A stretch of DNA of 64,000 bases from Schaalia odontolytica (GTDB lineage Bacteria; Actinomycetota; Actinomycetes; Actinomycetales; Actinomycetaceae). Made by a program: the position numbers and the translations under genes. Every line of letters begins with the position of its first letter. Positions within the stretch are counted from its first letter, which is position 1. Under the pieces are notes generated by a model. The model saw only the letters and a program-made list of their open reading frames with translations. It did not search any database and was not told the origin of the DNA. The DNA is taken from the NCBI RefSeq assembly GCF_031191545.1, contig NZ_CP133472.1, positions 1,240,001 to 1,304,000 on the forward strand, written 5' to 3'. Shown here piece after piece: positions 1 through 64,000 of the stretch.

Positions 1-1
1 G

Positions 2-355
2 CTGGATGGCTGGCAGGTCCTCCACCTTGACGATTGGTACCCCGGGTGGGACGGGCTGGCCGAAGGCGCTCGCGTCGCGCGGCGAATCGCCGACGATGTG
101 CGGGGAGGGCGAGCCTCCTACTACGAGGCATGGGACTGGGAGGCGGATGCGCCCGGAGCTACCGTCCGCGTCCCCCTCGCCCCGACGATCATCGAGGGGT
201 GCGGTGCCATCGAGGCCGAGGCCGACCTCGCCATCTGGATCACAGACCCCGGGGAGGACGAGCGGCGCGCCCGGGCGCTCGCCCGAGACGGACAAACCTA
301 TGCGCCTTACTGGCAGCGGTGGGCCTACCAGGATCTGGGGCGCCCGGTAAAATAG
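2..355 (+). CDS. Uridine-kinase-like ATP-binding protein, C-terminal part (5' end outside window)
   Basis: The frame is open from base 2 and stops at 353-355, so only the last ~117 residues are present. Visible text includes LHLDDWYPGWDGL near the left edge and TIIEGCGAI followed by ADLAIWITD. This is the pattern of the P-loop nucleoside/uridine-kinase-like proteins of actinobacteria, where a substrate-binding LDDxYPGWDGL stretch precedes a strand ending in EGCGA. The Walker A motif would lie upstream of the window, so the nucleotide-binding claim is from family resemblance. The stop codon overlaps the -10-like element of the next gene. Substrate unknown. Confidence 0.7.
   Translation: MDGWQVLHLDDWYPGWDGLAEGARVARRIADDVRGGRASYYEAWDWEADAPGATVRVPLAPTIIEGCGAIEAEADLAIWITDPGEDERRARALARDGQTYAPYWQRWAYQDLGRPVK
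348..353 (+). promoter_or_regulatory. -10 hexamer TAAAAT of a leaderless promoter for the cardiolipin synthase
   Basis: TAAAAT ends 6 bases before the ATG at 360 and overlaps the stop codon of the preceding gene. No Shine-Dalgarno sequence fits between it and the ATG, so translation from a leaderless mRNA is inferred. Confidence 0.4.
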
Positions 356-359
356 GCGC

Positions 360-1883
360 ATGATGCCGCCACACCCTGAAACGCCGCTGTGGGCGTGGCT
401 CCTCTTAGGGGCCCTCGAGTTCGCCATCCGCGCTGTCGCCCTGGGCGTCGTGCCGAAGCACCGCCGCGCCTCGACCTCGACCGCGTGGCTGCTTCTGATC
501 TTCCTGTGGCCCCTCGTGGGCGTGCCGCTCTACTTCATCTTTGGTTCGTGGTGGGCGATGGGGCGCCGACTGGACGATGATCCGGAGGCCCGCCAGCTCG
601 TCGACGCCATCGTGGCCGCCTCGACCGCGTCCGAACCCGTGTCCTACCAGGTACCGGATGCTCCCGACGGCTTGCCCGCAGGCTCTGACGACGACACTGC
701 GTCGATCATGCGCCTGTCGGGAAACCTGAGCGGTTTCCCCGCATCGGTGGGACGGGTCGGACAGCTCTACAATGACACCGCCGACACGTTCCGGGCGATG
801 GCCGCCAGCGTAGATACGGCCACGCATCACGTGAACCTCCTGTACTACCAGACGTCCTGGGACGAGTACACGGCCCCCTTGTATGAGGCCCTCGAGCGCG
901 CGGCGGCTCGTGGCGTCACCGTGCGCCTCCTCGTCGACCACCACGGCATGCGCACGATCCCCGGCTACAAGGATTTCCGTCGACGCCTGGGCACCAGTGG
1001 TATCGAGTGGCACGAGATGCTGCCCTTTGCGCCGCTGCGTGGGCAGATCCGACGTCCCGACCTGCGCAACCACCGCAAGATCCTGGTTGTCGACGGTCGC
1101 GAGGCCTACGTGGGTTCCCACAACCTCGTGGCCCCCGACTACGACACTCCCTCGTACGCGAAGGCCGGCATGCTCTACGACGACACGAGCGTGTCCGTCA
1201 CCGGCCCGATCGTCGCCCAGGTCCAGGCGGTCTTCGCCGTGGACTGGTACTACGCGTGCAAGGAGATCCTCACCGTCGACGTCCTCACCCCACCCGCCGC
1301 GCAGGTGGCCGCCGAGGGTGAGGACGAGCAGGCCTCGGCGATGCAGATTATCCCGTCCGGTCCCGCGTTCACGGGAGAGCCGAACCTGCGCGCCTTCGTC
1401 CACATGATTTCGTTGGCGCGCACGCACGTGTCGATCACGAGCCCCTACTTCATCCCGGACGAGGCGCTCATGACCGCCCTGACGAACGCGGCGCTGTCGG
1501 GCGTGGAGGTCGAGCTTTTCGTCTCCGAGCAATTCGACCAGTTCCTGGTCGGCCACGCGCAGCGCTCGTACTATGGGCCGCTGCTCAAGGCGGGCGTGCG
1601 CATCCACCTGTACCGCAAGCCGCGGATGCTGCACTCCAAGTACATGATCGTCGACGGCAGCCTGTGCTTCATTGGATCGTCCAACATGGATGTGCGCTCC
1701 TTCGGACTCAACTACGAGATCGTGCTCGTCGCCGACAGCTCGCGCCTGGTGGAGATGCTGCATGGCAACGACGAGCGCACACGTCAGCAGTCGCGCGAAC
1801 TGACCTACGAGGAGTGGCGCGGCCAGCCGTGGCACGTCCACTACGTCGACAACGTGTGCCGTCTGGGGAGTTCGCTCCTGTGA
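360..1883 (+). CDS. cls: Cardiolipin synthase (phospholipase D family)
   Basis: 507-residue membrane enzyme that would condense phosphatidylglycerol units, or transfer phosphatidyl groups, to make cardiolipin. Two N-terminal hydrophobic segments (about residues 10-30 and 40-62) form the PLDc_N anchor. Two HKD motifs are intact: H238/K240/D245 in the HRKILVVD stretch and H425/K427/D432 in HSKYMIVD, the latter followed by GSSNMDVRS. The length matches bacterial Cls. The ATG at 360 is followed by a second ATG; the start is supported by the -10-like TAAAAT just upstream. The stop overlaps the GTG of the methyltransferase, suggesting translational coupling. Confidence 0.9.
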   Translation: MMPPHPETPLWAWLLLGALEFAIRAVALGVVPKHRRASTSTAWLLLIFLWPLVGVPLYFIFGSWWAMGRRLDDDPEARQLVDAIVAASTASEPVSYQVPDAPDGLPAGSDDDTASIMRLSGNLSGFPASVGRVGQLYNDTADTFRAMAASVDTATHHVNLLYYQTSWDEYTAPLYEALERAAARGVTVRLLVDHHGMRTIPGYKDFRRRLGTSGIEWHEMLPFAPLRGQIRRPDLRNHRKILVVDGREAYVGSHNLVAPDYDTPSYAKAGMLYDDTSVSVTGPIVAQVQAVFAVDWYYACKEILTVDVLTPPAAQVAAEGEDEQASAMQIIPSGPAFTGEPNLRAFVHMISLARTHVSITSPYFIPDEALMTALTNAALSGVEVELFVSEQFDQFLVGHAQRSYYGPLLKAGVRIHLYRKPRMLHSKYMIVDGSLCFIGSSNMDVRSFGLNYEIVLVADSSRLVEMLHGNDERTRQQSRELTYEEWRGQPWHVHYVDNVCRLGSSLL

Positions 1884-2734
1884 GCGCTCCCGACAACGAG
1901 GCTGTGGCGGGGCGCGCGGCCACCACTCATTCGTGTCCTCAGTACGGGGATCGTGACACGATATCGAACGGCGTGTCCGATTCCCTCGATGTGAACCCCT
2001 TCGTCGGGGAGGGGGGCGCCTACGACTCGGTGCGCCCCGCCTACCCGGACGAGGCCGTGGCCGCGTTGATCGATGCCGCGCGGCGCGGGCGGGGGGTGAA
2101 TGCTCCGGGGCAGGGCAGCCCTCTGCGTGCCGCCGACATCGGTGCGGGCACCGGAAAGATGAGCGAGCTCCTGGCTCGCGGCGGTCTCCTCGTGGACGCG
2201 GTCGAGCCCTCCGAGGCGATGCGCGCTCAGGCCTCGTCTGTCGAAGGTGTGAGGTGGCACGACGGTGTCGGGGAAGACACGGGGTTACCGAACGGCCTGT
2301 ATGACATCGTTGTGTTTGCCCAGTCCTGGCATTGGATGGATTCTGAGCGTGCGGGCCTCGAGGCGGCCCGGGTCCTCGCGCCCGGAGGCATGCTCGCGAT
2401 CGTGTGGAATCAGATGGCCGTGTCGATCTCGTGGGTGCATCGCCTCACCCGCATCATGCGCTCGGGCGACGTGCACCGCCCCGACAGGCCGCCCACGCCG
2501 GGCGGGGGCTTCGCCCCGATGACCCTCACCCAGGTCGCGTGGGAGGACCGGATGACCCCCGAGGAGATCCTCACCCTGGGCACGACCCGTTCCTCGTATA
2601 TCCGTTCGTCGGAGGCGGGGCGTGCGCGCATGCAGGAGAACCTGCGCTGGTACCTCTACGAGCACCTCGGCTACGCGCCGGGGGAGCAGGTCGCTATCCC
2701 GTATGCGACGCTCGTCTGGCTCACCCATCTGTGA
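1880..2734 (+). CDS. Class I SAM-dependent methyltransferase
   Basis: 284-residue protein. I place the start at GTG 1880, which overlaps the cls stop (GTGA); the same frame extends further upstream only through the cls coding region. The fold is a Rossmann-type methyltransferase: the SAM-binding motif I is ADIGAGTGKMSELLA, the acidic end of strand 2 is VDAVEPSEAM, and motif IV is FAQSWHWMD. The HWxD and ARVLAPGG text is typical of the UbiE/Methyltransf_11-like group. The substrate cannot be read from sequence. Coupling to cls hints at envelope or lipid metabolism, but that is only context. Confidence 0.8.
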   Translation: MSAPDNEAVAGRAATTHSCPQYGDRDTISNGVSDSLDVNPFVGEGGAYDSVRPAYPDEAVAALIDAARRGRGVNAPGQGSPLRAADIGAGTGKMSELLARGGLLVDAVEPSEAMRAQASSVEGVRWHDGVGEDTGLPNGLYDIVVFAQSWHWMDSERAGLEAARVLAPGGMLAIVWNQMAVSISWVHRLTRIMRSGDVHRPDRPPTPGGGFAPMTLTQVAWEDRMTPEEILTLGTTRSSYIRSSEAGRARMQENLRWYLYEHLGYAPGEQVAIPYATLVWLTHL

Positions 2735-2754
2735 GGGTGGGGCCGCTGCGTGGG

Positions 2755-3084
2755 TTAGCGGAAGGAAATCTCCTTCTTGGTCTTGTTATCGAACCATCGC
2801 CGACGTCCGTCGGGCTCGACGACGAGTTGAATGTCGGAGCCGATCGGCAGGTCGTAGATACCGATGCAGGCGGGCTCAATGTCGCACAGCTCGTTAAAGT
2901 CAACGACGGTCATGTTCTTAGGATCGTCCAGGTACTCGGCGGTGTCGCGGTCGGACAGGACGCGCCAGCCGGAGTCCTGAGGGGCGAAGGGGTCCTCGCG
3001 GGTCAGCCACTTGATGTTGCCTGTGCGCTCAACAATCTTGCGAGAGACGATGGCCGCGCCGGCGTTGTTAATGAATGTGGTCAT
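2755..3084 (-). CDS. Imm33-like (DUF2185) immunity protein
   Basis: 109 residues, cytoplasmic, no signal peptide. The text GWRVLSDRDTAEYLDDP and a C-terminal IGIYDLPIGSDIQLV segment match the DUF2185/Imm33 domain as I recall it. That family is repeatedly found downstream of polymorphic toxins and is assigned as immunity. Its ATG overlaps the stop of the ankyrin gene by 4 bases (ATGA), so the two are translationally coupled and lie in the toxin operon. Which toxin it neutralises is inferred from position; two different immunity genes behind one nuclease is common when old immunity genes are retained. Confidence 0.7.
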   Translation of the reverse strand: MTTFINNAGAAIVSRKIVERTGNIKWLTREDPFAPQDSGWRVLSDRDTAEYLDDPKNMTVVDFNELCDIEPACIGIYDLPIGSDIQLVVEPDGRRRWFDNKTKKEISFR

Positions 3085-3647
3085 GCGTGTTCCTTTGTGT
3101 GTTTCTCGCTTCCGGCCGCGAGGTAGCGTGCAATGCGATCAGCCAAGGCCTGGCGATGGGGCCAACGGCGAGCGACGTCGTACATGGTGTCGTGTGAGCC
3201 CGTCAGCTCGATGTCGAAACCGGGGTCGGGAGACGCGAAGACGAGGTCGTACAGGGGGGTGAGCTCTTCGTCGGAGTACTCCTGCGTGGAGATCAGGTGA
3301 ACGAGGGGGATACACCCGTTCTTGTCCGGTTGACCGAGCGCTACGCCTCGATCCAGGAGGCGGCGGCATAGCGCGACGTCCCGGTCGACGTCGCGCGCGC
3401 CTTGCGCGAAGAGAATATGGAACGGGTTCGTTCCGTCCGTGGTGCCGGCATCGAGAACGCAATCGTGGTCTAGCAGGAAGTCGCACAACGGGTAACGCTG
3501 CGCGGGATCGGTGTTGCTGAGCGCCTCGATGAAGAGGCTCTTGCCCCACCGCACGCGCTTTTCGTCCCCGTCGGCAAACAGCGCCTTGAATTGATCGAAG
3601 GTTCCCCTGTGCGCGACCGCAAAGATAGACGTCATCAGCGATTCCAC
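3081..3647 (-). CDS. Ankyrin-repeat-type immunity protein
   Basis: 188-residue soluble protein made of helix-turn-helix repeats that read as ankyrin-like, for example LCDFLLDHDCVLDAGTTDG, NPFHILFAQGA and LCRRLLDRGVALGQPDKNG. Ankyrin-like immunity proteins are known partners of secreted nuclease toxins. The gene begins 3 bases after the toxin stop (GTG at 3647; an ATG at 3635 is an alternative start), so toxin and immunity are made together. Direct nuclease binding is an inference from operon order. Confidence 0.75.
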   Translation of the reverse strand: MESLMTSIFAVAHRGTFDQFKALFADGDEKRVRWGKSLFIEALSNTDPAQRYPLCDFLLDHDCVLDAGTTDGTNPFHILFAQGARDVDRDVALCRRLLDRGVALGQPDKNGCIPLVHLISTQEYSDEELTPLYDLVFASPDPGFDIELTGSHDTMYDVARRWPHRQALADRIARYLAAGSEKHTKEHA

Positions 3648-3650
3648 CCG

Positions 3651-6323
3651 CTATTCATCGATATGAGCCCTGTTTCTCGATGAAAACTCGACTCGATAGT
3701 TCTTTGGATCATTATACCAATCGAGAAATTGCTGTGGCGTCATCTCGCCATTGACATACGATCTCCATACGTCACTGTACTTGTGACCGGGCTTATGCCC
3801 CATGTCCCAGATGCCCGCTCGGGGCTGGCCCGGCTGCCAATCGACCGGTTTGCCGCGCCAGTCACGCAAAACGCCGTCGGCATCGGTGAATGCCTCTCTG
3901 ACCTTGTCCACAATCCCCTTGCGGAATGAGGGTCTATTCTTCGGGTTCAGGTACGGTCGCGGATCGGAGGGATCAATGTGGGGGATCCCGTCCTCATCAA
4001 CATACGTTCCCCAGTTATGATCCGGGTCTCCGGAATGTGGGTTGCGCTTTGTCTCGTCAGTACCTTCCTCGGATTTGATTTCCTGTGATTCTTCTCCGTT
4101 CTTGTCGGTGACGGTACTGTTGTCAGACTCTGCGCCACTGTTGTCGTCATCGGACTTGTGCGTGTCGGACTCGTCCTTGGTGGACTTGGTGTCGGCGTCG
4201 TCGGCGTCCTTGGGGTGCTCGGTGTCGCCGTCGTGGTGTGCGGCGTCGTCTTCCTTGTGGGACTTGTCCGACGTGGGCTTGTCGGCCTCGGTCTTGTCAC
4301 CGTTGCGCGCCGAATCAGCAGCGTCGTCGGCCTTGCCGTCGGCAGAGTGGTCCTTCGCCTTCGGGTCAGCGTCCGCGTGCTCCGCGGAATCATGCCCATG
4401 CTGAGCGTCGGCATCGGCCTTACCGGAGCCACTTGCGTCGCCGGAGCCGTGGCCAGCCTTGCTGGCGTCGGCGGTCTCATCCGCGTGGGTGGTGGGCATG
4501 TCTGCCGCAGCCTTTCCACTATACGGCTGTTTGTCGCCGCCGCCCAGGAGTTCTTCGAAGGTTGGTTGCTTCTTGGGTGTGGTGGGGGCGTCGGGTGTGC
4601 TGGTTGCGCTGTTGGTAGTGCTGCCAGCTCCGTGGGTGCCGGTGGTGCCAGCTCCGTGGGTCCCGGTGGTAGGAGCACCGGTCGCGGGAGCACCGTGGGA
4701 GACAGTCGCAGGAGCACCGGTCGTGGGTGTGTTGGTCGCACCGTTGGTAGTGCTGCCAGCTCCGTGGGTGGCGCCGCCGGTATCCGCATTCATGAATGCG
4801 TTGTTGTGAGCGCCGTGAGACGCGCTGGGTGCAGTGTTGGCGGGGGTCGTGTGCCCGCCGGTGCCGGCATCGCCAGCTCCGGACGCGTGAGGCGTCACTG
4901 CGGGCTGGGCCGCACTTGACACACCGTTGGAGCGGTGGCCCGGATCCGTGGGCGGAAGAGCCGAATCCTTCACACCCGCACCACCGCGCGAGGCATGGCT
5001 AGCGTTGCCCGCGGTGTCTGCGGCGTCGCTGACTCCATGGGAGGTGCTACCAGCACCGGGGGCTGTGTGTCCTGCACTGCTGGCGCTGCTGGCGATACCT
5101 CCGCCGCCGGAAGCGGCGTGGTTGGCGTTGCCGGCAGCATCGGCTGCCCCGCTGGCGGCGTGCGCGGCGCCGCTGGTGTCCCCGATGGCCCCGCCAGCCC
5201 TCGCGGCGCGGCTGGCGTCGGTGGCCTGGTCCACGGCGTTGGCCGCGCGTTCGGCGGCGCGAGCAGCGTCGTTGGCGCTCAGCTTTCCGACCAGGTTCCT
5301 ACCTAGGTTACGCAAAGAACTGACATCGTCGGGGCTGATGGGCAGGATAGCCTTGAAGACTTCTTTACCGATGCGCAGAGCGCGAGCGGTGCCGGTCAGG
5401 GCCTTCTCGCCGGCAGACACGCCGGCGCTGCCACCCATCGTCGCAACTGCGAGGATCACGTCGGGCAGGAGGTGACCGATGGCGCGCCCGGGATCGTCGG
5501 TCCACGTATCCCAGTCGATCAGCGACTTGCCGACAGCCGTCATAAAGCCCACGGGATCGTTCCATAGCGCCTTCGCCATGGCCGCCAACGTCTCGGCGGG
5601 GATCTCTTGATGCTTGATGTTGTACTCATCCAAGGTCATCTGACCCATGAGCATGCGGCCGAAGTCCCAGACGCCTTCGCCGCCGCTGAGCTTCCACACC
5701 AGTTTGAGCAGTTCGACAACGGCCTCGAAGGCACCGCCCAGGATCGAGCCGACCGTGCGGGTGACCGCGTCCCACCACGTGCGCTCGGGCAGCTTCGCAA
5801 TACCCGCATTCAGGGCGGTAATCAGCAGGTCGCCGGCCTCGTTGACCTGATCGACCAGCGTCTGGAAATCAGCGACCGCGGCCGCCATGGCTGAGCGGCC
5901 CGGACCCTCATCACAGGAGGCATCAAACGCGGGCGTGCCGCCGTCCGCTGCGGCCTGGCTGCGCGCATCAGCCTGATTGTTCTGCGCCTGCTGGACCGCG
6001 TCGCGGCCAGCCTTCCAACGCGAACGAATCCCATCACACTGGCTCTGCGCCGACGCCAGCGCCGTCGCGTACGAGTTATAGGCCTCAGACGCCGACGAGA
6101 ACGCCTCCTGGGCGTCCACCCAGCCCTTGATCTGCACATCGAACTTGGAGCGGAAATGATCCGCTGCGCGACCTTCCCACCCATCAGCTTTGAGGGACGA
6201 CAAACCGGAATGAATATTGCCGAACTCATTGGCCCGGTCCATCATCACCGCGGCGCGCGTGGAAATACCACCAGGATCTCCACCGATCTTAAAAACCGGT
6301 GCACCATGGGCAACAACACCCAC
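3651..6323 (-). CDS. WXG100-type polymorphic toxin with C-terminal GH-E HNH nuclease domain
   Basis: 890 residues with no Sec signal. Residues 1-120 are helical and contain a W-E-G turn (ADGWEGRAADHF), as in WXG100/ESX type VII secretion substrates. About residues 180-330 contain hydrophobic stretches. Residues ~360-760 are a long Ala/Thr/His/Gly linker that becomes Asp/Lys/Ser rich, i.e. a disordered spacer. The last ~120 residues form the toxin: RPSFRKGIVDKV, then WDMGHKPGHKYSDV (H around residue 843), ending RNRAHIDE at the stop. The conserved G-H and final E are the signature of the GH-E clade of HNH/Endo VII nucleases. A DNase (or RNase) that kills neighbours after type VII export is the likely role. 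No secretion ATPase lies in this window. Confidence 0.82.
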   Translation of the reverse strand: MGVVAHGAPVFKIGGDPGGISTRAAVMMDRANEFGNIHSGLSSLKADGWEGRAADHFRSKFDVQIKGWVDAQEAFSSASEAYNSYATALASAQSQCDGIRSRWKAGRDAVQQAQNNQADARSQAAADGGTPAFDASCDEGPGRSAMAAAVADFQTLVDQVNEAGDLLITALNAGIAKLPERTWWDAVTRTVGSILGGAFEAVVELLKLVWKLSGGEGVWDFGRMLMGQMTLDEYNIKHQEIPAETLAAMAKALWNDPVGFMTAVGKSLIDWDTWTDDPGRAIGHLLPDVILAVATMGGSAGVSAGEKALTGTARALRIGKEVFKAILPISPDDVSSLRNLGRNLVGKLSANDAARAAERAANAVDQATDASRAARAGGAIGDTSGAAHAASGAADAAGNANHAASGGGGIASSASSAGHTAPGAGSTSHGVSDAADTAGNASHASRGGAGVKDSALPPTDPGHRSNGVSSAAQPAVTPHASGAGDAGTGGHTTPANTAPSASHGAHNNAFMNADTGGATHGAGSTTNGATNTPTTGAPATVSHGAPATGAPTTGTHGAGTTGTHGAGSTTNSATSTPDAPTTPKKQPTFEELLGGGDKQPYSGKAAADMPTTHADETADASKAGHGSGDASGSGKADADAQHGHDSAEHADADPKAKDHSADGKADDAADSARNGDKTEADKPTSDKSHKEDDAAHHDGDTEHPKDADDADTKSTKDESDTHKSDDDNSGAESDNSTVTDKNGEESQEIKSEEGTDETKRNPHSGDPDHNWGTYVDEDGIPHIDPSDPRPYLNPKNRPSFRKGIVDKVREAFTDADGVLRDWRGKPVDWQPGQPRAGIWDMGHKPGHKYSDVWRSYVNGEMTPQQFLDWYNDPKNYRVEFSSRNRAHIDE

Positions 6324-6329
6324 GCCCGA

Positions 6330-6665
6330 TCACGCTCCCGAACCAACGACGGGAGACTGGCTCAGCGCCTCAGCAGCCGTCTGAACTGTCGTCATGTGCT
6401 CTTTAGCCTTCTCCATGTACTCGCTATAAGCACCCAGAGCACCACTGACCGCACTGGAGGCAGCCTTAATCTCCTCACGCAAGTCGTTCGTGCCCTTTTC
6501 CCACGTATCCTGGAACGCGTTCGTGCGATCCCACACCTCAGGATTCTCCAGCATCCCCGAGTTGGGAACCCAATCCTCCACGTCATACTCCTTGGCCTTC
6601 TCCTCAAAGGAAGACAAGGACTCCACGAATTCCCAGGAGTAAAACCAACATCCGCACTCACGCAC
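6330..6665 (-). CDS. Small helical partner of the WXG100 toxin (5' end uncertain, possibly frameshifted)
   Basis: 111 residues, mostly amphipathic helix with a polar tail, ending 6 bases before the toxin start in the same operon. The position and size fit the small ESX-like protein that pairs with a large WXG100 effector. The N-terminus is odd: this frame opens MRECGCWFYSW, while the neighbouring frame reads VSADVGFTPG over the same bases (GTG starts at 6667 or 6661) before losing sense near 6630. The natural protein may join the two, which would need an indel between about 6625 and 6645. Function inferred from context only. Confidence 0.55.
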   Translation of the reverse strand: MRECGCWFYSWEFVESLSSFEEKAKEYDVEDWVPNSGMLENPEVWDRTNAFQDTWEKGTNDLREEIKAASSAVSGALGAYSEYMEKAKEHMTTVQTAAEALSQSPVVGSGA

Positions 6666-6881
6666 ACAAGCTACAATGCGGCTGACCGTCCGTCATATGC
6701 AGCAGTTGCCCCAGCTAATGCTCCAAATGCTCATGACCAGCATGCCGCCCACATTCAAGCTGGAACGTCGAATGCACGATAGGGAAATGATGGCACGCGC
6801 ATTCACCGAGTTCGTGGACGATGCGGTCGCGTGTGGGGACGTCGGCCTCGTACCCCTCCTGAACGGCGTGGCTGCGCCTGG

Positions 6882-6887
6882 CACAAT
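6882..6887 (+). promoter_or_regulatory. -10-like CACAAT, leaderless start of the membrane hydrolase
   Basis: CACAAT lies 6 bases before the ATG at 6894 with no ribosome-binding site in between. It helps choose this ATG over the upstream in-frame start at 6831. The rest of the 6666-6893 gap holds no convincing gene. Confidence 0.35.
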
Positions 6888-6893
6888 GGGGCC

Positions 6894-8615
6894 ATGGGTT
6901 TGTCATTCCTGGGAGTGATCGCGGCGCTCGCCATGTATGCGGTGAGCGTTGCTCCCTCACTCATGGCCCGCTCCTGGGCGTGGCATGCGGTCGCCTCGGG
7001 CGTTCTCGTGTCCTGCGGCTACGTCGCCGGCGTCGTGGTTCAGAATGTGGGGGCCCGCGTCATTCGGATGACGAGTTTGACGATCCGCGCCTCCGAACCC
7101 GTCGAGATCGGCTTCCGCGTGTGCATCGCCGCGCTCTTCGCGATCTGGTGGCTCTATGCCGTCATTCAGTCCTATCGCCGGGCCCGTATCGCCGCAAAGC
7201 TCGTGAACATGCCGGGTGAGACCTTCGGCGAGTACCTCCTGGGCACGGCCGGCACGGTCGTCATTTCCTGGTGCCTCATCGCGATCGTCGGGGCCCTGAA
7301 CCGGCTGGGGCGCATGCTCGTCTCCGCGCTCGACGACTACATGCCGCGCCCGGTAGCGATCCTCGTGGGTGTCGCCATTGTCTGCGCCCTCGTGTTCTTC
7401 CTGACGTCGAACGTTCTCCTGCGCGGCGGCATCGGCTTCTTCCGCCACCACGCCGAGCGCATGAACACGCGCACCGCCCGCGGCATCTACAAGCCCTTTG
7501 TGCCCGAGCGCTCCGCGTCCCCGGCCTCGCCCGTCACCTGGGAGTCCGTGGGCGGCCAGGGGCGTGTCTTCCTGGGCCGCGGCCCCTCGCGCCTCGACAT
7601 CGCGCAGGTCTGCGGCGGTGAGGCCATGGAACCGATCCGCGTCTACTCCGGCATGCCCAGGGGTGGGTCGGGCATCGAGCAAGCCGCGGCCACGGTCGTC
7701 GCCGAGCTGCGCCGCACTGGCGCCTTCGACCGCGCCGTCATCCTCATCGCGGCCTCGACCGGCTCCGGCTGGGTCGACGAGTGGCAGGTCCAGCCCCTCG
7801 AATACCTCACGCGCGGCAACTGCGCGACCGCTTCGCTCCAGTACTCCTACGTGCCCTCGGCCCTGAACTGGCTAACGGGCCTCGAGCCCGCGCAGGAGGC
7901 CTCGGCCGCGCTGTTTCGGGCCGTTCGTGCCGAGCTCGACACGATGGACGAGGCCGAGCGACCCGCGCTCTTCGTGTGCGGAGAGTCCCTGGGTGCCTTC
8001 GCGTCCCAGTCGGTGTTCTCCTCGGTCGAGGACGTGCTCTCCCGGGTGGATGGCGCCCTGTGGGTGGGCACCCCCGCCTTCACGCCCATGCACCGCGAGC
8101 TGACGGCAGCCCGCCACAAGGGCAGCCCCGAGGTGGCGCCCGTCGTCTACAACGGGCGGCGCGTGCGCTTCGTCAACGAGCCTTCGGACCTGCGTACCGA
8201 CCTGTACGGGCGAGAGCTCGGGCCGTGGGGCTTCCCGCGCCTGGTCTATGCGCAGCATGCCTCCGATCCGGTCGTGTGGTGGAACAACAAGCTCCTGTGG
8301 AAGCAGCCCGACTGGCTGCGCGAACGCGCGGGGCGCGACGTGTCGCCCTTCGTGGAGTTCACGCGCTTCGTCACCTACATTCAGGTTCTCGCCGACCTGC
8401 CGGTCGCCGGCACGGCGCCCGGCGGTCACGGTCACACGTACAACGAGGAGCTGATCCCCCTGTGGCGGGCGATCCTCGGCTTCGATCGGATCTTCGATGA
8501 GGCTCCCACCCACCCGCGCTTAGCCACCCTGGATGGGCAGTGGGTGGACGAGGACATGATCGAGCGCATCGGCATCGTCGTGCGGGCGAACCTGGAGCTG
8601 TCGGATCGCCAATAG
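6894..8615 (+). CDS. Membrane-anchored alpha/beta hydrolase (Abhydrolase_9 type)
   Basis: 573 residues. The first ~190 carry four to five hydrophobic membrane segments, followed by a cytoplasmic or extracellular hydrolase domain. The nucleophile elbow is CGESLGAF with S365. Other landmarks are the GGSGIEQAAATVVAEL stretch and AASTGSGWVDEW. This two-part layout is that of the actinobacterial Abhydrolase_9_N plus Abhydrolase_9 family, whose substrate is unknown. I start at the ATG that opens MGLSFLGVIAAL because the hydrophobic segment begins there. The gene is divergent from the toxin operon and read toward the subtilase array, but has its own start signal. Confidence 0.8.
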   Translation: MGLSFLGVIAALAMYAVSVAPSLMARSWAWHAVASGVLVSCGYVAGVVVQNVGARVIRMTSLTIRASEPVEIGFRVCIAALFAIWWLYAVIQSYRRARIAAKLVNMPGETFGEYLLGTAGTVVISWCLIAIVGALNRLGRMLVSALDDYMPRPVAILVGVAIVCALVFFLTSNVLLRGGIGFFRHHAERMNTRTARGIYKPFVPERSASPASPVTWESVGGQGRVFLGRGPSRLDIAQVCGGEAMEPIRVYSGMPRGGSGIEQAAATVVAELRRTGAFDRAVILIAASTGSGWVDEWQVQPLEYLTRGNCATASLQYSYVPSALNWLTGLEPAQEASAALFRAVRAELDTMDEAERPALFVCGESLGAFASQSVFSSVEDVLSRVDGALWVGTPAFTPMHRELTAARHKGSPEVAPVVYNGRRVRFVNEPSDLRTDLYGRELGPWGFPRLVYAQHASDPVVWWNNKLLWKQPDWLRERAGRDVSPFVEFTRFVTYIQVLADLPVAGTAPGGHGHTYNEELIPLWRAILGFDRIFDEAPTHPRLATLDGQWVDEDMIERIGIVVRANLELSDRQ

Positions 8616-8672
8616 CCTGTCACTGACCGACTGGTTACTCTGCAAACGCGGGTGTGGAATACAAGGGATCGT

Positions 8673-8702
8673 TTTGTCATAATGACCTTTGGTCGCTACT
8701 CT
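8673..8702 (+). promoter_or_regulatory. Predicted promoter of the first subtilase gene
   Basis: TTTGTC at 8673-8678 and TACTCT at 8697-8702 are separated by 18 bases. The -35 hexamer is identical to that of the fourth and fifth subtilase genes. The start codon follows at 8775, after a GGAAG ribosome-binding site. Confidence 0.5.
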
Positions 8703-8774
8703 TAGCCTGTTCCAATCCCTCAAGGGCGAGAATTTCTGACGCTCGCCTGCCAAATTCATACACGGTGGAAGAAT

Positions 8775-11700
8775 ATGAAGCGTTCGCGCCTTGCAGTGCT
8801 CTCCCTCGCTGCCACCCTTGGGATCGCGGTCGTCGCTCCCCAAGCATTCGCCGACCCTGCTGGCACTCCCGGCTCGGCTCCGGCCTCGCCCCCCTCATCG
8901 AATGCCGGAAAGCCGCTGGACCCCGAACTCACCTCGAAGTCACAGTATGACGCGGGCGGGGCGACGACGCCGACCGGTGACCTGCTACCCGACGATGAGT
9001 CACACCAGCCCGTCACGGTCATCGTGGAACTTGAGGAAGGCGACGCGGGGGTTGCGTGGTACCGTCGCGCGCTGTCAGCCGATGCCAAGCGCGCGGCCGT
9101 CAAGGAGCGTATTCGCACGGCCGTGGAGGCCGCAGTTCCCGGCCAGGTCACCTCTGGCGGCGGTCCTGTGACCGAGGTTGAGGACTACGAGCACGTGATG
9201 GAGGGCTTCGCAATCGAGGTCCCTGCGGGAGCGGTCGAAGCGGTCCGCGGCGTCGAGGGCGTCAAGCGCGCTTTCGTCGAGCAGACGGTCACTCCCTCGT
9301 GGGAAGAGGGGTACTCCGCGCCCCAGAACCAGTACTCGCTGGACATGACGGGGGTGGACCGCATCAGCCAGAAGGGTGATGGGACGACCATCGCGATCAT
9401 CGACACGGGCTTCGACACGACCCACGAGGCATTCTCGGGGGCGCTTGACGAATCGACTGTCGCCTACACCTACGACTCGATCTCCTCGGCCAGGCGAGGC
9501 CTGAGCTCGGGCTGGGCGGGTGCCTACGTGTCCTCGAAGATCCCCTTCGCCTACGACTACGGCGATGGAGACTCCGACGTCATCCCGCACACTTCCCACA
9601 ACATGTCCCACGGCACGCACGTGGCGGGCATTGCGGCCGCGAATGGCGGAGCGATCCTGGGGTCCGCTCCCGGCGCGCAGCTGCTGCTCATGAAGGCCGG
9701 AATCGACGCCACGGGAGGCCTGTCCGATTCGGCGATCTTTGCCGCCCTCGACGACTGCGCGGTCCTCAAGCCCGACGTCGTCAACATGTCCTTCGGATAC
9801 GCGGGTGGTGCCTCCGAGGCCCGCGACGACGTCTACGGGTCCGTCTACTACCGCCTGGCCGAGCAGGGCATCATGCTCAACGTTGCGGGCGGTAACTTCG
9901 GCGCTGCCTCCCAGGGCAACACCAGCGGATGGGGCCTACCCTACGCATCCGACCCCGATTCATCGACGGTCGCCCAGCCCTCCACCTACACCGCGTCCCT
10001 GTCGGTCGCCTCAGTCGATAACGCTAACGGGTGGGGTCCTTCCACCTACAAAGCGTCGAGCTTCTCCTCCTGGGGCGTGGCCCCCAACCTGACCCTCAAG
10101 CCCGAGATCGCCGCCCCCGGCGGGTACATCTGGTCGGCGCTTCCGGGCGGCACCTACGGCTACTCCTCCGGCACATCCATGGCGACCCCCTACCTGGCGG
10201 GCATGGCCGCTGACATCAAGCAGCGCGTCGAGTCCGACCCCGGTTTCGCCTACATGACCGAGGCCGAAAAGACGGGCGTCGTCTAGAACCTCCTCATGGG
10301 AACCGCGAAGCCCCTGGTCGACAACGAGGGCGGCCGTGGTGCCTACTATTCTCCTCGTAAGATCGGCTCCGGCCTGGCCAACGCCGTGGCGGCCTCCTCC
10401 GCGACCGTGTTCCCCACCGTCGTGGAGGCGCCCGACCAGACCCGGCCCAAGGCCGACCTCGGAGACGGAACCGAGGGCTGGACGTTCTCCATTCGCCTGA
10501 CCAACACCGCTTACGAAGCACGCACCTACCGGCTGAACACGCAGGCTCTCTCCGAGGTTGTCGCCTCCGGTGTCTTCACCCAACACAGCGCCAACTGGAC
10601 TGACCAGGGTATTTCGGTCAGCTACTCGGGCGACGTCAGCGGAAGCACTGACTCCTCGACGATCACCGTGCCGGGTCGTGGCATCGTCACCGCGACTGTG
10701 ACCATCACGCCGCAGGCGGCTTTCGCCGCCTACGCCCACGCCTACGCGCCCAACGGCACCTTCGTCGACGGTTTCACGGTCCTCACCTCGATGACCGAGG
10801 GAGAACCCGACCTGTCCATCCCCTTCCTCGGCTTCTACGGTGACTGGGGTGCCGTTCCGGTCTTCGACTCCCTCGCCTCCGACGGTGGCCAGGCCCACGC
10901 AGTGGCCTCGCGTCTCGCCTCCGCGACCACGGGTGTTCCCCTCGGAGTGAACCCGCTGGCCGGATACACCTCCGCGGCCTCGGCTCCCGCCCCCAACCCG
11001 GACACCTACGTCGTGTCCGCCTCGACGTGGGCGCAGGGCCCCTCCGCGATCCGACCGGTCACCGGGCTGCTGAGGTCGACGAAGAGCATCACCTACACCT
11101 ACCAGGACTCCGCGGGCAACACGGTGCGCCAGTACTCCTACAAGAACACCCGGAAGTCCCTGTACGACGACTACAGCCGCGGCATCGCCTCGGGTGAATC
11201 CTCCATCGGTGACCCGTACTTCGACGGCTACGACTGGCACGGCCGCCGCCTCCCTGAGGGGCGCTACACGCTGCGCATCGACGCCGTCACCGACGGCCCG
11301 AGCTCGCGCACCCAGACGCTGACGTACTCCTTCGCCTACGACCTGACCGGGCCCAAGATCAGCGGAGTCAACGTCCGGGGCCAGGGTGACGTGCGCACCG
11401 TGTCCTTCGACGTCACGGACTCCTCGCCCATTGCCTCCATTGACTTCCACGACCCGGCAAACGGTTCCTACTACTACCGCACCCTCGTGACCGATGGGGG
11501 AACCCTCGGAGCTGACGGACAGCGCACCTATCACTTCGACGTGCCCGTCGCCGACCTGCAGCGCGGCTGGGAGTCCCACGGCGGCACGGGCCAGGCTCCC
11601 ACCAACCCGACCCTGTATGCGTGGGACTACGGCGTGAACGCCTCCGCCGGTGTGACGGTCTCGGTCGGCGCCGCGGACCCGATCACGCTGTCCACTTCCT

Positions 11701-13340
11701 CGGTCGTGATCCCCGCTGGTGAGGCCTCCCAGGTCTCCGCCGTTCTGAGCCCGTCCCTGTCTGGCTCCCGGGTCGTGTGGTCGCTCGCGGACCCCTCGAT
11801 TGCGTCGCTGACCACCTCACCCGACACCCTGACGGCGACGATCACCGCGGGAGCGAAGGAAGGGTCCACGACCCTGACTGCGTGGGTATACCAGTGGGAT
11901 GGAACGTGGGCTTCCGCCTCTACGGAGGTGAGCGTTCGCGCTGCCGCATCCTCCGACTTCACCATCGACGAGGCCGGGGTCTTGCGCTCCTACAGCGGTA
12001 GCGACACGGAGGTGAGCGTCCCCAGCGGCGTCACAGCGCTGGCCGACCGCGTCTTCGCCCGCTCCTCCGTCACCTCAGTGGAGCTGCCCGACACGGTCGA
12101 ACGCATCGGGGCCTCCGCCTTCGAAGGTGCAGCCTCGCTGGCACGTGTGACGGTTCGCGACGCGCGTGGACAGGTCACAGACGCTCTTCCCTCCGCGCTG
12201 CGTCAGATCGGAGCGCGCGCCTTCCTGGGCACCGCGCTCGACGCCATTGACGTGCCGGACAGTGTGTTCGATATCGGGCCGGGAGCCTTTGCGCTCATGC
12301 CCTCGCTCACGGGGGTGAGCATCGGAAGCGGCGTGCGTGAGGGCCAGCTGGTCTCCACCTTCACCGCCTCGCCCAAGCTCAAGGCGATCACCGTCAAGGC
12401 GGACAACGCCTCCTACGAGAGCGTCGACGGCGTCCTGTTCACGAAGGGCCGCGACACGCTGCTGACCTACCCGCTCGGACGTGACGGCGTCACCTACACG
12501 GTTCCCGACGGCACGCGAGTGCTCGCCCAAGAGTCCTTCGAAGGGACGCCCCTGGACGAGGTCACGTTCCCGGATAGCCTGCGTCGCATCGACCGCTACG
12601 CTTTCGTCGGATCCCGCCTCTCCTCCCTTACCCTGCCCGACTCCTTCGAGACGATCGGCGCGCACGCGTTCCGAGGAATCACCTCACTCACCTGGGTCAA
12701 TATCGGCGGGACGACAACCATCGGAGAGTCGGCCTTCGACGGTGACCGAAACATTAGCGCCATCAACTTCCGGTCCGACCTGGCGCGCCTGACGAGCATC
12801 GGCGCGCACGCCCTGCGGGGTGTTCCAGTCACCCCGCCCGCGCTCAACCCCGCGACCGTTCAGGCCGAGACGCCCGCGACCGGCCCGACGCCCGCAACTG
12901 GCCCCACGCCCGCGCCCATCGCCAGCCCGGATGCCTCCCAGCCTGGAGCCGACTCGGCCTCGGGCGGACGAGTCGCAGTCGGGGACGCCGCCCCCGAGAC
13001 ACCCTCTGCCGGCACCTCGGCTCCGACGCCGCCCGACACTGCCGATCAGGGGGAGGGGAGCGATGCCCCTGCGGGTAATGCCACTCCCGCGGCAAACGCC
13101 ACCAGCCCCGGTACTGGGACCTCCTCCCCAGTTGCAACCGATCAAGTCGTGACCGTCGTCGGACGCACCGCGCTGTCTCTCGGAGACGCTGCCGACTACC
13201 ACGCGCCGCATCCCAAGAGGACGAGGCCCTCGTCTCTGGCAACCACCGGAGCATCAACGGACGGCCTCATCGGTATTGTTACCTTAGCCGTGACGCTCGG
13301 CTCCGTTCTGGTTGTCGCTCGCAGGCAACGCCTGAGCTGA
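8775..13340 (+). pseudogene. Subtilase 1: S8 protease with LRR_5 repeats and LATTG sortase anchor, interrupted by an amber codon
   Basis: One frame of 1521 codons broken only by TAG at 10284-10286. The four paralogues have Gln there (VVQNL), so a CAG-to-TAG change is the simplest reading. Order of domains: signal peptide (1-26), I9 propeptide (~75-175), S8 catalytic domain with D210, H279 (SHGTHVAG) and S468 (GTSMATP), [amber, codon 504], Fn3-like C5a-peptidase-type region, a BIG2-like Ig domain (~11680-11940), BspA-type LRR_5 repeats (~11990-12830), a Pro/Ala/Thr stalk, then LATTG (13236-13250), a hydrophobic segment and an RRQR tail. LAxTG is the class E sortase motif of high-GC actinobacteria. 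Unlike its neighbours it lacks the PA insert. If the stop is real, the truncated product keeps the full catalytic triad but is released unanchored. Confidence 0.85.
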
Positions 13341-13352
13341 TGACAAACGCAG

Positions 13353-13386
13353 CGAGGACCCCGGGGAAACATCCGCGGGGCCCTCG
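13353..13386 (+). terminator. Terminator hairpin after subtilase 1
   Basis: CGAGGACCCCG pairs with CGGGGCCCTCG with one A-C mismatch and a ~12-base loop, 13 bases after the stop codon. No clear T run. Confidence 0.6.
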
Positions 13387-13459
13387 TGCATGGGTGCCCA
13401 CTTGACGTGGGATGTTAGACGCTTCAGATCCCCTTAAAGAAGCAATAAGCAATCCAATG

Positions 13460-13488
13460 ATTGTCAGCTGCGTCATATGAGGTATTTT
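13460..13488 (+). promoter_or_regulatory. Predicted promoter of subtilase 2
   Basis: ATTGTC (13460-13465), 17-base spacer, TATTTT (13483-13488) preceded by GG. The leader that follows ends in CAACACAATGGAG, a ribosome-binding leader nearly identical in subtilases 3 to 5. Confidence 0.55.
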
Positions 13489-13562
13489 GTTGGGAGACGG
13501 CTGGTACACCGACGTACCGCGTGCCACCGGCGCGCCGTCCCCCAACACAATGGAGAAGGCTT

Positions 13563-16500
13563 ATGTCAACGAAGAAATCGGCTGCCCTCCTCGCCTTCGT
13601 CGGCGCGTTCGCGCTCGCGGTCACCGGGCCGGCCACCCTGGCCTCGCCCCTGCCCCCGAGTCCTTCCGGCATGCATGAAGGTGCGGCGATATCCCAGCCC
13701 CCGGGCGGGATCGATACGGCTCTGACCTCGAAGAGTGGACTCAGCGGGCCCGCCTCGACCGCCGAGGAGGATCCCGCGCGCCTCGTCGGCGTCATCGTCC
13801 AGCTTGAGGACGGTGCCTCACGCGACGCGGCGATCTCACAGATCAACGAGGCTGTGGCCTCGGCGTTCCCCGGTGCCTCCGCCCACGTGGAGCGCGAGTA
13901 CGACAAGGCGTTGCAGGGCTTCGCGCTGAGCGCGCCCGCCGGCTCCCTCGACGCGATCCGTAACCTCCCGGGCGTGCGAGCTGCGTTCCTCGAGCGTGAA
14001 GGTCACGTGAGTGACGTGGCCGCCCCCGATGCCGAGGGTGGCATCGAGGCGTCGCAGGCTACCACGCAGGATCCCGCCAACCTCAGCGCCCAGCTCATGA
14101 TGCGCACCGACCAGGTCGCCCAGAAGGGTGAGGGCACGGTCATCGCCGTCATCGACACGGGCGTCGACATGACGCATCAGGCCTTCATGGGTGAGCTCGC
14201 GTCCGCGCCCACCCTCACCCCGCAGAAGGTCGCCGCGATGACCTCCCAGCTCGGTGAAGGAAAGACGGGCGTCTACGTGTCGCAGAAGTTCCCCTTCGCC
14301 TATGACTATGCGGACGGTGACAATGACGCATCGCCGCGCGAGGGAGGCTCCGGCTTCCACGGGACGCACGTCGCAGGCATCTGCGCCGGCAACGCCGACA
14401 AGATCGTCGGTACCGCCCCCAATGCGCAGGTGATCGTCGCGAAGGTGACTCGCACCGAGGACGACGCGTTGCTGGATTCGGCGCTTCTCGCCTCCCTCGA
14501 TGACATGCTCGTCCTACATCCCGACGTCATTAACCTGTCGCTCGGCTGGACCGCGGGCATGGACAGTGAGGCCGACTCCGTGTATGCGACCGTGTACAAG
14601 AAGCTCCAGGAAGCGGGAATCACCGTCAATGCGGCCTCGGGTAACGCCTTCTCGACCGGGTACGGCAACAACTCAGGCAAGGGCCTGCCCTATGCCACGG
14701 ACCCGGACTCCTCGGTCATGGACGAGCCGGCCACCTACTCGTCGGTGGTTGCCGTCGCCTCGGTCGAGAACGCCCTCATCCGCAACGCCTTCACGGTGAA
14801 CGGGAAAGACATTGGATATCAGCGCTCGCGAGGCATGAACGGCGAGAAGGTCGCCTACTTCTCCGACCTGCCCGCCGGAACCTACGAGTACGTGGACGCC
14901 GGCTTCGCCTCCGAGGAGGACGCGGCCGCACTCGCAGCGAAGTACCCGGAGGGCCTGGCCGGCAAGATCGCGCTCGTCTCGCGCGGCAAGATGACCTACC
15001 AGAAGAAGGTCGAAAACCTCTACGACCTGCACCCGGCTGGCATTCTCGTCTACAACAACGTGTCGGTCGGATCCCTCATTATCATGAACCTGACGACGCA
15101 GGACGTGCCCGCCGCCTTCATTTCTCAGGCCGACGGCCAGGCGATGCTGGACGCCCCCGAGCACAGGCTCTCGATCGCCGAGGGGCAGGTCCTCCCGCAG
15201 TCCACCATCTACGAGGCCTCCGAGTTCTCCGCGTGGGGCGTGTCTCCGGACCTGCGGCTCAAGCCCGAAATCGCCGCCCCCGGTGGCAACGTTTTCTCAG
15301 CGATACCGAACGGTGCGTACGAGCAGACTTCGGGCACCTCGATGGCCACGCCCCAGATGGCTGGTATCAGTGCGATTGTGCTTCAGCGTGTGCAGTCTGA
15401 TCCTCTGTTTGCGTCGATGAGTGCGCGTGAGAAGGTTGAGGTGGTGCAGAACCTGATTATGGGTACGGCTCGGCCGCTGACGGATGCCGCCCAGACTTCG
15501 GGTGTGCTTTATTCGCCGCGTAAGCAGGGTGCTGGCCTTGTGGACGCTTTGGCTGCCACGACTTCGTCGGTGTACCCGACCGTGGTTGGTGCTCCCGAGC
15601 AGTCCCGGCCCAAGGCGGACCTGGGGGATGGAACGAAGGGTTGGCACTTTGATGTCACTTTGCACAACCTGTCGGGTGTGGAAGCCACGTATGAGTTGAG
15701 TTCGCAGGCCCTCTCTGAGATCGTCGAGGGTGGTTTCTTCACCGAGCATTCCTCGGATTGGCGAGGCCGTGGCGTGGAGATTCGGTACTCGGGTGGTGCG
15801 TCGGCTGTGGCCGAGGGGGCGAGTGTGACTGTTCCTGCGAGCGGCGAGGTCACCGTCGGCATTGACGTTACGCCCGGGGCTGAGTTTGCTTCCTACGTCG
15901 CGCAGAGTGCGCCCAACGGTACCTTCCTCGATGGTTTCGTGCGTTTCGCCTCGAAGACCGGAGGCCAGCCGGACCTGACCGTGCCCTACCTGGGTTTCTA
16001 CGGGGACTGGGGCAAGGCACCTATCTTTGACGCCCTCGCCTCCGAAGGCGGCGCGCACACCCTGGCCTCGGGTATCTACAACGGGACCACCGGACAGCTC
16101 CTCGGATACAACCCCCTCATCAAGGCTGCAGACCGTCGAGGGGCCCCAAACCCCGATCGCTACGTGATCTCCCGATCGCCGGCGATGGGGGCACCCACCG
16201 TCCTCGAGCCTCGCACGGGAACGCTGCGTAGCGTCCACTCGCTGACCAGCACCTACACGTACGAGGGCGGCGCAATCGTCGCGTCCGTGACGAACCACCG
16301 CAACTGGAAGTCCGTCTATGTGACGAGCATGGAGGAGAATACCTGGGTCGAGGCATACCACGATCCCACGGCGTTCACCGCGAACATGGGGGACTTCGTG
16401 GACCTACCCTCGGGCATGTACACGCTGCGAATCGCCGCGTCCAACGATGGGCCTTCCTCGGCTGAGCAGTCGATTTCCTACAAGTTCCGTCTCGATACCA

Positions 16501-17369
16501 CCGCCCCCGTTATCTCCAACCTCGTGTACTCGGGCATGGGTGAGGGCTTCGTCGTCACCTTCGACGTCACCGACGACTCGCCACTGGCGGCGGTCGACCT
16601 GCATGATCCCGCCGACGGACTGTGGTTCTACCGCCACGTCTTCACGGAGGATGAGGGCAGCATCGGCCCGAACGGCGAGTGGACCTATCATGTCGAGATC
16701 CCGCTGAGCGAGATCTACCGGGCGTGGACGGAGCAAGGCGGAACGGGCGACGTCATCGCCAACCCATACGTCCTGGCGTGGGACTACGGCCTTAACCCCT
16801 CCGCCGCCTTCCCGATTGACGTTCCCAGCAACAACACGGGTTCGCCGCGGCTGTGCTCGGATCCTGAGGGAGGCAACTGGGTCAAGGACGGGATCGGCTG
16901 GTGGTATGCTTGCGCCGATGGTAGAAGCTACCTCAAGGGCGGATGGTTCACTATCAATGGCCGCGACTACCTGTTCGGTCCGTCGGGCTACATGGCGACC
17001 GGCTTCCTGAAGCGGGTCGACGGCCGGTGGGTCTACGCGGATCAGGACGGTGCTCTCGCGAGCGGCTGGATCCGCGACGGCGGCCAGTGGTACTACCTTG
17101 ACCCTGCGACCAAGGTCATGGCCACCGGCTGGGTTGCAGACGGTGGCTCCTGGTACTACCTGAGCGCCTCCGGGGCGATGGCTACCGGCTGGGTCCAGGT
17201 GGATGGGTCCTGGTACTACCTGTCCAGCTCGGGCACGATGGCGACGGGCTGGATCAAGGTCGGCGGCCTCTGGTATTACCTGGGACCCGATGGTGCGATG
17301 CTCACCGGCACCCAGGTCATCAACGGACGCACCTACGTCTTTGACGGCAGCGGCGCATGGGTCGGATGA
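13563..17369 (+). CDS. Subtilase 2: secreted S8 protease with PA domain and wall-binding repeats
   Basis: 1268 residues. I start at the ATG opening MSTKKSAALLAFVGAF, preceded by GGAGAAGG, not the upstream in-frame extension. Signal peptide to about residue 30; DTALTSKSG motif; I9 propeptide (~75-145, VGVIVQLED to RAAFLER); S8 domain with D198, H266 (FHGTHVAG) and S593 (SGTSMATPQ). A protease-associated insert (~415-530) lies between His and Ser, as in lactocepin and C5a-peptidase-like enzymes. Fn3-like domains follow; residues ~1100-1268 are choline-binding-type repeats (GWWYACADG, GSWYYLSASGAMATGW). No sortase motif, so attachment should be non-covalent to wall polymer. Likely a surface endopeptidase on host or bacterial protein. 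Nucleotides 15354-15779 are shared almost exactly with subtilase 3. Confidence 0.9.
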   Translation: MSTKKSAALLAFVGAFALAVTGPATLASPLPPSPSGMHEGAAISQPPGGIDTALTSKSGLSGPASTAEEDPARLVGVIVQLEDGASRDAAISQINEAVASAFPGASAHVEREYDKALQGFALSAPAGSLDAIRNLPGVRAAFLEREGHVSDVAAPDAEGGIEASQATTQDPANLSAQLMMRTDQVAQKGEGTVIAVIDTGVDMTHQAFMGELASAPTLTPQKVAAMTSQLGEGKTGVYVSQKFPFAYDYADGDNDASPREGGSGFHGTHVAGICAGNADKIVGTAPNAQVIVAKVTRTEDDALLDSALLASLDDMLVLHPDVINLSLGWTAGMDSEADSVYATVYKKLQEAGITVNAASGNAFSTGYGNNSGKGLPYATDPDSSVMDEPATYSSVVAVASVENALIRNAFTVNGKDIGYQRSRGMNGEKVAYFSDLPAGTYEYVDAGFASEEDAAALAAKYPEGLAGKIALVSRGKMTYQKKVENLYDLHPAGILVYNNVSVGSLIIMNLTTQDVPAAFISQADGQAMLDAPEHRLSIAEGQVLPQSTIYEASEFSAWGVSPDLRLKPEIAAPGGNVFSAIPNGAYEQTSGTSMATPQMAGISAIVLQRVQSDPLFASMSAREKVEVVQNLIMGTARPLTDAAQTSGVLYSPRKQGAGLVDALAATTSSVYPTVVGAPEQSRPKADLGDGTKGWHFDVTLHNLSGVEATYELSSQALSEIVEGGFFTEHSSDWRGRGVEIRYSGGASAVAEGASVTVPASGEVTVGIDVTPGAEFASYVAQSAPNGTFLDGFVRFASKTGGQPDLTVPYLGFYGDWGKAPIFDALASEGGAHTLASGIYNGTTGQLLGYNPLIKAADRRGAPNPDRYVISRSPAMGAPTVLEPRTGTLRSVHSLTSTYTYEGGAIVASVTNHRNWKSVYVTSMEENTWVEAYHDPTAFTANMGDFVDLPSGMYTLRIAASNDGPSSAEQSISYKFRLDTTAPVISNLVYSGMGEGFVVTFDVTDDSPLAAVDLHDPADGLWFYRHVFTEDEGSIGPNGEWTYHVEIPLSEIYRAWTEQGGTGDVIANPYVLAWDYGLNPSAAFPIDVPSNNTGSPRLCSDPEGGNWVKDGIGWWYACADGRSYLKGGWFTINGRDYLFGPSGYMATGFLKRVDGRWVYADQDGALASGWIRDGGQWYYLDPATKVMATGWVADGGSWYYLSASGAMATGWVQVDGSWYYLSSSGTMATGWIKVGGLWYYLGPDGAMLTGTQVINGRTYVFDGSGAWVG
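15354..15779 (+). repeat. Near-identical 426-bp tract, copy 1 (gene conversion)
   Basis: Matches 19362-19787 with only a few mismatches. It starts at the codons for the QMAG after the catalytic serine and ends in the Fn3-like region. Its codons are richer in T-ending and G-ending forms (for example GATCCTCTGTTT, GGTGTGCTTTAT) than the strongly C-ending flanks. Confidence 0.85.
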
Positions 17370-17395
17370 CCCGAGCGCTGATCTGACGACAACGA

Positions 17396-17435
17396 CGAGG
17401 CCCGGGACGCTCTCTCACCAGTGGCCCGGGCCTCG
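17396..17435 (+). terminator. Terminator hairpin after subtilase 2
   Basis: CGAGGCCCGGG (17396-17406) and CCCGGGCCTCG (17425-17435) form a perfect 11-bp stem with an 18-base loop, 26 bases after the stop, followed by TTC. Confidence 0.75.
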
Positions 17436-17573
17436 TTCGCCGCGTGTCCTGCGTGCCCCCGCCGGAGCTCCGTGCGGAGGTTCTTCGCAGTCTCGTCCCC
17501 GTATCGCGGCCGATTGACGCGCGCCCGCTTCGTGTTGCTCGCGATACCCAATCAACACAATGGAGTGATTCAC

Positions 17574-20500
17574 ATGACAATGAAGACAACAACGTCGTTC
17601 CTCGCGCTCGCAGGTGCCTGCGCGCTCGCGCTCACAGGGCCGGCGTCTCTCGCGGTTCCACCGACTCCCACTCCGCCTGGACCCGCACCCGACGTCGCGG
17701 CCTCGTCTCTGCCCGTGGGCGACGTCGACACTGCGCTGACATCGAAAAGTGGCGAGACTACCGTGCCCGAACCCAGTGATGGGCGTAAGGACCCCACGGC
17801 GATCGTCGGCGTCATCGTCCAGCTTCAGGATGGGGCGGAGCGCGATGCTGCGCTGGCCTCCATCAACGAGGCCGTGGCCTCGGCGTTCCCGGGTTCCTCC
17901 GCCCACGTTGAGCGCGAATATGACAAGGCGTTGCAGGGCTTTGCGCTGAGCGCGCCCGCGGGCTCCCTCGATGCGATCCGAGCGGCGAGCGGCGTCAAGG
18001 GTGCGTTCGTTGAGCGTGAGACCCAGGTCAACGAGAACGCGGCAGCGGATGCGGAGGGTGGTTTCGCGGCTTCACGCCTGTCAGACCAGGATCCGGACAA
18101 CCTCAGCGCCCAGATCATGATGCGCACCGACCAGGTGTCCCAGAAGGGTGAGGGTAAGGTCATCGCGGTCATCGACACGGGTGTCGATGTCTCTCACCCG
18201 GCTTTCGCGGGCGCACTCGCGTCCGCGCCGTCGATGACCGCCGAGGCCGTCGCTGCGCTGACACCTCAGCTGGGTGAGGGTAAGAGTGGGGTCTACGTGA
18301 ATGAGAAGTTCCCCTTCGCGTACGACTACGCTGAGAATGATGCGGACGTTTCCCCCTCGGTATCCCACGGCACGCACGTGGCCGGGATTGCCGCCGGTAA
18401 CGCCGACCAGATCGTCGGAGTCGCCCCGGAGGCGCAGATCGTCGTCGCGAAGGTCTCGCGAGACGGCAGCAGAGCTATCTCGGATTCAGCGCTGTTGGCC
18501 GCTCTTGATGACATGGTTCTCCTGCGCCCCGATGTCATCAACCTGTCGCTCGGGTGGACGGCCGGCATGGACAACGAGGCTGACTCCGTGTATGCGACCG
18601 TGTACAAGAAGCTCCAGGAAGCGGGGATCACCGTCGACGCGGCCTCGGGTAACGCCTTCTCGGCCGGCTACGGCAACACCTCCGGGCGCAACCTTCCCTA
18701 CGCCTCGGACCCCGACTCATCCGTCCTTGCCGAACCCGCCTCCTACTCCTCCGTGGTTGCCGTCGCATCCCTCAACAACAGGTTGACCCTCAACGTCCTT
18801 AAGGCGGCCGGGCGCGACATCGCCTATCAGCGTGCGCGCGGCGCAAACGGCGAAAAAATAGCTGAGCTCACCGAGCTGAACCCAGGCGACTACGAGTACG
18901 TGGACGCCGGCTTCGCCTCCGAGGAGGACGTGGCCGCACTTGCAGCGAAGTATCCGGATGGCCTGGCGGGTAAGTTCGTACTCGTCTCGCGCGGAGAACT
19001 GACCTATAGTGCGAAGATTGACAACATTGCACCGCTCAAGCCCGCCGGAATCCTTGTCTATAACAACGTTCCCGGTGAAGAGCTCTTGGTGATGAGCCTG
19101 ACGACGAGCAGTGTTCCCGCCGCTTTCATTTCGCTTGAGAGCGGCCAGGCGATGCTGGCGGCCGCAGATCACCACCTGACCCTCGTGGATGGAAAGACGA
19201 TCACCCCGAACTCGAACTATTCGATCTCGGACTTCTCCGCGTGGGGCGTGTCTCCGGACCTGCGCCTCAAGCCCGAAATCGCCGCCCCCGGCGGAGACGT
19301 CTACTCTGCGGTCCCGGGTGGTACCTACGAGTTCATGTCCGGCACGTCCATGGCGAGCCCTCAGATGGCTGGTATCAGTGCGATCGTGCTTCAGCGTGTG
19401 CAGTCTGATCCTCTGTTTGCGTCGATGAGTGCGCGTGAGAAGGTTGAGGTGGTGCAGAACCTGATTATGGGTACGGCTCGGCCGCTGACGGATGCCGCCC
19501 AGACTTCGGGTGTGCTTTATTCGCCGCGTAAGCAGGGTGCTGGCCTTGTGGACGCTTTGGCTGCCACGACTTCGTCGGTGTACCCGACCGTGGTTGGCGC
19601 TCCCGAGCAGTCCCGGCCCAAGGCGGACCTGGGGGATGGGACGAGGGGTTGGCACTTTGATGTCACTTTGCACAACTTGTCGGGTGTGGAAGCCACGTAT
19701 GAGTTGAGTTCGCAGGCGCTGTCTGAGATTGTCGAGGGTGGTTTCTTCACCGAGCATTCCTCGGATTGGCGAGGCCGTGGCGTGGACATCTCGTACTCCG
19801 GAAAGACCGTGAGTGGCACCGGTGAGGGTGCGACCGTCACCGTCCCGGCCGGTGGTCAGGCCATGATCGGCGTGGACGTCACCCCAGGTGCCGATTTTGC
19901 TTCCTATGTTGCGCAGAATGCGCCCAACGGTACCTTCCTCGATGGTTTCGTGCGTTTCGCCTCGAAGACCGGAGGCCAGCCCGACCTGGCCGTGCCCTAC
20001 CTGGGGTTCTACGGGGACTGGGGCAAGGCACCTATCTTCGACGCCCTCGCCTCCGATGGTGGGGAGCACGCCCGCGCCTCGGCCATATATAACGGCATGA
20101 GCAACCAACCTCTGGGCTACAACCCCATGATGAAGGCCGAGGATTGGGTTGGTAACCCCAGGGCTGACCGTTACGTCCTGTCCCGGTCCGAGGCCTCGGG
20201 CGCACCCTCGGTCTTGGATCCGCGCACCGGCACATTGCGTAGCGTTCACAGGCTCAACACCGTGTATTCGAATGCTGCCGGAGAGACGATCGAATCCCTC
20301 GTGACTCATCAGGCCTGGAAGTCGAACGCCGAGGGCACCCGTGGCGTGATGAGCTGGGTTGAGCTGTGGCATGATCCCACGTATTTGTATACGCGCACCG
20401 AACCCTACGAGGACCTGCCCGATGGAATGTACAGGCTGACGATCTCGGCGCACAACGATGGTCCTTCGCAGGTGGAGCAGTCGATCTCCTACGACTTCCG

Positions 20501-21371
20501 CCTCGACACGGTGGGGCCGGTCGTCTCTCACCTGACCTACGTCGGTGAGGGTGAGGACACGGTTGTGTCCTTCGACGTCTCTGACTCATCGCCCCTTGCG
20601 GGCATCGATCTGCACGACCCGGCCGACGGTTCGTGGTTCTACCGTCACGTCTTCACGGATGCGGAGGGCACGGTCGGGGCGGATGGGACATACACGTACC
20701 ACGTCGAGGTTCCCTTCAAGGATATTGATGCTGCCTGGGGGCAACAGGGTGGCTCGGGCAGCGTCATCGCCCACCCGTACCTGCTGGCCTGGGACTACGG
20801 CCTCAACCACTCCGAGGCCGCGACCCTCGACCTGCCCTCGGAGAACCCGGGAGCATGCCTCAAACCCGACGGCGGCCACTGGGTGAAAGATGTTGCCGGT
20901 TGGTGGTACGCCTGCGCTGATGGCGCGGGTTACTTGAAGGACGGCTGGTTCACCATCAACGGGCGCGACTACCTATTCAACCCCTCTGGCTACATGCTGA
21001 CCGGTTTCCTCAAGCGTGCCGACGGCCAGTGGGTCTACGCGAATGAGTCCGGTGCCCTCGTGGGCGGCTGGGTGCGTGATGGCGGCCAGTGGTACTACCT
21101 GGATCCGGCCACGAAGGTCATGAAGACCGGCTGGGTTGCAGACGGTGGCTCCTGGTACTACCTCACGGCTTCCGGTGCGATGGCGACCGGCTGGGTCCAG
21201 GTGGATGGGTCCTGGTACTACCTGTCCGACTCGGGCAAGATGGCTACCGGCTGGGTCAACGTGGGCGGTTCCTGGTACTACCTGAATGCCTCCGGCGTCA
21301 TGCTCACCGGCACCCAGGTCATCAACGGGCGCACCTACGTCTTTGACGATTCGGGAGCCTGGATGCGATAA
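17574..21371 (+). CDS. Subtilase 3: secreted S8 protease with PA domain and wall-binding repeats
   Basis: 1265 residues, start at ATG 17574 after the AACACAATGGAG leader. Signal peptide MTMKTTTSFLALAGACALAL...SLA; DTALTSKSG motif; I9 propeptide; catalytic D201, H265 (SHGTHVAG) and S592 (SGTSMASPQ). The PA insert, Fn3-like modules and C-terminal WYYL repeats are as in subtilase 2. It carries the second copy of the 426-bp converted tract. The PA insert and the segment after GMSNQPLGYN differ most from its neighbours, so substrate choice may differ. A -35/-10 pair is less obvious upstream than for subtilases 2, 4 and 5; TTGACG at 17515 is a possible -35. Confidence 0.9.
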   Translation: MTMKTTTSFLALAGACALALTGPASLAVPPTPTPPGPAPDVAASSLPVGDVDTALTSKSGETTVPEPSDGRKDPTAIVGVIVQLQDGAERDAALASINEAVASAFPGSSAHVEREYDKALQGFALSAPAGSLDAIRAASGVKGAFVERETQVNENAAADAEGGFAASRLSDQDPDNLSAQIMMRTDQVSQKGEGKVIAVIDTGVDVSHPAFAGALASAPSMTAEAVAALTPQLGEGKSGVYVNEKFPFAYDYAENDADVSPSVSHGTHVAGIAAGNADQIVGVAPEAQIVVAKVSRDGSRAISDSALLAALDDMVLLRPDVINLSLGWTAGMDNEADSVYATVYKKLQEAGITVDAASGNAFSAGYGNTSGRNLPYASDPDSSVLAEPASYSSVVAVASLNNRLTLNVLKAAGRDIAYQRARGANGEKIAELTELNPGDYEYVDAGFASEEDVAALAAKYPDGLAGKFVLVSRGELTYSAKIDNIAPLKPAGILVYNNVPGEELLVMSLTTSSVPAAFISLESGQAMLAAADHHLTLVDGKTITPNSNYSISDFSAWGVSPDLRLKPEIAAPGGDVYSAVPGGTYEFMSGTSMASPQMAGISAIVLQRVQSDPLFASMSAREKVEVVQNLIMGTARPLTDAAQTSGVLYSPRKQGAGLVDALAATTSSVYPTVVGAPEQSRPKADLGDGTRGWHFDVTLHNLSGVEATYELSSQALSEIVEGGFFTEHSSDWRGRGVDISYSGKTVSGTGEGATVTVPAGGQAMIGVDVTPGADFASYVAQNAPNGTFLDGFVRFASKTGGQPDLAVPYLGFYGDWGKAPIFDALASDGGEHARASAIYNGMSNQPLGYNPMMKAEDWVGNPRADRYVLSRSEASGAPSVLDPRTGTLRSVHRLNTVYSNAAGETIESLVTHQAWKSNAEGTRGVMSWVELWHDPTYLYTRTEPYEDLPDGMYRLTISAHNDGPSQVEQSISYDFRLDTVGPVVSHLTYVGEGEDTVVSFDVSDSSPLAGIDLHDPADGSWFYRHVFTDAEGTVGADGTYTYHVEVPFKDIDAAWGQQGGSGSVIAHPYLLAWDYGLNHSEAATLDLPSENPGACLKPDGGHWVKDVAGWWYACADGAGYLKDGWFTINGRDYLFNPSGYMLTGFLKRADGQWVYANESGALVGGWVRDGGQWYYLDPATKVMKTGWVADGGSWYYLTASGAMATGWVQVDGSWYYLSDSGKMATGWVNVGGSWYYLNASGVMLTGTQVINGRTYVFDDSGAWMR
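19362..19787 (+). repeat. Near-identical 426-bp tract, copy 2 (gene conversion)
   Basis: Second copy of the tract at 15354-15779. Flanking sequence diverges sharply on both sides while the reading frame is conserved, which fits a recent unidirectional exchange. Confidence 0.85.
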
Positions 21372-21404
21372 GACTCCTGCCTGTCCGTTCTGTCAAGACT
21401 TATG

Positions 21405-21449
21405 CCCAGGCCTCGGAACCTCGCAATATGCGTGGTCTCGAGGCCTGGG
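21405..21449 (+). terminator. Terminator hairpin after subtilase 3
   Basis: CCCAGGCCTCG and CGAGGCCTGGG form an 11-bp perfect stem around a 23-base loop, 33 bases after the stop. Confidence 0.7.
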
Positions 21450-21478
21450 TAACGTTATCGGTAAAATAATCGTCAGCT

Positions 21479-21528
21479 GTTTCTCTTCGTGAAACAAAGT
21501 TTGTCACAAGACTTCTCTGCGGTATGTT
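21479..21528 (+). promoter_or_regulatory. Promoter and putative operator of subtilase 4
   Basis: GTTTC-N7-GAAAC (21479-21495) sits 4 bases before TTTGTC (21500-21505), then a 17-base spacer and TATGTT (21523-21528). The same block, same spacing, precedes subtilase 5. The inverted repeat directly upstream of the -35 could bind an activator or repressor. Confidence 0.6.
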
Positions 21529-21603
21529 GACAGTGACGGCCGACATGACGAGATCCTCGCCGTGTCCGAACACGGTCGTCCATCAACACATTGGAGTACG
21601 CAT

Positions 21604-24600
21604 ATGACAACGAAGAAACCAGCGACGCTCCTCGCGCTGGCTGGCACCGCCGCGCTGGTGGTCGCTGGCCCCGCGACCCTCGCATCCCCTCCAACCCCAG
21701 TGGACACGCGACTCGATGCTGGTGCCACGGCCTCGTCCCTGCCGGTCGGTGATGTCGATACCGCGCTCACCTCAAAGAGTGGGCAGACCTCCCAGCCCGA
21801 TCAGGTTACGCCGACCGCCGAGCAGGATGCCTCGGCGATCGTCGGGATCATCGTGCAGCTGGATGAGGGGACTGACCGTTCCTCCGCCCTCGCCTCGATC
21901 AACGAGGCCGTGGCTGGCGCGTTCCCGGGCGAGAGTGCCCAGGTGCAGCGCGAGTACGATAAGGCGTTGCAGGGCTTTGCGCTGAGCGCGCCCGCGGGTT
22001 CCCTCGACGCGATCCGCGCGGTGAGTGGCGTCAAGGGAGCGTTCCTCGATCGCGATACCCACGTCGACGGCGTAGACGACCAGGTCGCCGGCGAGGGTGC
22101 AACGAACTCCTCGCGCACCTCTGCCCAGGATCCCGCCAACCTCAGCGCGCAGCTGATGATGCACGCCGACCAGATCGCCCAAAAGGGCGACGGCAAGGTC
22201 GTTGCCGTCATTGATACGGGCGTGGACATGACGCACCCGGCGTTCACGGGTGCTCTCAAAGGAACCCTCGGGCTTTCCGAAGACAAGGTGGGTGCCCTGG
22301 CCCCCCAGCTGGGCGACGGAAAGACCGGCACCTACGTGTCGGATAAGTTTCCCTTCGCGTACGACTACGCAGATGACGACCCGGACGCCTCGCCGACCGG
22401 TGAAGCCGGATCGCACGGCACGCACGTCGCAGGCATCACCGCGGGCAACGCGGGTGAAATCGTTGGCATCGCCCCCGACGCCCAGATCATCGTGGCCAAG
22501 GTAGCGCGCAGCAGTGACGGTGGTATCCCGGACTCGGCGCTGTTGGCCGCCCTCGACGACATGGTGGTCCTGCATCCCGATGTCGTGAACCTGTCCCTCG
22601 GACAGACCGGCGGCATGGACAACGAGGCCGACTCCGTGTATGCGACCGTGTTCAAGAGCCTCCAGGAAGTGGGCGTGACCGTGAATGCGGCCGCCGGCAA
22701 TGAGTACACGGCGGGATACGGCAACCTATCCGGCAAGAACCTGCCCTACGCCTCTGACCCCGACTCCTCGGTCCTGTGCGAACCCGCGTCGTATTCCTCC
22801 GTCGTGTCCGTGGCTTCGGTCGACAACTCGCTGGCCCACAGTGCCTTCTCCGTCGGAGACCGCGACATTCCCTACCAGCGCGCCGGCGGCGCCGAGGGGC
22901 AGAAGATGCCCGACCTGTCCGACATGACCGGGGGCCCCTTCGAGTACGTCGATGGCGGAATTGGCTCGCCTGAGGACGGTGCCGCGCTCAAGGCCGCGTA
23001 CCCCGAGGGTCTCGAGGGCAAGATCGTTCTGGTCAAGCGAGGCCTCCTCACCTTCCAGGACAAGTTCAACAACATCGCGGCAGCCAAGCCCGCCGGCTTC
23101 ATCGTCTACAACAACGTTCCCGGTGATTCGCTCGTTGTTATGAGCCTGGTGACCGACGGCGTGCCCGCCGCGTTCATCTCGCAGGCTGATGGAGAGGCGA
23201 TGCTGGCCGCCGCCGACCGTCGCCTGAGCGTCGCCCCAGGTAAGGTTGTGGCCCCGAGCGCGAAGTACTCCATGTCGAGCTTCTCCTCCCTCGGTGTCAC
23301 TCCCGACCTGCGCCTCAAGCCCGAGGTCAGCGCCCCCGGCGGAAACATCTATTCCGCGGTCCCGGGTGGTACCTACGAGTTCATGTCCGGCACCTCGATG
23401 GCGACTCCGCAGATGGCGGGTGTGAGCGCTGTGGTCCTGCAGCGTGTGCAGTCTGATCCTCTGTTCGCGTCCATGAGTGCGCGCGAGAAGGTCGACGTCG
23501 TCCAGAACCTCGTCATGGGTACGGCGGCCCCTATCGTCGACCCGCTCCAGGACACTGGTGCCCCGTACTCCCCGCGTAAGCAGGGCTCGGGATTGACGAA
23601 CGTCCTGGCTGCCACGACCTCGTCGGTGTATCCGACCGTGGTTGGTGCTCCCGAGCAGTCTCGGCCCAAGGCGGACCTGGGGGATGGGACCACCGGCTGG
23701 CACTTCGACGTCACGCTCCACAACCTGTCGGGCGTGGAGGCGACGTACGAGTTGAGCTCACAGGCACTCTCTGAGATCGTCGCCGACGGCTTCTTCACCG
23801 GACACTCTGCCGATTGGCGAGGCAAGGGCGTGGACATCTCGTACTCAGGAAAGACCGTGAGCGGCACCGGTGAGGGTGCGACCGTCAACGTCCCCGCGAA
23901 CGGAGAGGCCACCCTGGGCGTGGACGTTAAGCCCGGCGACCAGTTCACCGCCTTTGCTGCGGCGAACGCGCCCAACGGCACCTTCCTTGACGGTTTCGTG
24001 CGCTTCACCTCGCGTACCGATTCGCAGCCGGACCTGACCGTGCCCTACCTGGGTTTCTACGGAAGCTGGGGGAAGGCTCCCATCTTCGATGCCCTCGCCT
24101 CCGAAGGCGGTGCGCACACGCTCGCGTCCGGCGTCTACAACGGCACCACGGGCATGCAACTGGGATACAACCCCCTGGTCAAGGACGCTGATCGCATCGG
24201 TCTGCCCAAGGCGGACCGCTACGTGGTCTCTCGGTCCGAGGCCTCGGGCGCACCGACGATCCTCGAACCGCGCACGGGTACGCTGCGCAGCGTCCACACC
24301 CTCAACGCCGCGTACACGAACGCCCCCGGGCAGACGGTCTCCTCCTTCACGCGATTCATGAACTGGAAGTCCGCGCTGGATTCCTCCGGAAAAATGACGT
24401 GGGTTGAGCAGGGACACGATCCGCTCACCCTCGATGCGCGTTCCGACGCGTTTGAGGGCCTGCCGGACGGTGCATATAAGTTGACGTTGTCGGCGCACAA
24501 CGATGGGCCTTCGCAGGTGGAGCAGTCGATCTCTTATGATTTCCGCATTGATACGGTCGCGCCCGTTGTCTCCAACCTGGAATACAAGGGTGAGGGTGCT

Positions 24601-25425
24601 GACATGGTCGTCTCCTTCGACGTTTCTGATTCCTCGCCGCTGGCTGGGATCGACGTGCATGACCCGGCCGATGGCCTGTGGTTCTACCGCTACGTTTTCT
24701 CAGACAGGGAGGGTAATCGTGGGGCGGATGGGACATACACGTACCACGTTGAGGTTCCCTTCAAGGATATTGATGCTGCGTGGGGCTACCAGGGTGGCTC
24801 GGGCAGCGTCATCGCCCACCCGTACCTGCTGGCCTGGGACTACGGCCTTAACCACTCGGAGGCCGCGACCCTCGACCTGCCCAGCGATAACCCCGGCGCG
24901 ACCGAGGCGTGCGCAAGCACCGACGGCGGCAACTGGGTCAAGGACGGTGCCGGTTGGTGGTACGCCTGTGCCGGTGGCAAGGGGTACCTCGCGAACGGTT
25001 GGTTCACGATCGATGGTTCGGAGTACCTGTTTGGTCCGTCTGGCTACATGGCGACCGGTTTCCTCAAGCGTGCCGACGGTCAGTGGGTCTACGCGAATGA
25101 GTCCGGTGCCCTCGTGGGCGGCTGGGTGCGTGATGGCGGCCAGTGGTACTACCTGGACCCTGCGACCAAGGTTATGAAGACCGGCTGGGTTGCAGACGGT
25201 GGCTCGTGGTACTACCTGCGCGCCAACGGGGCGATGGCTACCGGCTGGGTCCAGGTGGATGGTTCCTGGTACTACCTGAGCGCCTCCGGCGTGATGGCCA
25301 CCGGCTGGGTCAACGTGGGAGGCTCCTGGTACTACCTGAATGCCTCCGGCGTCATGCTCACCGGCACCCAGGTCATCAACGGACGCACCTACGTCTTTGA
25401 CACGAACGGCGCATGGATTGGGTGA
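21604..25425 (+). CDS. Subtilase 4: secreted S8 protease with PA domain and wall-binding repeats
   Basis: 1273 residues, start at ATG 21604 (TTGGAG ribosome-binding site). Signal peptide MTTKKPATLLALAGTAALVV; DTALTSKSG; I9 propeptide ending GVKGAFLDRD; D204, H271 (SHGTHVAG) and S598 (SGTSMATPQ). The PA insert reads LEGKIVLVKRGLLTFQDKF. Fn3-like modules follow, then six or so WYYL-type wall-binding repeats ending in NGRTYVFDTNGAWIG. The 3' part (24471-25262) is almost identical to subtilase 5 while the catalytic half differs more, so the binding end has been homogenised. Confidence 0.9.
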   Translation: MTTKKPATLLALAGTAALVVAGPATLASPPTPVDTRLDAGATASSLPVGDVDTALTSKSGQTSQPDQVTPTAEQDASAIVGIIVQLDEGTDRSSALASINEAVAGAFPGESAQVQREYDKALQGFALSAPAGSLDAIRAVSGVKGAFLDRDTHVDGVDDQVAGEGATNSSRTSAQDPANLSAQLMMHADQIAQKGDGKVVAVIDTGVDMTHPAFTGALKGTLGLSEDKVGALAPQLGDGKTGTYVSDKFPFAYDYADDDPDASPTGEAGSHGTHVAGITAGNAGEIVGIAPDAQIIVAKVARSSDGGIPDSALLAALDDMVVLHPDVVNLSLGQTGGMDNEADSVYATVFKSLQEVGVTVNAAAGNEYTAGYGNLSGKNLPYASDPDSSVLCEPASYSSVVSVASVDNSLAHSAFSVGDRDIPYQRAGGAEGQKMPDLSDMTGGPFEYVDGGIGSPEDGAALKAAYPEGLEGKIVLVKRGLLTFQDKFNNIAAAKPAGFIVYNNVPGDSLVVMSLVTDGVPAAFISQADGEAMLAAADRRLSVAPGKVVAPSAKYSMSSFSSLGVTPDLRLKPEVSAPGGNIYSAVPGGTYEFMSGTSMATPQMAGVSAVVLQRVQSDPLFASMSAREKVDVVQNLVMGTAAPIVDPLQDTGAPYSPRKQGSGLTNVLAATTSSVYPTVVGAPEQSRPKADLGDGTTGWHFDVTLHNLSGVEATYELSSQALSEIVADGFFTGHSADWRGKGVDISYSGKTVSGTGEGATVNVPANGEATLGVDVKPGDQFTAFAAANAPNGTFLDGFVRFTSRTDSQPDLTVPYLGFYGSWGKAPIFDALASEGGAHTLASGVYNGTTGMQLGYNPLVKDADRIGLPKADRYVVSRSEASGAPTILEPRTGTLRSVHTLNAAYTNAPGQTVSSFTRFMNWKSALDSSGKMTWVEQGHDPLTLDARSDAFEGLPDGAYKLTLSAHNDGPSQVEQSISYDFRIDTVAPVVSNLEYKGEGADMVVSFDVSDSSPLAGIDVHDPADGLWFYRYVFSDREGNRGADGTYTYHVEVPFKDIDAAWGYQGGSGSVIAHPYLLAWDYGLNHSEAATLDLPSDNPGATEACASTDGGNWVKDGAGWWYACAGGKGYLANGWFTIDGSEYLFGPSGYMATGFLKRADGQWVYANESGALVGGWVRDGGQWYYLDPATKVMKTGWVADGGSWYYLRANGAMATGWVQVDGSWYYLSASGVMATGWVNVGGSWYYLNASGVMLTGTQVINGRTYVFDTNGAWIG
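24471..25262 (+). repeat. Near-identical ~792-bp tract, copy 1 (subtilase 4)
   Basis: Matches 28528-29319 with scattered single mismatches, covering the last Fn3-like module and most wall-binding repeats. One difference makes a Tyr-to-Cys change in the other copy (GKGYLAN versus GKGCLAN). Confidence 0.85.
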
Positions 25426-25457
25426 GATGAGGTGATCCGCACCTAACGGTGTTCATG

Positions 25458-25501
25458 TTCGGGTCCGGGAACCTTGCTGCGTAAGTGTTCCCGGACCCGA
25501 A
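25458..25501 (+). terminator. Terminator hairpin after subtilase 4
   Basis: TTCGGGTCCGGGAAC and GTTCCCGGACCCGAA form a perfect 15-bp stem with a 14-base loop. Confidence 0.85.
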
Positions 25502-25531
25502 ATCATGCTGACAGTAAAATAATGTCCAATC

Positions 25532-25581
25532 GTTTCCCAATGTGAAACAAAGTTTGTCATATGCGTCCCGTGCGGTATGTT
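25532..25581 (+). promoter_or_regulatory. Promoter and putative operator of subtilase 5
   Basis: GTTTC-N7-GAAAC (25532-25548), then TTTGTC (25553-25558), 17 bases, TATGTT (25576-25581). Same elements and spacing as upstream of subtilase 4, although the bases inside the N7 differ. Confidence 0.6.
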
Positions 25582-25657
25582 GACAGTGACGGCCGGCACG
25601 GTGGAGTCCCCTCCTCCTGCCAACACGGTCACCCGTCGACACATTGGAGTTACCCAC

Positions 25658-28600
25658 ATGACGATGAAGAAAACAACGGCGTTCCTCGCGTTCGCCGGCA
25701 CCTGCGCGCTGGCGGTGACAGGGCCCGCGGCACTCGCAGCGCCGCCAAGTCTCGCAGACGCGCATCCCGCTACCGGAGCTACGGCCTCGTCCCTGCCGGT
25801 CGGTGATGTCGATACCGCGCTCACCTCGAAGAGTGGGCAGACTTCCCAGCCCGACCAGGTCACGCCAACCGCAGAGCAGAACCCCGCGGCGATCGTCGGG
25901 ATCATCGTGCAGCTGCAGGAAGGCTCGGACCGAGCGGCATCCCTTGCCTCGATCAACGAGGCCGTGGCCTCGGCATTCCCGGGCGAGAGCGCCCACGTGC
26001 AGCGCGAGTATGACAAGGCGTTGCAGGGCTTTGCGCTGAGTGCGCCCGCGGGCTCCCTCGACGCGATCCGCGCGGCGAGCGGCGTGAAGGCCGCGTTCCT
26101 TGAGCGCGAAACCCGCGTCAGCGATGTCGACGAGGTCGATGCCGAGGGCGGCACCCAGGCCCCCCGGCTCTCGACCCAGCATCCCGACAACCTCAGCGCC
26201 CAGATCATGATGCGCGCCGACCAGCTTACCCAGAAGGGTGAAGGCAAGGTCGTCGCCGTCATCGACACCGGCGTCGAAATGACCCACCCAGCTTTCGCGG
26301 GCGCACTCTCAGGTAAGCCGTCGATGTCCGCCGACGACGTCGCTGCCCTGGCGCCCCAGCTGGGTGACGGCAAGACCGGGGTCTATGTCAATGACAAGTT
26401 CCCCTTCGCCTACGACTACGCGGACGGCGACAACGACGCGATGCCCGCCAAGGGATCCTACGGCTCCCACGGCACGCACGTCGCCGGCATCACCGCCGGC
26501 AACGCCGACCAGATCATCGGTGTCGCCCCCGAGGCGCAGATCATCGTCGCGAAGGTCTCGCGCAGCTCAGACGGCGAGATTCCCGACTCGGCGCTGCTCG
26601 CCTCCCTCGACGACATGGTGGTCCTGCACCCCGATGTCGTGAACCTGTCCCTCGGACAGCTCGGCGGCATGGACAACGAGGCCGACTCCGTGTACGCAAC
26701 CGTGTTCAAGAAACTCCAGGACGAGGGCGTCTCGGTCAACGCCGCGGCCGGCAACCACTACTCGACCGGATACGGCAACACCTCCGGGCGCAACCTTCCC
26801 TACGCCTCCGACCCCGACTCCTCGACCCAGTGCGAGCCCGCCACCTACTCCTCGGTCCTCGCCGTAGCCTCGGTCGATAACCTCCTGTCCTACAATGCCT
26901 TCTCCGCCGCCGGAAAAGACATCGCCTACCAGCGTGCGCGCGGCGCAAACGGCGAGAAGGTCGCCGAAATCGCTGAGCTGGCCGCCGGATCCTACGAGTA
27001 CGTCGACGCCGGATTCGCCACCGAGGAAGACGCCGCCGCCCTCACAGCGAAGTACCCCGATGGCCTGGCGGGTAAGTTTGCCCTGGTCTCACGCGGCAAG
27101 CTGACCTTCCAGAAGAAGATCGAGAACCTGGCGGCGCTCAAGCCCGCCGGTATCCTCGTGTACAACAACGTCGCCGGCGACTCACTCATGCTCATGAGCG
27201 TCACGACCCTGGACGTACCCGCCGCGTTCATTTCCCAGGAGAACGGTCAGGCCATGCTCGCGGCCGCAGATCACCACCTGACCCTCGTGGATGGTAAGAC
27301 CATCACCCCGAACTCGAACTATTCGATGTCGGACTTCTCCTCGTGGGGCGTGTCTCCGGACCTGCGCCTCAAGCCCGAGGTCAGCGCCCCCGGCGGCAGC
27401 ATCTACTCGGCCGTCCTGGACGGAAACTACGATCACCTCTCCGGCACGTCCATGGCGACCCCGCAGATGGCGGGTGTGAGCGCTGTGGTCCTGCAGCGTG
27501 TGCAGTCTGATCCTCTGTTCGCGTCGATGAGTGCGCGCGAGAAGGTCGACGTCGTCCAGAACCTCATCATGGGCACGGCTCGCCCCATCGCGGACGCCGC
27601 CCAGGAGACCGGTGTCTTCTATTCGCCGCGTAAGCAGGGCTCGGGCATCGTTGACGCCCTGGCTGCCACGACCTCGTCGGTGTACCCGACCGTGGTTGGC
27701 GCTCCCGAGCAGTCCCGACCCAAGGCGGACCTGGGGGACGGGACCACCGGCTGGCACTTCGAGGTCACGCTCCACAACCTGTCCGGCACTGATGCCAGCT
27801 ATTCGCTGAGCTCCCAGGCCCTGTCCGAGGACGTTGACGGAGGATACTTCACCGGTAGCTCCACGGATTGGCGAGGCAAGGGCGTGGACATCTCGTACTC
27901 AGGAAAGACCGTGAGCGGCACCGGTGAGGGTGCGACCGTCATCGTCCCCGCGAACGGCGAGGCCACGATCGGCGTGGACGTCACCCCCGGCGACCAGTTC
28001 ACCGCCTTTGCTGCGGCGAACACGCCCAACGGCACCTTCCTTGACGGTTTCGTGCGCTTCACCTCGCGCACCGAGTCCCAGCCGGACCTGACCGTGCCCT
28101 ACCTGGGCTTCTACGGTGACTGGGGCAAGCCCGCGATCTTCGACCAGCTCAACTCCGACGGGTGGGGGCACACGCTACCCTCGGGCATCTATAACGGCAC
28201 GAGCGGAAACATCCTCGGCTACAACCCGTTCACTAAGACGAGCGATCGTACGGGTCTGCCCAAGGCGGACCGCTACGTGGTCTCTCGGTCCGAGGCTTCG
28301 GGCGCACCGACGATCCTTGAGCCCCGCACGGGTACGCTGCGCAGCGTCCACACGCTCAACACCACCTACACGAATGCCTCGGGAGAGAAGGTCGCATCCT
28401 TCACGCGTTACCAGAACTGGAAGTCGGGTATCAGCCCGAGTACCGGCAGGATGACCTGGGTCGAAGAAGGCCACGAGCCGACGTCGCTCGACCTGCGTTC
28501 CGACGCGTTCAAGGGCCTGCCGGACGGTGCATATAAGTTGACGCTGTCGGCGCACAACGATGGTCCTTCGCAGGTGGAGCAGTCGATCTCTTATGATTTC

Positions 28601-29482
28601 CGCATTGATACGGTCGCGCCCGTTGTCTCCAACCTGGAATACAAGGGTGAGGGTGCCGACATGGTCGTCTCCTTCGACGTCTCCGATTCCTCGCCGCTGG
28701 CTGGCATCGACGTGCATGACCCGGCCGATGGCCTGTGGTTCTACCGCTACGTTTTCTCAGACAGGGAGGGTAATCGTGGGGCGGATGGGACATACACGTA
28801 CCACGTTGAGGTTCCCTTCAAGGATATTGATGCTGCGTGGGGCTACCAGGGTGGCTCGGGCAGCGTCATCGCCCACCCGTACCTGCTGGCCTGGGACTAC
28901 GGCCTTAACCACTCGGAGGCCGCGACCCTCGACCTGCCCAGCGATAACCCCGGCGCGACCGAGGCGTGCGCAAGCACCGACGGCGGCAACTGGGTCAAGG
29001 ACGGTGCCGGTTGGTGGTACGCCTGTGCCGGTGGCAAGGGGTGCCTCGCGAACGGTTGGTTCACGATCGATGGTTCGGAGTACCTGTTTGGTCCGTCTGG
29101 CTACATGGCGACCGGTTTCCTCAAGCGTGCCGACGGTCAGTGGGTCTACGCGAATGAGTCCGGTGCCCTCGTGGGCGGCTGGGTGCGTGATGGCGGCCAG
29201 TGGTACTACCTGGACCCTGCGACCAAGGTTATGAAGACCGGCTGGGTTGCAGACGGTGGCTCCTGGTACTACCTGCGCGCCAACGGGGCGATGGCTACCG
29301 GCTGGGTCCAGGTGGATGGCTCCTGGTACTACCTGTCCAACTCGGGCACGATGGCGACGGGCTGGATCAAGGTCGGCGGCCTCTGGTATTACCTGGGAAC
29401 CGATGGCGCAATGCTCACCGGCACCCAGGTCATCAACGGACGCACCTACGTGTTCGACGACTCCGGTGTGTGGCGAGGCTGA
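25658..29482 (+). CDS. Subtilase 5: secreted S8 protease with PA domain and wall-binding repeats
   Basis: 1274 residues, start at ATG 25658 after ATTGGAG. Signal peptide MTMKKTTAFLAFAGTCALAV; DTALTSKSG; I9 propeptide ending GVKAAFLERE; D203, H271 (SHGTHVAG) and S598 (SGTSMATPQ). PA insert ~410-530; Fn3-like modules; C-terminal choline-binding-type repeats. An unusual Cys sits in the first wall repeat (GKGCLAN), where the paralogue has Tyr. The gene closes the array and is followed by a very strong terminator, after which base composition drops. Confidence 0.9.
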   Translation: MTMKKTTAFLAFAGTCALAVTGPAALAAPPSLADAHPATGATASSLPVGDVDTALTSKSGQTSQPDQVTPTAEQNPAAIVGIIVQLQEGSDRAASLASINEAVASAFPGESAHVQREYDKALQGFALSAPAGSLDAIRAASGVKAAFLERETRVSDVDEVDAEGGTQAPRLSTQHPDNLSAQIMMRADQLTQKGEGKVVAVIDTGVEMTHPAFAGALSGKPSMSADDVAALAPQLGDGKTGVYVNDKFPFAYDYADGDNDAMPAKGSYGSHGTHVAGITAGNADQIIGVAPEAQIIVAKVSRSSDGEIPDSALLASLDDMVVLHPDVVNLSLGQLGGMDNEADSVYATVFKKLQDEGVSVNAAAGNHYSTGYGNTSGRNLPYASDPDSSTQCEPATYSSVLAVASVDNLLSYNAFSAAGKDIAYQRARGANGEKVAEIAELAAGSYEYVDAGFATEEDAAALTAKYPDGLAGKFALVSRGKLTFQKKIENLAALKPAGILVYNNVAGDSLMLMSVTTLDVPAAFISQENGQAMLAAADHHLTLVDGKTITPNSNYSMSDFSSWGVSPDLRLKPEVSAPGGSIYSAVLDGNYDHLSGTSMATPQMAGVSAVVLQRVQSDPLFASMSAREKVDVVQNLIMGTARPIADAAQETGVFYSPRKQGSGIVDALAATTSSVYPTVVGAPEQSRPKADLGDGTTGWHFEVTLHNLSGTDASYSLSSQALSEDVDGGYFTGSSTDWRGKGVDISYSGKTVSGTGEGATVIVPANGEATIGVDVTPGDQFTAFAAANTPNGTFLDGFVRFTSRTESQPDLTVPYLGFYGDWGKPAIFDQLNSDGWGHTLPSGIYNGTSGNILGYNPFTKTSDRTGLPKADRYVVSRSEASGAPTILEPRTGTLRSVHTLNTTYTNASGEKVASFTRYQNWKSGISPSTGRMTWVEEGHEPTSLDLRSDAFKGLPDGAYKLTLSAHNDGPSQVEQSISYDFRIDTVAPVVSNLEYKGEGADMVVSFDVSDSSPLAGIDVHDPADGLWFYRYVFSDREGNRGADGTYTYHVEVPFKDIDAAWGYQGGSGSVIAHPYLLAWDYGLNHSEAATLDLPSDNPGATEACASTDGGNWVKDGAGWWYACAGGKGCLANGWFTIDGSEYLFGPSGYMATGFLKRADGQWVYANESGALVGGWVRDGGQWYYLDPATKVMKTGWVADGGSWYYLRANGAMATGWVQVDGSWYYLSNSGTMATGWIKVGGLWYYLGTDGAMLTGTQVINGRTYVFDDSGVWRG
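28528..29319 (+). repeat. Near-identical ~792-bp tract, copy 2 (subtilase 5)
   Basis: Second copy of 24471-25262, at a constant offset of 4057 bases, without indels that I can see. Confidence 0.85.
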
Positions 29483-29498
29483 TGTCTGATGGAATATG

Positions 29499-29534
29499 GC
29501 GGGGCTTCCCAAGAAGATTCTTGGGAAGCCCCGC
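29499..29534 (+). terminator. Strong terminator closing the subtilase array
   Basis: GCGGGGCTTCCCAAGAA and TTCTTGGGAAGCCCCGC form a perfect 17-bp stem, followed by TGTTTC. It lies 16 bases after the stop of subtilase 5. Confidence 0.9.
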
Positions 29535-29635
29535 TGTTTCACGATAAGTAAGCATTGTAGTGGTGTTGCTCTGACCTCTACTTGTGGGCCGGTCGGCGTG
29601 CGTTGTGCCTGTGGGGTGCAATGTGTCAAAGAGAA

Positions 29636-29664
29636 TTGCCTACTTAACTCGGTGTGTCTACTAT
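29636..29664 (+). promoter_or_regulatory. Promoter of the restriction endonuclease gene (leaderless)
   Basis: TTGCCT (29636-29641), 17-base spacer, TACTAT (29659-29664). Seven bases separate TACTAT from ATG 29672, so the transcript should begin at or next to the start codon. Confidence 0.6.
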
Positions 29665-29671
29665 TGTGCAC

Positions 29672-30784
29672 ATGGACGTCGAAGCCCGAGCGTTGCAGGC
29701 ACTGGAGTCAGCGTGGCAGAAGTATGTTGAAGGTGATACGAGCTATCCCGCGATCGACAATGACGTGATGACCGCAATTGACACGGTGTTTGGTAGTAGC
29801 TCGGCCCCTGCACAACAAATCATGTTTGCCATTGCTGTTGGCGTGGAGCTTGAGCCTGATCGTGATCCAGCTTCGCTGCAGGCAAAGTCGGGTGTCGATG
29901 GAGTGAACCGGAGAACTCAGGCGGAAGGCGTGGGTCGTGCGCTAAATGAATTCTGCCAGGAGCGGCGTTTGACTTGGAAAGTTTCGCAGGATCCTGGAGT
30001 GTCAAATCCATTTCGAGAATTGCGTATTGATCAGAGGTGGATAAAAGAGCGGAAAGGGAGTTCCGTAAAATGGGCTAAGGGCCTGCTTGTGCTTGTAGAG
30101 TTCTTTAAAGCTGAGGCAAATAGGGAGGCAGCAACGTCAGTTGTTGACTATGTTGCAACGCGCATTGTCGAGTTGTCGGTAGCTCAACGGATAGAATATC
30201 CGAAATTTCCGGCAACCGCTGCGGTTGCTATGCGACTTACGCGACTGTTTCTCGAAAGGTGTGACAATAGGCCGGATGCTCTTGAGGCTGCGATCACTGC
30301 TGCGATTCGTGTTGTTGCGCGCCGTATGGCAGAGCCGCTTTGTGTGAACCGAGGGGATGTGAACTCTCCAGATCCCATTGATATTGAAATTATCTCAGAG
30401 TCTGATCCAAATAATCGACACGGGGTGGAAGTTACCGATAATTATCTAACCGCAAATAAATTGCGTAATGAAGTTATTGAGGCGATGAAGAAGAAAGGTC
30501 TCTCCCGAGCGGTTGTTGTTTCTCGTGGTGTAAATAAGGCTGAGTTTGATGGCGTGGATAAGTTGATTAGACACTCTCGGCAAAATCTCAATTATTTCAT
30601 TGATCTTGTCAGTATTGACGTGATTGAGCACTGGCTCAACTTTCCTGGGTATGGATACCTCCTGGGTGGTGAATATATCAATGAGTTAGGTGATGAGCTG
30701 GATAGGCTTTCGACTCCCTCAATGCGGAGGTGTTGGCTAAATGTTCTCGAGGATTACTGCACGGATGCAATAGAGAACTCGTAA
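29672..30784 (+). CDS. Putative type II restriction endonuclease (possibly SacI family)
   Basis: 370 residues from ATG 29672; an upstream in-frame GTG at 29654 overlaps the -10-like region and is less likely. Not secreted and without membrane segments. It is convergent with a complete C5 cytosine methyltransferase, the usual partner. A possible catalytic core reads PDPIDIEI...HGVEVTDNYL, resembling a PD-(D/E)xK strand pair without the expected Lys. The layout (a helical first half, this core, then AVVVSRGV) recalls SacI-like enzymes. GC content is visibly lower than in the flanking genes, a sign of horizontal gain. The recognition site is unknown. Confidence is high for a restriction-modification partner, moderate for the family. 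Confidence 0.65.
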   Translation: MDVEARALQALESAWQKYVEGDTSYPAIDNDVMTAIDTVFGSSSAPAQQIMFAIAVGVELEPDRDPASLQAKSGVDGVNRRTQAEGVGRALNEFCQERRLTWKVSQDPGVSNPFRELRIDQRWIKERKGSSVKWAKGLLVLVEFFKAEANREAATSVVDYVATRIVELSVAQRIEYPKFPATAAVAMRLTRLFLERCDNRPDALEAAITAAIRVVARRMAEPLCVNRGDVNSPDPIDIEIISESDPNNRHGVEVTDNYLTANKLRNEVIEAMKKKGLSRAVVVSRGVNKAEFDGVDKLIRHSRQNLNYFIDLVSIDVIEHWLNFPGYGYLLGGEYINELGDELDRLSTPSMRRCWLNVLEDYCTDAIENS

Positions 30785-30828
30785 TCTGTCGCAATCATCT
30801 TTCGGGATTTGATGCCCACGTGTTGTTG

Positions 30829-32028
30829 CTATGAGCAGTGGCCTTCGAGAGCATTTCGAATTGAACGTGCGACAGCGAGCGCTAGACGTGGCGGAACCGC
30901 GTTCCCAATCTGTCGAAACTGTGTGGTGCGTGGTCCGCACCATCTCATTCCGATTGGGAATGTTTGAATTGCAGCCGCTTCTTCGACTGTTAAACGTCGA
31001 AGAAAGGGAGGAACTTCGGCAGTTACCGCTTCTGTTCCGCGAGTCCACAGTTTCCGATGGTACCTCTCTACCCATGGTTCTTTAGCTGGGTTTTCGAGAG
31101 CCTGTTGGTCGATGATTGGTGTCTTATTGCCGCCCATTGATGCAGGAAGAGTCATTGATGGGGCTTCTAGGTTCAGGGGTCTTCCGGCACCGTTGAAGAG
31201 CATTCCTGCGTATGGTGAACGGCGGAGCACGGGCGCCTTCGCTGTTGTGATTTGTGCGTAGCACAGAGAATCGTTGCCTGGAGTGTTGTACTCAGGGAGT
31301 TGTTCGAAGGCGTCCCTGACAGAAAATCGCTTTGAATGTGTCGTCGGTGTAAGAGCCTCTGGCGTACCGCAGTCTCTTCGAATGCCGATAAGAAACATCC
31401 TCTCCCTTGCTTGAGGCACACCGAAGTCAGCTGCGTTTGCTAGGGTCAGGAGAGTCGAGTAACCGAGTTTCTCGGCGCGTGCTTGGAGCGCAGTCCTGGT
31501 GGTCTCCCATCGCTTGTTTTGGTAAAGCGCCTTCACATTCTCCAGGACGAATGCGCGCGGATTAACGCGTTTCACGATATCGAGAAAGTGAAAAACATGC
31601 TTTGAGCGTTCATCATTGGGGTCCATTTTTCCTGCAACGCTGAAACCCTGGCATGGTGGTCCCCCAATGACCAGGTCAGCCATCCCTGAGGTTGGTAGGT
31701 TGTCCTCGGCAAGTGCGAGGATGTCGCCTACATGAACGGAGTGGCTGGTGTTTGCAAGATGTTGGTGTGTCTCAGATAGCTGGTCAAATGCAAGTTCGTG
31801 TGTCTGCATGGCTGTCGGATCGAGTTCGCTGACCCACACTGGTACATAGCCCGCAATCATAAATCCAATATCGAGACCGCCGGCTCCGGCGTACAAAGAG
31901 ACAAACGTTCCTTGGGGCGTGGTGACCGGTTCGATGTCTGAATAATCGCCCATGACTCCACGAGGTGCCCCAGAAGCATCTGCCTTTGTTGTGGCTTGGT
32001 GAATGCTCAGGCGCTGGCTCTTTGTCAT
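30829..32028 (-). CDS. DNA (cytosine-5-)-methyltransferase of a type II R-M system
   Basis: 399 residues with all main C5-methyltransferase motifs in order: motif I FVSLYAGAGGLDIGF (~42-56), motif IV GGPPCQGFSVAGK with the catalytic Cys (~120-132), motif VI FVLENVKAL, motif VIII QARERMFLIGIR, and motif X IGNAVPPRLA near the end. The variable target-recognition region lies between VIII and X. It faces the endonuclease gene with 44 bases between stops. A -10-like TAAACT lies 6 bases before the ATG, with no Shine-Dalgarno, so it is probably leaderless. Confidence 0.92.
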   Translation of the reverse strand: MTKSQRLSIHQATTKADASGAPRGVMGDYSDIEPVTTPQGTFVSLYAGAGGLDIGFMIAGYVPVWVSELDPTAMQTHELAFDQLSETHQHLANTSHSVHVGDILALAEDNLPTSGMADLVIGGPPCQGFSVAGKMDPNDERSKHVFHFLDIVKRVNPRAFVLENVKALYQNKRWETTRTALQARAEKLGYSTLLTLANAADFGVPQARERMFLIGIRRDCGTPEALTPTTHSKRFSVRDAFEQLPEYNTPGNDSLCYAQITTAKAPVLRRSPYAGMLFNGAGRPLNLEAPSMTLPASMGGNKTPIIDQQALENPAKEPWVERYHRKLWTRGTEAVTAEVPPFLRRLTVEEAAAIQTFPIGMRWCGPRTTQFRQIGNAVPPRLALAVARSIRNALEGHCS

Positions 32029-32034
32029 GAAGAC

Positions 32035-32040
32035 AGTTTA
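32035..32040 (-). promoter_or_regulatory. -10-like TAAACT of the methyltransferase gene
   Basis: On the minus strand TAAACT is followed by 6 bases and the ATG. The rest of 32041-32198 shows no gene; it separates the divergent methyltransferase and orphan-propeptide genes. Confidence 0.35.
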
Positions 32041-32198
32041 AGCGAGTGCTTGCTGATCTGTGTACATAGCTGGCGTGAGCCCTGCAACGTGGTGCTTGTA
32101 GTGTGGGGTTTCCTGTAGAAGTTGGGGAGCATTTGTGTCAGGAGGTTTGAGCTGGTAGACCCTGCGCAAGAACGCTGTATGTACGGCGGCCACTGCGG

Positions 32199-32204
32199 TA
32201 TGGT
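32199..32204 (+). promoter_or_regulatory. -10 element TATGGT of the orphan propeptide gene
   Basis: The sequence around it, TGCGGTATGGTG, resembles TGCGGTATGTTG at the promoters of subtilases 4 and 5. The -35 is weak (TGTATG, 17 bases upstream). This likeness suggests shared descent and perhaps shared control. Confidence 0.4.
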
Positions 32205-32265
32205 GGAAGCAGCGACACGTCTCGGTGTCGCCTGATACCGGCCTCGATCGAATGGGAGCGCCTCC

Positions 32266-32739
32266 GTGAAGAAACCAGCTGTTTTCCTTGCCGGGGTGGG
32301 CACGTGCGCGCTTGCGGTGGCGAGCTGTTCGACCACGGCATCCACGCCAACCGCCCCGCAATCGACCCCAACTCCCGACTCCCCCCAGTCTGCGCCGGGA
32401 TCCCAGGCCTCGTCCGCGCCGACGGTCGATCCTGACACCGCGCTGACACCGAAGAATGGGCAGAGCGGTCCGAGCGTCCAGTCCGGCACCGAGGAACCGG
32501 AGGGTTTCGTGACCGTCATCGTTCAGCTCGAGGATGATGCCGACGAGAAGGCATCCCTCGACTCGATTAACGAGGCCGTGGCCTCGGTGTTCCCGGGCGG
32601 GTCCGTTTCCGTGGAGCGCGAGTACCGCAACGCCTTAAAAGGCTATGCGCTGCGTGCGCCAGCGGGCTCGCTCGACGTGATTCGCTCGGTGAGCGGCGTG
32701 AAGGCGGCATTCCTGGACGGTAACAACCGCCTGCTGTGA
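32266..32739 (+). CDS. Orphan I9 subtilisin-propeptide lipoprotein
   Basis: 157 residues from a GTG start (GGGAG seven bases upstream). It begins MKKPAVFLAGVGTC and has a lipobox LAVASC with Cys21, so a membrane lipoprotein is predicted, unlike the subtilases, whose signal peptides lack the Cys. Next come a Thr/Pro/Ser linker, a DTALTPKNG motif matching DTALTSKSG of the subtilases, and a full I9 domain (FVTVIVQLEDDAD to GVKAAFLDGN). The protein stops 5 residues later, exactly where the protease domain would begin. Known stand-alone I9 proteins inhibit subtilisins or help them fold. Whether this one does so for the neighbouring enzymes is inference. A terminator follows at once, so it is a finished gene and not an obvious fragment. 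Confidence 0.85.
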   Translation: MKKPAVFLAGVGTCALAVASCSTTASTPTAPQSTPTPDSPQSAPGSQASSAPTVDPDTALTPKNGQSGPSVQSGTEEPEGFVTVIVQLEDDADEKASLDSINEAVASVFPGGSVSVEREYRNALKGYALRAPAGSLDVIRSVSGVKAAFLDGNNRLL

Positions 32740-32745
32740 AGCGAG

Positions 32746-32790
32746 AACCGGCTGCCTCGCGCAACGGCGCGAGACAGCGGGATACCGGTT
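32746..32790 (+). terminator. Terminator hairpin between the orphan propeptide and the LPG-synthase-like gene
   Basis: Core stem CTCGCGC-AACG-GCGCGAG (32756-32773), extended by GCTG/CAGC and by AACCGG/CCGGTT around small internal loops. It lies 6 bases after the orphan stop and 19 bases from the convergent gene's stop, so it can serve both. Confidence 0.75.
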
Positions 32791-32808
32791 AGTTCAACGG
32801 GACGGACC

Positions 32809-35800
32809 CTAGATGAGGTTCTTCTTTTCCATGTACTTCATGGCCAGCCAGCCAAAGGGAATGCGGCCGTAGAAGGTGACGAGACGGTAGAGCAGGGCCG
32901 TCGTGATGGCGACCGACGAGGAGATGCCAGCGACTGTCAGACCGGAGGTCAGTGCCGTTTCGACGGTGCCGATACCACCCGGCGAGGGGATGAAGGAGCC
33001 GGCCGCGTTCGCCGTCAGGTAGGTGATCGACACCGTGGAGAAGTTCAGCGAACCACCCATGGCGATCAGCGCCGTCCAGAACGCACCCACGTAGCCGATG
33101 TTCATGAGCAGGTTGCCTCCGATGACCGCGGCGAGGCGCCGCGGCTGGCCGATGATCCACAGAAGGCGCGGGTAGACCTGCTGCCACGTCGGCCGGACCT
33201 TTGCCCAGATCCAGCGACGCACCTTCGGTACCGCGACGATGACACCGACTGCGACCATGACAACAGCGACGACGCCCAGGATGGTGCCGTAGGGGACCGA
33301 TACGGACAGGGATGATCCGGCAATGACCATGACCAGGAGGAGCAGGATGATCGTGACGAGCGCCTGAGAGATCTGCATGAGTGTTACTGTCGTCACCGCC
33401 ATGGCGGTGGGGACGCGGCGCTTGCGCAGGTATCGCAGGTTCAGAGCCGCGGGGCCCACACCGGCAGGAGCCACAATCGTAATGATCGAGGCCGCGACCT
33501 GTGCGATGAACGTGTCCTTGAAGCCCAGCTTCTCGGGCGAAAGGGCGATGAGTGGGATCGCCGATCCGGCCCAGATGAGGCATCCCAGCGCCGCCGAGGC
33601 GAGCATCCACCAGAGGTTTGCACTCTTGACCGTGGTGACGATGTCGCTGAAGTTGAGCGATCCGACGACGATGAACACCGCGATGAACGCGACCGCGATC
33701 GTGAAGATCGTGCGCGGGCGGAAACGCTGCAGGTCCGCCGTCGGAGCGGTCTCGGCTTCGGAGTCGCCCACGAGGGCGGCGCGCAGCTCACTGAGCAGGT
33801 CGGAACGGCGTAGGCGCTGGTTGACCTCGGCCGGCAGGACGGGCTTCTGGATGACGGGGGCGCAGGACACCAGGGTTGCCTCTCCGACGCATCGCCGACC
33901 AGCCTCGAGCGCGCGTTCGGGGCCCACCGCGAGGGCGGTGAGAACCAGCATCTGGGCGATGTCGATCGACTGGTTGAGTTCGGTCGTGGCGACCTCTCCC
34001 GAATCCCAGTCGAGCAGCCACACGTCGGAAGAAGCATCGACGACCACGGCCTCGGGTGTGAGGGCGCGGTGTGAGATGCCGCGAGAGTGGGCGAATCGCA
34101 GCTGCTCCCACGCGCGGTCCAAGACCTCGTCCGAGGCGTCCTCACCGAGTTCGGTCAGCGGAGTCGTCGGGGGCAGCGCGGACATGACCATGATGATTGA
34201 GTCCGCGGATGCGGCGATGCCGATCGGCTCCTGCGTGAACACGCCGGCACGCAGTGCCTGCAGCGTCGTGAAGGAGGAACGCTCGGCCTGAGCCTTGAGC
34301 GATGGCGACACCCAGCGGCTGATGCCGCGCAGGCGCAGGTTGTTCCACATCTCCAGGAGCGTTCCGGTCAGCTCCTGGCCCGGATCCATCGCGATGAGCT
34401 CGTAGGTCAGTCCCGTGTCGCTCCATGCCTGGTAGTGGCGGTAATGGTCGTGGTTTGGGCGTCGCGTGACGGTCACGCCCATGTCGCCGAGGTCTGCGGG
34501 CATCTGGGTGAGGTGGCCTCGCGGGTTCTCAGCGACGGCCCATGTGGCCAGTGGTTCCTCGGTCGTGTCGAGGTCGGTGCGAACGATTCGCGAAGGCGTG
34601 ATACCGATGCCGAGGAGAGCCTCGACCAGTTTGGCTCCCTTAGCTCGTTGGTCGTCGTAGCCCATAATCCATCGCGAACCGGAGCCGAAGGCGCGGCCAA
34701 GGAACACGGATATGAAGGCGACGGGCAGGGTCATGGTAGAGCGCAGCACGCCCAGCATGAGGATGATCCACAGGCCGGTCCAGCCCCATCGAATTGCCTT
34801 CATCGACTGTGCTTCGCCGGCGGAGGTGAACAGGGCGCACAGGGTGACGATGACCAGGTTGATGGCGATCGCGATGCCGGTCTGGGAGCCCTGTGTGGCC
34901 AACGCCCGGTCGACGCTCAGGGGTGCGGTCAGGTCACTGGGCAATAGGCCAGTCAGCAAAATGATGATCCAGCTACCGACCGCAGCGACGAGACTGGTGA
35001 CGAGGACCTGGATGATCGCCTGGAGGCGTCTGCGCAGAGCGAGTGAGACGATCACGAGGATTGGCGTGGTCAAGATGATGAGGCCCTCGGTGATGCTCAC
35101 CGGAAGAACGAGAATCTTACGGATCAGCTGGAAACGCAGGACATCCATGGTGACGCCGTGCGTGGTCGCGCTGGCAAGCGCACCGATCGTCCAGATGATG
35201 AGGATCGCGATGAGCGAGAGGACCACGTCGACGACATCCTCGCGGCGGCGGCGCACGCTCGAGATCCGGTCGGCGATGTAGACGGGGCGGGGCAGGCGCA
35301 TGCGCCGCACGGGCAGATTCGCGGCGATCTCGCCGCTTGCCGGGGCGAGGGTGGATTGTGTTTCCTCGTCCGAAACCTTCGCGGTGGCATTGTCCTCGGT
35401 GCCGAGGGCTCGTTCAGAATCGGTTGCTTCGGGCGTGGACGAGGCCTGGATGGGCTCGTCCGTGTCGGCAGCATCATCGGAATCGGCTGGGGGCACAGCC
35501 GGAGGAAGGGTGCTGGTATGAGCGCTGTCGGATTGCGGTGACGAGGCCGCTTCTGCCTCGTCGCTCTGAACCCGGCTCGGCGGGATGCTGGGGGGCGTGG
35601 TCACCGGCGCGGTGGTTGTATCGGGGGCGATGACAGGAACCGTGAGCTCCGTGCGGGCCTCGGAGGTGACCGCCTCCGGGGGTGGCGCGGCCTGTGCCCC
35701 GGCCTCGTCGATCATGCCCATCAGGGCGTCCACCCCGTTCTCCGCGGAATTGTCAGACGAGGATGGAACGAAGAGGAGGTTTGTGTCCGCGACCGGCGAG

Positions 35801-35829
35801 CCGTCGTGTGAATCCTTGCGCTTCCTCAT
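32809..35829 (-). CDS. LPG-synthase/flippase-like membrane protein with kinase-like middle region
   Basis: 1006 residues from the ATG at 35829 (MRKRKDSHDG); a frame extension of 17 residues exists upstream but the -10-like TAGGAT 7 bases before this ATG favours the shorter form. Residues 1-200: acidic, Ser/Thr/Pro-rich cytoplasmic tail. ~215-400: six or seven membrane segments. ~400-690: a soluble part with HSRGISHRALTPEAVVVD and LLDWDSGE, resembling the HRDLxPxN and DFG positions of kinases but altered. ~720-1000: a second block of membrane helices of the LPG_synthase_TM/UPF0104 type (PTAMAVTTVTLMQ, GGIGTVETALTSGL). Lysyl transfer to lipid is not shown; no MprF catalytic domain is present. 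Confidence 0.8.
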   Translation of the reverse strand: MRKRKDSHDGSPVADTNLLFVPSSSDNSAENGVDALMGMIDEAGAQAAPPPEAVTSEARTELTVPVIAPDTTTAPVTTPPSIPPSRVQSDEAEAASSPQSDSAHTSTLPPAVPPADSDDAADTDEPIQASSTPEATDSERALGTEDNATAKVSDEETQSTLAPASGEIAANLPVRRMRLPRPVYIADRISSVRRRREDVVDVVLSLIAILIIWTIGALASATTHGVTMDVLRFQLIRKILVLPVSITEGLIILTTPILVIVSLALRRRLQAIIQVLVTSLVAAVGSWIIILLTGLLPSDLTAPLSVDRALATQGSQTGIAIAINLVIVTLCALFTSAGEAQSMKAIRWGWTGLWIILMLGVLRSTMTLPVAFISVFLGRAFGSGSRWIMGYDDQRAKGAKLVEALLGIGITPSRIVRTDLDTTEEPLATWAVAENPRGHLTQMPADLGDMGVTVTRRPNHDHYRHYQAWSDTGLTYELIAMDPGQELTGTLLEMWNNLRLRGISRWVSPSLKAQAERSSFTTLQALRAGVFTQEPIGIAASADSIIMVMSALPPTTPLTELGEDASDEVLDRAWEQLRFAHSRGISHRALTPEAVVVDASSDVWLLDWDSGEVATTELNQSIDIAQMLVLTALAVGPERALEAGRRCVGEATLVSCAPVIQKPVLPAEVNQRLRRSDLLSELRAALVGDSEAETAPTADLQRFRPRTIFTIAVAFIAVFIVVGSLNFSDIVTTVKSANLWWMLASAALGCLIWAGSAIPLIALSPEKLGFKDTFIAQVAASIITIVAPAGVGPAALNLRYLRKRRVPTAMAVTTVTLMQISQALVTIILLLLVMVIAGSSLSVSVPYGTILGVVAVVMVAVGVIVAVPKVRRWIWAKVRPTWQQVYPRLLWIIGQPRRLAAVIGGNLLMNIGYVGAFWTALIAMGGSLNFSTVSITYLTANAAGSFIPSPGGIGTVETALTSGLTVAGISSSVAITTALLYRLVTFYGRIPFGWLAMKYMEKKNLI

Positions 35830-35836
35830 GTTGCCT

Positions 35837-35842
35837 ATCCTA
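35837..35842 (-). promoter_or_regulatory. -10-like TAGGAT of the LPG-synthase-like gene
   Basis: Seven bases before the ATG at 35829 on the minus strand. AGGATAGG could alternatively act as a ribosome-binding site, so leaderless status is less certain here. Confidence 0.35.
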
Positions 35843-35903
35843 TAATCGCGGTCAACAAAGGTAGGGTTAGGGTGATACATTCCCGGCAGAAAAGGGCCCT
35901 ATC

Positions 35904-36569
35904 GTGACCTGGTCGACACTCGTGACCGCATCAGATCCGTCGATGCTTCACACCGTTATCGAGTGGTTCAAAAATCCTGAGACCCTCCTCGTCGCCATGG
36001 GGCCGTGGGTGCTGTGGGGCACGATGCTCATCGTCCTCATCGAGTCGGGTGTCCTGTTCCCCGTGCTGCCGGGAGAATCGCTTCTCTTTACCGCCGGCCT
36101 GCTTCACGACCGCCTCGGCCTGCATCTGCCGACCCTGATCCTCCTCGTCGTGGTCGCCGCTTTCGTCGGTGCGCAGATCGGCTACTTCCTGGGTGCCAAG
36201 TGGGGACGCCGCTTCTTTAAACCCGACGCTCGTATTCTCAAGACTGAGCACCTGGACAAGGCGGAGCACTACTTCACGAACTACGGAGGCCGCTCCCTCG
36301 TCATCGGCCGTTTCATTCCTTTCGTCCGCACCTTTATCCCGATCGCCGCAGGCATGGCCCGCTACCCCTACCCGAAGTTCCTGGCCTTCAACACGCTCGG
36401 GGCCGTCTTGTGGGGCGCGGGCTTCCTCCTGGTAGGTGCGCTCCTGGGCAACGTGCCTTTCGTGCACGACAACTTAACGCTCATCCTCGGCGTCATCATC
36501 CTGGTGTCGGTCCTGCCCGTCATCATCGAGATCGTGGGCAAGCGCCGCGCCGCGACTGAGAAGGAGTAA
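35904..36569 (+). CDS. DedA family membrane protein
   Basis: 221 residues from a GTG preceded by AAAAGG. Four to five hydrophobic segments and the DedA/SNARE-associated signature: FPVLPGESLLFTAG, GAQIGYFLGAKWGRRF and GRFIPFVRTFIPIAAGM. DedA proteins act as polyprenyl- or phospholipid flippases and support membrane energisation and drug resistance. Divergent from the LPG-synthase-like gene (74 bases between starts) and 3 bases before the DUF6541 gene, so it is likely the first gene of a two-gene operon. Confidence 0.88.
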   Translation: MTWSTLVTASDPSMLHTVIEWFKNPETLLVAMGPWVLWGTMLIVLIESGVLFPVLPGESLLFTAGLLHDRLGLHLPTLILLVVVAAFVGAQIGYFLGAKWGRRFFKPDARILKTEHLDKAEHYFTNYGGRSLVIGRFIPFVRTFIPIAAGMARYPYPKFLAFNTLGAVLWGAGFLLVGALLGNVPFVHDNLTLILGVIILVSVLPVIIEIVGKRRAATEKE

Positions 36570-36572
36570 GTC

Positions 36573-38822
36573 GTGCTGGCCTGGTGGATGCTGGTTCCGA
36601 CCCTGCTGGCCATGATGGTCGCCCTGGTTCTGCCGGGGTTCATGTGGCTCAGGGCCGGAGGCCGCTCGTCGCTCGTCGCGGTCGCGGCCGCACCCGCATT
36701 CACGTTCGGCCTCGTGACGATCCTGTCGGTGGCCTACCCGCTCTTTGACATCGAGTGGGGACCCTCCACCGCCCTGCCGATCCTCGGCCTGAGCGCCGTC
36801 GGAGGCGGTGCCGCGTGGAGCCTGAGTTTCTTCCGTCGCAGCAACGGTGGTTTCTCGCTGCGGGGAGTCCCCCTGCGCGAGGCCATTGGCGTGCGCGTCC
36901 CGATCGGCAGCGCCCAGGCCGCGATTCGCGCGACCACGTGGGGTGCGATCATCGTCGGTTTCCTCGTGGCCGCGTGGCCCCTCATCGCGGGCGCGAACCC
37001 TGCCAACCCCGTCCAGCAGTGGGACCCGACCTTCCATCAGAACGGCGTGCACGCCATCCTGTACGGAAAGAACGCGAGCCCCTTCGGTGGCCTCCACGAG
37101 CTCTACGGCGGTAGGAGCGTCTACTACCCCACGGGCTGGCACGCCTTCGTGGCACTCTTCGCGCGCTACGACTCGGTCGTCCAGGCCTCCAACGTGTCCT
37201 CGCTGGCGCTCATGGCCGTGTGGGTCACGGGACTGGCGGCCTTGGTTTCTGTCCTCACTGCGTCGCGCAGCGCCATCATGGCGGCACCGATCATCGGCGG
37301 GATGCTGCTCAACATGCCGGCCGACGCGCTGACCATGTACAACCAGTGGCCCAACTCGACCGGAACCGCACTGGTCCCCGGCCTTGCCGCGGCCGCGGTG
37401 ATCGTCGGCCGCAGGCTCGCCACCGATCTGAGAGCCGGAGATGGGGTGCGAGCATTCGCACGCCGCATCCCTCAGGGTCTCTTTCTGCTGATTGGTGCCC
37501 TCGGCCTCGTCGGCGCGCACCCGAGCGCCGCCTTCTCCATGCTTGCGCTTCTCATCGCGCCGCTCCTGGCCTTCATCGCGTCTTTCGGGCGCCGTGCCCT
37601 CGATCGTGAGGGACGAGGCCAGCTCGCCGTCCTCGCGTGTGGTGCCCTTGCGCTCGCTGTCGTCGCCCTGCCTCTCCTCGCTCTGGCCTCGCCCAAGATT
37701 CAGGCAATGGGCAAGTATCCGCGCAACGGCACCAGCTGGAGCGAGGCTTTCGCCCACGCCTTCCTGCCCTACCCGCCTTTTACGAGCACGTCGGGCATGA
37801 CGCACTGGACGTTCATCCAGCTGGTCCTCCTCATCGCTGGCGTCGTCGCAACAGTACGACTGCACATGCTGCTGAGCCGTCCCGACCCCCTGGAGCGCGC
37901 CGCAGAACAGGCTGGGCTCATCGAGAGCGCGGACGAGGAGGATGCGGCCTCGCCCGACGGGGAGGAGGCGCTTCCCCTGCCCTTCTGGCCGCTCATCTCC
38001 TACCTGATCCTCGCGGGCCTGACGGGTCTCGCGTACTCGCCCAACTCGGCGCTGCGCACGTACCTGCTGGCCCCCTGGTACAAGGACGCCCGGCGCATCA
38101 TGGGTGTCGAAGACATCGCGCTCGCTGTCCTCATGGCGGTCGGAGCCGCGGCGATCGTCCGCGCTGCGCACACCGCCTGGACGAAGTCCCTGCAGAGGAT
38201 CCTCGCCGAACGAGGCGTTGACGACGACGTCGAAGCGCCGCGTTGGCCGATCCAGGCGTGCGTCGGCCTCCTCATCCTCGTCCTGTCAGGCTTCGGGGCA
38301 ATCGACGCCCGAAACGCTGCGGTCGCCTACGTGTACGACCCCGATCAACTGGGTAAGCCCGGCATGGCCACCACCGGCGAGCTGGCCATGCTGCGCCGCA
38401 TGAAGTACACGACCGCTCCCAACGCGCTCATCCTCGGCGACCCGATCGCGGGCGCTGCCTACTCGGAGATGCTCGGCGGGCGCAAGGCCGTCTTCCCGCA
38501 GCTGAGCACGGTCAACGCGGATGGGGCCTCGCAGAAGGTCCTCACCCAGCGCTTCCGCGACATCGCGACCGACCCGGAGGTCTGTGAGGTCGTGCAACGG
38601 CTTGGCATTACGCACTTCTACGAGGAAGAAGACGGCACCTACTACAACTTCATGCGATCCTCCCGTAACCCGGGGCTTTACGGCGTCGACACCTCTTCCG
38701 GTTTCGAGCTGGTCGACGCGGGTGGCACCGCGAAGCTGTGGAAGATCACCGCGTGTGGCGACGTCACCCCGGGCGGCGGACGCGAGGCCTTCGTGACCGG
38801 CGAGAGCGCGAACCGCGGCTGA
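36573..38822 (+). CDS. DUF6541-type polytopic membrane protein
   Basis: 749 residues from GTG 36573, with GGAG upstream inside the end of the DedA gene. About twelve hydrophobic segments in the first 560 residues, with a WDPTFHQNGVHAILYGKNAS loop and YYPTGWHAFVALF. A soluble extracytoplasmic C-terminal domain (~590-749) follows (LILGDPIAGAAYSEMLGGRK, FYEEEDGTYYNF). The layout is that of actinobacterial DUF6541 proteins, which resemble GT-C glycosyltransferases; the acidic DPTFHxN loop would be the catalytic-type loop. Envelope glycan or lipid assembly is plausible, not proven. Confidence 0.7.
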   Translation: MLAWWMLVPTLLAMMVALVLPGFMWLRAGGRSSLVAVAAAPAFTFGLVTILSVAYPLFDIEWGPSTALPILGLSAVGGGAAWSLSFFRRSNGGFSLRGVPLREAIGVRVPIGSAQAAIRATTWGAIIVGFLVAAWPLIAGANPANPVQQWDPTFHQNGVHAILYGKNASPFGGLHELYGGRSVYYPTGWHAFVALFARYDSVVQASNVSSLALMAVWVTGLAALVSVLTASRSAIMAAPIIGGMLLNMPADALTMYNQWPNSTGTALVPGLAAAAVIVGRRLATDLRAGDGVRAFARRIPQGLFLLIGALGLVGAHPSAAFSMLALLIAPLLAFIASFGRRALDREGRGQLAVLACGALALAVVALPLLALASPKIQAMGKYPRNGTSWSEAFAHAFLPYPPFTSTSGMTHWTFIQLVLLIAGVVATVRLHMLLSRPDPLERAAEQAGLIESADEEDAASPDGEEALPLPFWPLISYLILAGLTGLAYSPNSALRTYLLAPWYKDARRIMGVEDIALAVLMAVGAAAIVRAAHTAWTKSLQRILAERGVDDDVEAPRWPIQACVGLLILVLSGFGAIDARNAAVAYVYDPDQLGKPGMATTGELAMLRRMKYTTAPNALILGDPIAGAAYSEMLGGRKAVFPQLSTVNADGASQKVLTQRFRDIATDPEVCEVVQRLGITHFYEEEDGTYYNFMRSSRNPGLYGVDTSSGFELVDAGGTAKLWKITACGDVTPGGGREAFVTGESANRG

Positions 38823-38846
38823 CACCCTCCCCGGCCGCACTGGGCC

Positions 38847-38863
38847 GTGGCCTGCGGGGCCAC
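38847..38863 (+). terminator. Weak terminator candidate after the DUF6541 gene
   Basis: GTGGCC and GGCCAC pair around a 5-base loop 24 bases after the stop. Short stem and no T run. Confidence 0.35.
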
Positions 38864-38962
38864 CGCATTCCATGGAACTCGTGGGCGCTCCAGGACCCGC
38901 GCGATTGGCCACAATGCGCCCCGCGCGCTGAAACGGGGCCGCGCCGCGCGTGTCCCTCTCGT

Positions 38963-38968
38963 TACCCT
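38963..38968 (+). promoter_or_regulatory. -10-like TACCCT of pheA
   Basis: Seven bases before the pheA ATG with no Shine-Dalgarno sequence; predicts a leaderless transcript and supports the 38976 start. Confidence 0.45.
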
Positions 38969-38975
38969 TGACACC

Positions 38976-39983
38976 ATGACGACGAACATTCCCGGCCCCG
39001 CGCCCCTCGGTGACAAGCTTCGTATCGCCTTCCTTGGCCCCTTCGGCACTTTCACGGAACAGGCCGTCCACCAGGTCGCGCCAGCCGGCGCGACACTCCT
39101 GCCTATGACGAGCGCCCCGCAGGCGCTCGCGGCCGTGCGTCGCGGCGAGGCCGACCGCGCTGTCGTCCCGATCGAGAACTCCATCGAGGGCGGCGTCAAT
39201 GCGACTCTTGACTCCCTCTCGCACGGCGACCCGCTCGTGATCGTCGCCGAGATGCACGTTCACGTCGTCTTCCAGCTGGCCGTCCTGCCGGGCACGCGCC
39301 CCGAGGACATCCGCCGCATCGGCACGCACCCGCACGCGTGGGCGCAGTGTCGCGGTTGGGTCGAGGAGACCTTCCCCGGCGCGATCCACGTGCCCGCCAC
39401 GTCGACGGCAGCCGCCGCCGAGCTCCTCTCGGACGGGGATGCGTCCTTCGATGCCGCCCTGTGCAATGCGGTGTCGGTCAACACCTACGGCCTCGAAGCA
39501 CTGTTCACTGACGTCGCTGACAACCCGGGCGCGATCACGCGCTTCGTCCTGGTGGCCCGCCCCGGTGCCGTCCCCTCGCCCACCGGTGCGGACAAGACGA
39601 CCATCCAGGTGGCGCTGCCCGTCAACGAGTCGGGGGCTCTGCTGACCCTGCTCGAGCAGTTCTCGGCGCGCGGCGTCGACCTCTCCCGCATCGAGTCCCG
39701 CCCCAGCGGCGACGGACTCGGCAACTACACCTTCAGCATTGACATCGTCGGCCACATCCGGGAGGAGCGCGTCCAGGCGGCGCTCGTCGGCCTGCATCGC
39801 TACTCGCCGGAGGTACGCTTCATGGGCTCCTACCCGCGAGTGGATGGCGTGCGCGCGTCGGTTACTCCGGGCACCACCGACGAGGCTTTCCGCGCCGGTC
39901 GCGCGTGGGTTGCTGACCTGCTGCACGGCGGAGATGGCACGGGCGAGGTTGCGGGCAGTGCGCCCTCCTGGCCGCTGGTGTGA
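38976..39983 (+). CDS. pheA: Prephenate dehydratase
   Basis: 335 residues. Converts prephenate to phenylpyruvate in phenylalanine synthesis, in the cytoplasm. The catalytic PDT domain opens with IAFLGPFGTFTEQAV and contains VVPIENSIEGGVN and the TRF triad (GAITRFVLV). A C-terminal ACT domain (NESGALLTLLEQF, IESRPSGDGLGNY) binds phenylalanine for feedback inhibition: the GALL and ESRP motifs are both present. I use the ATG at 38976, not the longer frame, because LRIAFLG begins soon after it. The gene once ended at a terminator shared with the opposite gene, now split by the IS element. Confidence 0.93.
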   Translation: MTTNIPGPAPLGDKLRIAFLGPFGTFTEQAVHQVAPAGATLLPMTSAPQALAAVRRGEADRAVVPIENSIEGGVNATLDSLSHGDPLVIVAEMHVHVVFQLAVLPGTRPEDIRRIGTHPHAWAQCRGWVEETFPGAIHVPATSTAAAAELLSDGDASFDAALCNAVSVNTYGLEALFTDVADNPGAITRFVLVARPGAVPSPTGADKTTIQVALPVNESGALLTLLEQFSARGVDLSRIESRPSGDGLGNYTFSIDIVGHIREERVQAALVGLHRYSPEVRFMGSYPRVDGVRASVTPGTTDEAFRAGRAWVADLLHGGDGTGEVAGSAPSWPLV

Positions 39984-40097
39984 CGTTCGCTCGCCGAAGC
40001 GGCACCGCTCCCTTTGTATGTACGAGGAAGCGGCCGCGCCCCGGCCTCGTGACAAATGAACTGCGCCCCGAAACTTGGACGCGTTTAATGGTAGCCG

Positions 40098-40925
40098 TTA
40101 TGCGGCTTCCTGTAGGGCCTGATCCCGGTATTCTGCCGGGGTCAGGCCCTTGAGCTTTACTTGGCGTCGTGTTGTATTCCAGTGCGTGATGTAGGTGTCG
40201 AGGTCGGCTTTGAAGCTCTCGAAGGTCTGCCAGTCTTGGCCGCGAAAGAACTCGTCCTTGAGGTGTCCGAAGACCTGCTCAGTGGCGCCGTTGTCGATGC
40301 AGTTGCCTTTGCGTGACATACTCTGGATGAAACCGTTATCGGCGAGTGTGCTGATGTAGGTCTCGTGCTGGTATTGCCATCCCATGTCCGAGTGCAAGAT
40401 CGGCTCGACCCCTGCGGGTTTGGCTTCCATGAGTATTTGGAGCATCTCTTGTTGCTGGGCGAGGTTGGGGCACATCGAGATGGAGTGGGCGACGATCTCT
40501 TTGCTGGCAAAGTCGTAGACCGGAGCGAGGTAGGCCTTACCGAAGGAGAGCTTGAACTCGGTGACGTCGGTACCCATTTTCTGCCAGGGGCCGGTCGCCG
40601 TGAAGTCGCGGCCGATGATGTTCTCAAAGCTTTGCCCCACGGGCCCCTTGTAGGAGTTGTACCTGTGGTAGGCCCTCTCGCGGCGTATGCCGCAGCGCAG
40701 CCCCATCTCGCGCATCATCTTCAAGACCGTCTTGTCGGCGATGCGCTCTCCTTCCTCAGCGCGCAGGCACATGGCTACCTGCCTGTGACCGCACCCGTTG
40801 GGGGTTCGTGAAAAGATCTGGGCAACCTTGGGACGTAGCTGCGCTCTGGTTGGCTGCTGGGGGTGAGCCAGCGCGTAGTAGTAGCTCGACCTGGAAAGGC
40901 CTGCCACCTCAAGGAGATCACGCAC
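40098..40925 (-). CDS. IS3-family transposase catalytic subunit (OrfB)
   Basis: 275 residues as an independent ORF; in the element it is most likely made as a fusion with OrfA by -1 frameshifting. It has the HTH_21 region (RDLLEVAGLSRSSYYYAL) and an integrase core with DDE-type residues: GTDVTEFKL (D), LHSDMGWQY (D) and NGATEQVFGHLKDE (E). The frame is open upstream of the first start codon to the slippery run, as expected for an orfAB arrangement. It cuts and joins the IS ends during transposition. Confidence 0.92.
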   Translation of the reverse strand: MRDLLEVAGLSRSSYYYALAHPQQPTRAQLRPKVAQIFSRTPNGCGHRQVAMCLRAEEGERIADKTVLKMMREMGLRCGIRRERAYHRYNSYKGPVGQSFENIIGRDFTATGPWQKMGTDVTEFKLSFGKAYLAPVYDFASKEIVAHSISMCPNLAQQQEMLQILMEAKPAGVEPILHSDMGWQYQHETYISTLADNGFIQSMSRKGNCIDNGATEQVFGHLKDEFFRGQDWQTFESFKADLDTYITHWNTTRRQVKLKGLTPAEYRDQALQEAA

Positions 40926-40957
40926 CGCGTGTCCATGCCCTGAAAGCTCGGCGACCG

Positions 40958-41470
40958 CTAGGGCTTTGTCCCGGTTTCGGAGCGCCTCTGCGCCTTCAGG
41001 GCAATCGATTTTTTTAGGTATGCCACCTGCGCCTCAAGCTTACGCACACGCGCGGCGAGTTCCTCCTCACGCGTTGGTGGCACCGCCCCCACCGACCCCT
41101 TCGGCCTGCCCTTGGGCTTGGGCTTGAGGGCCTGCGCGCCGCCCTCACGGTACAGCCTGCACCACTGCTTCAACGGTGTCGCACTCGCAATACCGAAACG
41201 CACCATCGCCTCAGGCTTACTCATCCCACCATCAACCACGGCCCTCGCTGCGGCGACCTTGGTCTCATAGTCGTATCTGGCCTGCTGTCCTCCCATGGCA
41301 AGAAGCCCATCCTTCCCAATTGCACGGTACGTCTTCTGCCACTCTCTCACAGTCTCGGCACACACACCCAGCCTCTTGGCGGTCAAACCATAGCCAACCC
41401 CCCTCTCAAACATCTCCACCGCCTGCTCCCGAAGCAAACGATCATGCCTCAACCGCAGATCCACAGACAT
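40958..41470 (-). CDS. IS3-family transposase helix-turn-helix subunit (OrfA)
   Basis: 170 residues with two helix-turn-helix units (YGLTAKRLGVCAETVREWQ and MSKPEAMVRFGIASATPLKQW) and a C-terminal leucine-zipper-like helix (EEELAARVRKLEAQVAYLKK). It binds the terminal repeats. The ATG is at 41470, 60 bases inside the right end. The A7 run that lets ribosomes shift into orfB falls at the YLKK codons. Confidence 0.9.
   Translation of the reverse strand: MSVDLRLRHDRLLREQAVEMFERGVGYGLTAKRLGVCAETVREWQKTYRAIGKDGLLAMGGQQARYDYETKVAAARAVVDGGMSKPEAMVRFGIASATPLKQWCRLYREGGAQALKPKPKGRPKGSVGAVPPTREEELAARVRKLEAQVAYLKKSIALKAQRRSETGTKP
41009..41015 (-). other. A7 slippery site for programmed -1 frameshifting
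   Basis: Seven T on the plus strand, read as A AAA AAA in orfA. The orfB phase is exactly -1 relative to orfA and is open from here to the orfB stop. This is the standard way IS3-family elements make the fused transposase. Confidence 0.75.
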
Positions 41471-41565
41471 GAAAAGCCTCCCATTCCCTGGACTTCACTT
41501 TCGATGTCCAAGAAACGGGAGGCAGTTCAAAACGAGACCGGGGCGCGCTGTCAGACGAGGGTGGC

Positions 41566-42879
41566 TCAGCGGGGCAGCAGCTCCATCCACGTGCGCTCGG
41601 CGGGCACGGCGATGTCGAGTGCTCCGGCCTGCATGCGGATGTGCATGGTGTGGGCGACGCCGATCGCGTCGCCGTCCACCTGGCACACCTGGGGCTCGTC
41701 GGCCGTGACGGAGGCGCCCTTCGCCTGGCGGAAGGCGACCTTGCCGGTCGACACGGGCAGGTTGAGGGGACGCAGGCCGATGAGCTGTCCGAGCATCTTC
41801 CACGTGACGTCCGCCCACCCGAGCATGCCGGCCTGTGCGTCGACTGCGATGACGTCGACGAGGCCATCGGAGAGCTCCGCGTCGGGTGCGAGGACGAGTA
41901 TCTTGAGCTCGCCCGCGTTCGCGAACATGATGGAGCGTGCCTCGATGCGGGTGATCTCATCGGCTGGGAAGCGTGGGGATCCTGCGGGCGTGGCCTCGTC
42001 CAGGGTGCTTCCAGCGATCTGGTCGCCGACCCCGAGTGGGTCGGGAGCGGGTGCGGCGGGGGAGCGCAGGGTCAAGCGCGCCTTCATGCGCGGGACGCCC
42101 ATCGCGCCTAGGCCCGCCCACACGTAGGCGATCCACCCGATGCGCTTCTTCAGCTCGGGATCCGTGTCGGCCATCGTCTCGCCGTCGTAGCCCATGCCCG
42201 CGACGACGAGGCACGCGTACTCATCTGCGCGGGGCTCAATCGACGAGGCCGGAGCCTCCTCGTTCTGACCAGTGACTTCGGGGTCCAGGGCGGTGCGCGC
42301 GCCGAGACGTAGACCGCCCTCGGCGGGCTGAGTGGAATCCTGCGTGACATCGTCGACGCGCACCCATGCCAGGTCGACGGCGCGATGGTTGCGGTCGAGG
42401 GCGACGGCGAGCGCGTGTTCGGGGTCGTCGGGGATGGAGAGGTTCCCGGCCAGCACGTTGCCGGTGCCCACGGGGATGATACCCATGCGCACGCCGGATC
42501 CGGCCATGCCGGCTGCGACGGCTCGCACGGTTCCGTCTCCGCCCGCGGCTATGACGACGGAGGCTCCCTCCTCTAGGGCGCGCACTGCCTGTCCGGTGCC
42601 CGGGTCCTCGGGCGTGGTCTCGCGCCAGTGCACGTGTTCGATGCCCAGTTCCTTCGCCTTGCGGTTGATTCGCTCCTTGAAGGCTTGGGGATCCGCGTGC
42701 TTGGAGGGGTTCAGGATGACCCAGGGGCGTGGCCGTCCGCGGGTTGGGTCGTCCACCGACGCGGGGATCTCGAGGGCCTGGCGGCGACGGCGGCGACGGG
42801 TGACGGCTGTTGCCAGGCGGGCGACTCCGATTGCTCCGGCTCCGGCGACGGCGGCGAGTATCCACGGTGTAGCGTCCAT
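41566..42879 (-). CDS. Diacylglycerol/lipid kinase family protein
   Basis: 437 residues from the ATG at 42879; a longer frame exists but the N-terminal membrane segment (WILAAVAGAGAIGVARLAT) starts right after this ATG, and a -10-like TACTCT sits 7 bases upstream. The DAGK catalytic domain follows: PWVILNPSKH, the nucleotide-binding VVIAAGGDGTVRAVAAGM and GIIPVGTGNVLAGNL. It would phosphorylate diacylglycerol or another lipid alcohol at the membrane. The middle portion (residues ~240-330) has a longer insert than YegS-type enzymes. Confidence 0.85.
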   Translation of the reverse strand: MDATPWILAAVAGAGAIGVARLATAVTRRRRRRQALEIPASVDDPTRGRPRPWVILNPSKHADPQAFKERINRKAKELGIEHVHWRETTPEDPGTGQAVRALEEGASVVIAAGGDGTVRAVAAGMAGSGVRMGIIPVGTGNVLAGNLSIPDDPEHALAVALDRNHRAVDLAWVRVDDVTQDSTQPAEGGLRLGARTALDPEVTGQNEEAPASSIEPRADEYACLVVAGMGYDGETMADTDPELKKRIGWIAYVWAGLGAMGVPRMKARLTLRSPAAPAPDPLGVGDQIAGSTLDEATPAGSPRFPADEITRIEARSIMFANAGELKILVLAPDAELSDGLVDVIAVDAQAGMLGWADVTWKMLGQLIGLRPLNLPVSTGKVAFRQAKGASVTADEPQVCQVDGDAIGVAHTMHIRMQAGALDIAVPAERTWMELLPR

Positions 42880-42886
42880 GTGTACA

Positions 42887-42892
42887 AGAGTA
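42887..42892 (-). promoter_or_regulatory. -10-like TACTCT of the lipid kinase gene
   Basis: Seven bases from the ATG at 42879, read on the minus strand; no ribosome-binding site fits. Confidence 0.45.
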
Positions 42893-42992
42893 TCCGGCCC
42901 GGGGGATATGGATGGATTGTTCAGTGGCTTTTCGTTGTACTTCGTGTCATCAGAGAATGGCTGATGCGTGCGTGCCAGCATGTTGTCCACAC

Positions 42993-43060
42993 GGTTATGC
43001 ACCAAAGGTAGATAACTTTCAGGCTTTTTAATAGCTCAGACACGTAGTTTGTGCATAACC
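42993..43060. repeat. Long inverted repeat between the lipid kinase gene and serS
   Basis: GGTTATGCACCAAA (42993-43006) and TTTGTGCATAACC (43048-43060) pair with one bulged C, 41 bases apart. A DnaA-box-like TTGTCCACA lies just before it at 42983-42991. The 255-base gap has no gene; the element could bind a dimeric regulator for the divergent promoters. Confidence 0.5.
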
Positions 43061-43121
43061 CTAACCTGTCGTGCGGAATTGAAAGTCGTGCCGGTGGGGG
43101 ACACGGCGTGCCCACCTGACA

Positions 43122-43127
43122 TAGGAT
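43122..43127 (+). promoter_or_regulatory. -10-like TAGGAT of serS
   Basis: Seven bases before ATG 43135. It favours that start over the in-frame ATG at 43126, which overlaps it. Confidence 0.4.
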
Positions 43128-43134
43128 GGGACGC

Positions 43135-44412
43135 ATGATTGATGTGCGTGCCCTGCGTGAAAACCCTGAACCCGCCCGCGCCTCCCAGCGTGCCCGCGGA
43201 GCGAACCCCGGCCTCGTCGATGAGATCATCGAGGCCGACGCCGCCCGCCGCGAGGCCCTGCAGGCCTTCGAGACGCTGCGAGCCACCCAGAAAGAGGTCT
43301 CCAAGTCCGTGGGTCGCGCCTCCAAGGAGGAGCGTCCGGCGATCCTGGCTCGGGCCAAGGAGCTCGCCGAACAGGTGAAGGCCGCCGAGGCTGCCGCGAA
43401 CGCCGCCGATGCCGAGGCCGACCGCCTCGCCCGCCTCCTGCCCAACCTGGTCGTCGACGGCGTGCCCGTCGGTGGCGAGGAGGACTTTGTGGTCCTGCGC
43501 CATGAGGGGCCCGCGCCCCGCGACTTCGCCGCCGAGGGCTTCGAGCCCCAGGATCACCTCGCGCTGGGTGAAGGCCTGGACGCGATCGACACCAAGCGCG
43601 GCGCGAAGGTCTCCGGCGCACGCTTCTACTACCTCAAGGGCATCGGTGCCCGCCTCGAGCTGGCCCTCATGACCATGGCCATGGACCAGGCCCTCGCCAA
43701 CGGCTTCGTCCCCATGATGACCCCGACCCTCGTGACCCCGCAGGTCATGGGTGGAACCGGCTTCCTCAACGAGCACTCCGACGAGATCTATTACCTGCCC
43801 GCCGACGACCTGTACCTGACGGGCACGTCCGAGGTAGCCCTGGCCGGCTACCACGCTGACGAGATCCTCGACCTGAGCGATGGCCCCAAGCGCTACATGG
43901 GCTGGTCCACCTGCTACCGCCGCGAGGCCGGCTCTGCGGGCAAGGACACGCGCGGCATCATCCGCGTTCACCAGTTCAACAAGGCTGAGATGTTCAGCTA
44001 CTGCCGCCCCGAGGACGCCGCCGAGGAGCACCAGCGCTTCCTCGCGTGGGAAGAGGAGATGCTCGCCAAGGTCGAGCTGCCCTACCGCGTCATCGACACG
44101 GCCGCCGGCGACCTGGGAACCTCCGCCGCCCGCAAGTTCGACTGCGAGGCGTGGCTGCCCACCCAGGAGCGCTACATGGAGGTCACCTCGACCTCGAACT
44201 GTACGACGTTCCAGGCCCGCCGCCTCGGCATTCGCGAGCGCCGGGAGGACGGCATGGCGCCGGTTGCCACTCTCAACGGCACTCTGGCAACGACCCGCTG
44301 GATTGTTGCGTTCCTCGAGAACCACCAGCGCGCCGACGGCTCGGTGTACGTGCCCGATGCGCTGCGCCCCTACCTGGGCGGACTCGAGGTTCTGAGCCCG
44401 GTCGGTCGATGA
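43135..44412 (+). CDS. serS: Seryl-tRNA synthetase
   Basis: 425 residues. Charges tRNA-Ser (and tRNA-Sec where present) with serine. The N-terminal coiled-coil arm (~residues 30-105) is recognisable from its Ala/Glu/Lys heptads. Class II motif 2 reads [19 protein letters not shown] and motif 3 [18 protein letters not shown]. Length is normal. The start opens [12 protein letters not shown], the conserved SerRS N-terminus. Its stop overlaps the ATG of the HAD gene (ATGA), so the two are co-translated. Confidence 0.95.
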
Positions 44413-45326
44413 CTCAGGAGCGCTTCCTGACGGTCCCCTCCTCCGGGGAGGTGGCTCGCCCATTCGAGGATCTCCTCGACGAGGCCGTGGCCGCCCTGCC
44501 CGTCGGCTTCCCCTCGGCTGCGGCCTCGGTTTTGGTTGCGCTTGACATTGACGGGACGATCCTGACTGCCGCGGGGGCCACTCCGCGCGTCCTGGAGGGG
44601 ATCCACGGCCTCGCCGCCACGGGTGCCCAGGTGGTGATCGCCTCGGGCCGTGCGCTCGAGGGCGTCATCCCGGTCCTGGGTGCCCTCGAGTTCACGGACG
44701 GGTGGGCGCTGTGCAACAACGGCGCGACCCTCGTGCGCGTGAGCGGCGGGGAGTGCGAGATCGTCGAGGAACGCACCTTCGTGCCCGGCCCGATCTTGGA
44801 GGAGATCGCCGCTGCCGTGCCCGGAGCGGTGTTCGCCTCGATGCCTCACCCGGACACGCTGCTGTCCGCTCCCTTCCCGAACAACGAGATCGAGGGGACT
44901 GATCGGCGTATCGTTTCGATGAAGGAGCTGTCTTCCACGCCCACCCCGAAGATCGTCGTGCGCGCCGCGGACATGGATCGCGAGGATTTCGACCGGATCC
45001 TGTTCTCGCTGGACGTCTCGCGCACCCACGAGGTGTTTGTCGGGTGGACGTCGTGGGCTGATATCGAGCCCAAGGGGGTGACCAAGGCCAGCGGCCTGGA
45101 GGCGCTGCGCGTGCGGTTGGGGTTGCCTGATGGTGGGACCGTCGCCGTCGGGGACGGCACCAACGACATCGCCATGATCGAATGGGCCGCCTTCGGTGTC
45201 GCCATGGGTGGCGCTTCGGACGAGGTGCGCTCCTGTGCCGACCATGTGACGGCCGCCGTCGACAACGACGGCGCCGCCGCCGTCATGCATGCGATCATGC
45301 GCCGCTGCGGGGTCACTGGACGCTGA
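44409..45326 (+). CDS. HAD-superfamily (Cof-type) phosphatase
   Basis: 305 residues. Motif I is [11 protein letters not shown] with nucleophile D46 and acid D48; motif II lies in VVIASGRAL; the Lys is in [11 protein letters not shown]; motif IV is [18 protein letters not shown]2-type cap lies between, as in the Cof/sugar-phosphatase and Mg-dependent PMP-phosphatase subgroup. Substrate unknown; coupling to serS is common in actinobacteria and gives no clear functional hint. The first ~35 residues are an extra, acidic extension. Confidence 0.85.
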
Positions 45327-45365
45327 GTGGCGCTGCTGCGCGCCCTACTCCCTCGTCCGGGTCGA

Positions 45366-46529
45366 TCACGCCTTGGCTGCGGGTCCCACCAGCCAGTTGC
45401 CCATGATCCTAAAGGCTCGGTGAGGGTCGCCGATCTGGCAGTGCTGCGCCATGCCCGGATCCGTCGCCTCGTGGAAGGTGCGCACGTCCAGCGAAGCCGC
45501 GCCCGCGAGAATGCGGCGCACGTCGGACAGGCGCTCAAAGGGGACGTACTGGTCGGCGTCGCCGGCCATTACCAGGCAGGGCTGGCGGATCATGCCTGCC
45601 AGGGGCTCCATCGTGTACGCCCCCAGCGCCCGCAGGACGTCGCTCGGCTTATCCATTCCCGTCAGGTGGCGCCCCTGCTGCAGCTTCCACGCGAGGTCAG
45701 CGCTCGCGTGGGCAGCGACGGACATGGTCGCGTCGATGAGCCATGCGGGATGGGCGCGCTCGACGATCGAGGCCGCGAGCGGACGAACACTCGCGGGCAG
45801 GGGTAGCGTCAGCCCGTCCAGGAGTCGGTACATCATGTCGAAGGCAACGACGTGGCTGATGCGCGGCACGTGGGCGGCGGCCCGCATGACCAGGTATCCG
45901 CCGAAGGAGAGGCCGAGGGCTGCCGCGCTGTCGAGCTCGAAGTGGTCCAAGACGACGTTCGTCGGGCGCTCCCACTCGGCCTCGAGCGGCATGCCTGCCA
46001 GGGCGGTGTGTCCCTGTCCGGGTCCGTCGAAGGCAATGACGTCGAAGGGGCGGCAGGGGAAGTACTCGGAGAACCCCATGATCTCCTCCGCATACCCGTC
46101 GAAGCCGTTCATCATGACGAGGGTGGAAGGCGCGTCGGGGAATCGGGCACGATCGTCAGGATCGGCCTGCCAGTGGATCGCCGTCAGTGAGCCATCCCTG
46201 TAGGGGATAGTGTGCCGGCGCATCGCCAGGAGAGAGTGGGAGGCGTCGAAGTTGCGCGATGCCGCGTCGACGAAGCGCCGCTTGCGCGGGTCGTGCTCGG
46301 GCAGGTAGAAGGCGGCCAGAAAGTACAGTCGCCACGCGGCCGCCGCGTCCCCCTCGGATGAGAAGCGCTCGGCGAGGCGCTGCGCGAGTGTCGTGATCTG
46401 TTTTGTTGATCGAATATTGGGGAGCTTGGTGGTCGCGATCCTATCCATGCCGACGCGGTCAAGTATCGGAGCGAAGGTCCGGTTGAGCTGCAGGTCAAAT
46501 TGGCGGTTGCCGGTGTATTCGGTGAACAT
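45366..46529 (-). CDS. Alpha/beta hydrolase (FrsA/DUF1100-like)
   Basis: 387 residues from ATG 46529 (MFTEYTGNRQF), chosen because TACAGT lies 6 bases upstream; a 14-residue longer frame exists. Residues 1-120 form a helical cap; the hydrolase core starts at TLVMMNGFDGYAEE. The nucleophile elbow is LGLSFGGYLVM, the acid is near GDADQYVPFE and a candidate His is in the C-terminal AQHCQIGD. The arrangement resembles FrsA and 2,6-dihydroxypseudooxynicotine-hydrolase-like enzymes. It is divergent from a TetR gene, which probably controls it. Substrate unknown. Confidence 0.82.
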   Translation of the reverse strand: MFTEYTGNRQFDLQLNRTFAPILDRVGMDRIATTKLPNIRSTKQITTLAQRLAERFSSEGDAAAAWRLYFLAAFYLPEHDPRKRRFVDAASRNFDASHSLLAMRRHTIPYRDGSLTAIHWQADPDDRARFPDAPSTLVMMNGFDGYAEEIMGFSEYFPCRPFDVIAFDGPGQGHTALAGMPLEAEWERPTNVVLDHFELDSAAALGLSFGGYLVMRAAAHVPRISHVVAFDMMYRLLDGLTLPLPASVRPLAASIVERAHPAWLIDATMSVAAHASADLAWKLQQGRHLTGMDKPSDVLRALGAYTMEPLAGMIRQPCLVMAGDADQYVPFERLSDVRRILAGAASLDVRTFHEATDPGMAQHCQIGDPHRAFRIMGNWLVGPAAKA

Positions 46530-46535
46530 GCATCG

Positions 46536-46541
46536 ACTGTA
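46536..46541 (-). promoter_or_regulatory. -10-like TACAGT of the hydrolase gene
   Basis: Six bases before the ATG on the minus strand. The 127-base divergent gap to the TetR gene contains small palindromes such as CTATTGATAG (46626-46635), a possible TetR operator half; low certainty. Confidence 0.35.
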
Positions 46542-46656
46542 TCGCCTGTCTACGTGTGGAGGACAGCACAATAACGAACGGAATGTTAGCTATCGGACGG
46601 AGCAACCGTTATGCGTAGGATAAGCCTATTGATAGCGGAAAAATGATCGGAGAGAC

Positions 46657-47256
46657 ATGTTCCTGCGTAGCGCAGATAAGCATGGGTGCGAAGCCGAGAA
46701 GAATCTCGACCTGCGCATCCGCAAGACGCGTCGGGCGATCCGCTCGGGCCTCGTCAAGGCGTGCCAAGCCAAGCCCTACGCGCACGTGAGCGTCACCGAC
46801 ATCTGCGCCGCATCGATGGTCTCTCGCACGACCTTCTACGATCACTACACCGACAAAGACGCGCTCCTAGCCGAGGCCGTCTCGTTCCTCCTCGAAGAGA
46901 TAACTCCGGCGCTTGAGGGCCTATGGTTTGGCGACGTGCGCAACAGTCGAGCAGTTGCCCGACAGCTCACTGACATCTACGCGCGCAACGGCCGCGCCAT
47001 GCAGACCCTGCTGGCCATTCGGGTGGGCGGCGACGGCGACCTGCACGAGCAGCTGTGTCGAACGGCCCGTTCGGTATTTACTGATTGGGCCCGCGGACGC
47101 ATGGATGATGACGTTCTGCCGCTCGCAGCGGACATCTACGCATCCGTCTTCTTGACCTTCATCGAACGCAGCGCAACCAAGCCCCTCACGGACGAAGAAC
47201 TAGCCGCGATCGACCGTACCCGCGAGCTCTTCATCGCAGGCTTCGCCGCGCGGTAG
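46657..47256 (+). CDS. TetR family transcriptional regulator
   Basis: 199 residues, ATG 46657 with GGAG upstream. The helix-turn-helix is at about residues 40-65 (HVSVTDICAASMVSRTTFYDHYTDKDALLAEA), with the TetR-typical SRTTFYxHYxxKxxL. The C-terminal ligand-binding region (~75-199) is helical and resembles the TetR_C group of small regulators. Divergent from the alpha/beta hydrolase, so it likely represses that gene and itself until a ligand binds. Confidence 0.88.
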   Translation: MFLRSADKHGCEAEKNLDLRIRKTRRAIRSGLVKACQAKPYAHVSVTDICAASMVSRTTFYDHYTDKDALLAEAVSFLLEEITPALEGLWFGDVRNSRAVARQLTDIYARNGRAMQTLLAIRVGGDGDLHEQLCRTARSVFTDWARGRMDDDVLPLAADIYASVFLTFIERSATKPLTDEELAAIDRTRELFIAGFAAR

Positions 47257-47257
47257 G

Positions 47258-47521
47258 TCAGCGGTAGATGCGTGACCGATGATCGATGTTGATGGCGAGG
47301 ATCAGTAACTCATCATCTTCGATGGAAGCTATGATCCGATAGTTGCCGACACGGTATCGCCACAAGCCTGCCAGGTTGCCGGTCAGTCCCTTCCCTCGCG
47401 AGCGGGGATCCTCGCCGCTCGCAGTCTCGCGGAGGTAGTCGATGATACGGCGTGCGGTTGGCTTATCGAGTTTGCTGAGCTGCTTGAGTGCACGCGGTGA
47501 CAGCTCAGCCCTCCAGGCCAA
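47258..47521 (-). CDS. RelE/ParE-family toxin
   Basis: 87 residues. WRAELSPRALKQLSKLDKPTARRI and LWRYRVGNYRIIASIEDDELLILAINIDHRSRIYR are the RelE fold signatures, with the C-terminal HRxxIYR typical of mRNA-cutting RelE. Its start overlaps the antitoxin gene by 17 bases, so translation is coupled. It would cut mRNA at the ribosome when the antitoxin is lost. Confidence 0.92.
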   Translation of the reverse strand: MAWRAELSPRALKQLSKLDKPTARRIIDYLRETASGEDPRSRGKGLTGNLAGLWRYRVGNYRIIASIEDDELLILAINIDHRSRIYR

Positions 47522-47747
47522 GGGTCTTCACCGCCTCGTCAAGGCTCACCGATGCTGTGCGTCCACTGCGAATGTCCTCGAGTTCCGCCTGCAGTGAGTA
47601 GGCAAGCTCGATCTCTTCGAGCGCTGATTCGATGGCGCGATTCATGTAGAACGACTTCGTTCGTCCCGTCCGCTCAGCAAGGGCCGTGAGGCGGGCGTCG
47701 ATCTCGGGATCGAGCTTGACGGAGCGTGCAACCCGTGCCGTAGACAT
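47505..47747 (-). CDS. Ribbon-helix-helix antitoxin (RelB/DinJ-like)
   Basis: 80 residues. The N-terminal ARVARSVKLDPEIDARLTALA is an RHH DNA-binding domain; the second half wraps the toxin. A strong GAGGAGG ribosome-binding site precedes the ATG, favouring antitoxin over toxin synthesis. A perfect palindrome just upstream is the probable operator for autoregulation. Confidence 0.92.
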   Translation of the reverse strand: MSTARVARSVKLDPEIDARLTALAERTGRTKSFYMNRAIESALEEIELAYSLQAELEDIRSGRTASVSLDEAVKTLGLEG

Positions 47748-47764
47748 GTGTCCTCCTCAATAGT

Positions 47765-47778
47765 GACTACGCGTAGTC
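47765..47778. promoter_or_regulatory. Operator palindrome of the toxin-antitoxin operon
   Basis: GACTACGCGTAGTC, a perfect 14-base palindrome 18 bases upstream of the antitoxin ATG, in the position expected for RHH repressor binding. Confidence 0.7.
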
Positions 47779-47923
47779 TAACGCTCTTCGGAAATAGTTG
47801 GGAGAGTCTGCGATGCATGATGAGTATGGAATGACATGGTCGTCGACATGCCATCAACGCACGATAATCGGGGATCAAGAGACTAATGGTGAACAGAGCG
47901 TCCGATAAAAGATCAAAGGGCAC

Positions 47924-47952
47924 TGTCGCGGTGCGCGCGAAAGTGTTACCGT
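47924..47952 (+). promoter_or_regulatory. Candidate promoter of the FGGY kinase gene with partial operator
   Basis: TGTCGC, 17 bases, TACCGT. GTGTTACCGTTAGCGC overlaps the -10-like region and looks like an imperfect LacI-family site (GTTAGCGC half). Weak. The remainder of 47779-48001 shows no gene. Confidence 0.3.
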
Positions 47953-48001
47953 TAGCGCATTCCAGGCACCGGCCTCGTCAATGAAGACTTAAGGAGCACA
48001 C

Positions 48002-49606
48002 ATGAGCACCGATCCTCGCGCAGCTATCGCCGCCGCTGACACCGCACTCGGCATCGAGTTCGGCTCGACCCGCATTAAGGCGGTCCTCGTCGGCCCCGAC
48101 CACGAGGTGCTCGCGACCGGGGGCCACGGGTGGGAGAACCACCTCGAAGGCGGCCTGTGGTCCTACACCCTCGACGAGGTTGTGGAGGGTCTGCGCGCCG
48201 CCTACACCTCCCTTGTCGCGGACGTGCACGACCGCTACGAGGTCACCCCCACGTCTTACGGCTCGATCGGCATCTCCGGCATGATGCACGGATACCTTGC
48301 CTTCGACGCTCAGGACAACCTGCTCGCTCCCTTCCGCACCTGGCGTAACACGAACACGGGGCGCGCAGCCGACGAGCTCACGAGGCTCTTCGGATTCAAC
48401 ATCCCCCTGCGCTGGTCGATCGCCCACCTGCATCAGGCGGTCCTCGACTCAGAGGAGCACGCGCCGCGGGTCGCGCGCCTGACAACGCTGGCGGGATGGG
48501 TCCACCACCAGCTCACTGGCCGCCACGTCCTGGGCGTGGGCGACGCGTCCGGGATGTTCCCGATCGACTCGCAGGCGGGGACGTACGTCGAGTCCTACCT
48601 CGACCAGTACGAGGCCCTTGTGGCCGACCGCGTCCCCTGGCGCGTGCGCGAGGTGCTCCCGGCCGTGCTGAGCGCGGGCGAGGATGCGGGCGCGCTCACC
48701 CCCGAGGGTGCCGTTCTTCTTGACCCGACCGGCACGCTGCAGGCCGGGATCGCTCTATGCCCGCCCGAGGGCGACGCGGGCACCGGCATGATCGCCACGA
48801 ACGCGATCGCGCGGCGCACGGGCAATATTTCGTGCGGAACCTCCGTTTTCTTGATGGCCGTCCTCGAACGCTCTCTCACCGAGCTCCACACCGAGATCGA
48901 TATGGTCACGACGCCCGACGGATCGCCGGTCGCGATGGTTCACTCGAATAACGGCGCGTCCGAGATCGATGCGTGGGTGGGTTGGTTCGCGGAGTTTGCG
49001 CGCCTGGTGGGTGCCGACGCGAGCGTCCCGGCGATCTACGACGCCCTCTACAACCACGCGCTCACGGGCGAGGCCGACGCTGGTGGTGTCATGGCCTACA
49101 ACACCCTATCCGCCGAGCCGCTCGTCGGCCAGGAGGTCGCGCAGCCTGTCTTTACGCACACGGCCGACGCGCGCGTGACCCTGGCCAACGCTGTTCGTGC
49201 CCAGCTCATGAGCGTCTTCGCGGCCGTGCGCATCGGTGTTGACATCCTGAGCGACGAGGGCGTGAGCCTCGACTCGCTCTTTGCCCACGGCGGTCTCTTC
49301 AAGACGCCGGGTGTCGCCCAGCAGATCCTTGCGGACTCGCTGAACATCCCCGTCTCCGTCGGAGACACCGCAGGCGAGGGCGGCGCGTGGGGTATCGCGG
49401 TGCTCGCGCGCTACCGTGCCGCCGTGGCCAGGGGCGCGGCCGCGCCCGCCCTGCCGGACTACCTCTCCGAGCGCGTCTTTGCGGGAGCGTCCGTCTCCAC
49501 CTTGGAGCCCACTGCCGAGGGCGTGGCCGGATACGAGCGCTTCCTCGAGGCCTACCGCGCTGCCCTGCCCGGCGTGGAGGCGATCGCCCGGGGCACCGGT
49601 CGCTGA
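48002..49606 (+). CDS. FGGY-family carbohydrate kinase (pentulose-kinase-like)
   Basis: 534 residues, ATG after AAGGAG. Actin-like ATPase fold: N-terminal phosphate loop LGIEFGSTRIKAVLV, GISGMMHGYLAF, then C-terminal GNISCGTSVFLMA and AHGGLFKTPGVAQQI with AGEGGAWGIA. The family phosphorylates xylulose, ribulose or related sugars. The version with GISGMMHGY is found beside arabinose/ribulose genes in related bacteria, so an L-ribulose- or xylulose-type substrate is likely, but no isomerase or epimerase is nearby here. Its own strong terminator follows. Confidence 0.85.
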   Translation: MSTDPRAAIAAADTALGIEFGSTRIKAVLVGPDHEVLATGGHGWENHLEGGLWSYTLDEVVEGLRAAYTSLVADVHDRYEVTPTSYGSIGISGMMHGYLAFDAQDNLLAPFRTWRNTNTGRAADELTRLFGFNIPLRWSIAHLHQAVLDSEEHAPRVARLTTLAGWVHHQLTGRHVLGVGDASGMFPIDSQAGTYVESYLDQYEALVADRVPWRVREVLPAVLSAGEDAGALTPEGAVLLDPTGTLQAGIALCPPEGDAGTGMIATNAIARRTGNISCGTSVFLMAVLERSLTELHTEIDMVTTPDGSPVAMVHSNNGASEIDAWVGWFAEFARLVGADASVPAIYDALYNHALTGEADAGGVMAYNTLSAEPLVGQEVAQPVFTHTADARVTLANAVRAQLMSVFAAVRIGVDILSDEGVSLDSLFAHGGLFKTPGVAQQILADSLNIPVSVGDTAGEGGAWGIAVLARYRAAVARGAAAPALPDYLSERVFAGASVSTLEPTAEGVAGYERFLEAYRAALPGVEAIARGTGR

Positions 49607-49657
49607 CGAGGCATGGGCTGGGGAGCGCGGACCGGCTCGCCCAGCCCACACCTCGTC
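49605..49657 (+). terminator. Strong terminator of the FGGY kinase gene
   Basis: GACGAGG-CA-TGGGCTGGG pairs with CCCAGCCCA-CA-CCTCGTC, with inner GAGC/GCTC. The left arm overlaps the stop codon; TTTG follows. Confidence 0.8.
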
Positions 49658-49674
49658 GTTTGTGGGAAACCCGC

Positions 49675-49680
49675 TACGAT
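49675..49680 (+). promoter_or_regulatory. -10-like TACGAT of the DUF5926 gene
   Basis: Seven bases before ATG 49688 and no Shine-Dalgarno; leaderless start. Confidence 0.5.
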
Positions 49681-49687
49681 AACTCCC

Positions 49688-50569
49688 ATGGGTAAAGCTA
49701 GCCGCCGTAAGAAGGTCACCGATCCCGCCAAGCTCAAGGCGTATCGCCCGCCGATCCCCTTCGTCGCGCGCCCCTACGAGGGACTGCCGAAGGAGATCGA
49801 GCTGGTCGCCATGCGCGAGCTCATCCCGGCGGCCACGCTGACCGCACGCACCGACGCCGACCACGGCGGCGTCGAATTTGACTTCGTCACTCTCCTGCCC
49901 GAGGGGCACCCCGCGATGGTGCGCCCCGACGGCCGCATTCTCGTTGCGCTGCAGACCCGTTCGAACTCCGCGGACCTCAGCCACGACGCGGGTGCCGCGC
50001 TGCTCGCGGCCATCGCCGCGAAGGAAGCGGGCGACGAGGGCGTCATCTCGATCGACGTGCGCGAGCCGTCCGAGCGTCTCCAGGACATTGTCGACGTCGA
50101 CAGCTTCACGGACATGAAGCTCGAGGAGGACTTCTCCTTCTGGTTCGATCCGGCCGAGGAGATCGACGACCAGACGCGTCGCGCTCTCGAGCAGAACCGC
50201 GACGAGATCATTCCGACCGAGCCCGTGCCCGGCGTCCCCGGCGCGTACTGGTGCGAGATGAACCGTAATTTCGTCCGTTTCCTGACGGACAATGACGAGG
50301 CCAAGCTCTTCGACGCACTGGCCCGCCTGGCTGCGCGCGGCGAGGCCAACGTCGGCGAGGGCTCTCGCTACGTGGGTTCCTTCCGTGCGTGCGGCCTGAT
50401 CGTCCCGGTCTTCGAGCTGCCCGAGGGTGCCAGCGCGACCGATGTCGCGCCCGGCACCCAGGCCCTTGCCAAGGCGCTCGCGGAAGCCCTGACGGTGACC
50501 GAACGCCTGGACGACAAAGAACGCCGCGCACGCCAGGGCCTCGTCTCCCGAGCCGTGACGATCCGCTGA
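49688..50569 (+). CDS. DUF5926 family protein
   Basis: 293 residues, soluble. N-terminal MGKASRRKKV is a basic tail; the rest is acidic alpha/beta with VEFDFVTLLPEG, DFSFWFDPAEE and PGAYWCEMNRNFVRFL. Matches the DUF5926 family of actinobacteria, whose role is not known. The SecC-like or nucleic-acid-binding look of the MGKxSRRK tail is suggestive only. It stands alone between two strong terminators, so it is a single-gene transcript. The ATG is fixed by the upstream TACGAT. Confidence 0.85.
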   Translation: MGKASRRKKVTDPAKLKAYRPPIPFVARPYEGLPKEIELVAMRELIPAATLTARTDADHGGVEFDFVTLLPEGHPAMVRPDGRILVALQTRSNSADLSHDAGAALLAAIAAKEAGDEGVISIDVREPSERLQDIVDVDSFTDMKLEEDFSFWFDPAEEIDDQTRRALEQNRDEIIPTEPVPGVPGAYWCEMNRNFVRFLTDNDEAKLFDALARLAARGEANVGEGSRYVGSFRACGLIVPVFELPEGASATDVAPGTQALAKALAEALTVTERLDDKERRARQGLVSRAVTIR

Positions 50570-50610
50570 GGATAGTTTTACCCGTCGTTTAGATAGGTTT
50601 GTCGCTCACA

Positions 50611-50650
50611 TTACGGGCGACGGGACGCGATTGCGCCCCGTCGCCCGTAA
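50611..50650 (+). terminator. Strong terminator of the DUF5926 gene
   Basis: TTACGGGCGACGGG (50611-50624) and CCCGTCGCCCGTAA (50637-50650) form a perfect 14-bp stem, with CGC/GCG continuing inside one mismatch. The right arm overlaps the -10-like region of the next gene, so the two signals are packed together. Confidence 0.85.
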
Positions 50651-50653
50651 ACT
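50648..50653 (+). promoter_or_regulatory. -10-like TAAACT of the glycosyltransferase gene
   Basis: Seven bases before GTG 50661; overlaps the last bases of the terminator stem. No good -35. Confidence 0.35.
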
Positions 50654-50660
50654 ATTAGTC

Positions 50661-51509
50661 GTGAACTATCCTGCCGGATCTCGAGGTTCCCACCCGCAGC
50701 GCGTCGCCGCCGTCATCGCTGCACACAACGTCGGGCGCGCCGTCGCGGCCACCGTGCGCGCATGCCGCGCTATACCCAGCGTTGACCTCCTCATCGTCGT
50801 CGACGATGGTTCCACCGACGACACCGGGCGAGCCGCCCGAGCCGCCGGCGCCGTCGTCGTGCGCCACTCCGTCGAGCGCGGGCGCGCCTCGGCCATCGAA
50901 ACCGGCGTAAAGGTCGCAGCCATGCGTGATCGTCCCGACGGGCCGCCCCGCCACATCCTCCTCCTGTCGCCCGACCTGGGCGAGTCCGCCGTTGAGGCCA
51001 CGGCCCTCGTCGAGGCAGTGTTCGCCCGCCAGGCCGACATGGCTATCGCCGTCCCGGCCACGGGCCGCGAGTACTCCGGCTACGGTCCGGGCGTCGCCCG
51101 TCGTCTCATCCGCCGTAAGACTGGCTGGAACTGCCACTACCCCCTCAGCTACCAGCGTTGCCTGACGCGCGAAGCCATCGACGCCGCCATGCCCTTCGCG
51201 GGCCGTTACGTGCTCGAAGCCGCGATGACGATCAGCGTGTTGCGCGCGGGCCTGTCCGTCATGGAGGTCCCCTGCAATTTCGCGCACTCGGGTGCGGATC
51301 GGTCGCTGGGTTCCCTCAACCGTCCGGCCCGCATGTTCGACGCAGTGCGCGCCACCGTCAGCCAGCTCTTCCACTCCGACGCGCGCTCCAAGCGTCGCGC
51401 CGACCATGAACAGGGGATTGGTGTGCCCTACCCGGCCCCGGCCTCGGCCCATGACGAGACGGAGGGATTCGACTCGCCCTCGGCGCGCTCCGGGGAGATG
51501 GTCGGGTGA
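50661..51509 (+). CDS. Family 2 glycosyltransferase
   Basis: 282 residues from GTG 50661. GT2 landmarks: VAAVIAAHNVGRAVAATV at the start, LLIVVDDGSTDDTG with the Asp pair for UDP/GDP-sugar binding, GRASAIETGVK, and ILLLSPDLGESA where the DxD-like segment would be. RRLIRRKTGWN and FAGRYVLEAAMTI follow. No membrane segments, so it acts at the inner face, perhaps on a lipid carrier. The stop overlaps the GTG of the DUF2079 gene (GTGA). The C-terminal 40 residues are polar and probably disordered. Confidence 0.85.
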   Translation: MNYPAGSRGSHPQRVAAVIAAHNVGRAVAATVRACRAIPSVDLLIVVDDGSTDDTGRAARAAGAVVVRHSVERGRASAIETGVKVAAMRDRPDGPPRHILLLSPDLGESAVEATALVEAVFARQADMAIAVPATGREYSGYGPGVARRLIRRKTGWNCHYPLSYQRCLTREAIDAAMPFAGRYVLEAAMTISVLRAGLSVMEVPCNFAHSGADRSLGSLNRPARMFDAVRATVSQLFHSDARSKRRADHEQGIGVPYPAPASAHDETEGFDSPSARSGEMVG

Positions 51510-53200
51510 AGGGCCCGGATCGCTCAGCCGTCGGTCGCCTGGTCGCGACGTGGTGGCTGCCCGCTGCGATCGCGTGCCTTGTCGGCACACTCTACGTCTG
51601 CTATTCGGTGGCGCAGTGGCGCGCGCTCGTCGCCCCCTCCTGGGATCTGGGCATCTTCACCGAGGCCGTCCAGGCGTATTCGCGCTTCGAAGCACCCATT
51701 GCTCCCATCAAGGGCCCGGGCTACAACCTGCTCGGCGACCACTTTCATCCGATCCTGGCACTCCTGGGGCCCATCTTTCGTTTCTTCCCTTCCGCGCTGA
51801 CCCTCCTCGTAGTCCAGGACGTGCTGATCGCCGCGTCGGTCCTGCCCATCGCGCGCCTGGCTCAGAGTCTCCTCGGACGAGGAGGCGCGCTCCTCGTCGG
51901 GCTCGCCTACGGGCTGGGGTGGGGACTCCAGGGGGCGGTCGGCGCGCAGTTTCACGAGGTCTGCGTGGCCGTGCCGCTGTTGGCGTTCGGGGGCGTTGCC
52001 TTCGTTGAACGGCGGTGGGGCGTGTGTATGGCGTGGCTGGCTCCGCTGGTTCTTGTCAAGGAAGATCTCGGGCTCACGGTCTTTGTTGCGGGACTCGCGC
52101 TCGCCTGGCGACGCCGAGGCGAGGGGCGCCCAGGGATCCTGGCGTCGATAGCGTACGCTCTGTTCGGTATCATCGCGTTTGTGTTGACCATCAAGGTGCT
52201 GCTTCCTGCGATGAATCCCGCCGGAACGTGGGCCTACTCGCTTGACGGTGCCGCGACCGGCGCGGGCACGCCGACCGGAGGAACTACCGCCGCTCGCGAG
52301 ATTCCCTCCCTGTGGGGCATCCTCACGACCCCCTCTGTCAAGCTCGTGTCCCTCCTCGTCCTCGCGGCCGGAGCGGGCTTCGTGGGCGCGGCATCGCCCT
52401 GGTTTGCGCTGGTGGTCCCGACGCTTGCGTGGCGCTTCGCAGGCTCCGTCGAGACCTATTACGTGTGGGACTCCTGGCACTACAACGCTGTCCTCGTGCC
52501 GATCGCTGCGTGTTCGCTGCTCGATGTTGTCGACCGGTGGGTCTCACCCGAGGGTGTCGGCCGCACACTCGATCTCCCCGCGCGCAGCACGCGGGCGAGG
52601 TCGGCCAGCCAGCGCCTCGGCGAAGCAAGCGGGGACGAGAGTACGGCCTGTGGCGGAAGCGATGGCCTGGGGGGCACGGCGAGCCGCACCCGATGCGGAG
52701 TTGACGTGGCCGATGCCGTCGGTATTCAGGGAGACTGTGCAGGCGCGCAAACGCTCGTTGCGGCCGGCTTGGGCAGAGACGGAACCGTGGCCTCGCCCGG
52801 CATCGCCTGGCGGTGCGCCGCCTGGGTGGTGGCGTGCGTGCCCGCGCTGTCTCTCGCGCTGACGGCCTCGTCGCTGCCGCTGTGGCACCTGCCCGATCTC
52901 ACGGAGGATCCACGCATGGCCGCCGCCCTCGGAGCGCTGGACGCGGTGCCCGAGGGTGTGAGCGTCGAGACCGACACGACGCTGCTCGCGCGCCTCGTGC
53001 CCGGGCGCGAGGTCTACTGGGTCGGCACGACCGGGAAGATGGATACCCCTCCGGAGTATGTCGTCATCGACGCGCGCTCCTACGCGTGGGGCGACCAGCA
53101 GGTCGACGCCGAGTCCTGGGCGGCCGCCGCCCACCCCGGCCACACCTACGAAACCGTCTATGCCAAGCAGGGCTTCCGCGTCGCGCGTCGCACGTCTTGA
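51506..53200 (+). CDS. DUF2079 polytopic membrane protein
   Basis: 564 residues, GTG start overlapping the glycosyltransferase stop. Eight or more membrane segments; the family-typical SWDLGIFTEAVQAYSRF, GDHFHPILALLGPIFRF and FHEVCVAVPLLAFG are present. DUF2079 proteins resemble GT-C glycosyltransferases, which would fit the coupled GT2 gene. A polar ~95-residue insert (about residues 345-440, rich in Ser, Gly, Ala, Arg) interrupts the membrane part before a last helix and an extracytoplasmic tail. The role is inferred as sugar transfer or export onto a lipid-linked glycan. Confidence 0.8.
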   Translation: MKGPDRSAVGRLVATWWLPAAIACLVGTLYVCYSVAQWRALVAPSWDLGIFTEAVQAYSRFEAPIAPIKGPGYNLLGDHFHPILALLGPIFRFFPSALTLLVVQDVLIAASVLPIARLAQSLLGRGGALLVGLAYGLGWGLQGAVGAQFHEVCVAVPLLAFGGVAFVERRWGVCMAWLAPLVLVKEDLGLTVFVAGLALAWRRRGEGRPGILASIAYALFGIIAFVLTIKVLLPAMNPAGTWAYSLDGAATGAGTPTGGTTAAREIPSLWGILTTPSVKLVSLLVLAAGAGFVGAASPWFALVVPTLAWRFAGSVETYYVWDSWHYNAVLVPIAACSLLDVVDRWVSPEGVGRTLDLPARSTRARSASQRLGEASGDESTACGGSDGLGGTASRTRCGVDVADAVGIQGDCAGAQTLVAAGLGRDGTVASPGIAWRCAAWVVACVPALSLALTASSLPLWHLPDLTEDPRMAAALGALDAVPEGVSVETDTTLLARLVPGREVYWVGTTGKMDTPPEYVVIDARSYAWGDQQVDAESWAAAAHPGHTYETVYAKQGFRVARRTS

Positions 53201-53362
53201 TACAGCGGGCCCGCGCAGCCAGAACTCCTGCGGAGCGACACCCTTGCGTCAATTCCTACTCGGTGCTGTTGTGACGGCATATGCAATGCGCGCCAGATGT
53301 ATAGGCCCGCATTGCTGTTATCTGCTGCCGAAGACTATGTCGCCACGTGTGTATGATCTCGC

Positions 53363-53632
53363 TCAGTCGCAGAGACCCTCGATCCTTCTGAGTTCGCCGA
53401 AGTAATCAAGATCATCCATTGCTCGGTCAGCAACGTGCCAATTGCTTTGGCGATCTTTGCTGAAGTCTCCCTCAGGATCCAGCAATTGCAAGATGTTCAG
53501 AATGTAGGATTGGCAACGTCTGTAGAGATACTGGTCATCCTGGCAATCCTGTTCCTCGCTGGCCCGGTTGAGCCAGTCGCGTACGGCGAGTTCCTGATCG
53601 CCCTTTGTCGGCAGTGAATCGGACAGATGCAT
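53363..53632 (-). CDS. Small acidic hypothetical protein
   Basis: 89 residues, soluble, rich in Asp, Leu and Arg (DWLNRASEEQDCQDDQYLYRRC, DRAMDDLDYFGELRRIEG). I do not recognise a family. The sequence reads as real helical protein and not noise, but the ribosome-binding site (GAGGAG) is too close to the ATG, so the start is uncertain, and it stands alone in a gene-poor, lower-GC stretch. It may be a remnant of an immunity-type or mobile-element gene. No gene is visible in 53201-53362. Confidence 0.45.
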   Translation of the reverse strand: MHLSDSLPTKGDQELAVRDWLNRASEEQDCQDDQYLYRRCQSYILNILQLLDPEGDFSKDRQSNWHVADRAMDDLDYFGELRRIEGLCD

Positions 53633-53938
53633 GCTCCTCGATGAACGCAGGCAGACACTCCGTTTATCGGTTTAAAGCTGAGTGGAAACACGGTGATGTC
53701 GCACAAGCTCGGCGAATGAATGAAATGTTTCCACTAGCCGACCATCGTGTTCGGGATTCGCTGGTCAAGGGGCAGTGCGTGGCTAGGCTAGCCTGCGACA
53801 ATCGCGTCCGCAGCGGCGGATGTTTCAGAGTGAAGGCATCTGGAGTGCTTCCGGGGGCTCACCTGGATTGCGTGGCCGCGACGGTACTTGCCCGGAGTGG
53901 CGCTGCACCCGATCTGTGGACATTGCACCTCTTCTGAT

Positions 53939-53995
53939 CGGGTGTAGCGTGACGTTACGGGTGTAGTGCCCCGTAACGGGTGTAGCGCTTGCCGG
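53939..53995 (+). repeat. Three-copy 19-bp iterated array
   Basis: CGGGTGTAG starts at 53939, 53958 and 53977, exactly 19 bases apart; the remaining bases of each unit differ. CGTTACGGG (53953-53961) and CCCGTAACG (53970-53978) also form a 9-bp inverted repeat across unit 2. Confidence 0.65.
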
Positions 53996-54190
53996 GATGA
54001 AGCCGGTTGCTGCGTCGGCTTCGTACTTGAGTCACACACGTCGCGCGGCTGAGAAACAATGACTGACGCTTCGGTACTTGTGTGCAAGTTCTGCCAGAAC
54101 TGACCGCGGTGATGTCTTACAGGGGGATTTACCTTCAGGAGCGGCACCTCAGTGGCGTGTTAACCCTTCAATGCGCAGCTAAACCCGATA

Positions 54191-54224
54191 GGTGGAGCGT
54201 GGGCGTGGTGGCCCAGGCTCCACC
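54191..54224 (-). terminator. Hairpin downstream of copA
   Basis: GGTGGAGC/GCTCCACC with inner TGGGC/GCCCA. It lies about 150 bases past the copA stop and may end that transcript; no T run. Confidence 0.4.
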
Positions 54225-54286
54225 CAAGGGGTTAACGTGCGCATTGAGGGGCGAAGATACGACCCAAGGGGTTAACGTGCGCATTG
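54222..54286. repeat. Perfect 25-bp direct repeat, two copies 40 bp apart
   Basis: Copies at 54222-54246 and 54262-54286, each holding CCAAGGGGTTAACGTGCGCA, with a 15-base spacer. Related words (GTTAACCC, CAATGCGCA) recur at 54159-54177 in a different order. Confidence 0.75.
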
Positions 54287-54376
54287 TCGAGTGTGTCTAC
54301 GCGCGCAGTGAACCGTCAATAGCGCGGTGCGAACCGGCAGTAGTGAGGGGCGTACGGTGCCTTTCGGTGCCGGCGA

Positions 54377-56953
54377 CTATTTCGCAGTGCGCAGGCGCAG
54401 CGAGTTGAGAACCACGAACACCGACGAGCAGGCCATCGCGGCGCTCGCCAGCATGGGGGAGAGGAGCCCAGCGATCGCGAGCGGCACCATGAGGATGTTG
54501 TAGAAGAAGGCCCAGAACAGGTTCTCCTTGATGATCCGCAGCGTCCGGCGCGACACGCGGATCGCGGTCGCCGCCGAGGTGAGCGAGGAGTTCATGAGCG
54601 TCATGTCCGCGACCTCGATCGCCACGTCCGTGCCCGAACCCATCGCGATACCCAGGCCCTTCGCGCTCGCCTGCGCGAGGGCGGCAGCATCGTTCACGCC
54701 GTCGCCCACCATCGCGACCGTGCGGCCCTCGGCTTGTAGATTGGCGACGGTGTCGCGCTTGCCGTCGGGCAGGACGCCCGCGATGACGCGGTCGATTCCG
54801 ACCTGATCCGCGACGTGTTGGGCTGCGGCCTCGTTGTCGCCCGTCAGCAGGATAGGCTCGATGCCGAGCTCGCGCAGCTGAGCAATCGCATCAGCCGACG
54901 ATTCCTTGACCGTGTCACGCACGACGAGCGCGGCAATCGCGCGGCCCTCGACACGCTCGGGGATCACCAGGGACGAGGCCGGGGCCCCCTCCCGCTCGCC
55001 CGCGCCCGGGGTGGTGCCGGGCTGGGTGGGGGTACCGGTATCCCCGGTCGCGCTGCCGCCAGTCGCGGGTGCGCCGTCGGAGGATGCGGCCTCAGAACGG
55101 GAGGTAACCGTGCCGTGGTAGCCGGCGGCGTTCACGGCGGCCTCGAGCTCTTCGTCGCTGTGCGGGGCGGTGAGCGTGATGCGCGCGGATTCGGTGGCGA
55201 GGTTGACCTCGGCGCTCACGCCGTCGAGCTTGCCGAGCTTGCGCTCGACGCGGCCCACGCAGGACGCGCAGGTCATGCCGACCACGCTCATGGTGAGCGT
55301 CGCAAGGGGTAGCTTTGCATCGGGGCCGGGCAGTGTGACGGACGCGGGCGCCTCGGGCGTGGCGGCTGCCGGCTCCGGGGAGGAGGAAGCCGCGGAAGCC
55401 AGGTTCGGCGCGAGAGCCGCGACGACCGCGGAGGCACCAGAGGTCTCGGCCTCGCGCACGGCGTCAACGAGAGAAGCGGGCACGTCCACGCCCAGGGAAG
55501 CCAGCCACGACGGGCGGCCGACCAGCACGCCGCCCTGGGCGGTGATGCCGACGACGCCGAGTCCGGGCTGGTTTGCGAACGCCGTCACGGGCTCCAGCGA
55601 TAGGCCGCGGTCCGATGCGCCCGACGTGATCGCGCGGGCGACAGGGTGCTCGGAGAGGGACTCGACAGAGGCAGCCAGGGACAGGGCCGAGGCCTCGTCC
55701 ACCTCGGGAGACCTCCCTGCGGTGGGAACCGCGACCGACTCGAGGGACATGACGCCCGTGGTGACCGTGCCCGTCTTGTCGAGCAGCATCGTGTCGATCG
55801 AGCGCGTCTGCTCGAGAATTTCCGCGTTCTTGATGAGGATGCCCAGCTGCGAGGCGCGCCCCGACCCGACGAGAATCGCGGTGGGCGTGGCCAGGCCGAG
55901 CGCGCACGGGCACGCCACGACCAGAACGGCGACGGCCGCCGTGAACGCGGCCTGCACGCCGCCGCCCGCGAGCAGCCAGCCCCCGAGCGTCAGCAGGGAA
56001 ACGACGATGACGATCGGCACGAACACGCCGGAGATCTGGTCCGCGAGTCGCTGGACGGGCGCCTTACCTGCCTGGGCCTCGGCGACCATGCGCCCCATCT
56101 GCGCGAGCGTCGTGTCCGAGCCGACGCGCGTGGCGCGCACCAGTAGGGACCCCCACGTGTTGACGGTTGCGCCCGTCACCGCGTCGCCGGGGGCGGCGTC
56201 CACGGGCACGGACTCGCCCGTCAGGAGCGAGGTGTCCAGGGCGGAGGAACCCTCGACGATGACGCCGTCGGTTGCCACCTTCTCGCCCGGGCGCACCGCA
56301 AAAAGGTCGCCGACCTGCAGGGACGAGGCGGGTACGACGTTCTCGGTGCGAGCGCCGGTGTCGGGGTCGAGGCGCACGAGCGTCGCCTCCTTCGCGCCCA
56401 TGCTCAGCAGCGAACGCAGCGCGTCGCCCGCGCGGTAGCGTGCGCGCGCCTCCAGGTAGCGTCCCGTCAGCAGGAACACGACGATCGTGGACGCGACCTC
56501 GAAGTAGACCTCCGCGTGGCCGGCGTGCGCCGCGCGCGGGATCAGGCTCATCTGCATGCGCATGCCGAGCATCCCCGCACCGCCCCACAGCAGGGCCCAC
56601 CAGCTCCACAACGTCGAGGCGATGACGCCGAGCGATACCAGGGTGTCCATTGTGGTCGACCCGTGGCGACCCGCCGCGAAGGCCGCCCGGTGGAAGGGCC
56701 ACGCGCCCCATGTGACGACCGGGATCGTGATCGCCGCGACGACCCACTGCCACCCCGTGAACTGCCAGGCGGGCACCATCGACAGAATCGTCGCGAGGAT
56801 GCCCAGTGGCGCGGAGACGATGAGGCGTCGGCGCATGTCGGCGGCGTGGGCGCGGTTGCTCTCGCCGACCTGGGGGGTGGGGGACGAGGCCTGGGCTGCC
56901 TCGTGCGAAGAGGCGGTAGTTGTATGGTTGGGGGTCACGGAATCAGTGGACAT
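54377..56953 (-). CDS. copA: Copper-exporting P1B-type ATPase with internal HMA domain
   Basis: 858 residues. Pumps Cu(I) out of the cell. The N-terminus (~45 residues) is polar and has no CxxC. Eight membrane segments; actuator motif LLTGESVP; the CPC metal site (VVACPCALGLATPTA, ~350); phosphorylated D392 in DKTGT; SEHPVARAI in the nucleotide domain; GDGVNDAAALAQA at ~747. The surprise is the heavy-metal-associated domain: GMTCASC at 559-565, inside the cytoplasmic ATP-binding loop, between Ala/Pro/Ser-rich and Gly/Thr/Pro-rich linkers. In ordinary CopA it is at the N-terminus. A CsoR-type operator lies right before the start. Confidence 0.93.
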   Translation of the reverse strand: MSTDSVTPNHTTTASSHEAAQASSPTPQVGESNRAHAADMRRRLIVSAPLGILATILSMVPAWQFTGWQWVVAAITIPVVTWGAWPFHRAAFAAGRHGSTTMDTLVSLGVIASTLWSWWALLWGGAGMLGMRMQMSLIPRAAHAGHAEVYFEVASTIVVFLLTGRYLEARARYRAGDALRSLLSMGAKEATLVRLDPDTGARTENVVPASSLQVGDLFAVRPGEKVATDGVIVEGSSALDTSLLTGESVPVDAAPGDAVTGATVNTWGSLLVRATRVGSDTTLAQMGRMVAEAQAGKAPVQRLADQISGVFVPIVIVVSLLTLGGWLLAGGGVQAAFTAAVAVLVVACPCALGLATPTAILVGSGRASQLGILIKNAEILEQTRSIDTMLLDKTGTVTTGVMSLESVAVPTAGRSPEVDEASALSLAASVESLSEHPVARAITSGASDRGLSLEPVTAFANQPGLGVVGITAQGGVLVGRPSWLASLGVDVPASLVDAVREAETSGASAVVAALAPNLASAASSSPEPAAATPEAPASVTLPGPDAKLPLATLTMSVVGMTCASCVGRVERKLGKLDGVSAEVNLATESARITLTAPHSDEELEAAVNAAGYHGTVTSRSEAASSDGAPATGGSATGDTGTPTQPGTTPGAGEREGAPASSLVIPERVEGRAIAALVVRDTVKESSADAIAQLRELGIEPILLTGDNEAAAQHVADQVGIDRVIAGVLPDGKRDTVANLQAEGRTVAMVGDGVNDAAALAQASAKGLGIAMGSGTDVAIEVADMTLMNSSLTSAATAIRVSRRTLRIIKENLFWAFFYNILMVPLAIAGLLSPMLASAAMACSSVFVVLNSLRLRTAK

Positions 56954-56956
56954 GGG

Positions 56957-56971
56957 TACCCTCCGGGGGTA
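56957..56971 (-). promoter_or_regulatory. CsoR-type operator upstream of copA
   Basis: TACCCTCCGGGGGTA, 3 bases upstream of the copA ATG, near-palindromic and matching the TACCCC...GGGGTA form of CsoR sites. The repressor would block copA until copper binds. Confidence 0.75.
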
Positions 56972-56990
56972 TGTATTTAGCTAAAGGAAA

Positions 56991-57018
56991 CGAGGCCGGG
57001 GAAAGTGCCCCGGCCTCG
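56991..57018 (-). terminator. Terminator of the csoR-copZ transcript
   Basis: CGAGGCCGGGG and CCCCGGCCTCG form a perfect 11-bp stem with a 6-base loop, 20 bases past the copZ stop and 37 bases before the copA start. It separates copA into its own transcript. Confidence 0.75.
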
Positions 57019-57038
57019 TCGGTGAGGCGCGGAAATCC

Positions 57039-57284
57039 TCAGAAGTCGCGCGTGACGCCAACCAGCGTGAAGCCGGCCTCGGACACCGCGTCGCCCAGCG
57101 CCGCGTCGTCCAGGGGGGTGTCGGTCAGGACCGTCACCTTGGAGGTGCCGCCCGAGTTCAGGATGACCTCGACGTTCTTGACGCCGGGGATCTCGCGCAG
57201 CTCCTCGCTGACGCTCATGACGCAGTGACCGCAGGTCATGCCGTCGACGGACAGTTCGATCGTGCGATCGATCTCGGTGGTCAT
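57039..57284 (-). CDS. copZ: Copper chaperone (HMA domain)
   Basis: 81 residues forming a single heavy-metal-associated domain. The metal site is GMTCGHC with C18 and C21 near the N-terminus. It carries Cu(I) to CopA or to the CsoR sensor. AAGGAG precedes the ATG; the gap to csoR is 15 bases, so both are on one transcript. Confidence 0.93.
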   Translation of the reverse strand: MTTEIDRTIELSVDGMTCGHCVMSVSEELREIPGVKNVEVILNSGGTSKVTVLTDTPLDDAALGDAVSEAGFTLVGVTRDF

Positions 57285-57299
57285 GGTTTCTCCTTGGGG

Positions 57300-57590
57300 T
57301 TAGGACTTGATGAGGCGCGCGATGGCCGCGGCCGCCTCGTCGACTTTGGCCTGCGCGGCCTCGTCGGATTCGCGCGCCGCCGTGACGACGCAGTGGTTCA
57401 TGTGGTCTTTGAGCAGGTTGACCGCGACCGAATCGAGCGCGGACTGGACGGCGGAGACCTGCGTGAGGATGTCGATGCAGTACTCGCCCTGCGAGATCAT
57501 GCGCTGCAGGCCGCGCACCTGGCCTTCGATGCGGCGCAGGCGCGCGAGATGATTCTCGGTGTTGCCGTGGTAGCCGTGTTCGTTGCTCAT
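57300..57590 (-). CDS. csoR: Copper-sensing repressor CsoR
   Basis: 96 residues from ATG 57590; a longer frame runs into the upstream gap but the operator lies there. DUF156 fold with LARLRRIEGQVRGLQRMI. The Cu(I) ligands C38, H63 and C67 are all present (EYCIDIL and DHMNHC). As a tetramer it represses copper genes and lets go on binding Cu(I). TACCAT 7 bases before the ATG suggests a leaderless mRNA, and the operator overlaps it, so it represses itself. Confidence 0.93.
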   Translation of the reverse strand: MSNEHGYHGNTENHLARLRRIEGQVRGLQRMISQGEYCIDILTQVSAVQSALDSVAVNLLKDHMNHCVVTAARESDEAAQAKVDEAAAAIARLIKS

Positions 57591-57597
57591 GGAAGTG

Positions 57598-57616
57598 ATG
57601 GTACCCCTAGGGGGTA
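57598..57616 (-). promoter_or_regulatory. csoR promoter -10 overlapped by a CsoR operator
   Basis: TACCCCTAGGGGGTA (57602-57616) is a near-perfect palindrome of the CsoR type. On the minus strand it runs directly into TACCAT (57603-57598), 7 bases before the csoR ATG. Confidence 0.75.
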
Positions 57617-57736
57617 TGGGTGTCAAGGGGTGCGGACAGCCGAGCGCTGTGGGGGTGGCGACACGCATCCCCCAATGCGGCGCGTACAGCCCCTGGCCAC
57701 CGTAGGGTGGAGACAACACACGAGCGAGGAGGGGAC

Positions 57737-59227
57737 ATGAAGCGACGCCCGCGTCGGCGCTACCGCGCGATCCGCCGCGTCCCCCAGGCCTACCCAGGCC
57801 TCTACCTTCGCCTCAAAGTCGCCCCGGTCATCCCCGCCCTCGCGGCCACGGTCGCCGTCGGCGCGGTCGCCGAAATTCCCACTCTGCCTCAGGACGTTCG
57901 CGACCGGGCACGCTCACTCTCCGACGACATGGGAACGACGATCAGCGAAAAATCCCAGCGGATCTTCTTCGATACCCCGGGCCTCGACACACTCCTCATC
58001 CGCTCCCTGTCCCACGTCGCGCGACGCACCGCGATCGTGGGGCGCGCGTGGGCGCGTACGGTCGTCGCGGTCGGCGCGGATAAGGACGGACGCATGGCCC
58101 GCATGCTCCCGCTTATCCCTAAGCGGGGATACGACGCCCTCATGACCGGCATGCTCACGGTCGGCACGGCGGTGGGCGCGCTGCGCGGCGGGGAAGTCCA
58201 CGTCGCCCTCCTGCGCGACTCCGACGCCGACCCCGCGGTGCAGGACCCGCTGCCGGGCCACCCAGAGGCCCAGATCCGCCGAGTGGACGCTCCCGAGCTA
58301 CTGTCCGACATGTGCGCCGACATCGACGAGCTCTACTGGTCGCGCACGATCGGCCCAGCCGTCAAGATCACCCGCGTCGGCGAGGGCGACGCGCGCCGCT
58401 GGCTCCTCTCCCTCGTCGGCACCGAGTCGATGACCTGGCGTTCCACGAACAACCCCGCCGACGCCGAGACGAACATCCGCCTCATGCTCGGCCTCGAAAG
58501 TGCGATGAGCGTCGGCGTCGTCCAGGCCCTGCATGACGCCATGGAACGCGACGGAGTGCCCGCCGAGCGCTGGCCGAGCGAACCCGTCCTCATCTGCGGG
58601 CACTCACAGGGAGGGATCGTTGCCGCAGCCCTCGCCTCCGTCCCCGCGCGCGAGGCCGGCGTCAACGTTGCCGGAATCCTGTCCACGGGTGGTCCCAACC
58701 GGCGCATCCGTGTGCGTCCCGAGGTGGTGACCGTTGCCGTCTACCACGATCAGGATGTCATGCCGAGCCTTGATGGCTCACCCGACCGGGCCCCCGATCG
58801 GCGGGTGACCGTCGGCCGCAGCCTCGTGCGGCCTCGTACTCGTCCCCTGTACTACGCGCACTCGTCGTCGACGTACACCGAGACCGTGCGACTTCTCGAA
58901 CGCAAAGTGCGCGTGACCCCGTGGGGTCGGCTTGCCTCGTCGATGGCCGCCCTGCAGGATTTCCTGCCCACCCCGGGGGAGGCCACGCGCGTCATGCACT
59001 ACGAGATCTGGCAGGACATCCTGACCCCCACCCCCGAAGGCACGTGGGACACGGTCGCCGCTCTCGAACGAGGCGGCACCTACGATGCCGTCACCTACCC
59101 GATCGACTACGCGAGGACTGCGCCCCGTCTACCGCGCGTCGCCCGCGCGCGCCGACGCTCGGCGCTGCCCGCGCTGCGTGCCCGCGTGTTCTCCGCATTT
59201 TCCGCTCTCAGAAAGGACAGGTCATGA
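57737..59227 (+). CDS. Lipase-like alpha/beta hydrolase
   Basis: 496 residues from ATG 57737, after GAGGAGGGGAC. Basic N-terminus then a hydrophobic segment (VAPVIPALAATVAVGAVAEI, ~29-50), so membrane-anchored or exported. Residues ~60-260 are mixed; the nucleophile elbow is LICGHSQGGIVAAALA (Ser at ~297). YHDQDVMPSLDG may hold the acid and MHYEIW the His. The GHSQGG elbow is shared with the hydrolase at 61976, suggesting that the two are related. Its stop overlaps the ATG of the next gene. Confidence 0.75.
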   Translation: MKRRPRRRYRAIRRVPQAYPGLYLRLKVAPVIPALAATVAVGAVAEIPTLPQDVRDRARSLSDDMGTTISEKSQRIFFDTPGLDTLLIRSLSHVARRTAIVGRAWARTVVAVGADKDGRMARMLPLIPKRGYDALMTGMLTVGTAVGALRGGEVHVALLRDSDADPAVQDPLPGHPEAQIRRVDAPELLSDMCADIDELYWSRTIGPAVKITRVGEGDARRWLLSLVGTESMTWRSTNNPADAETNIRLMLGLESAMSVGVVQALHDAMERDGVPAERWPSEPVLICGHSQGGIVAAALASVPAREAGVNVAGILSTGGPNRRIRVRPEVVTVAVYHDQDVMPSLDGSPDRAPDRRVTVGRSLVRPRTRPLYYAHSSSTYTETVRLLERKVRVTPWGRLASSMAALQDFLPTPGEATRVMHYEIWQDILTPTPEGTWDTVAALERGGTYDAVTYPIDYARTAPRLPRVARARRRSALPALRARVFSAFSALRKDRS

Positions 59228-59877
59228 CCGACCCTAACGCCCCGCTGCGCGAGGTGCGCCGATGGATGCGCGTCTCGACCCCCGTGAACAAGGCGGCCGC
59301 TGCGGGCCTGCGCGGACGCCTTCCGCAGATCGCCGGGCCCCTCATGATCGGTGCGCTCGGTGTGGGCGCACTGGGCGCGGGCATCGCGTGGCGTGCCCTG
59401 TCCTCGACCAGGGGAACCGGGCGCACGCAGCGCTTCGCAGACCTGGCGACCTCAGTGCTCGAGTCCGCCTTCCCCACGCGCAGCGACAAGTCCGGCTCCT
59501 CCGAAGCCGCCACCTCGACTCGCGGCCCGCGCCGCGTCATCCACGTCGAGGTCGGCGAAGGCTTCGGCCGCCCCTCCCTCGTCTCCATCGACGTGGTCGT
59601 ACGGCCTTCCGACCCGCTGGCCGACAGCGAGGACGCGACGCGCGCACTCGACGCGATCACCCGCGCGGCCTGGGACAACCCCGAAATGGCACCCGTCAGC
59701 GTACGCGCCCGAGTCCTCGTCGCCCACGACGACGCCAGCGACCTTGAGGCCCCCGGCGTCCAAACCGACACGGTCGCCGACATGAGCGCCCTGGGCTTTG
59801 CCGACGAGATCGCGCGCCCCGACGAGCTCTACGACCGCTACGGCGCGCCCGACTGCGACCCCGCCTGGAGGCCGTGA
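59224..59877 (+). CDS. Hypothetical membrane-anchored protein coupled to the lipase-like gene
   Basis: 217 residues, ATGA overlap with the preceding stop; AAAGGA upstream. One or two hydrophobic stretches (LMIGALGVGALGAGIAWRAL, ~40-60) follow a basic head; the remainder is soluble alpha/beta with RVIHVEVGEGFGRPSLVSIDV and PVSVRARVLV. No family recognised. Co-translation with the lipase-like gene suggests that they work together at the membrane. Confidence 0.7.
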   Translation: MTDPNAPLREVRRWMRVSTPVNKAAAAGLRGRLPQIAGPLMIGALGVGALGAGIAWRALSSTRGTGRTQRFADLATSVLESAFPTRSDKSGSSEAATSTRGPRRVIHVEVGEGFGRPSLVSIDVVVRPSDPLADSEDATRALDAITRAAWDNPEMAPVSVRARVLVAHDDASDLEAPGVQTDTVADMSALGFADEIARPDELYDRYGAPDCDPAWRP

Positions 59878-59883
59878 GCCCCC

Positions 59884-59903
59884 GACCAGGCCAAGGCCCG
59901 GTC
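59884..59903 (+). terminator. Hairpin after the lipase-like operon
   Basis: GACC-A-GGCC-AA-GGCC-C-GGTC, a compact stem 6 bases after the stop codon. No T run. Confidence 0.5.
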
Positions 59904-59976
59904 ATGCGAGCAAGGCAAGGTGTGAGGGCGGCGAGGCGCGCACCAGTGGCGCACCCGCCGCCCCAACCGATGAAGC

Positions 59977-61434
59977 TCAGGCCTCCCAGCTCGCCAGGCG
60001 CTCGGACAGGCCGACGTAGGTCGCGGGGGTCAGCGCGAGGAGGCGCTCCTCCACCTCGGCCGGTAGACCCAGGCCCGCGATGAACTCACGCATGTCGGTC
60101 TCGCCCACCTCGTGGCCGCGGGTGAGCTCCTTGAGGCGCTCGTACGGGTTCGCCATGCCGGTCGCGCCCGCGATCGCTGCGGCGCGCATCGCCTGCTGGA
60201 CGGCCTCGCCCAGCACCGCCCAATTCGCGTCCAGATCCTGCGCCATCCGCGCCCCGTTGATCTCGACCCCGTCCAGGCCGCGCACCAGGTTGTCGTAGGC
60301 CAGCACCGCGTGACCAAACGCGACGCCCACGTTGCGCTGCGTTGTCGAATCCGTCAGGTCACGCTGCATGCGGCTGGTCACCAGCGTCGCGCCCAGCGAA
60401 TCCAGCAGCGCGTTCGACACCTCCAGGTTCGCCTCCGCGTTCTCGAAGCGGATCGGGTTGACCTTGTGCGGCATCGTCGACGAGCCAGTCGAGCCCTGCG
60501 CCGCCAGGTTCTGGTGGAAGTAATCCATCGAAATGTACGTCCACGCGTCCGTCGCCAGATTGTGCGCGATGCGGCCCGCGCGCGCCACGTCCGAATACAG
60601 CTCCGCCTGCCAGTCGTGCGACTCGATCTGCGTCGTCAGCGGGTTCCACGTCAGGCCCAGTCCCTCAACGAAAGCGCGAGCCAGCGCCGGCCAATCCGCG
60701 CCCGGCACCGACACGACGTGCGCCGCCCACGTGCCCGTCGCGCCGTTGATCTTGCCCAGGTACTCCGTGGCCTCTACGCGCCGGATCTGGCGAGACAGGC
60801 GGTGGGCGAATACCGCCATCTCCTTGCCGACCGTCACCGGGGTCGCCGGCTGGCCGTGCGTGTGCGCCAGCATGGGAACGGACGCCCCGGCCTCGGCCAG
60901 GCCGCGCAGGCGGTCCCGGAGCGCGCGGATCGCCGGCAGCCACACCTGCTCGGTCGCCGCCTTAATCGTCAGCGCGTACGCGAGGTTGTTAATGTCCTCG
61001 GAGGTGCAGAAAATATGGACGACCTCGCGCAGCGAGGGCAGCGACGTGCCCTCACCCAGGACGGAGGACGCAGCCTCCAGGTATTCGCCGATCAGGTACT
61101 CGACGGCCTTGACGTCGTGGCGGGTGACCGCCTCGAACTCGCCCAAGCGCTTAATGTGATCGGCACCGAAGTCGCGCGGCAGGGCGCGCAGGTAGTCGCG
61201 CTCCGCGTCGGAAAGCGTCGGAGCTCCCGGCAGCACCGAGTTGTCGAGCAGGAAAATCAGCCACTCGATCTCAACGTGGACGCGAGCCCGGTTCAAGCCC
61301 GCCTCGGATAGGTAGTTCGCCAGGGGCGCGGCGACCGCGCGGTAGCGGCCGTCCAGGGGGCTGAGCGCTTCACCCCCGCCCGCCAGGTCCGAATAGCCGT
61401 GGGCAGTGGAGAACAGTGTCATCGTGTCGCTCAT
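59977..61434 (-). CDS. purB: Adenylosuccinate lyase
   Basis: 485 residues. Acts twice in purine synthesis: releases fumarate from SAICAR and from adenylosuccinate. The fumarase/aspartase-family signature is GSSTMPHKVNPIRFE (around residue 315), with AHTHGQPATPVTVGKE earlier. Opens MSDTMTLFSTAHGYSDL..LSPLDGRY, as in the long E. coli-type enzyme. ATG 61434; an ATG at 61422 is also possible. Divergent from the WXG-type gene. Confidence 0.95.
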   Translation of the reverse strand: MSDTMTLFSTAHGYSDLAGGGEALSPLDGRYRAVAAPLANYLSEAGLNRARVHVEIEWLIFLLDNSVLPGAPTLSDAERDYLRALPRDFGADHIKRLGEFEAVTRHDVKAVEYLIGEYLEAASSVLGEGTSLPSLREVVHIFCTSEDINNLAYALTIKAATEQVWLPAIRALRDRLRGLAEAGASVPMLAHTHGQPATPVTVGKEMAVFAHRLSRQIRRVEATEYLGKINGATGTWAAHVVSVPGADWPALARAFVEGLGLTWNPLTTQIESHDWQAELYSDVARAGRIAHNLATDAWTYISMDYFHQNLAAQGSTGSSTMPHKVNPIRFENAEANLEVSNALLDSLGATLVTSRMQRDLTDSTTQRNVGVAFGHAVLAYDNLVRGLDGVEINGARMAQDLDANWAVLGEAVQQAMRAAAIAGATGMANPYERLKELTRGHEVGETDMREFIAGLGLPAEVEERLLALTPATYVGLSERLASWEA

Positions 61435-61551
61435 GTCTCTATCTTCCCAGAACGAGGGGCCTTCGGGATATCGAGTCCGCCCGGCGATTCGTGGCGTGGG
61501 TAACGCGCGAGGTCCGGGCTGGGTGGGTGGGCATCGCGGTCTTAAGGAGTG

Positions 61552-61590
61552 TCGTCCACAGGGGTGTGGGACGCAGCGCGGTTATCCACA
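61552..61590 (+). repeat. Pair of DnaA-box-like sites upstream of the WXG-type gene
   Basis: TCGTCCACA (61552-61560) and the consensus TTATCCACA (61582-61590), each followed by GGGG, start 30 bases apart, i.e. near three helical turns. The 242-base gap between purB and the WXG-type gene has no other gene. Confidence 0.5.
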
Positions 61591-61676
61591 GGGGGCACCG
61601 AGCGGCTGGTCGCGGGGGAGCGCGAGGGCGTAGCGTGCGAGGACAACAACGCGTCGTCCACCGATGGGAGCCCCTC

Positions 61677-61973
61677 ATGATTCCCGATCCCCTCAGCCCG
61701 GGCCTATCCCTCTATGCCGCCCATGGCCTCGTCGATACTCTGCGCGCGAGCCTCGCGGGCGCGACGTGCCCGCAGTGGGTCGGCGTCGCAGGAGACTCCT
61801 ACCGGAATCAGCACGGCGAGCTCCTCGCCTGCGCGCAGGGCGTCCTCGACCAGATCCAGGCCGCCCTGGACCTCGTCCCCGCCTTCGACGAGGAGCGCAA
61901 CCGCGCCCTCGCCCGCACCCTCGTGGACGCCGCCCTATCGCAGCCCGAACTCCTCTCATTGGGAGCGTGGTGA
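61677..61973 (+). CDS. Small WXG100-like protein
   Basis: 98 residues from ATG 61677 (GGGAG upstream); the longer frame upstream is not protein-like. Two helices flank a turn that reads PQWVGVAGDSYRNQ: a W-x-G followed by A and Y, as in the WXG100/EsxA fold. No signal peptide. The size and the helical hairpin fit a type VII secretion partner. Its stop overlaps a possible GTG start of the hydrolase gene, so the two are translated together. Confidence 0.7.
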   Translation: MIPDPLSPGLSLYAAHGLVDTLRASLAGATCPQWVGVAGDSYRNQHGELLACAQGVLDQIQAALDLVPAFDEERNRALARTLVDAALSQPELLSLGAW

Positions 61974-61975
61974 TC

Positions 61976-63661
61976 ATGGCATTCGATCCGCGCCGCGACG
62001 TGACCGTCAGTTCTGGGGCCTTTAGCGTCGATGTCGACGAGCTGTGCGCCGCGCATACCCTCATGAGCGCAGAGGACGCGCTCTCGATCGTGCCAGCCCG
62101 GCTTGCCCTCGAAGTCGCGCTCGGCGAGACGGAAGCGGTGTCCGGACTCGTCCCGGAGGCCTCCGCGGGCCTCGCGTCCGCGATCGAGGGCGCCCTGTCC
62201 GCCCTCAACTCCCTCGAGGGGGAGATCGACTCCTTGCGGTGGAAACTCCAGGAAGCGTCCCTCACCTACGCGACTGCCGAATCCGGATCATCCCTGTGGG
62301 AGCTCGTCCCAGGAAGCCCAATTGGCCCGCAGCTGAGCCTGCGAGGACTGGGCATGTGGGCATTGGGACCCGCAGTCCCCGTGTTTGCCGGTGCTACGGC
62401 GCTCGTTCACGGCACCCAGGATGCCTCGGTGCACGCAGGGGTACCCTGGCTGCCCACCCTCCTCATGCCCGGTCTCAGCGCATTGGTCACGCAGAAGGAC
62501 CTGTGCGACACCGTGATCGACGGGGTGGCCTTCGGATACCACTCGGACGAGATGTCGGGTGCTCGCTTCCAACGCGACCTCGGCAGGTTTACCCTGGACG
62601 TCAACTCCTCACCCCTCTACCGCGGCGTCGCGCGGGCCCTCGCGGGGATGGGGGTCAGCCAGGACCTGAACTCGACGTCCACCCAATCCGCCTCCGGGGT
62701 CGCCGCCCTCATCGCGCCGTGGGCGGCGTACGTCATGCTGGTTGACTTCGGCCGCGGCCACGGAGCCAGCTACGGAGTAGCGGTGCGAGGTGCGGATGGA
62801 GACACCCGCATTCACCCCAACGGGCTTGGCTCCCGGATACCCTCGAGTGCCCTCGACGCACGCACGCAGTCCGCGCTCGCGGCCATGCCCGCAGCTGCCC
62901 CCGACACCCACTACGCAGGTGTCACCACCAGCGCCGACGCGATCGAGCACATCACCGAGATGCGTGGGGGAGACGCCGACAACGGAGAGATTGCGATCGA
63001 AGAACACGTGACGGTCGGGGAGGACGGGGTGGCGACGCGCTCGTGGACCGTCGACATCCGGGGCACCCAATCGTTCGACATTGGGCAAGCGGGACCACAG
63101 GACATGACCACCAACCTGCAGGGCGTGGCCGGGATGAGCTCGGACCAGCTCGACGCTATCAAGGAAGCCATGAACGCGGCGGGCATCGCTCCGGGCGAGG
63201 CCGTCGAATTCGCCGGCCACTCGCAGGGAGGAATCATGGCGGCCCAGATGGCCGCAGACCCTTCCGTGCGTGCCCGCTACAACGTCGTCTCAGTCGTTAC
63301 CGCCGGTTCGCCTACCGCGACGATCGCGCCGAGCGACGTACCCGTCCTTTCCTACGAGAACTCCGGCGACATCGTCCCGGGATTGGATGGAAATGGTACT
63401 CGCGGTGATAACGTCACGACCGTGGCGTTCCGCGACTATGAGGCCACGTGTCACGCCGATGACCCCGTGCCCTGCTCGCACAGCGCGCCCCTGTACGTCG
63501 ACGAAATTCGGCGCACCCTCGCCGCAGCCCGGACCTCGTCCGACCCGGGACTCACAGCTCTGGCAGCCGCCGAGGCCAGGCGCACCCAGGCGCTCGGCCT
63601 CACCCAGAACACGCAGACGACCATCCACCACTATCAAACGAGGCGCATCACCCAGGGGTGA
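61976..63661 (+). CDS. Alpha/beta hydrolase with ESX-like N-terminus
   Basis: 561 residues from ATG 61976 (a GTG at 61970 is also possible). About residues 30-110 are helical (ALSIVPARLALEVALGETEAV, SALNSLEGEIDSLRWKLQ), as in WXG100-type leaders. Middle hydrophobic patch ~125-165. The hydrolase core has GEAVEFAGHSQGGIMAAQMAA (nucleophile Ser) and YENSGDIVPGLDG (acid). HADDPVPCSHSAPLY holds a likely His. No Sec signal, which with the WXG-type gene in front points to type VII export of a lipase or esterase. Substrate unknown. Confidence 0.75.
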   Translation: MAFDPRRDVTVSSGAFSVDVDELCAAHTLMSAEDALSIVPARLALEVALGETEAVSGLVPEASAGLASAIEGALSALNSLEGEIDSLRWKLQEASLTYATAESGSSLWELVPGSPIGPQLSLRGLGMWALGPAVPVFAGATALVHGTQDASVHAGVPWLPTLLMPGLSALVTQKDLCDTVIDGVAFGYHSDEMSGARFQRDLGRFTLDVNSSPLYRGVARALAGMGVSQDLNSTSTQSASGVAALIAPWAAYVMLVDFGRGHGASYGVAVRGADGDTRIHPNGLGSRIPSSALDARTQSALAAMPAAAPDTHYAGVTTSADAIEHITEMRGGDADNGEIAIEEHVTVGEDGVATRSWTVDIRGTQSFDIGQAGPQDMTTNLQGVAGMSSDQLDAIKEAMNAAGIAPGEAVEFAGHSQGGIMAAQMAADPSVRARYNVVSVVTAGSPTATIAPSDVPVLSYENSGDIVPGLDGNGTRGDNVTTVAFRDYEATCHADDPVPCSHSAPLYVDEIRRTLAAARTSSDPGLTALAAAEARRTQALGLTQNTQTTIHHYQTRRITQG

Positions 63662-63670
63662 CACGCCTCG
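63639..63670. terminator. Hairpin at the end of the hydrolase gene
   Basis: CGAGGCG...CGCCTCG with inner TCACCC-AG-GGGTGA. It overlaps the stop codon and lies between convergent genes, so it can act both ways. Confidence 0.65.
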
Positions 63671-63690
63671 AGAAAAAGACAGACGGAGGG

Positions 63691-63999
63691 TTAGTCCTTA
63701 TTATCCTTCTTGTCTCGGAGGATGCCCGAGACAAGCGCGGACACCACGGAGGTGATGATTGCGCCCGCCAGGCACGACCAGAAGCCACCCGTCGTCATGG
63801 GGAAGCCCAGAGACGTCGAAAGCCAGCCCGTGAGCGAGAACAGCAGAGAGTTGGTGACCAGTGCGAACAATCCAAAAGTCACCAGGTACAGGGGGAAGGC
63901 AAGAGTCGTGACGACCGGCTTAATGATTGAGTTCACCGCAGTGAACACCAGGGCAACGACCGCTAGAACGATCACGGTCTGCGAGGCCGACGATGAGTC
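63691..63999 (-). CDS. Phage_holin_4-type membrane protein (5' end outside window)
   Basis: At least 102 residues in an open frame reaching the window edge; the true start lies outside. Three hydrophobic segments separated by SIIKPVVTTLAFPLYLVTFG and SLTGWLSTSLG, ending in RDKKDNKD. This is the pattern of the mycobacterial/actinobacterial PF04020 ('phage holin family') membrane proteins. Despite the name these are ordinary chromosomal genes; function unknown. Confidence 0.8.
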   Translation of the reverse strand, partial: DSSSASQTVIVLAVVALVFTAVNSIIKPVVTTLAFPLYLVTFGLFALVTNSLLFSLTGWLSTSLGFPMTTGGFWSCLAGAIITSVVSALVSGILRDKKDNKD

Positions 64000-64000
64000 G

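Follow-up and report, generated by a model that had tools for sequence, protein, structure and literature searches.

A stand-alone subtilisin propeptide on a predicted lipoprotein, encoded beside a subtilase array in the Schaalia odontolytica group, as a candidate trans-acting module

Downstream of an array of subtilase genes in Schaalia odontolytica lies a short gene, here called SOLO, which encodes a signal peptide with a lipobox and a subtilisin propeptide (I9) domain and then stops. The question raised by this locus is whether such a protein has a task of its own, exerted on the proteases encoded beside it, or is what remains of a protease. To our knowledge, the way in which bacteria with several secreted or wall-bound subtilases spare their own envelope has rarely been explained by a propeptide-type inhibitor kept for this purpose. 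The bacteria that carry SOLO have an oral habitat in humans, and a search of the openly licensed papers in PubMed Central yielded none on the host species. All coordinates are positions in the window, that is, the whole stretch of 64,000 nt that was analysed (Schaalia odontolytica NZ_CP133472.1, GCF_031191545.1, 1,240,001-1,304,000), unless another contig or locus is named.

The SOLO protein and the neighbouring subtilase genes

The SOLO reading frame (32266..32739, plus strand, GTG start) was delimited by ORF analysis, Pfam, a search of its own genome and ortholog alignment, and it encodes the 157-residue protein with lipobox Cys21, I9 domain and stop that a sequence-only reading had described. 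Ortholog alignment places a lipoprotein signal peptide at residues 1-20 (32266..32325, plus strand, as for all parts of the gene), which runs into AVASC with the lipobox cysteine (V-A-S-C) as Cys21 (32326..32328), and behind it a linker rich in Pro, Ser and Gln at residues 22-79 (32329..32502). A single I9 region follows at residues 81-150 (32506..32715; Pfam and AlphaFold model), and a C-terminal tail, residues 151-157 (32716..32736; Pfam register and structural comparison), leads to the stop codon. Lipoboxes follow the pattern [LVI][ASTVI][GAS]C, and V/L/I-A-S/G-C is present in all ten SOLO orthologs, a sequence pattern that predicts lipidation. The paralogues had been said to have ordinary signal peptides, and indeed the eight aligned rows of array paralogues have no Cys at the Cys21 position; the signal peptides of the array proteases nevertheless share ancestry with that of SOLO (for example, TGPATLASP stands opposite SOLO ASCST). 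The linker contains DTALTPK (residues 57-63; 32434-32454), and the four closest array paralogues have DTALTSK in the alignment, so that the DTALTxK motif was correctly described as common to SOLO and the neighbouring proteases.

The Pfam protein scan found Inhibitor_I9 at SOLO residues 83-151 (E=1.1e-3, 20.0 bits versus a cut-off of 21.2), and a whole-genome scan with the same model (PF05922) gave 21.4 bits, above the curated cut-off. When six further SOLO orthologs were compared with PF05922, one (locus L085) scored above the cut-off (23.6 bits) and five below it (16.1-19.5). By its sequence, SOLO alone is thus a borderline member of Pfam PF05922 / MEROPS I9, yet it is homologous to protease N-termini: searched against its own genome, it finds itself and seven other places, namely the four array proteases, with whose N-terminal regions it shares 54-56% identity (E 4.5e-36 to 9.1e-34), and three weaker ones. 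This identity puts the I9 domain in SOLO beyond chance. No domain besides Inhibitor_I9 was found in SOLO by the Pfam scan, and in particular no peptidyl-prolyl isomerase (PPIase) domain, by which PrtM/PrsA-type foldases are recognised; there was no NCBIfam match.

Upstream of SOLO lie the subtilase genes S8_2 to S8_5 (13461-29482), all on the plus strand. S8_5 (25577..29482) has I9, S8, PA and fn3_5 domains and choline-binding repeats according to Pfam; S8_4 (21562..25425) has S8, PA, fn3_5 and choline-binding repeats, its I9 being recognised by alignment; S8_3 (17421..21371) has a weak I9 followed by S8, PA, fn3_5 and choline-binding repeats (Pfam and alignment); and for S8_2 (13461..17369) the I9 region was scanned and the catalytic region aligned. 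Full-length Pfam scans cover S8_3, S8_4 and S8_5, and the I9 scores of these whole proteins are all below the cut-off (S8_5 17.3 bits, S8_3 14.7 bits, no row for S8_4). The PF05922 genome scan put S8_2 (25.0 bits) and S8_5 (23.0 bits) above the cut-off, and an I9 region is visible by alignment in all four. The catalytic motifs DTG, HGTH and GTSM are readable in the alignment of the array proteases. The five subtilases counted originally are five genes, but only four are whole, as an in-frame TAG (10284-10286) interrupts the distant subtilase S8_1 (8775..13340, plus strand), which has leucine-rich repeats. Its ortholog in genome G017 is an open frame of 1522 aa.

The I9 domain of SOLO was compared with 22 protease I9s. 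The letters do not overlap at residue 121 (R/K in SOLO versus D/N/S/G) or at the last residue, which is Q or L in SOLO and S, D, N, T, A or E in the protease paralogues, and they are nearly disjoint at residues 83, 95, 97, 114, 115, 127, 130 and 152. As judged from these columns, the SOLO I9 carries a signature of its own and is more than a plain copy of a protease I9. Since it differs from the protease I9s at several residues, use of the same binding face is not required. The net charge of the domains overlaps (-2 to -5 in SOLO, -3 to -6 in the proteases).

SOLO had been placed beside the array. It does lie just 3' of it, but in this genome two ORFs intervene (29654..32028), a 376-aa ORF on the plus strand and a C5 cytosine methyltransferase on the minus strand. 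The pair occupies the gap between array and SOLO in one of the ten genomes compared, the present one, and is a lineage-specific insertion outside the proposed SOLO system. The 376-aa ORF had no Pfam or NCBIfam match, and together the two genes look like a restriction-modification pair. Downstream of SOLO, the opposite strand carries a gene for a protein of 1023 aa, in which a flippase-like domain scores 41.3 bits, barely under the cut-off. Five of the ten genomes have a Fic-domain gene between SOLO and the flippase-like gene; the domain was assigned by Pfam in L085 (8608-10002 of that locus) and by similar N-terminus and length in the other four (G001, G020, G022, G026). Elsewhere in the window, on the minus strand at 3081-6323, an 890-aa ORF with T7SS_signal and a C-terminal GH-E nuclease domain adjoins a 188-aa ORF; the former resembles a polymorphic toxin, for which the latter might provide immunity.

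Distribution, selection and the promoter-like core

Among 35 genomes of the genus, the own genome included, 12 had a match to SOLO and ten of these had exactly one short-frame ortholog; in G007 and G008 the match lay in long frames only. No short SOLO ortholog was found in the other 25 at E<=0.001. The carriers are the Schaalia odontolytica group, and the ten genomes with an intact short ortholog are those with a detected array bearing related I9s. The co-occurrence may reflect a single inheritance, and as the ten genomes may be one clade they do not count as ten independent cases. SOLO is intact, lipobox-bearing and present in one copy in every one of them. It follows the last S8 gene in all ten. 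Where the insertion is absent, in nine genomes, the gap amounts to 154-308 nt; one of these nine (G022) has a contig that starts inside the preceding S8 gene.

The positions of the lipobox Cys, D57, A59, L60, T61, K63 and the last column are kept in all ten orthologs, and in each a stop codon stands right after the I9 domain, so that SOLO is a gene of its own, separate from any protease precursor. NG86 dN/dS was 0.14-0.62 in 44 of the 45 ortholog pairs and 0.90 in the near-identical pair G005/G006. Mean pN divided by mean pS over the ten orthologs was 0.11 for the signal peptide (residues 1-21), 0.62 for the linker and 0.39 for the I9 domain. SOLO is under purifying selection, the evidence on selection and decay being drawn from a comparison across the ten genomes.

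The family was searched with profile A1. No further stand-alone SOLO ortholog was found with it in 213 genomes of the family, of which 23 had a match: ten are the SOLO carriers, and ten lie outside the genus with matches that cover the signal/linker part (query end <=70; to 103 in G078). The remaining matches within the genus are a weak one in a 2477-aa frame of G012 and those in G007 and G008, again in long frames only. In 149 genomes drawn across the phylum, PF05922 matched in 44; five of the 75 rows listed have a frame of <=200 aa, and one of these is SOLO. Two others (G342, G326) resemble broken S8 genes, the frame in G317 is lost near a contig end, and the fifth is an I9 ORF of its own in G284, which lacks a signal peptide. 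No match was found on plasmids, and no relative among 20 candidate stretches of viral contigs.

In a tree of I9 domains (33 rows, including 22 protease I9s, with some array copies left out), SOLO forms one group (one change) in 200/200 bootstrap trees; the support of the branch itself is weak (76/0), and the row for G017 is unresolved. In that genome (L017 and L053), the local string GVSAAFL is common to SOLO and to the I9s of two proteases encoded nearby, a sign that SOLO and the array may have undergone gene conversion.

Comparison of motifs upstream of SOLO revealed a promoter-like core, CTGCGGTATGGTGGAAG (32193..32209, plus strand). A 17-mer with <=2 mismatches from CTGCGGTATGTTGGAGG is found upstream of SOLO in all ten genomes, the core being kept while the flanks have diverged. 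The genome-wide motif scan covered six of the ten (G001, G019, G020 and G022 lie outside it), and in these six TGCGGTATG(T/G)TG occurs only before SOLO and array proteases. In the own genome of 2.46 Mb, TGCGGTATGNTG occurs three times, before S8_4, S8_5 and SOLO, and in the five other genomes TGCGGTATGTTG occurs eight times; all five have it before SOLO, and G005, G006 and G017 have it before an array protease as well. The 12-mer is kept before SOLO in G001 and has one changed letter in G019, G020 and G022. The nine other genomes have an inverted repeat, read by eye, after the last protease gene, and between this repeat and SOLO lies CTGC(G/T)(G/C)TATGTTGGA, of which the counterpart in the own genome reads CTGCGGTATGGTGGA. 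The insertion in the own genome leaves the promoter-like element on the SOLO side. From its letters, TATGTT in the core could be a -10 box; it is not among the results of the consensus promoter scan. Upstream of S8_4 and S8_5 (of 21604 and 25661) there is a dyad-like stretch around GAAACAAAGTTTGTCA, which is absent before SOLO. By its sequence this dyad is a possible operator, and its presence before the two protease genes but not before SOLO means that control may differ. At the 3' end, a hairpin follows the SOLO stop codon (32748..32781, plus strand). It had been called strong; the hairpin is present, but its strength is only moderately above that of shuffled sequences (-28.9 kcal/mol for a 73-nt stretch, z -1.91, 8/200 shuffles as good).

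Fold and C-terminal register of SOLO

In the AlphaFold model of SOLO (15 rows), residues 81-150 have the propeptide fold with block pLDDT of 85-91, and the tail, residues 151-157, has a block mean of 58. Among the structural rows the PCSK9 prodomain ranks first, and the matches include the propeptides of subtilisin E, subtilisin BPN' and Tk-subtilisin. Because elongation factor 1-beta scores as high as the propeptides, the fold alone proves little.

The position of the C-terminus was compared by profile and by structure. Gapless extrapolation from the end of the Pfam match puts profile position 82 at SOLO residue 157, at residue 77 of the BPN' propeptide (its last residue) and at residue 76 of POIA1 (its natural end), and likewise at the natural end of the G284 I9 ORF and the ends of six other SOLO orthologs. 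The distance from the conserved GV to the C-terminus is 14 residues in all ten SOLO orthologs. With ten of the 19 rows of subtilisin and Tk-subtilisin propeptides, the structural alignment ends at SOLO 151 or 152, and the register puts residue 157 on P1; for example, SOLO 152 pairs with residue 72 of the subtilisin E propeptide and with residue 64 of the Tk-propeptide, whose entry is described as being without five C-terminal residues. The other nine rows run through the low-confidence tail and pair SOLO 157 with BPN' 75 or Tk 67, two short of P1. Going by profile register and model, the end of SOLO appears to fall on the P1 register of subtilisin propeptides or no more than two residues away from it. 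The original observation was that SOLO ends where a protease domain would begin.

The alignment gives the array proteases about 16 residues more than subtilisin between the SOLO-end position and the catalytic Asp (Asp32 in subtilisin), and the subtilisin cut register may therefore not apply to the array proteases. The SOLO tail has drifted among orthologs. A comparison by hhalign, from sequence only, of the SOLO profile with the BPN' propeptide and POIA1 gave no alignment (probability 0.2%), and a PDB profile search with A1 returned three insignificant matches, among them the cucumisin propeptide (E=0.52). The model of an array protease was poor (mean pLDDT 40.9, nine rows).

Proposed role, alternatives and known systems

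SOLO is best read, from its sequence features and its model, as a functional stand-alone I9 module that would act in trans, because it combines an end at or near the propeptide cleavage register with a linker and a lipobox, adjoins protease genes with related I9s and has a promoter core in common with them. Its conservation suggests restraint of, or folding help for, the array subtilases at the cell membrane. The sequence-only reading had proposed an inhibitor or folding factor that acts in trans and protects the producer. Selection, the promoter-like core and the C-terminus support the trans-acting I9 module in this proposal, whereas inhibition, folding help, recruitment of the proteases and protection of the producer belong to its inferred part.

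The origin, lipidation, docking, inhibition and purpose of SOLO are envisaged as follows. The gene would go back to an array protease gene whose 5' part was duplicated, the promoter probably included, and would have gained (or kept) its lipobox. Once exported, the protein would stay on the outer face of the membrane, where a flexible linker carries its folded I9 domain; this domain would dock on mature protease near the membrane, the tail lying in the active-site cleft on the non-prime side. The protease would be held in check at the membrane until it is moved out to choline-type wall ligands. That SOLO is in this way a membrane-tethered trans inhibitor or guard of the neighbouring choline-binding surface subtilases is the reading towards which we lean, with slightly more confidence for it than against it. 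A further proposal, about which we are more doubtful than convinced, is that SOLO exemplifies a bacterial 'immunity' propeptide, present as one gene per array under a related promoter, which would keep wall subtilases off at the membrane and would be convergent with SUB1-ProM and POIA1. If this is true, the propeptide lets the cell run several wall-bound subtilases and covers them at the membrane much as immunity proteins cover toxins. With one gene for a membrane-tethered propeptide and its candidate targets adjoining, the question of envelope self-digestion becomes directly testable, and oral bacteria may have in SOLO a natural inhibitor of their surface subtilases.

According to our analysis, a role as inhibitor or guard appears more likely than one as folding factor, since PMC6993865 assigns inhibitory or regulatory functions to the stand-alone I9 proteins that it names and since inhibition by YIB2 and POIA1 is tuned by their six C-terminal residues (PMC10580911). 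As the chief alternative, SOLO might be a trans-acting folding or maturation factor, a membrane-held intramolecular-chaperone domain that serves the array proteases as they leave the translocon in a role like that of PrtM or PrcB, an explanation that our analysis leaves rather unlikely. The propeptide is both chaperone and inhibitor in mesophilic bacterial subtilases (PMC10580911), the lipoprotein partners PrtM (PMC13374181) and PrcB (PMC8167434) promote maturation of surface subtilases, and the membrane position of SOLO fits. However, the four whole array proteases have I9 regions of their own, next to which a second chaperone copy looks redundant, no PPIase domain appears in the Pfam scan of SOLO, and the stand-alone I9s of PMC6993865 are, as said, reported to inhibit or regulate.

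We regard as unlikely, again from our analysis, that SOLO is a docking site, whose I9 would bind mature protease without much blocking and keep a pool near the membrane or offer it to substrates, as has been proposed for lipid-anchored dentilisin subunits. A variable linker joined to a lipobox, a tail with a pLDDT of 58 that may end two residues short of P1, and group-specific differences from the protease I9s would all suit such a site. The three proteases scanned whole already have choline-binding repeats for surface retention, however, and an end column that stays constant speaks for a task of the tail.

Even less probable is a surface role unrelated to the array, for example as a decoy or inhibitor for subtilases of the host or of competitors, with the linkage to the array due to origin only. 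Such a role would agree with the group-specific differences from the protease I9s and with a pN/pS that is higher in the I9 region (0.39) than in the signal peptide (0.11), but the linkage and the promoter core are common to SOLO and the array proteases, and a lipid anchor would keep SOLO on its producer. Finally, that SOLO is the functionless 5' end of a truncated sixth protease, for which absence or frequent decay in related strains would have spoken, is hardly credible and was rejected: its homology to protease N-termini is clear and breakage of array proteases does occur (split genes are S8_1 in this genome and S8_4 in G023), but an intact short ortholog in ten of the 35 genus genomes, all with the array and each with a single copy, dN/dS well below 1 in 44 of 45 pairs, the invariant lipobox Cys, the constant end column and a promoter-like core kept in diverged flanks reveal neither relaxed selection nor decay, and the leftover is largely excluded.

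The preferred reading of SOLO as a tethered inhibitor has a close precedent in Plasmodium. SUB1-ProM is a stand-alone propeptide whose gene lies beside subtilase genes and which was shown to inhibit SUB1; its C-terminal tail was modelled into the active site, and it is thought to act in the parasitophorous vacuole (PMC6993865). The propeptide tail was reported to be non-essential for inhibition of PfSUB1, and C-terminal truncation of SUB1-ProM left parasite growth unchanged (PMC6993865); the tail is non-essential in cucumisin, too (PMC6993865 / PMC10580911). Like SUB1-ProM, SOLO is a stand-alone propeptide adjoining subtilase genes. Unlike SOLO, SUB1-ProM is eukaryotic, and no lipid anchor is mentioned for it in the accessible part of PMC6993865. 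It was said originally that no system of this form had been described; with SUB1-ProM as a close precedent (PMC6993865), this holds, within our searches, for the lipid-anchored bacterial form only, of which no example was found in the openly licensed PubMed Central papers searched.

SOLO has the stand-alone I9 fold in common with POIA1 of Pleurotus, yeast proteinase B inhibitor 2, Arabidopsis SPI-1 and Toxoplasma TgMIC5, and by gapless extrapolation POIA1 and SOLO end at the same Pfam I9 register. We know of no lipid anchor in any of these four. They are eukaryotic, whereas SOLO has a lipobox, a long linker and the genes of its presumed targets adjoining. The propeptides of the array subtilases resemble SOLO in having a homologous signal peptide, the DTALT motif and the I9 domain; unlike SOLO, they lack the lipobox Cys and run on into a linker and the S8 domain. 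In G284, a distant relative from the same phylum, a 93-aa I9 ORF (L093, 5473-5754, minus strand) is likewise stand-alone, lies beside an S8 gene and ends at the same Pfam register, but no signal peptide or lipobox was seen in it and its score of 21.1 bits is barely under the cut-off. It lies upstream of an S8 gene with a partial I9 match of its own (L093, 3919-5754 for both, minus strand) and is a possible cytoplasmic counterpart.

Lipoprotein partners of subtilases provide the other half of the comparison. PrtM is a PPIase, and a lipoprotein according to a title cited in the source, that acts in trans on the lactocepin PrtP and is encoded beside this cell-envelope subtilase (PMC13374181). SOLO is a lipobox protein encoded beside surface subtilases as well, but consists of an I9 domain where PrtM is a PPIase. 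PrcB of the Treponema denticola dentilisin complex is a small lipoprotein that is required for expression of, and interacts with, the subtilase of the same operon; the source reports no homologs of it outside oral Treponema, and the dentilisin protease PrtP is itself acylated (PMC8167434). Like PrcB, SOLO is a small predicted lipoprotein linked to subtilase genes. Stand-alone I9 inhibitors and, with SUB1-ProM, the array-linked arrangement are thus known, and what appears to be new, within the openly licensed papers searched, is the lipid-anchored bacterial form, by which SOLO would carry the stand-alone I9 theme beyond fungi, yeast, plants and apicomplexans to bacterial proteins with a lipid anchor.
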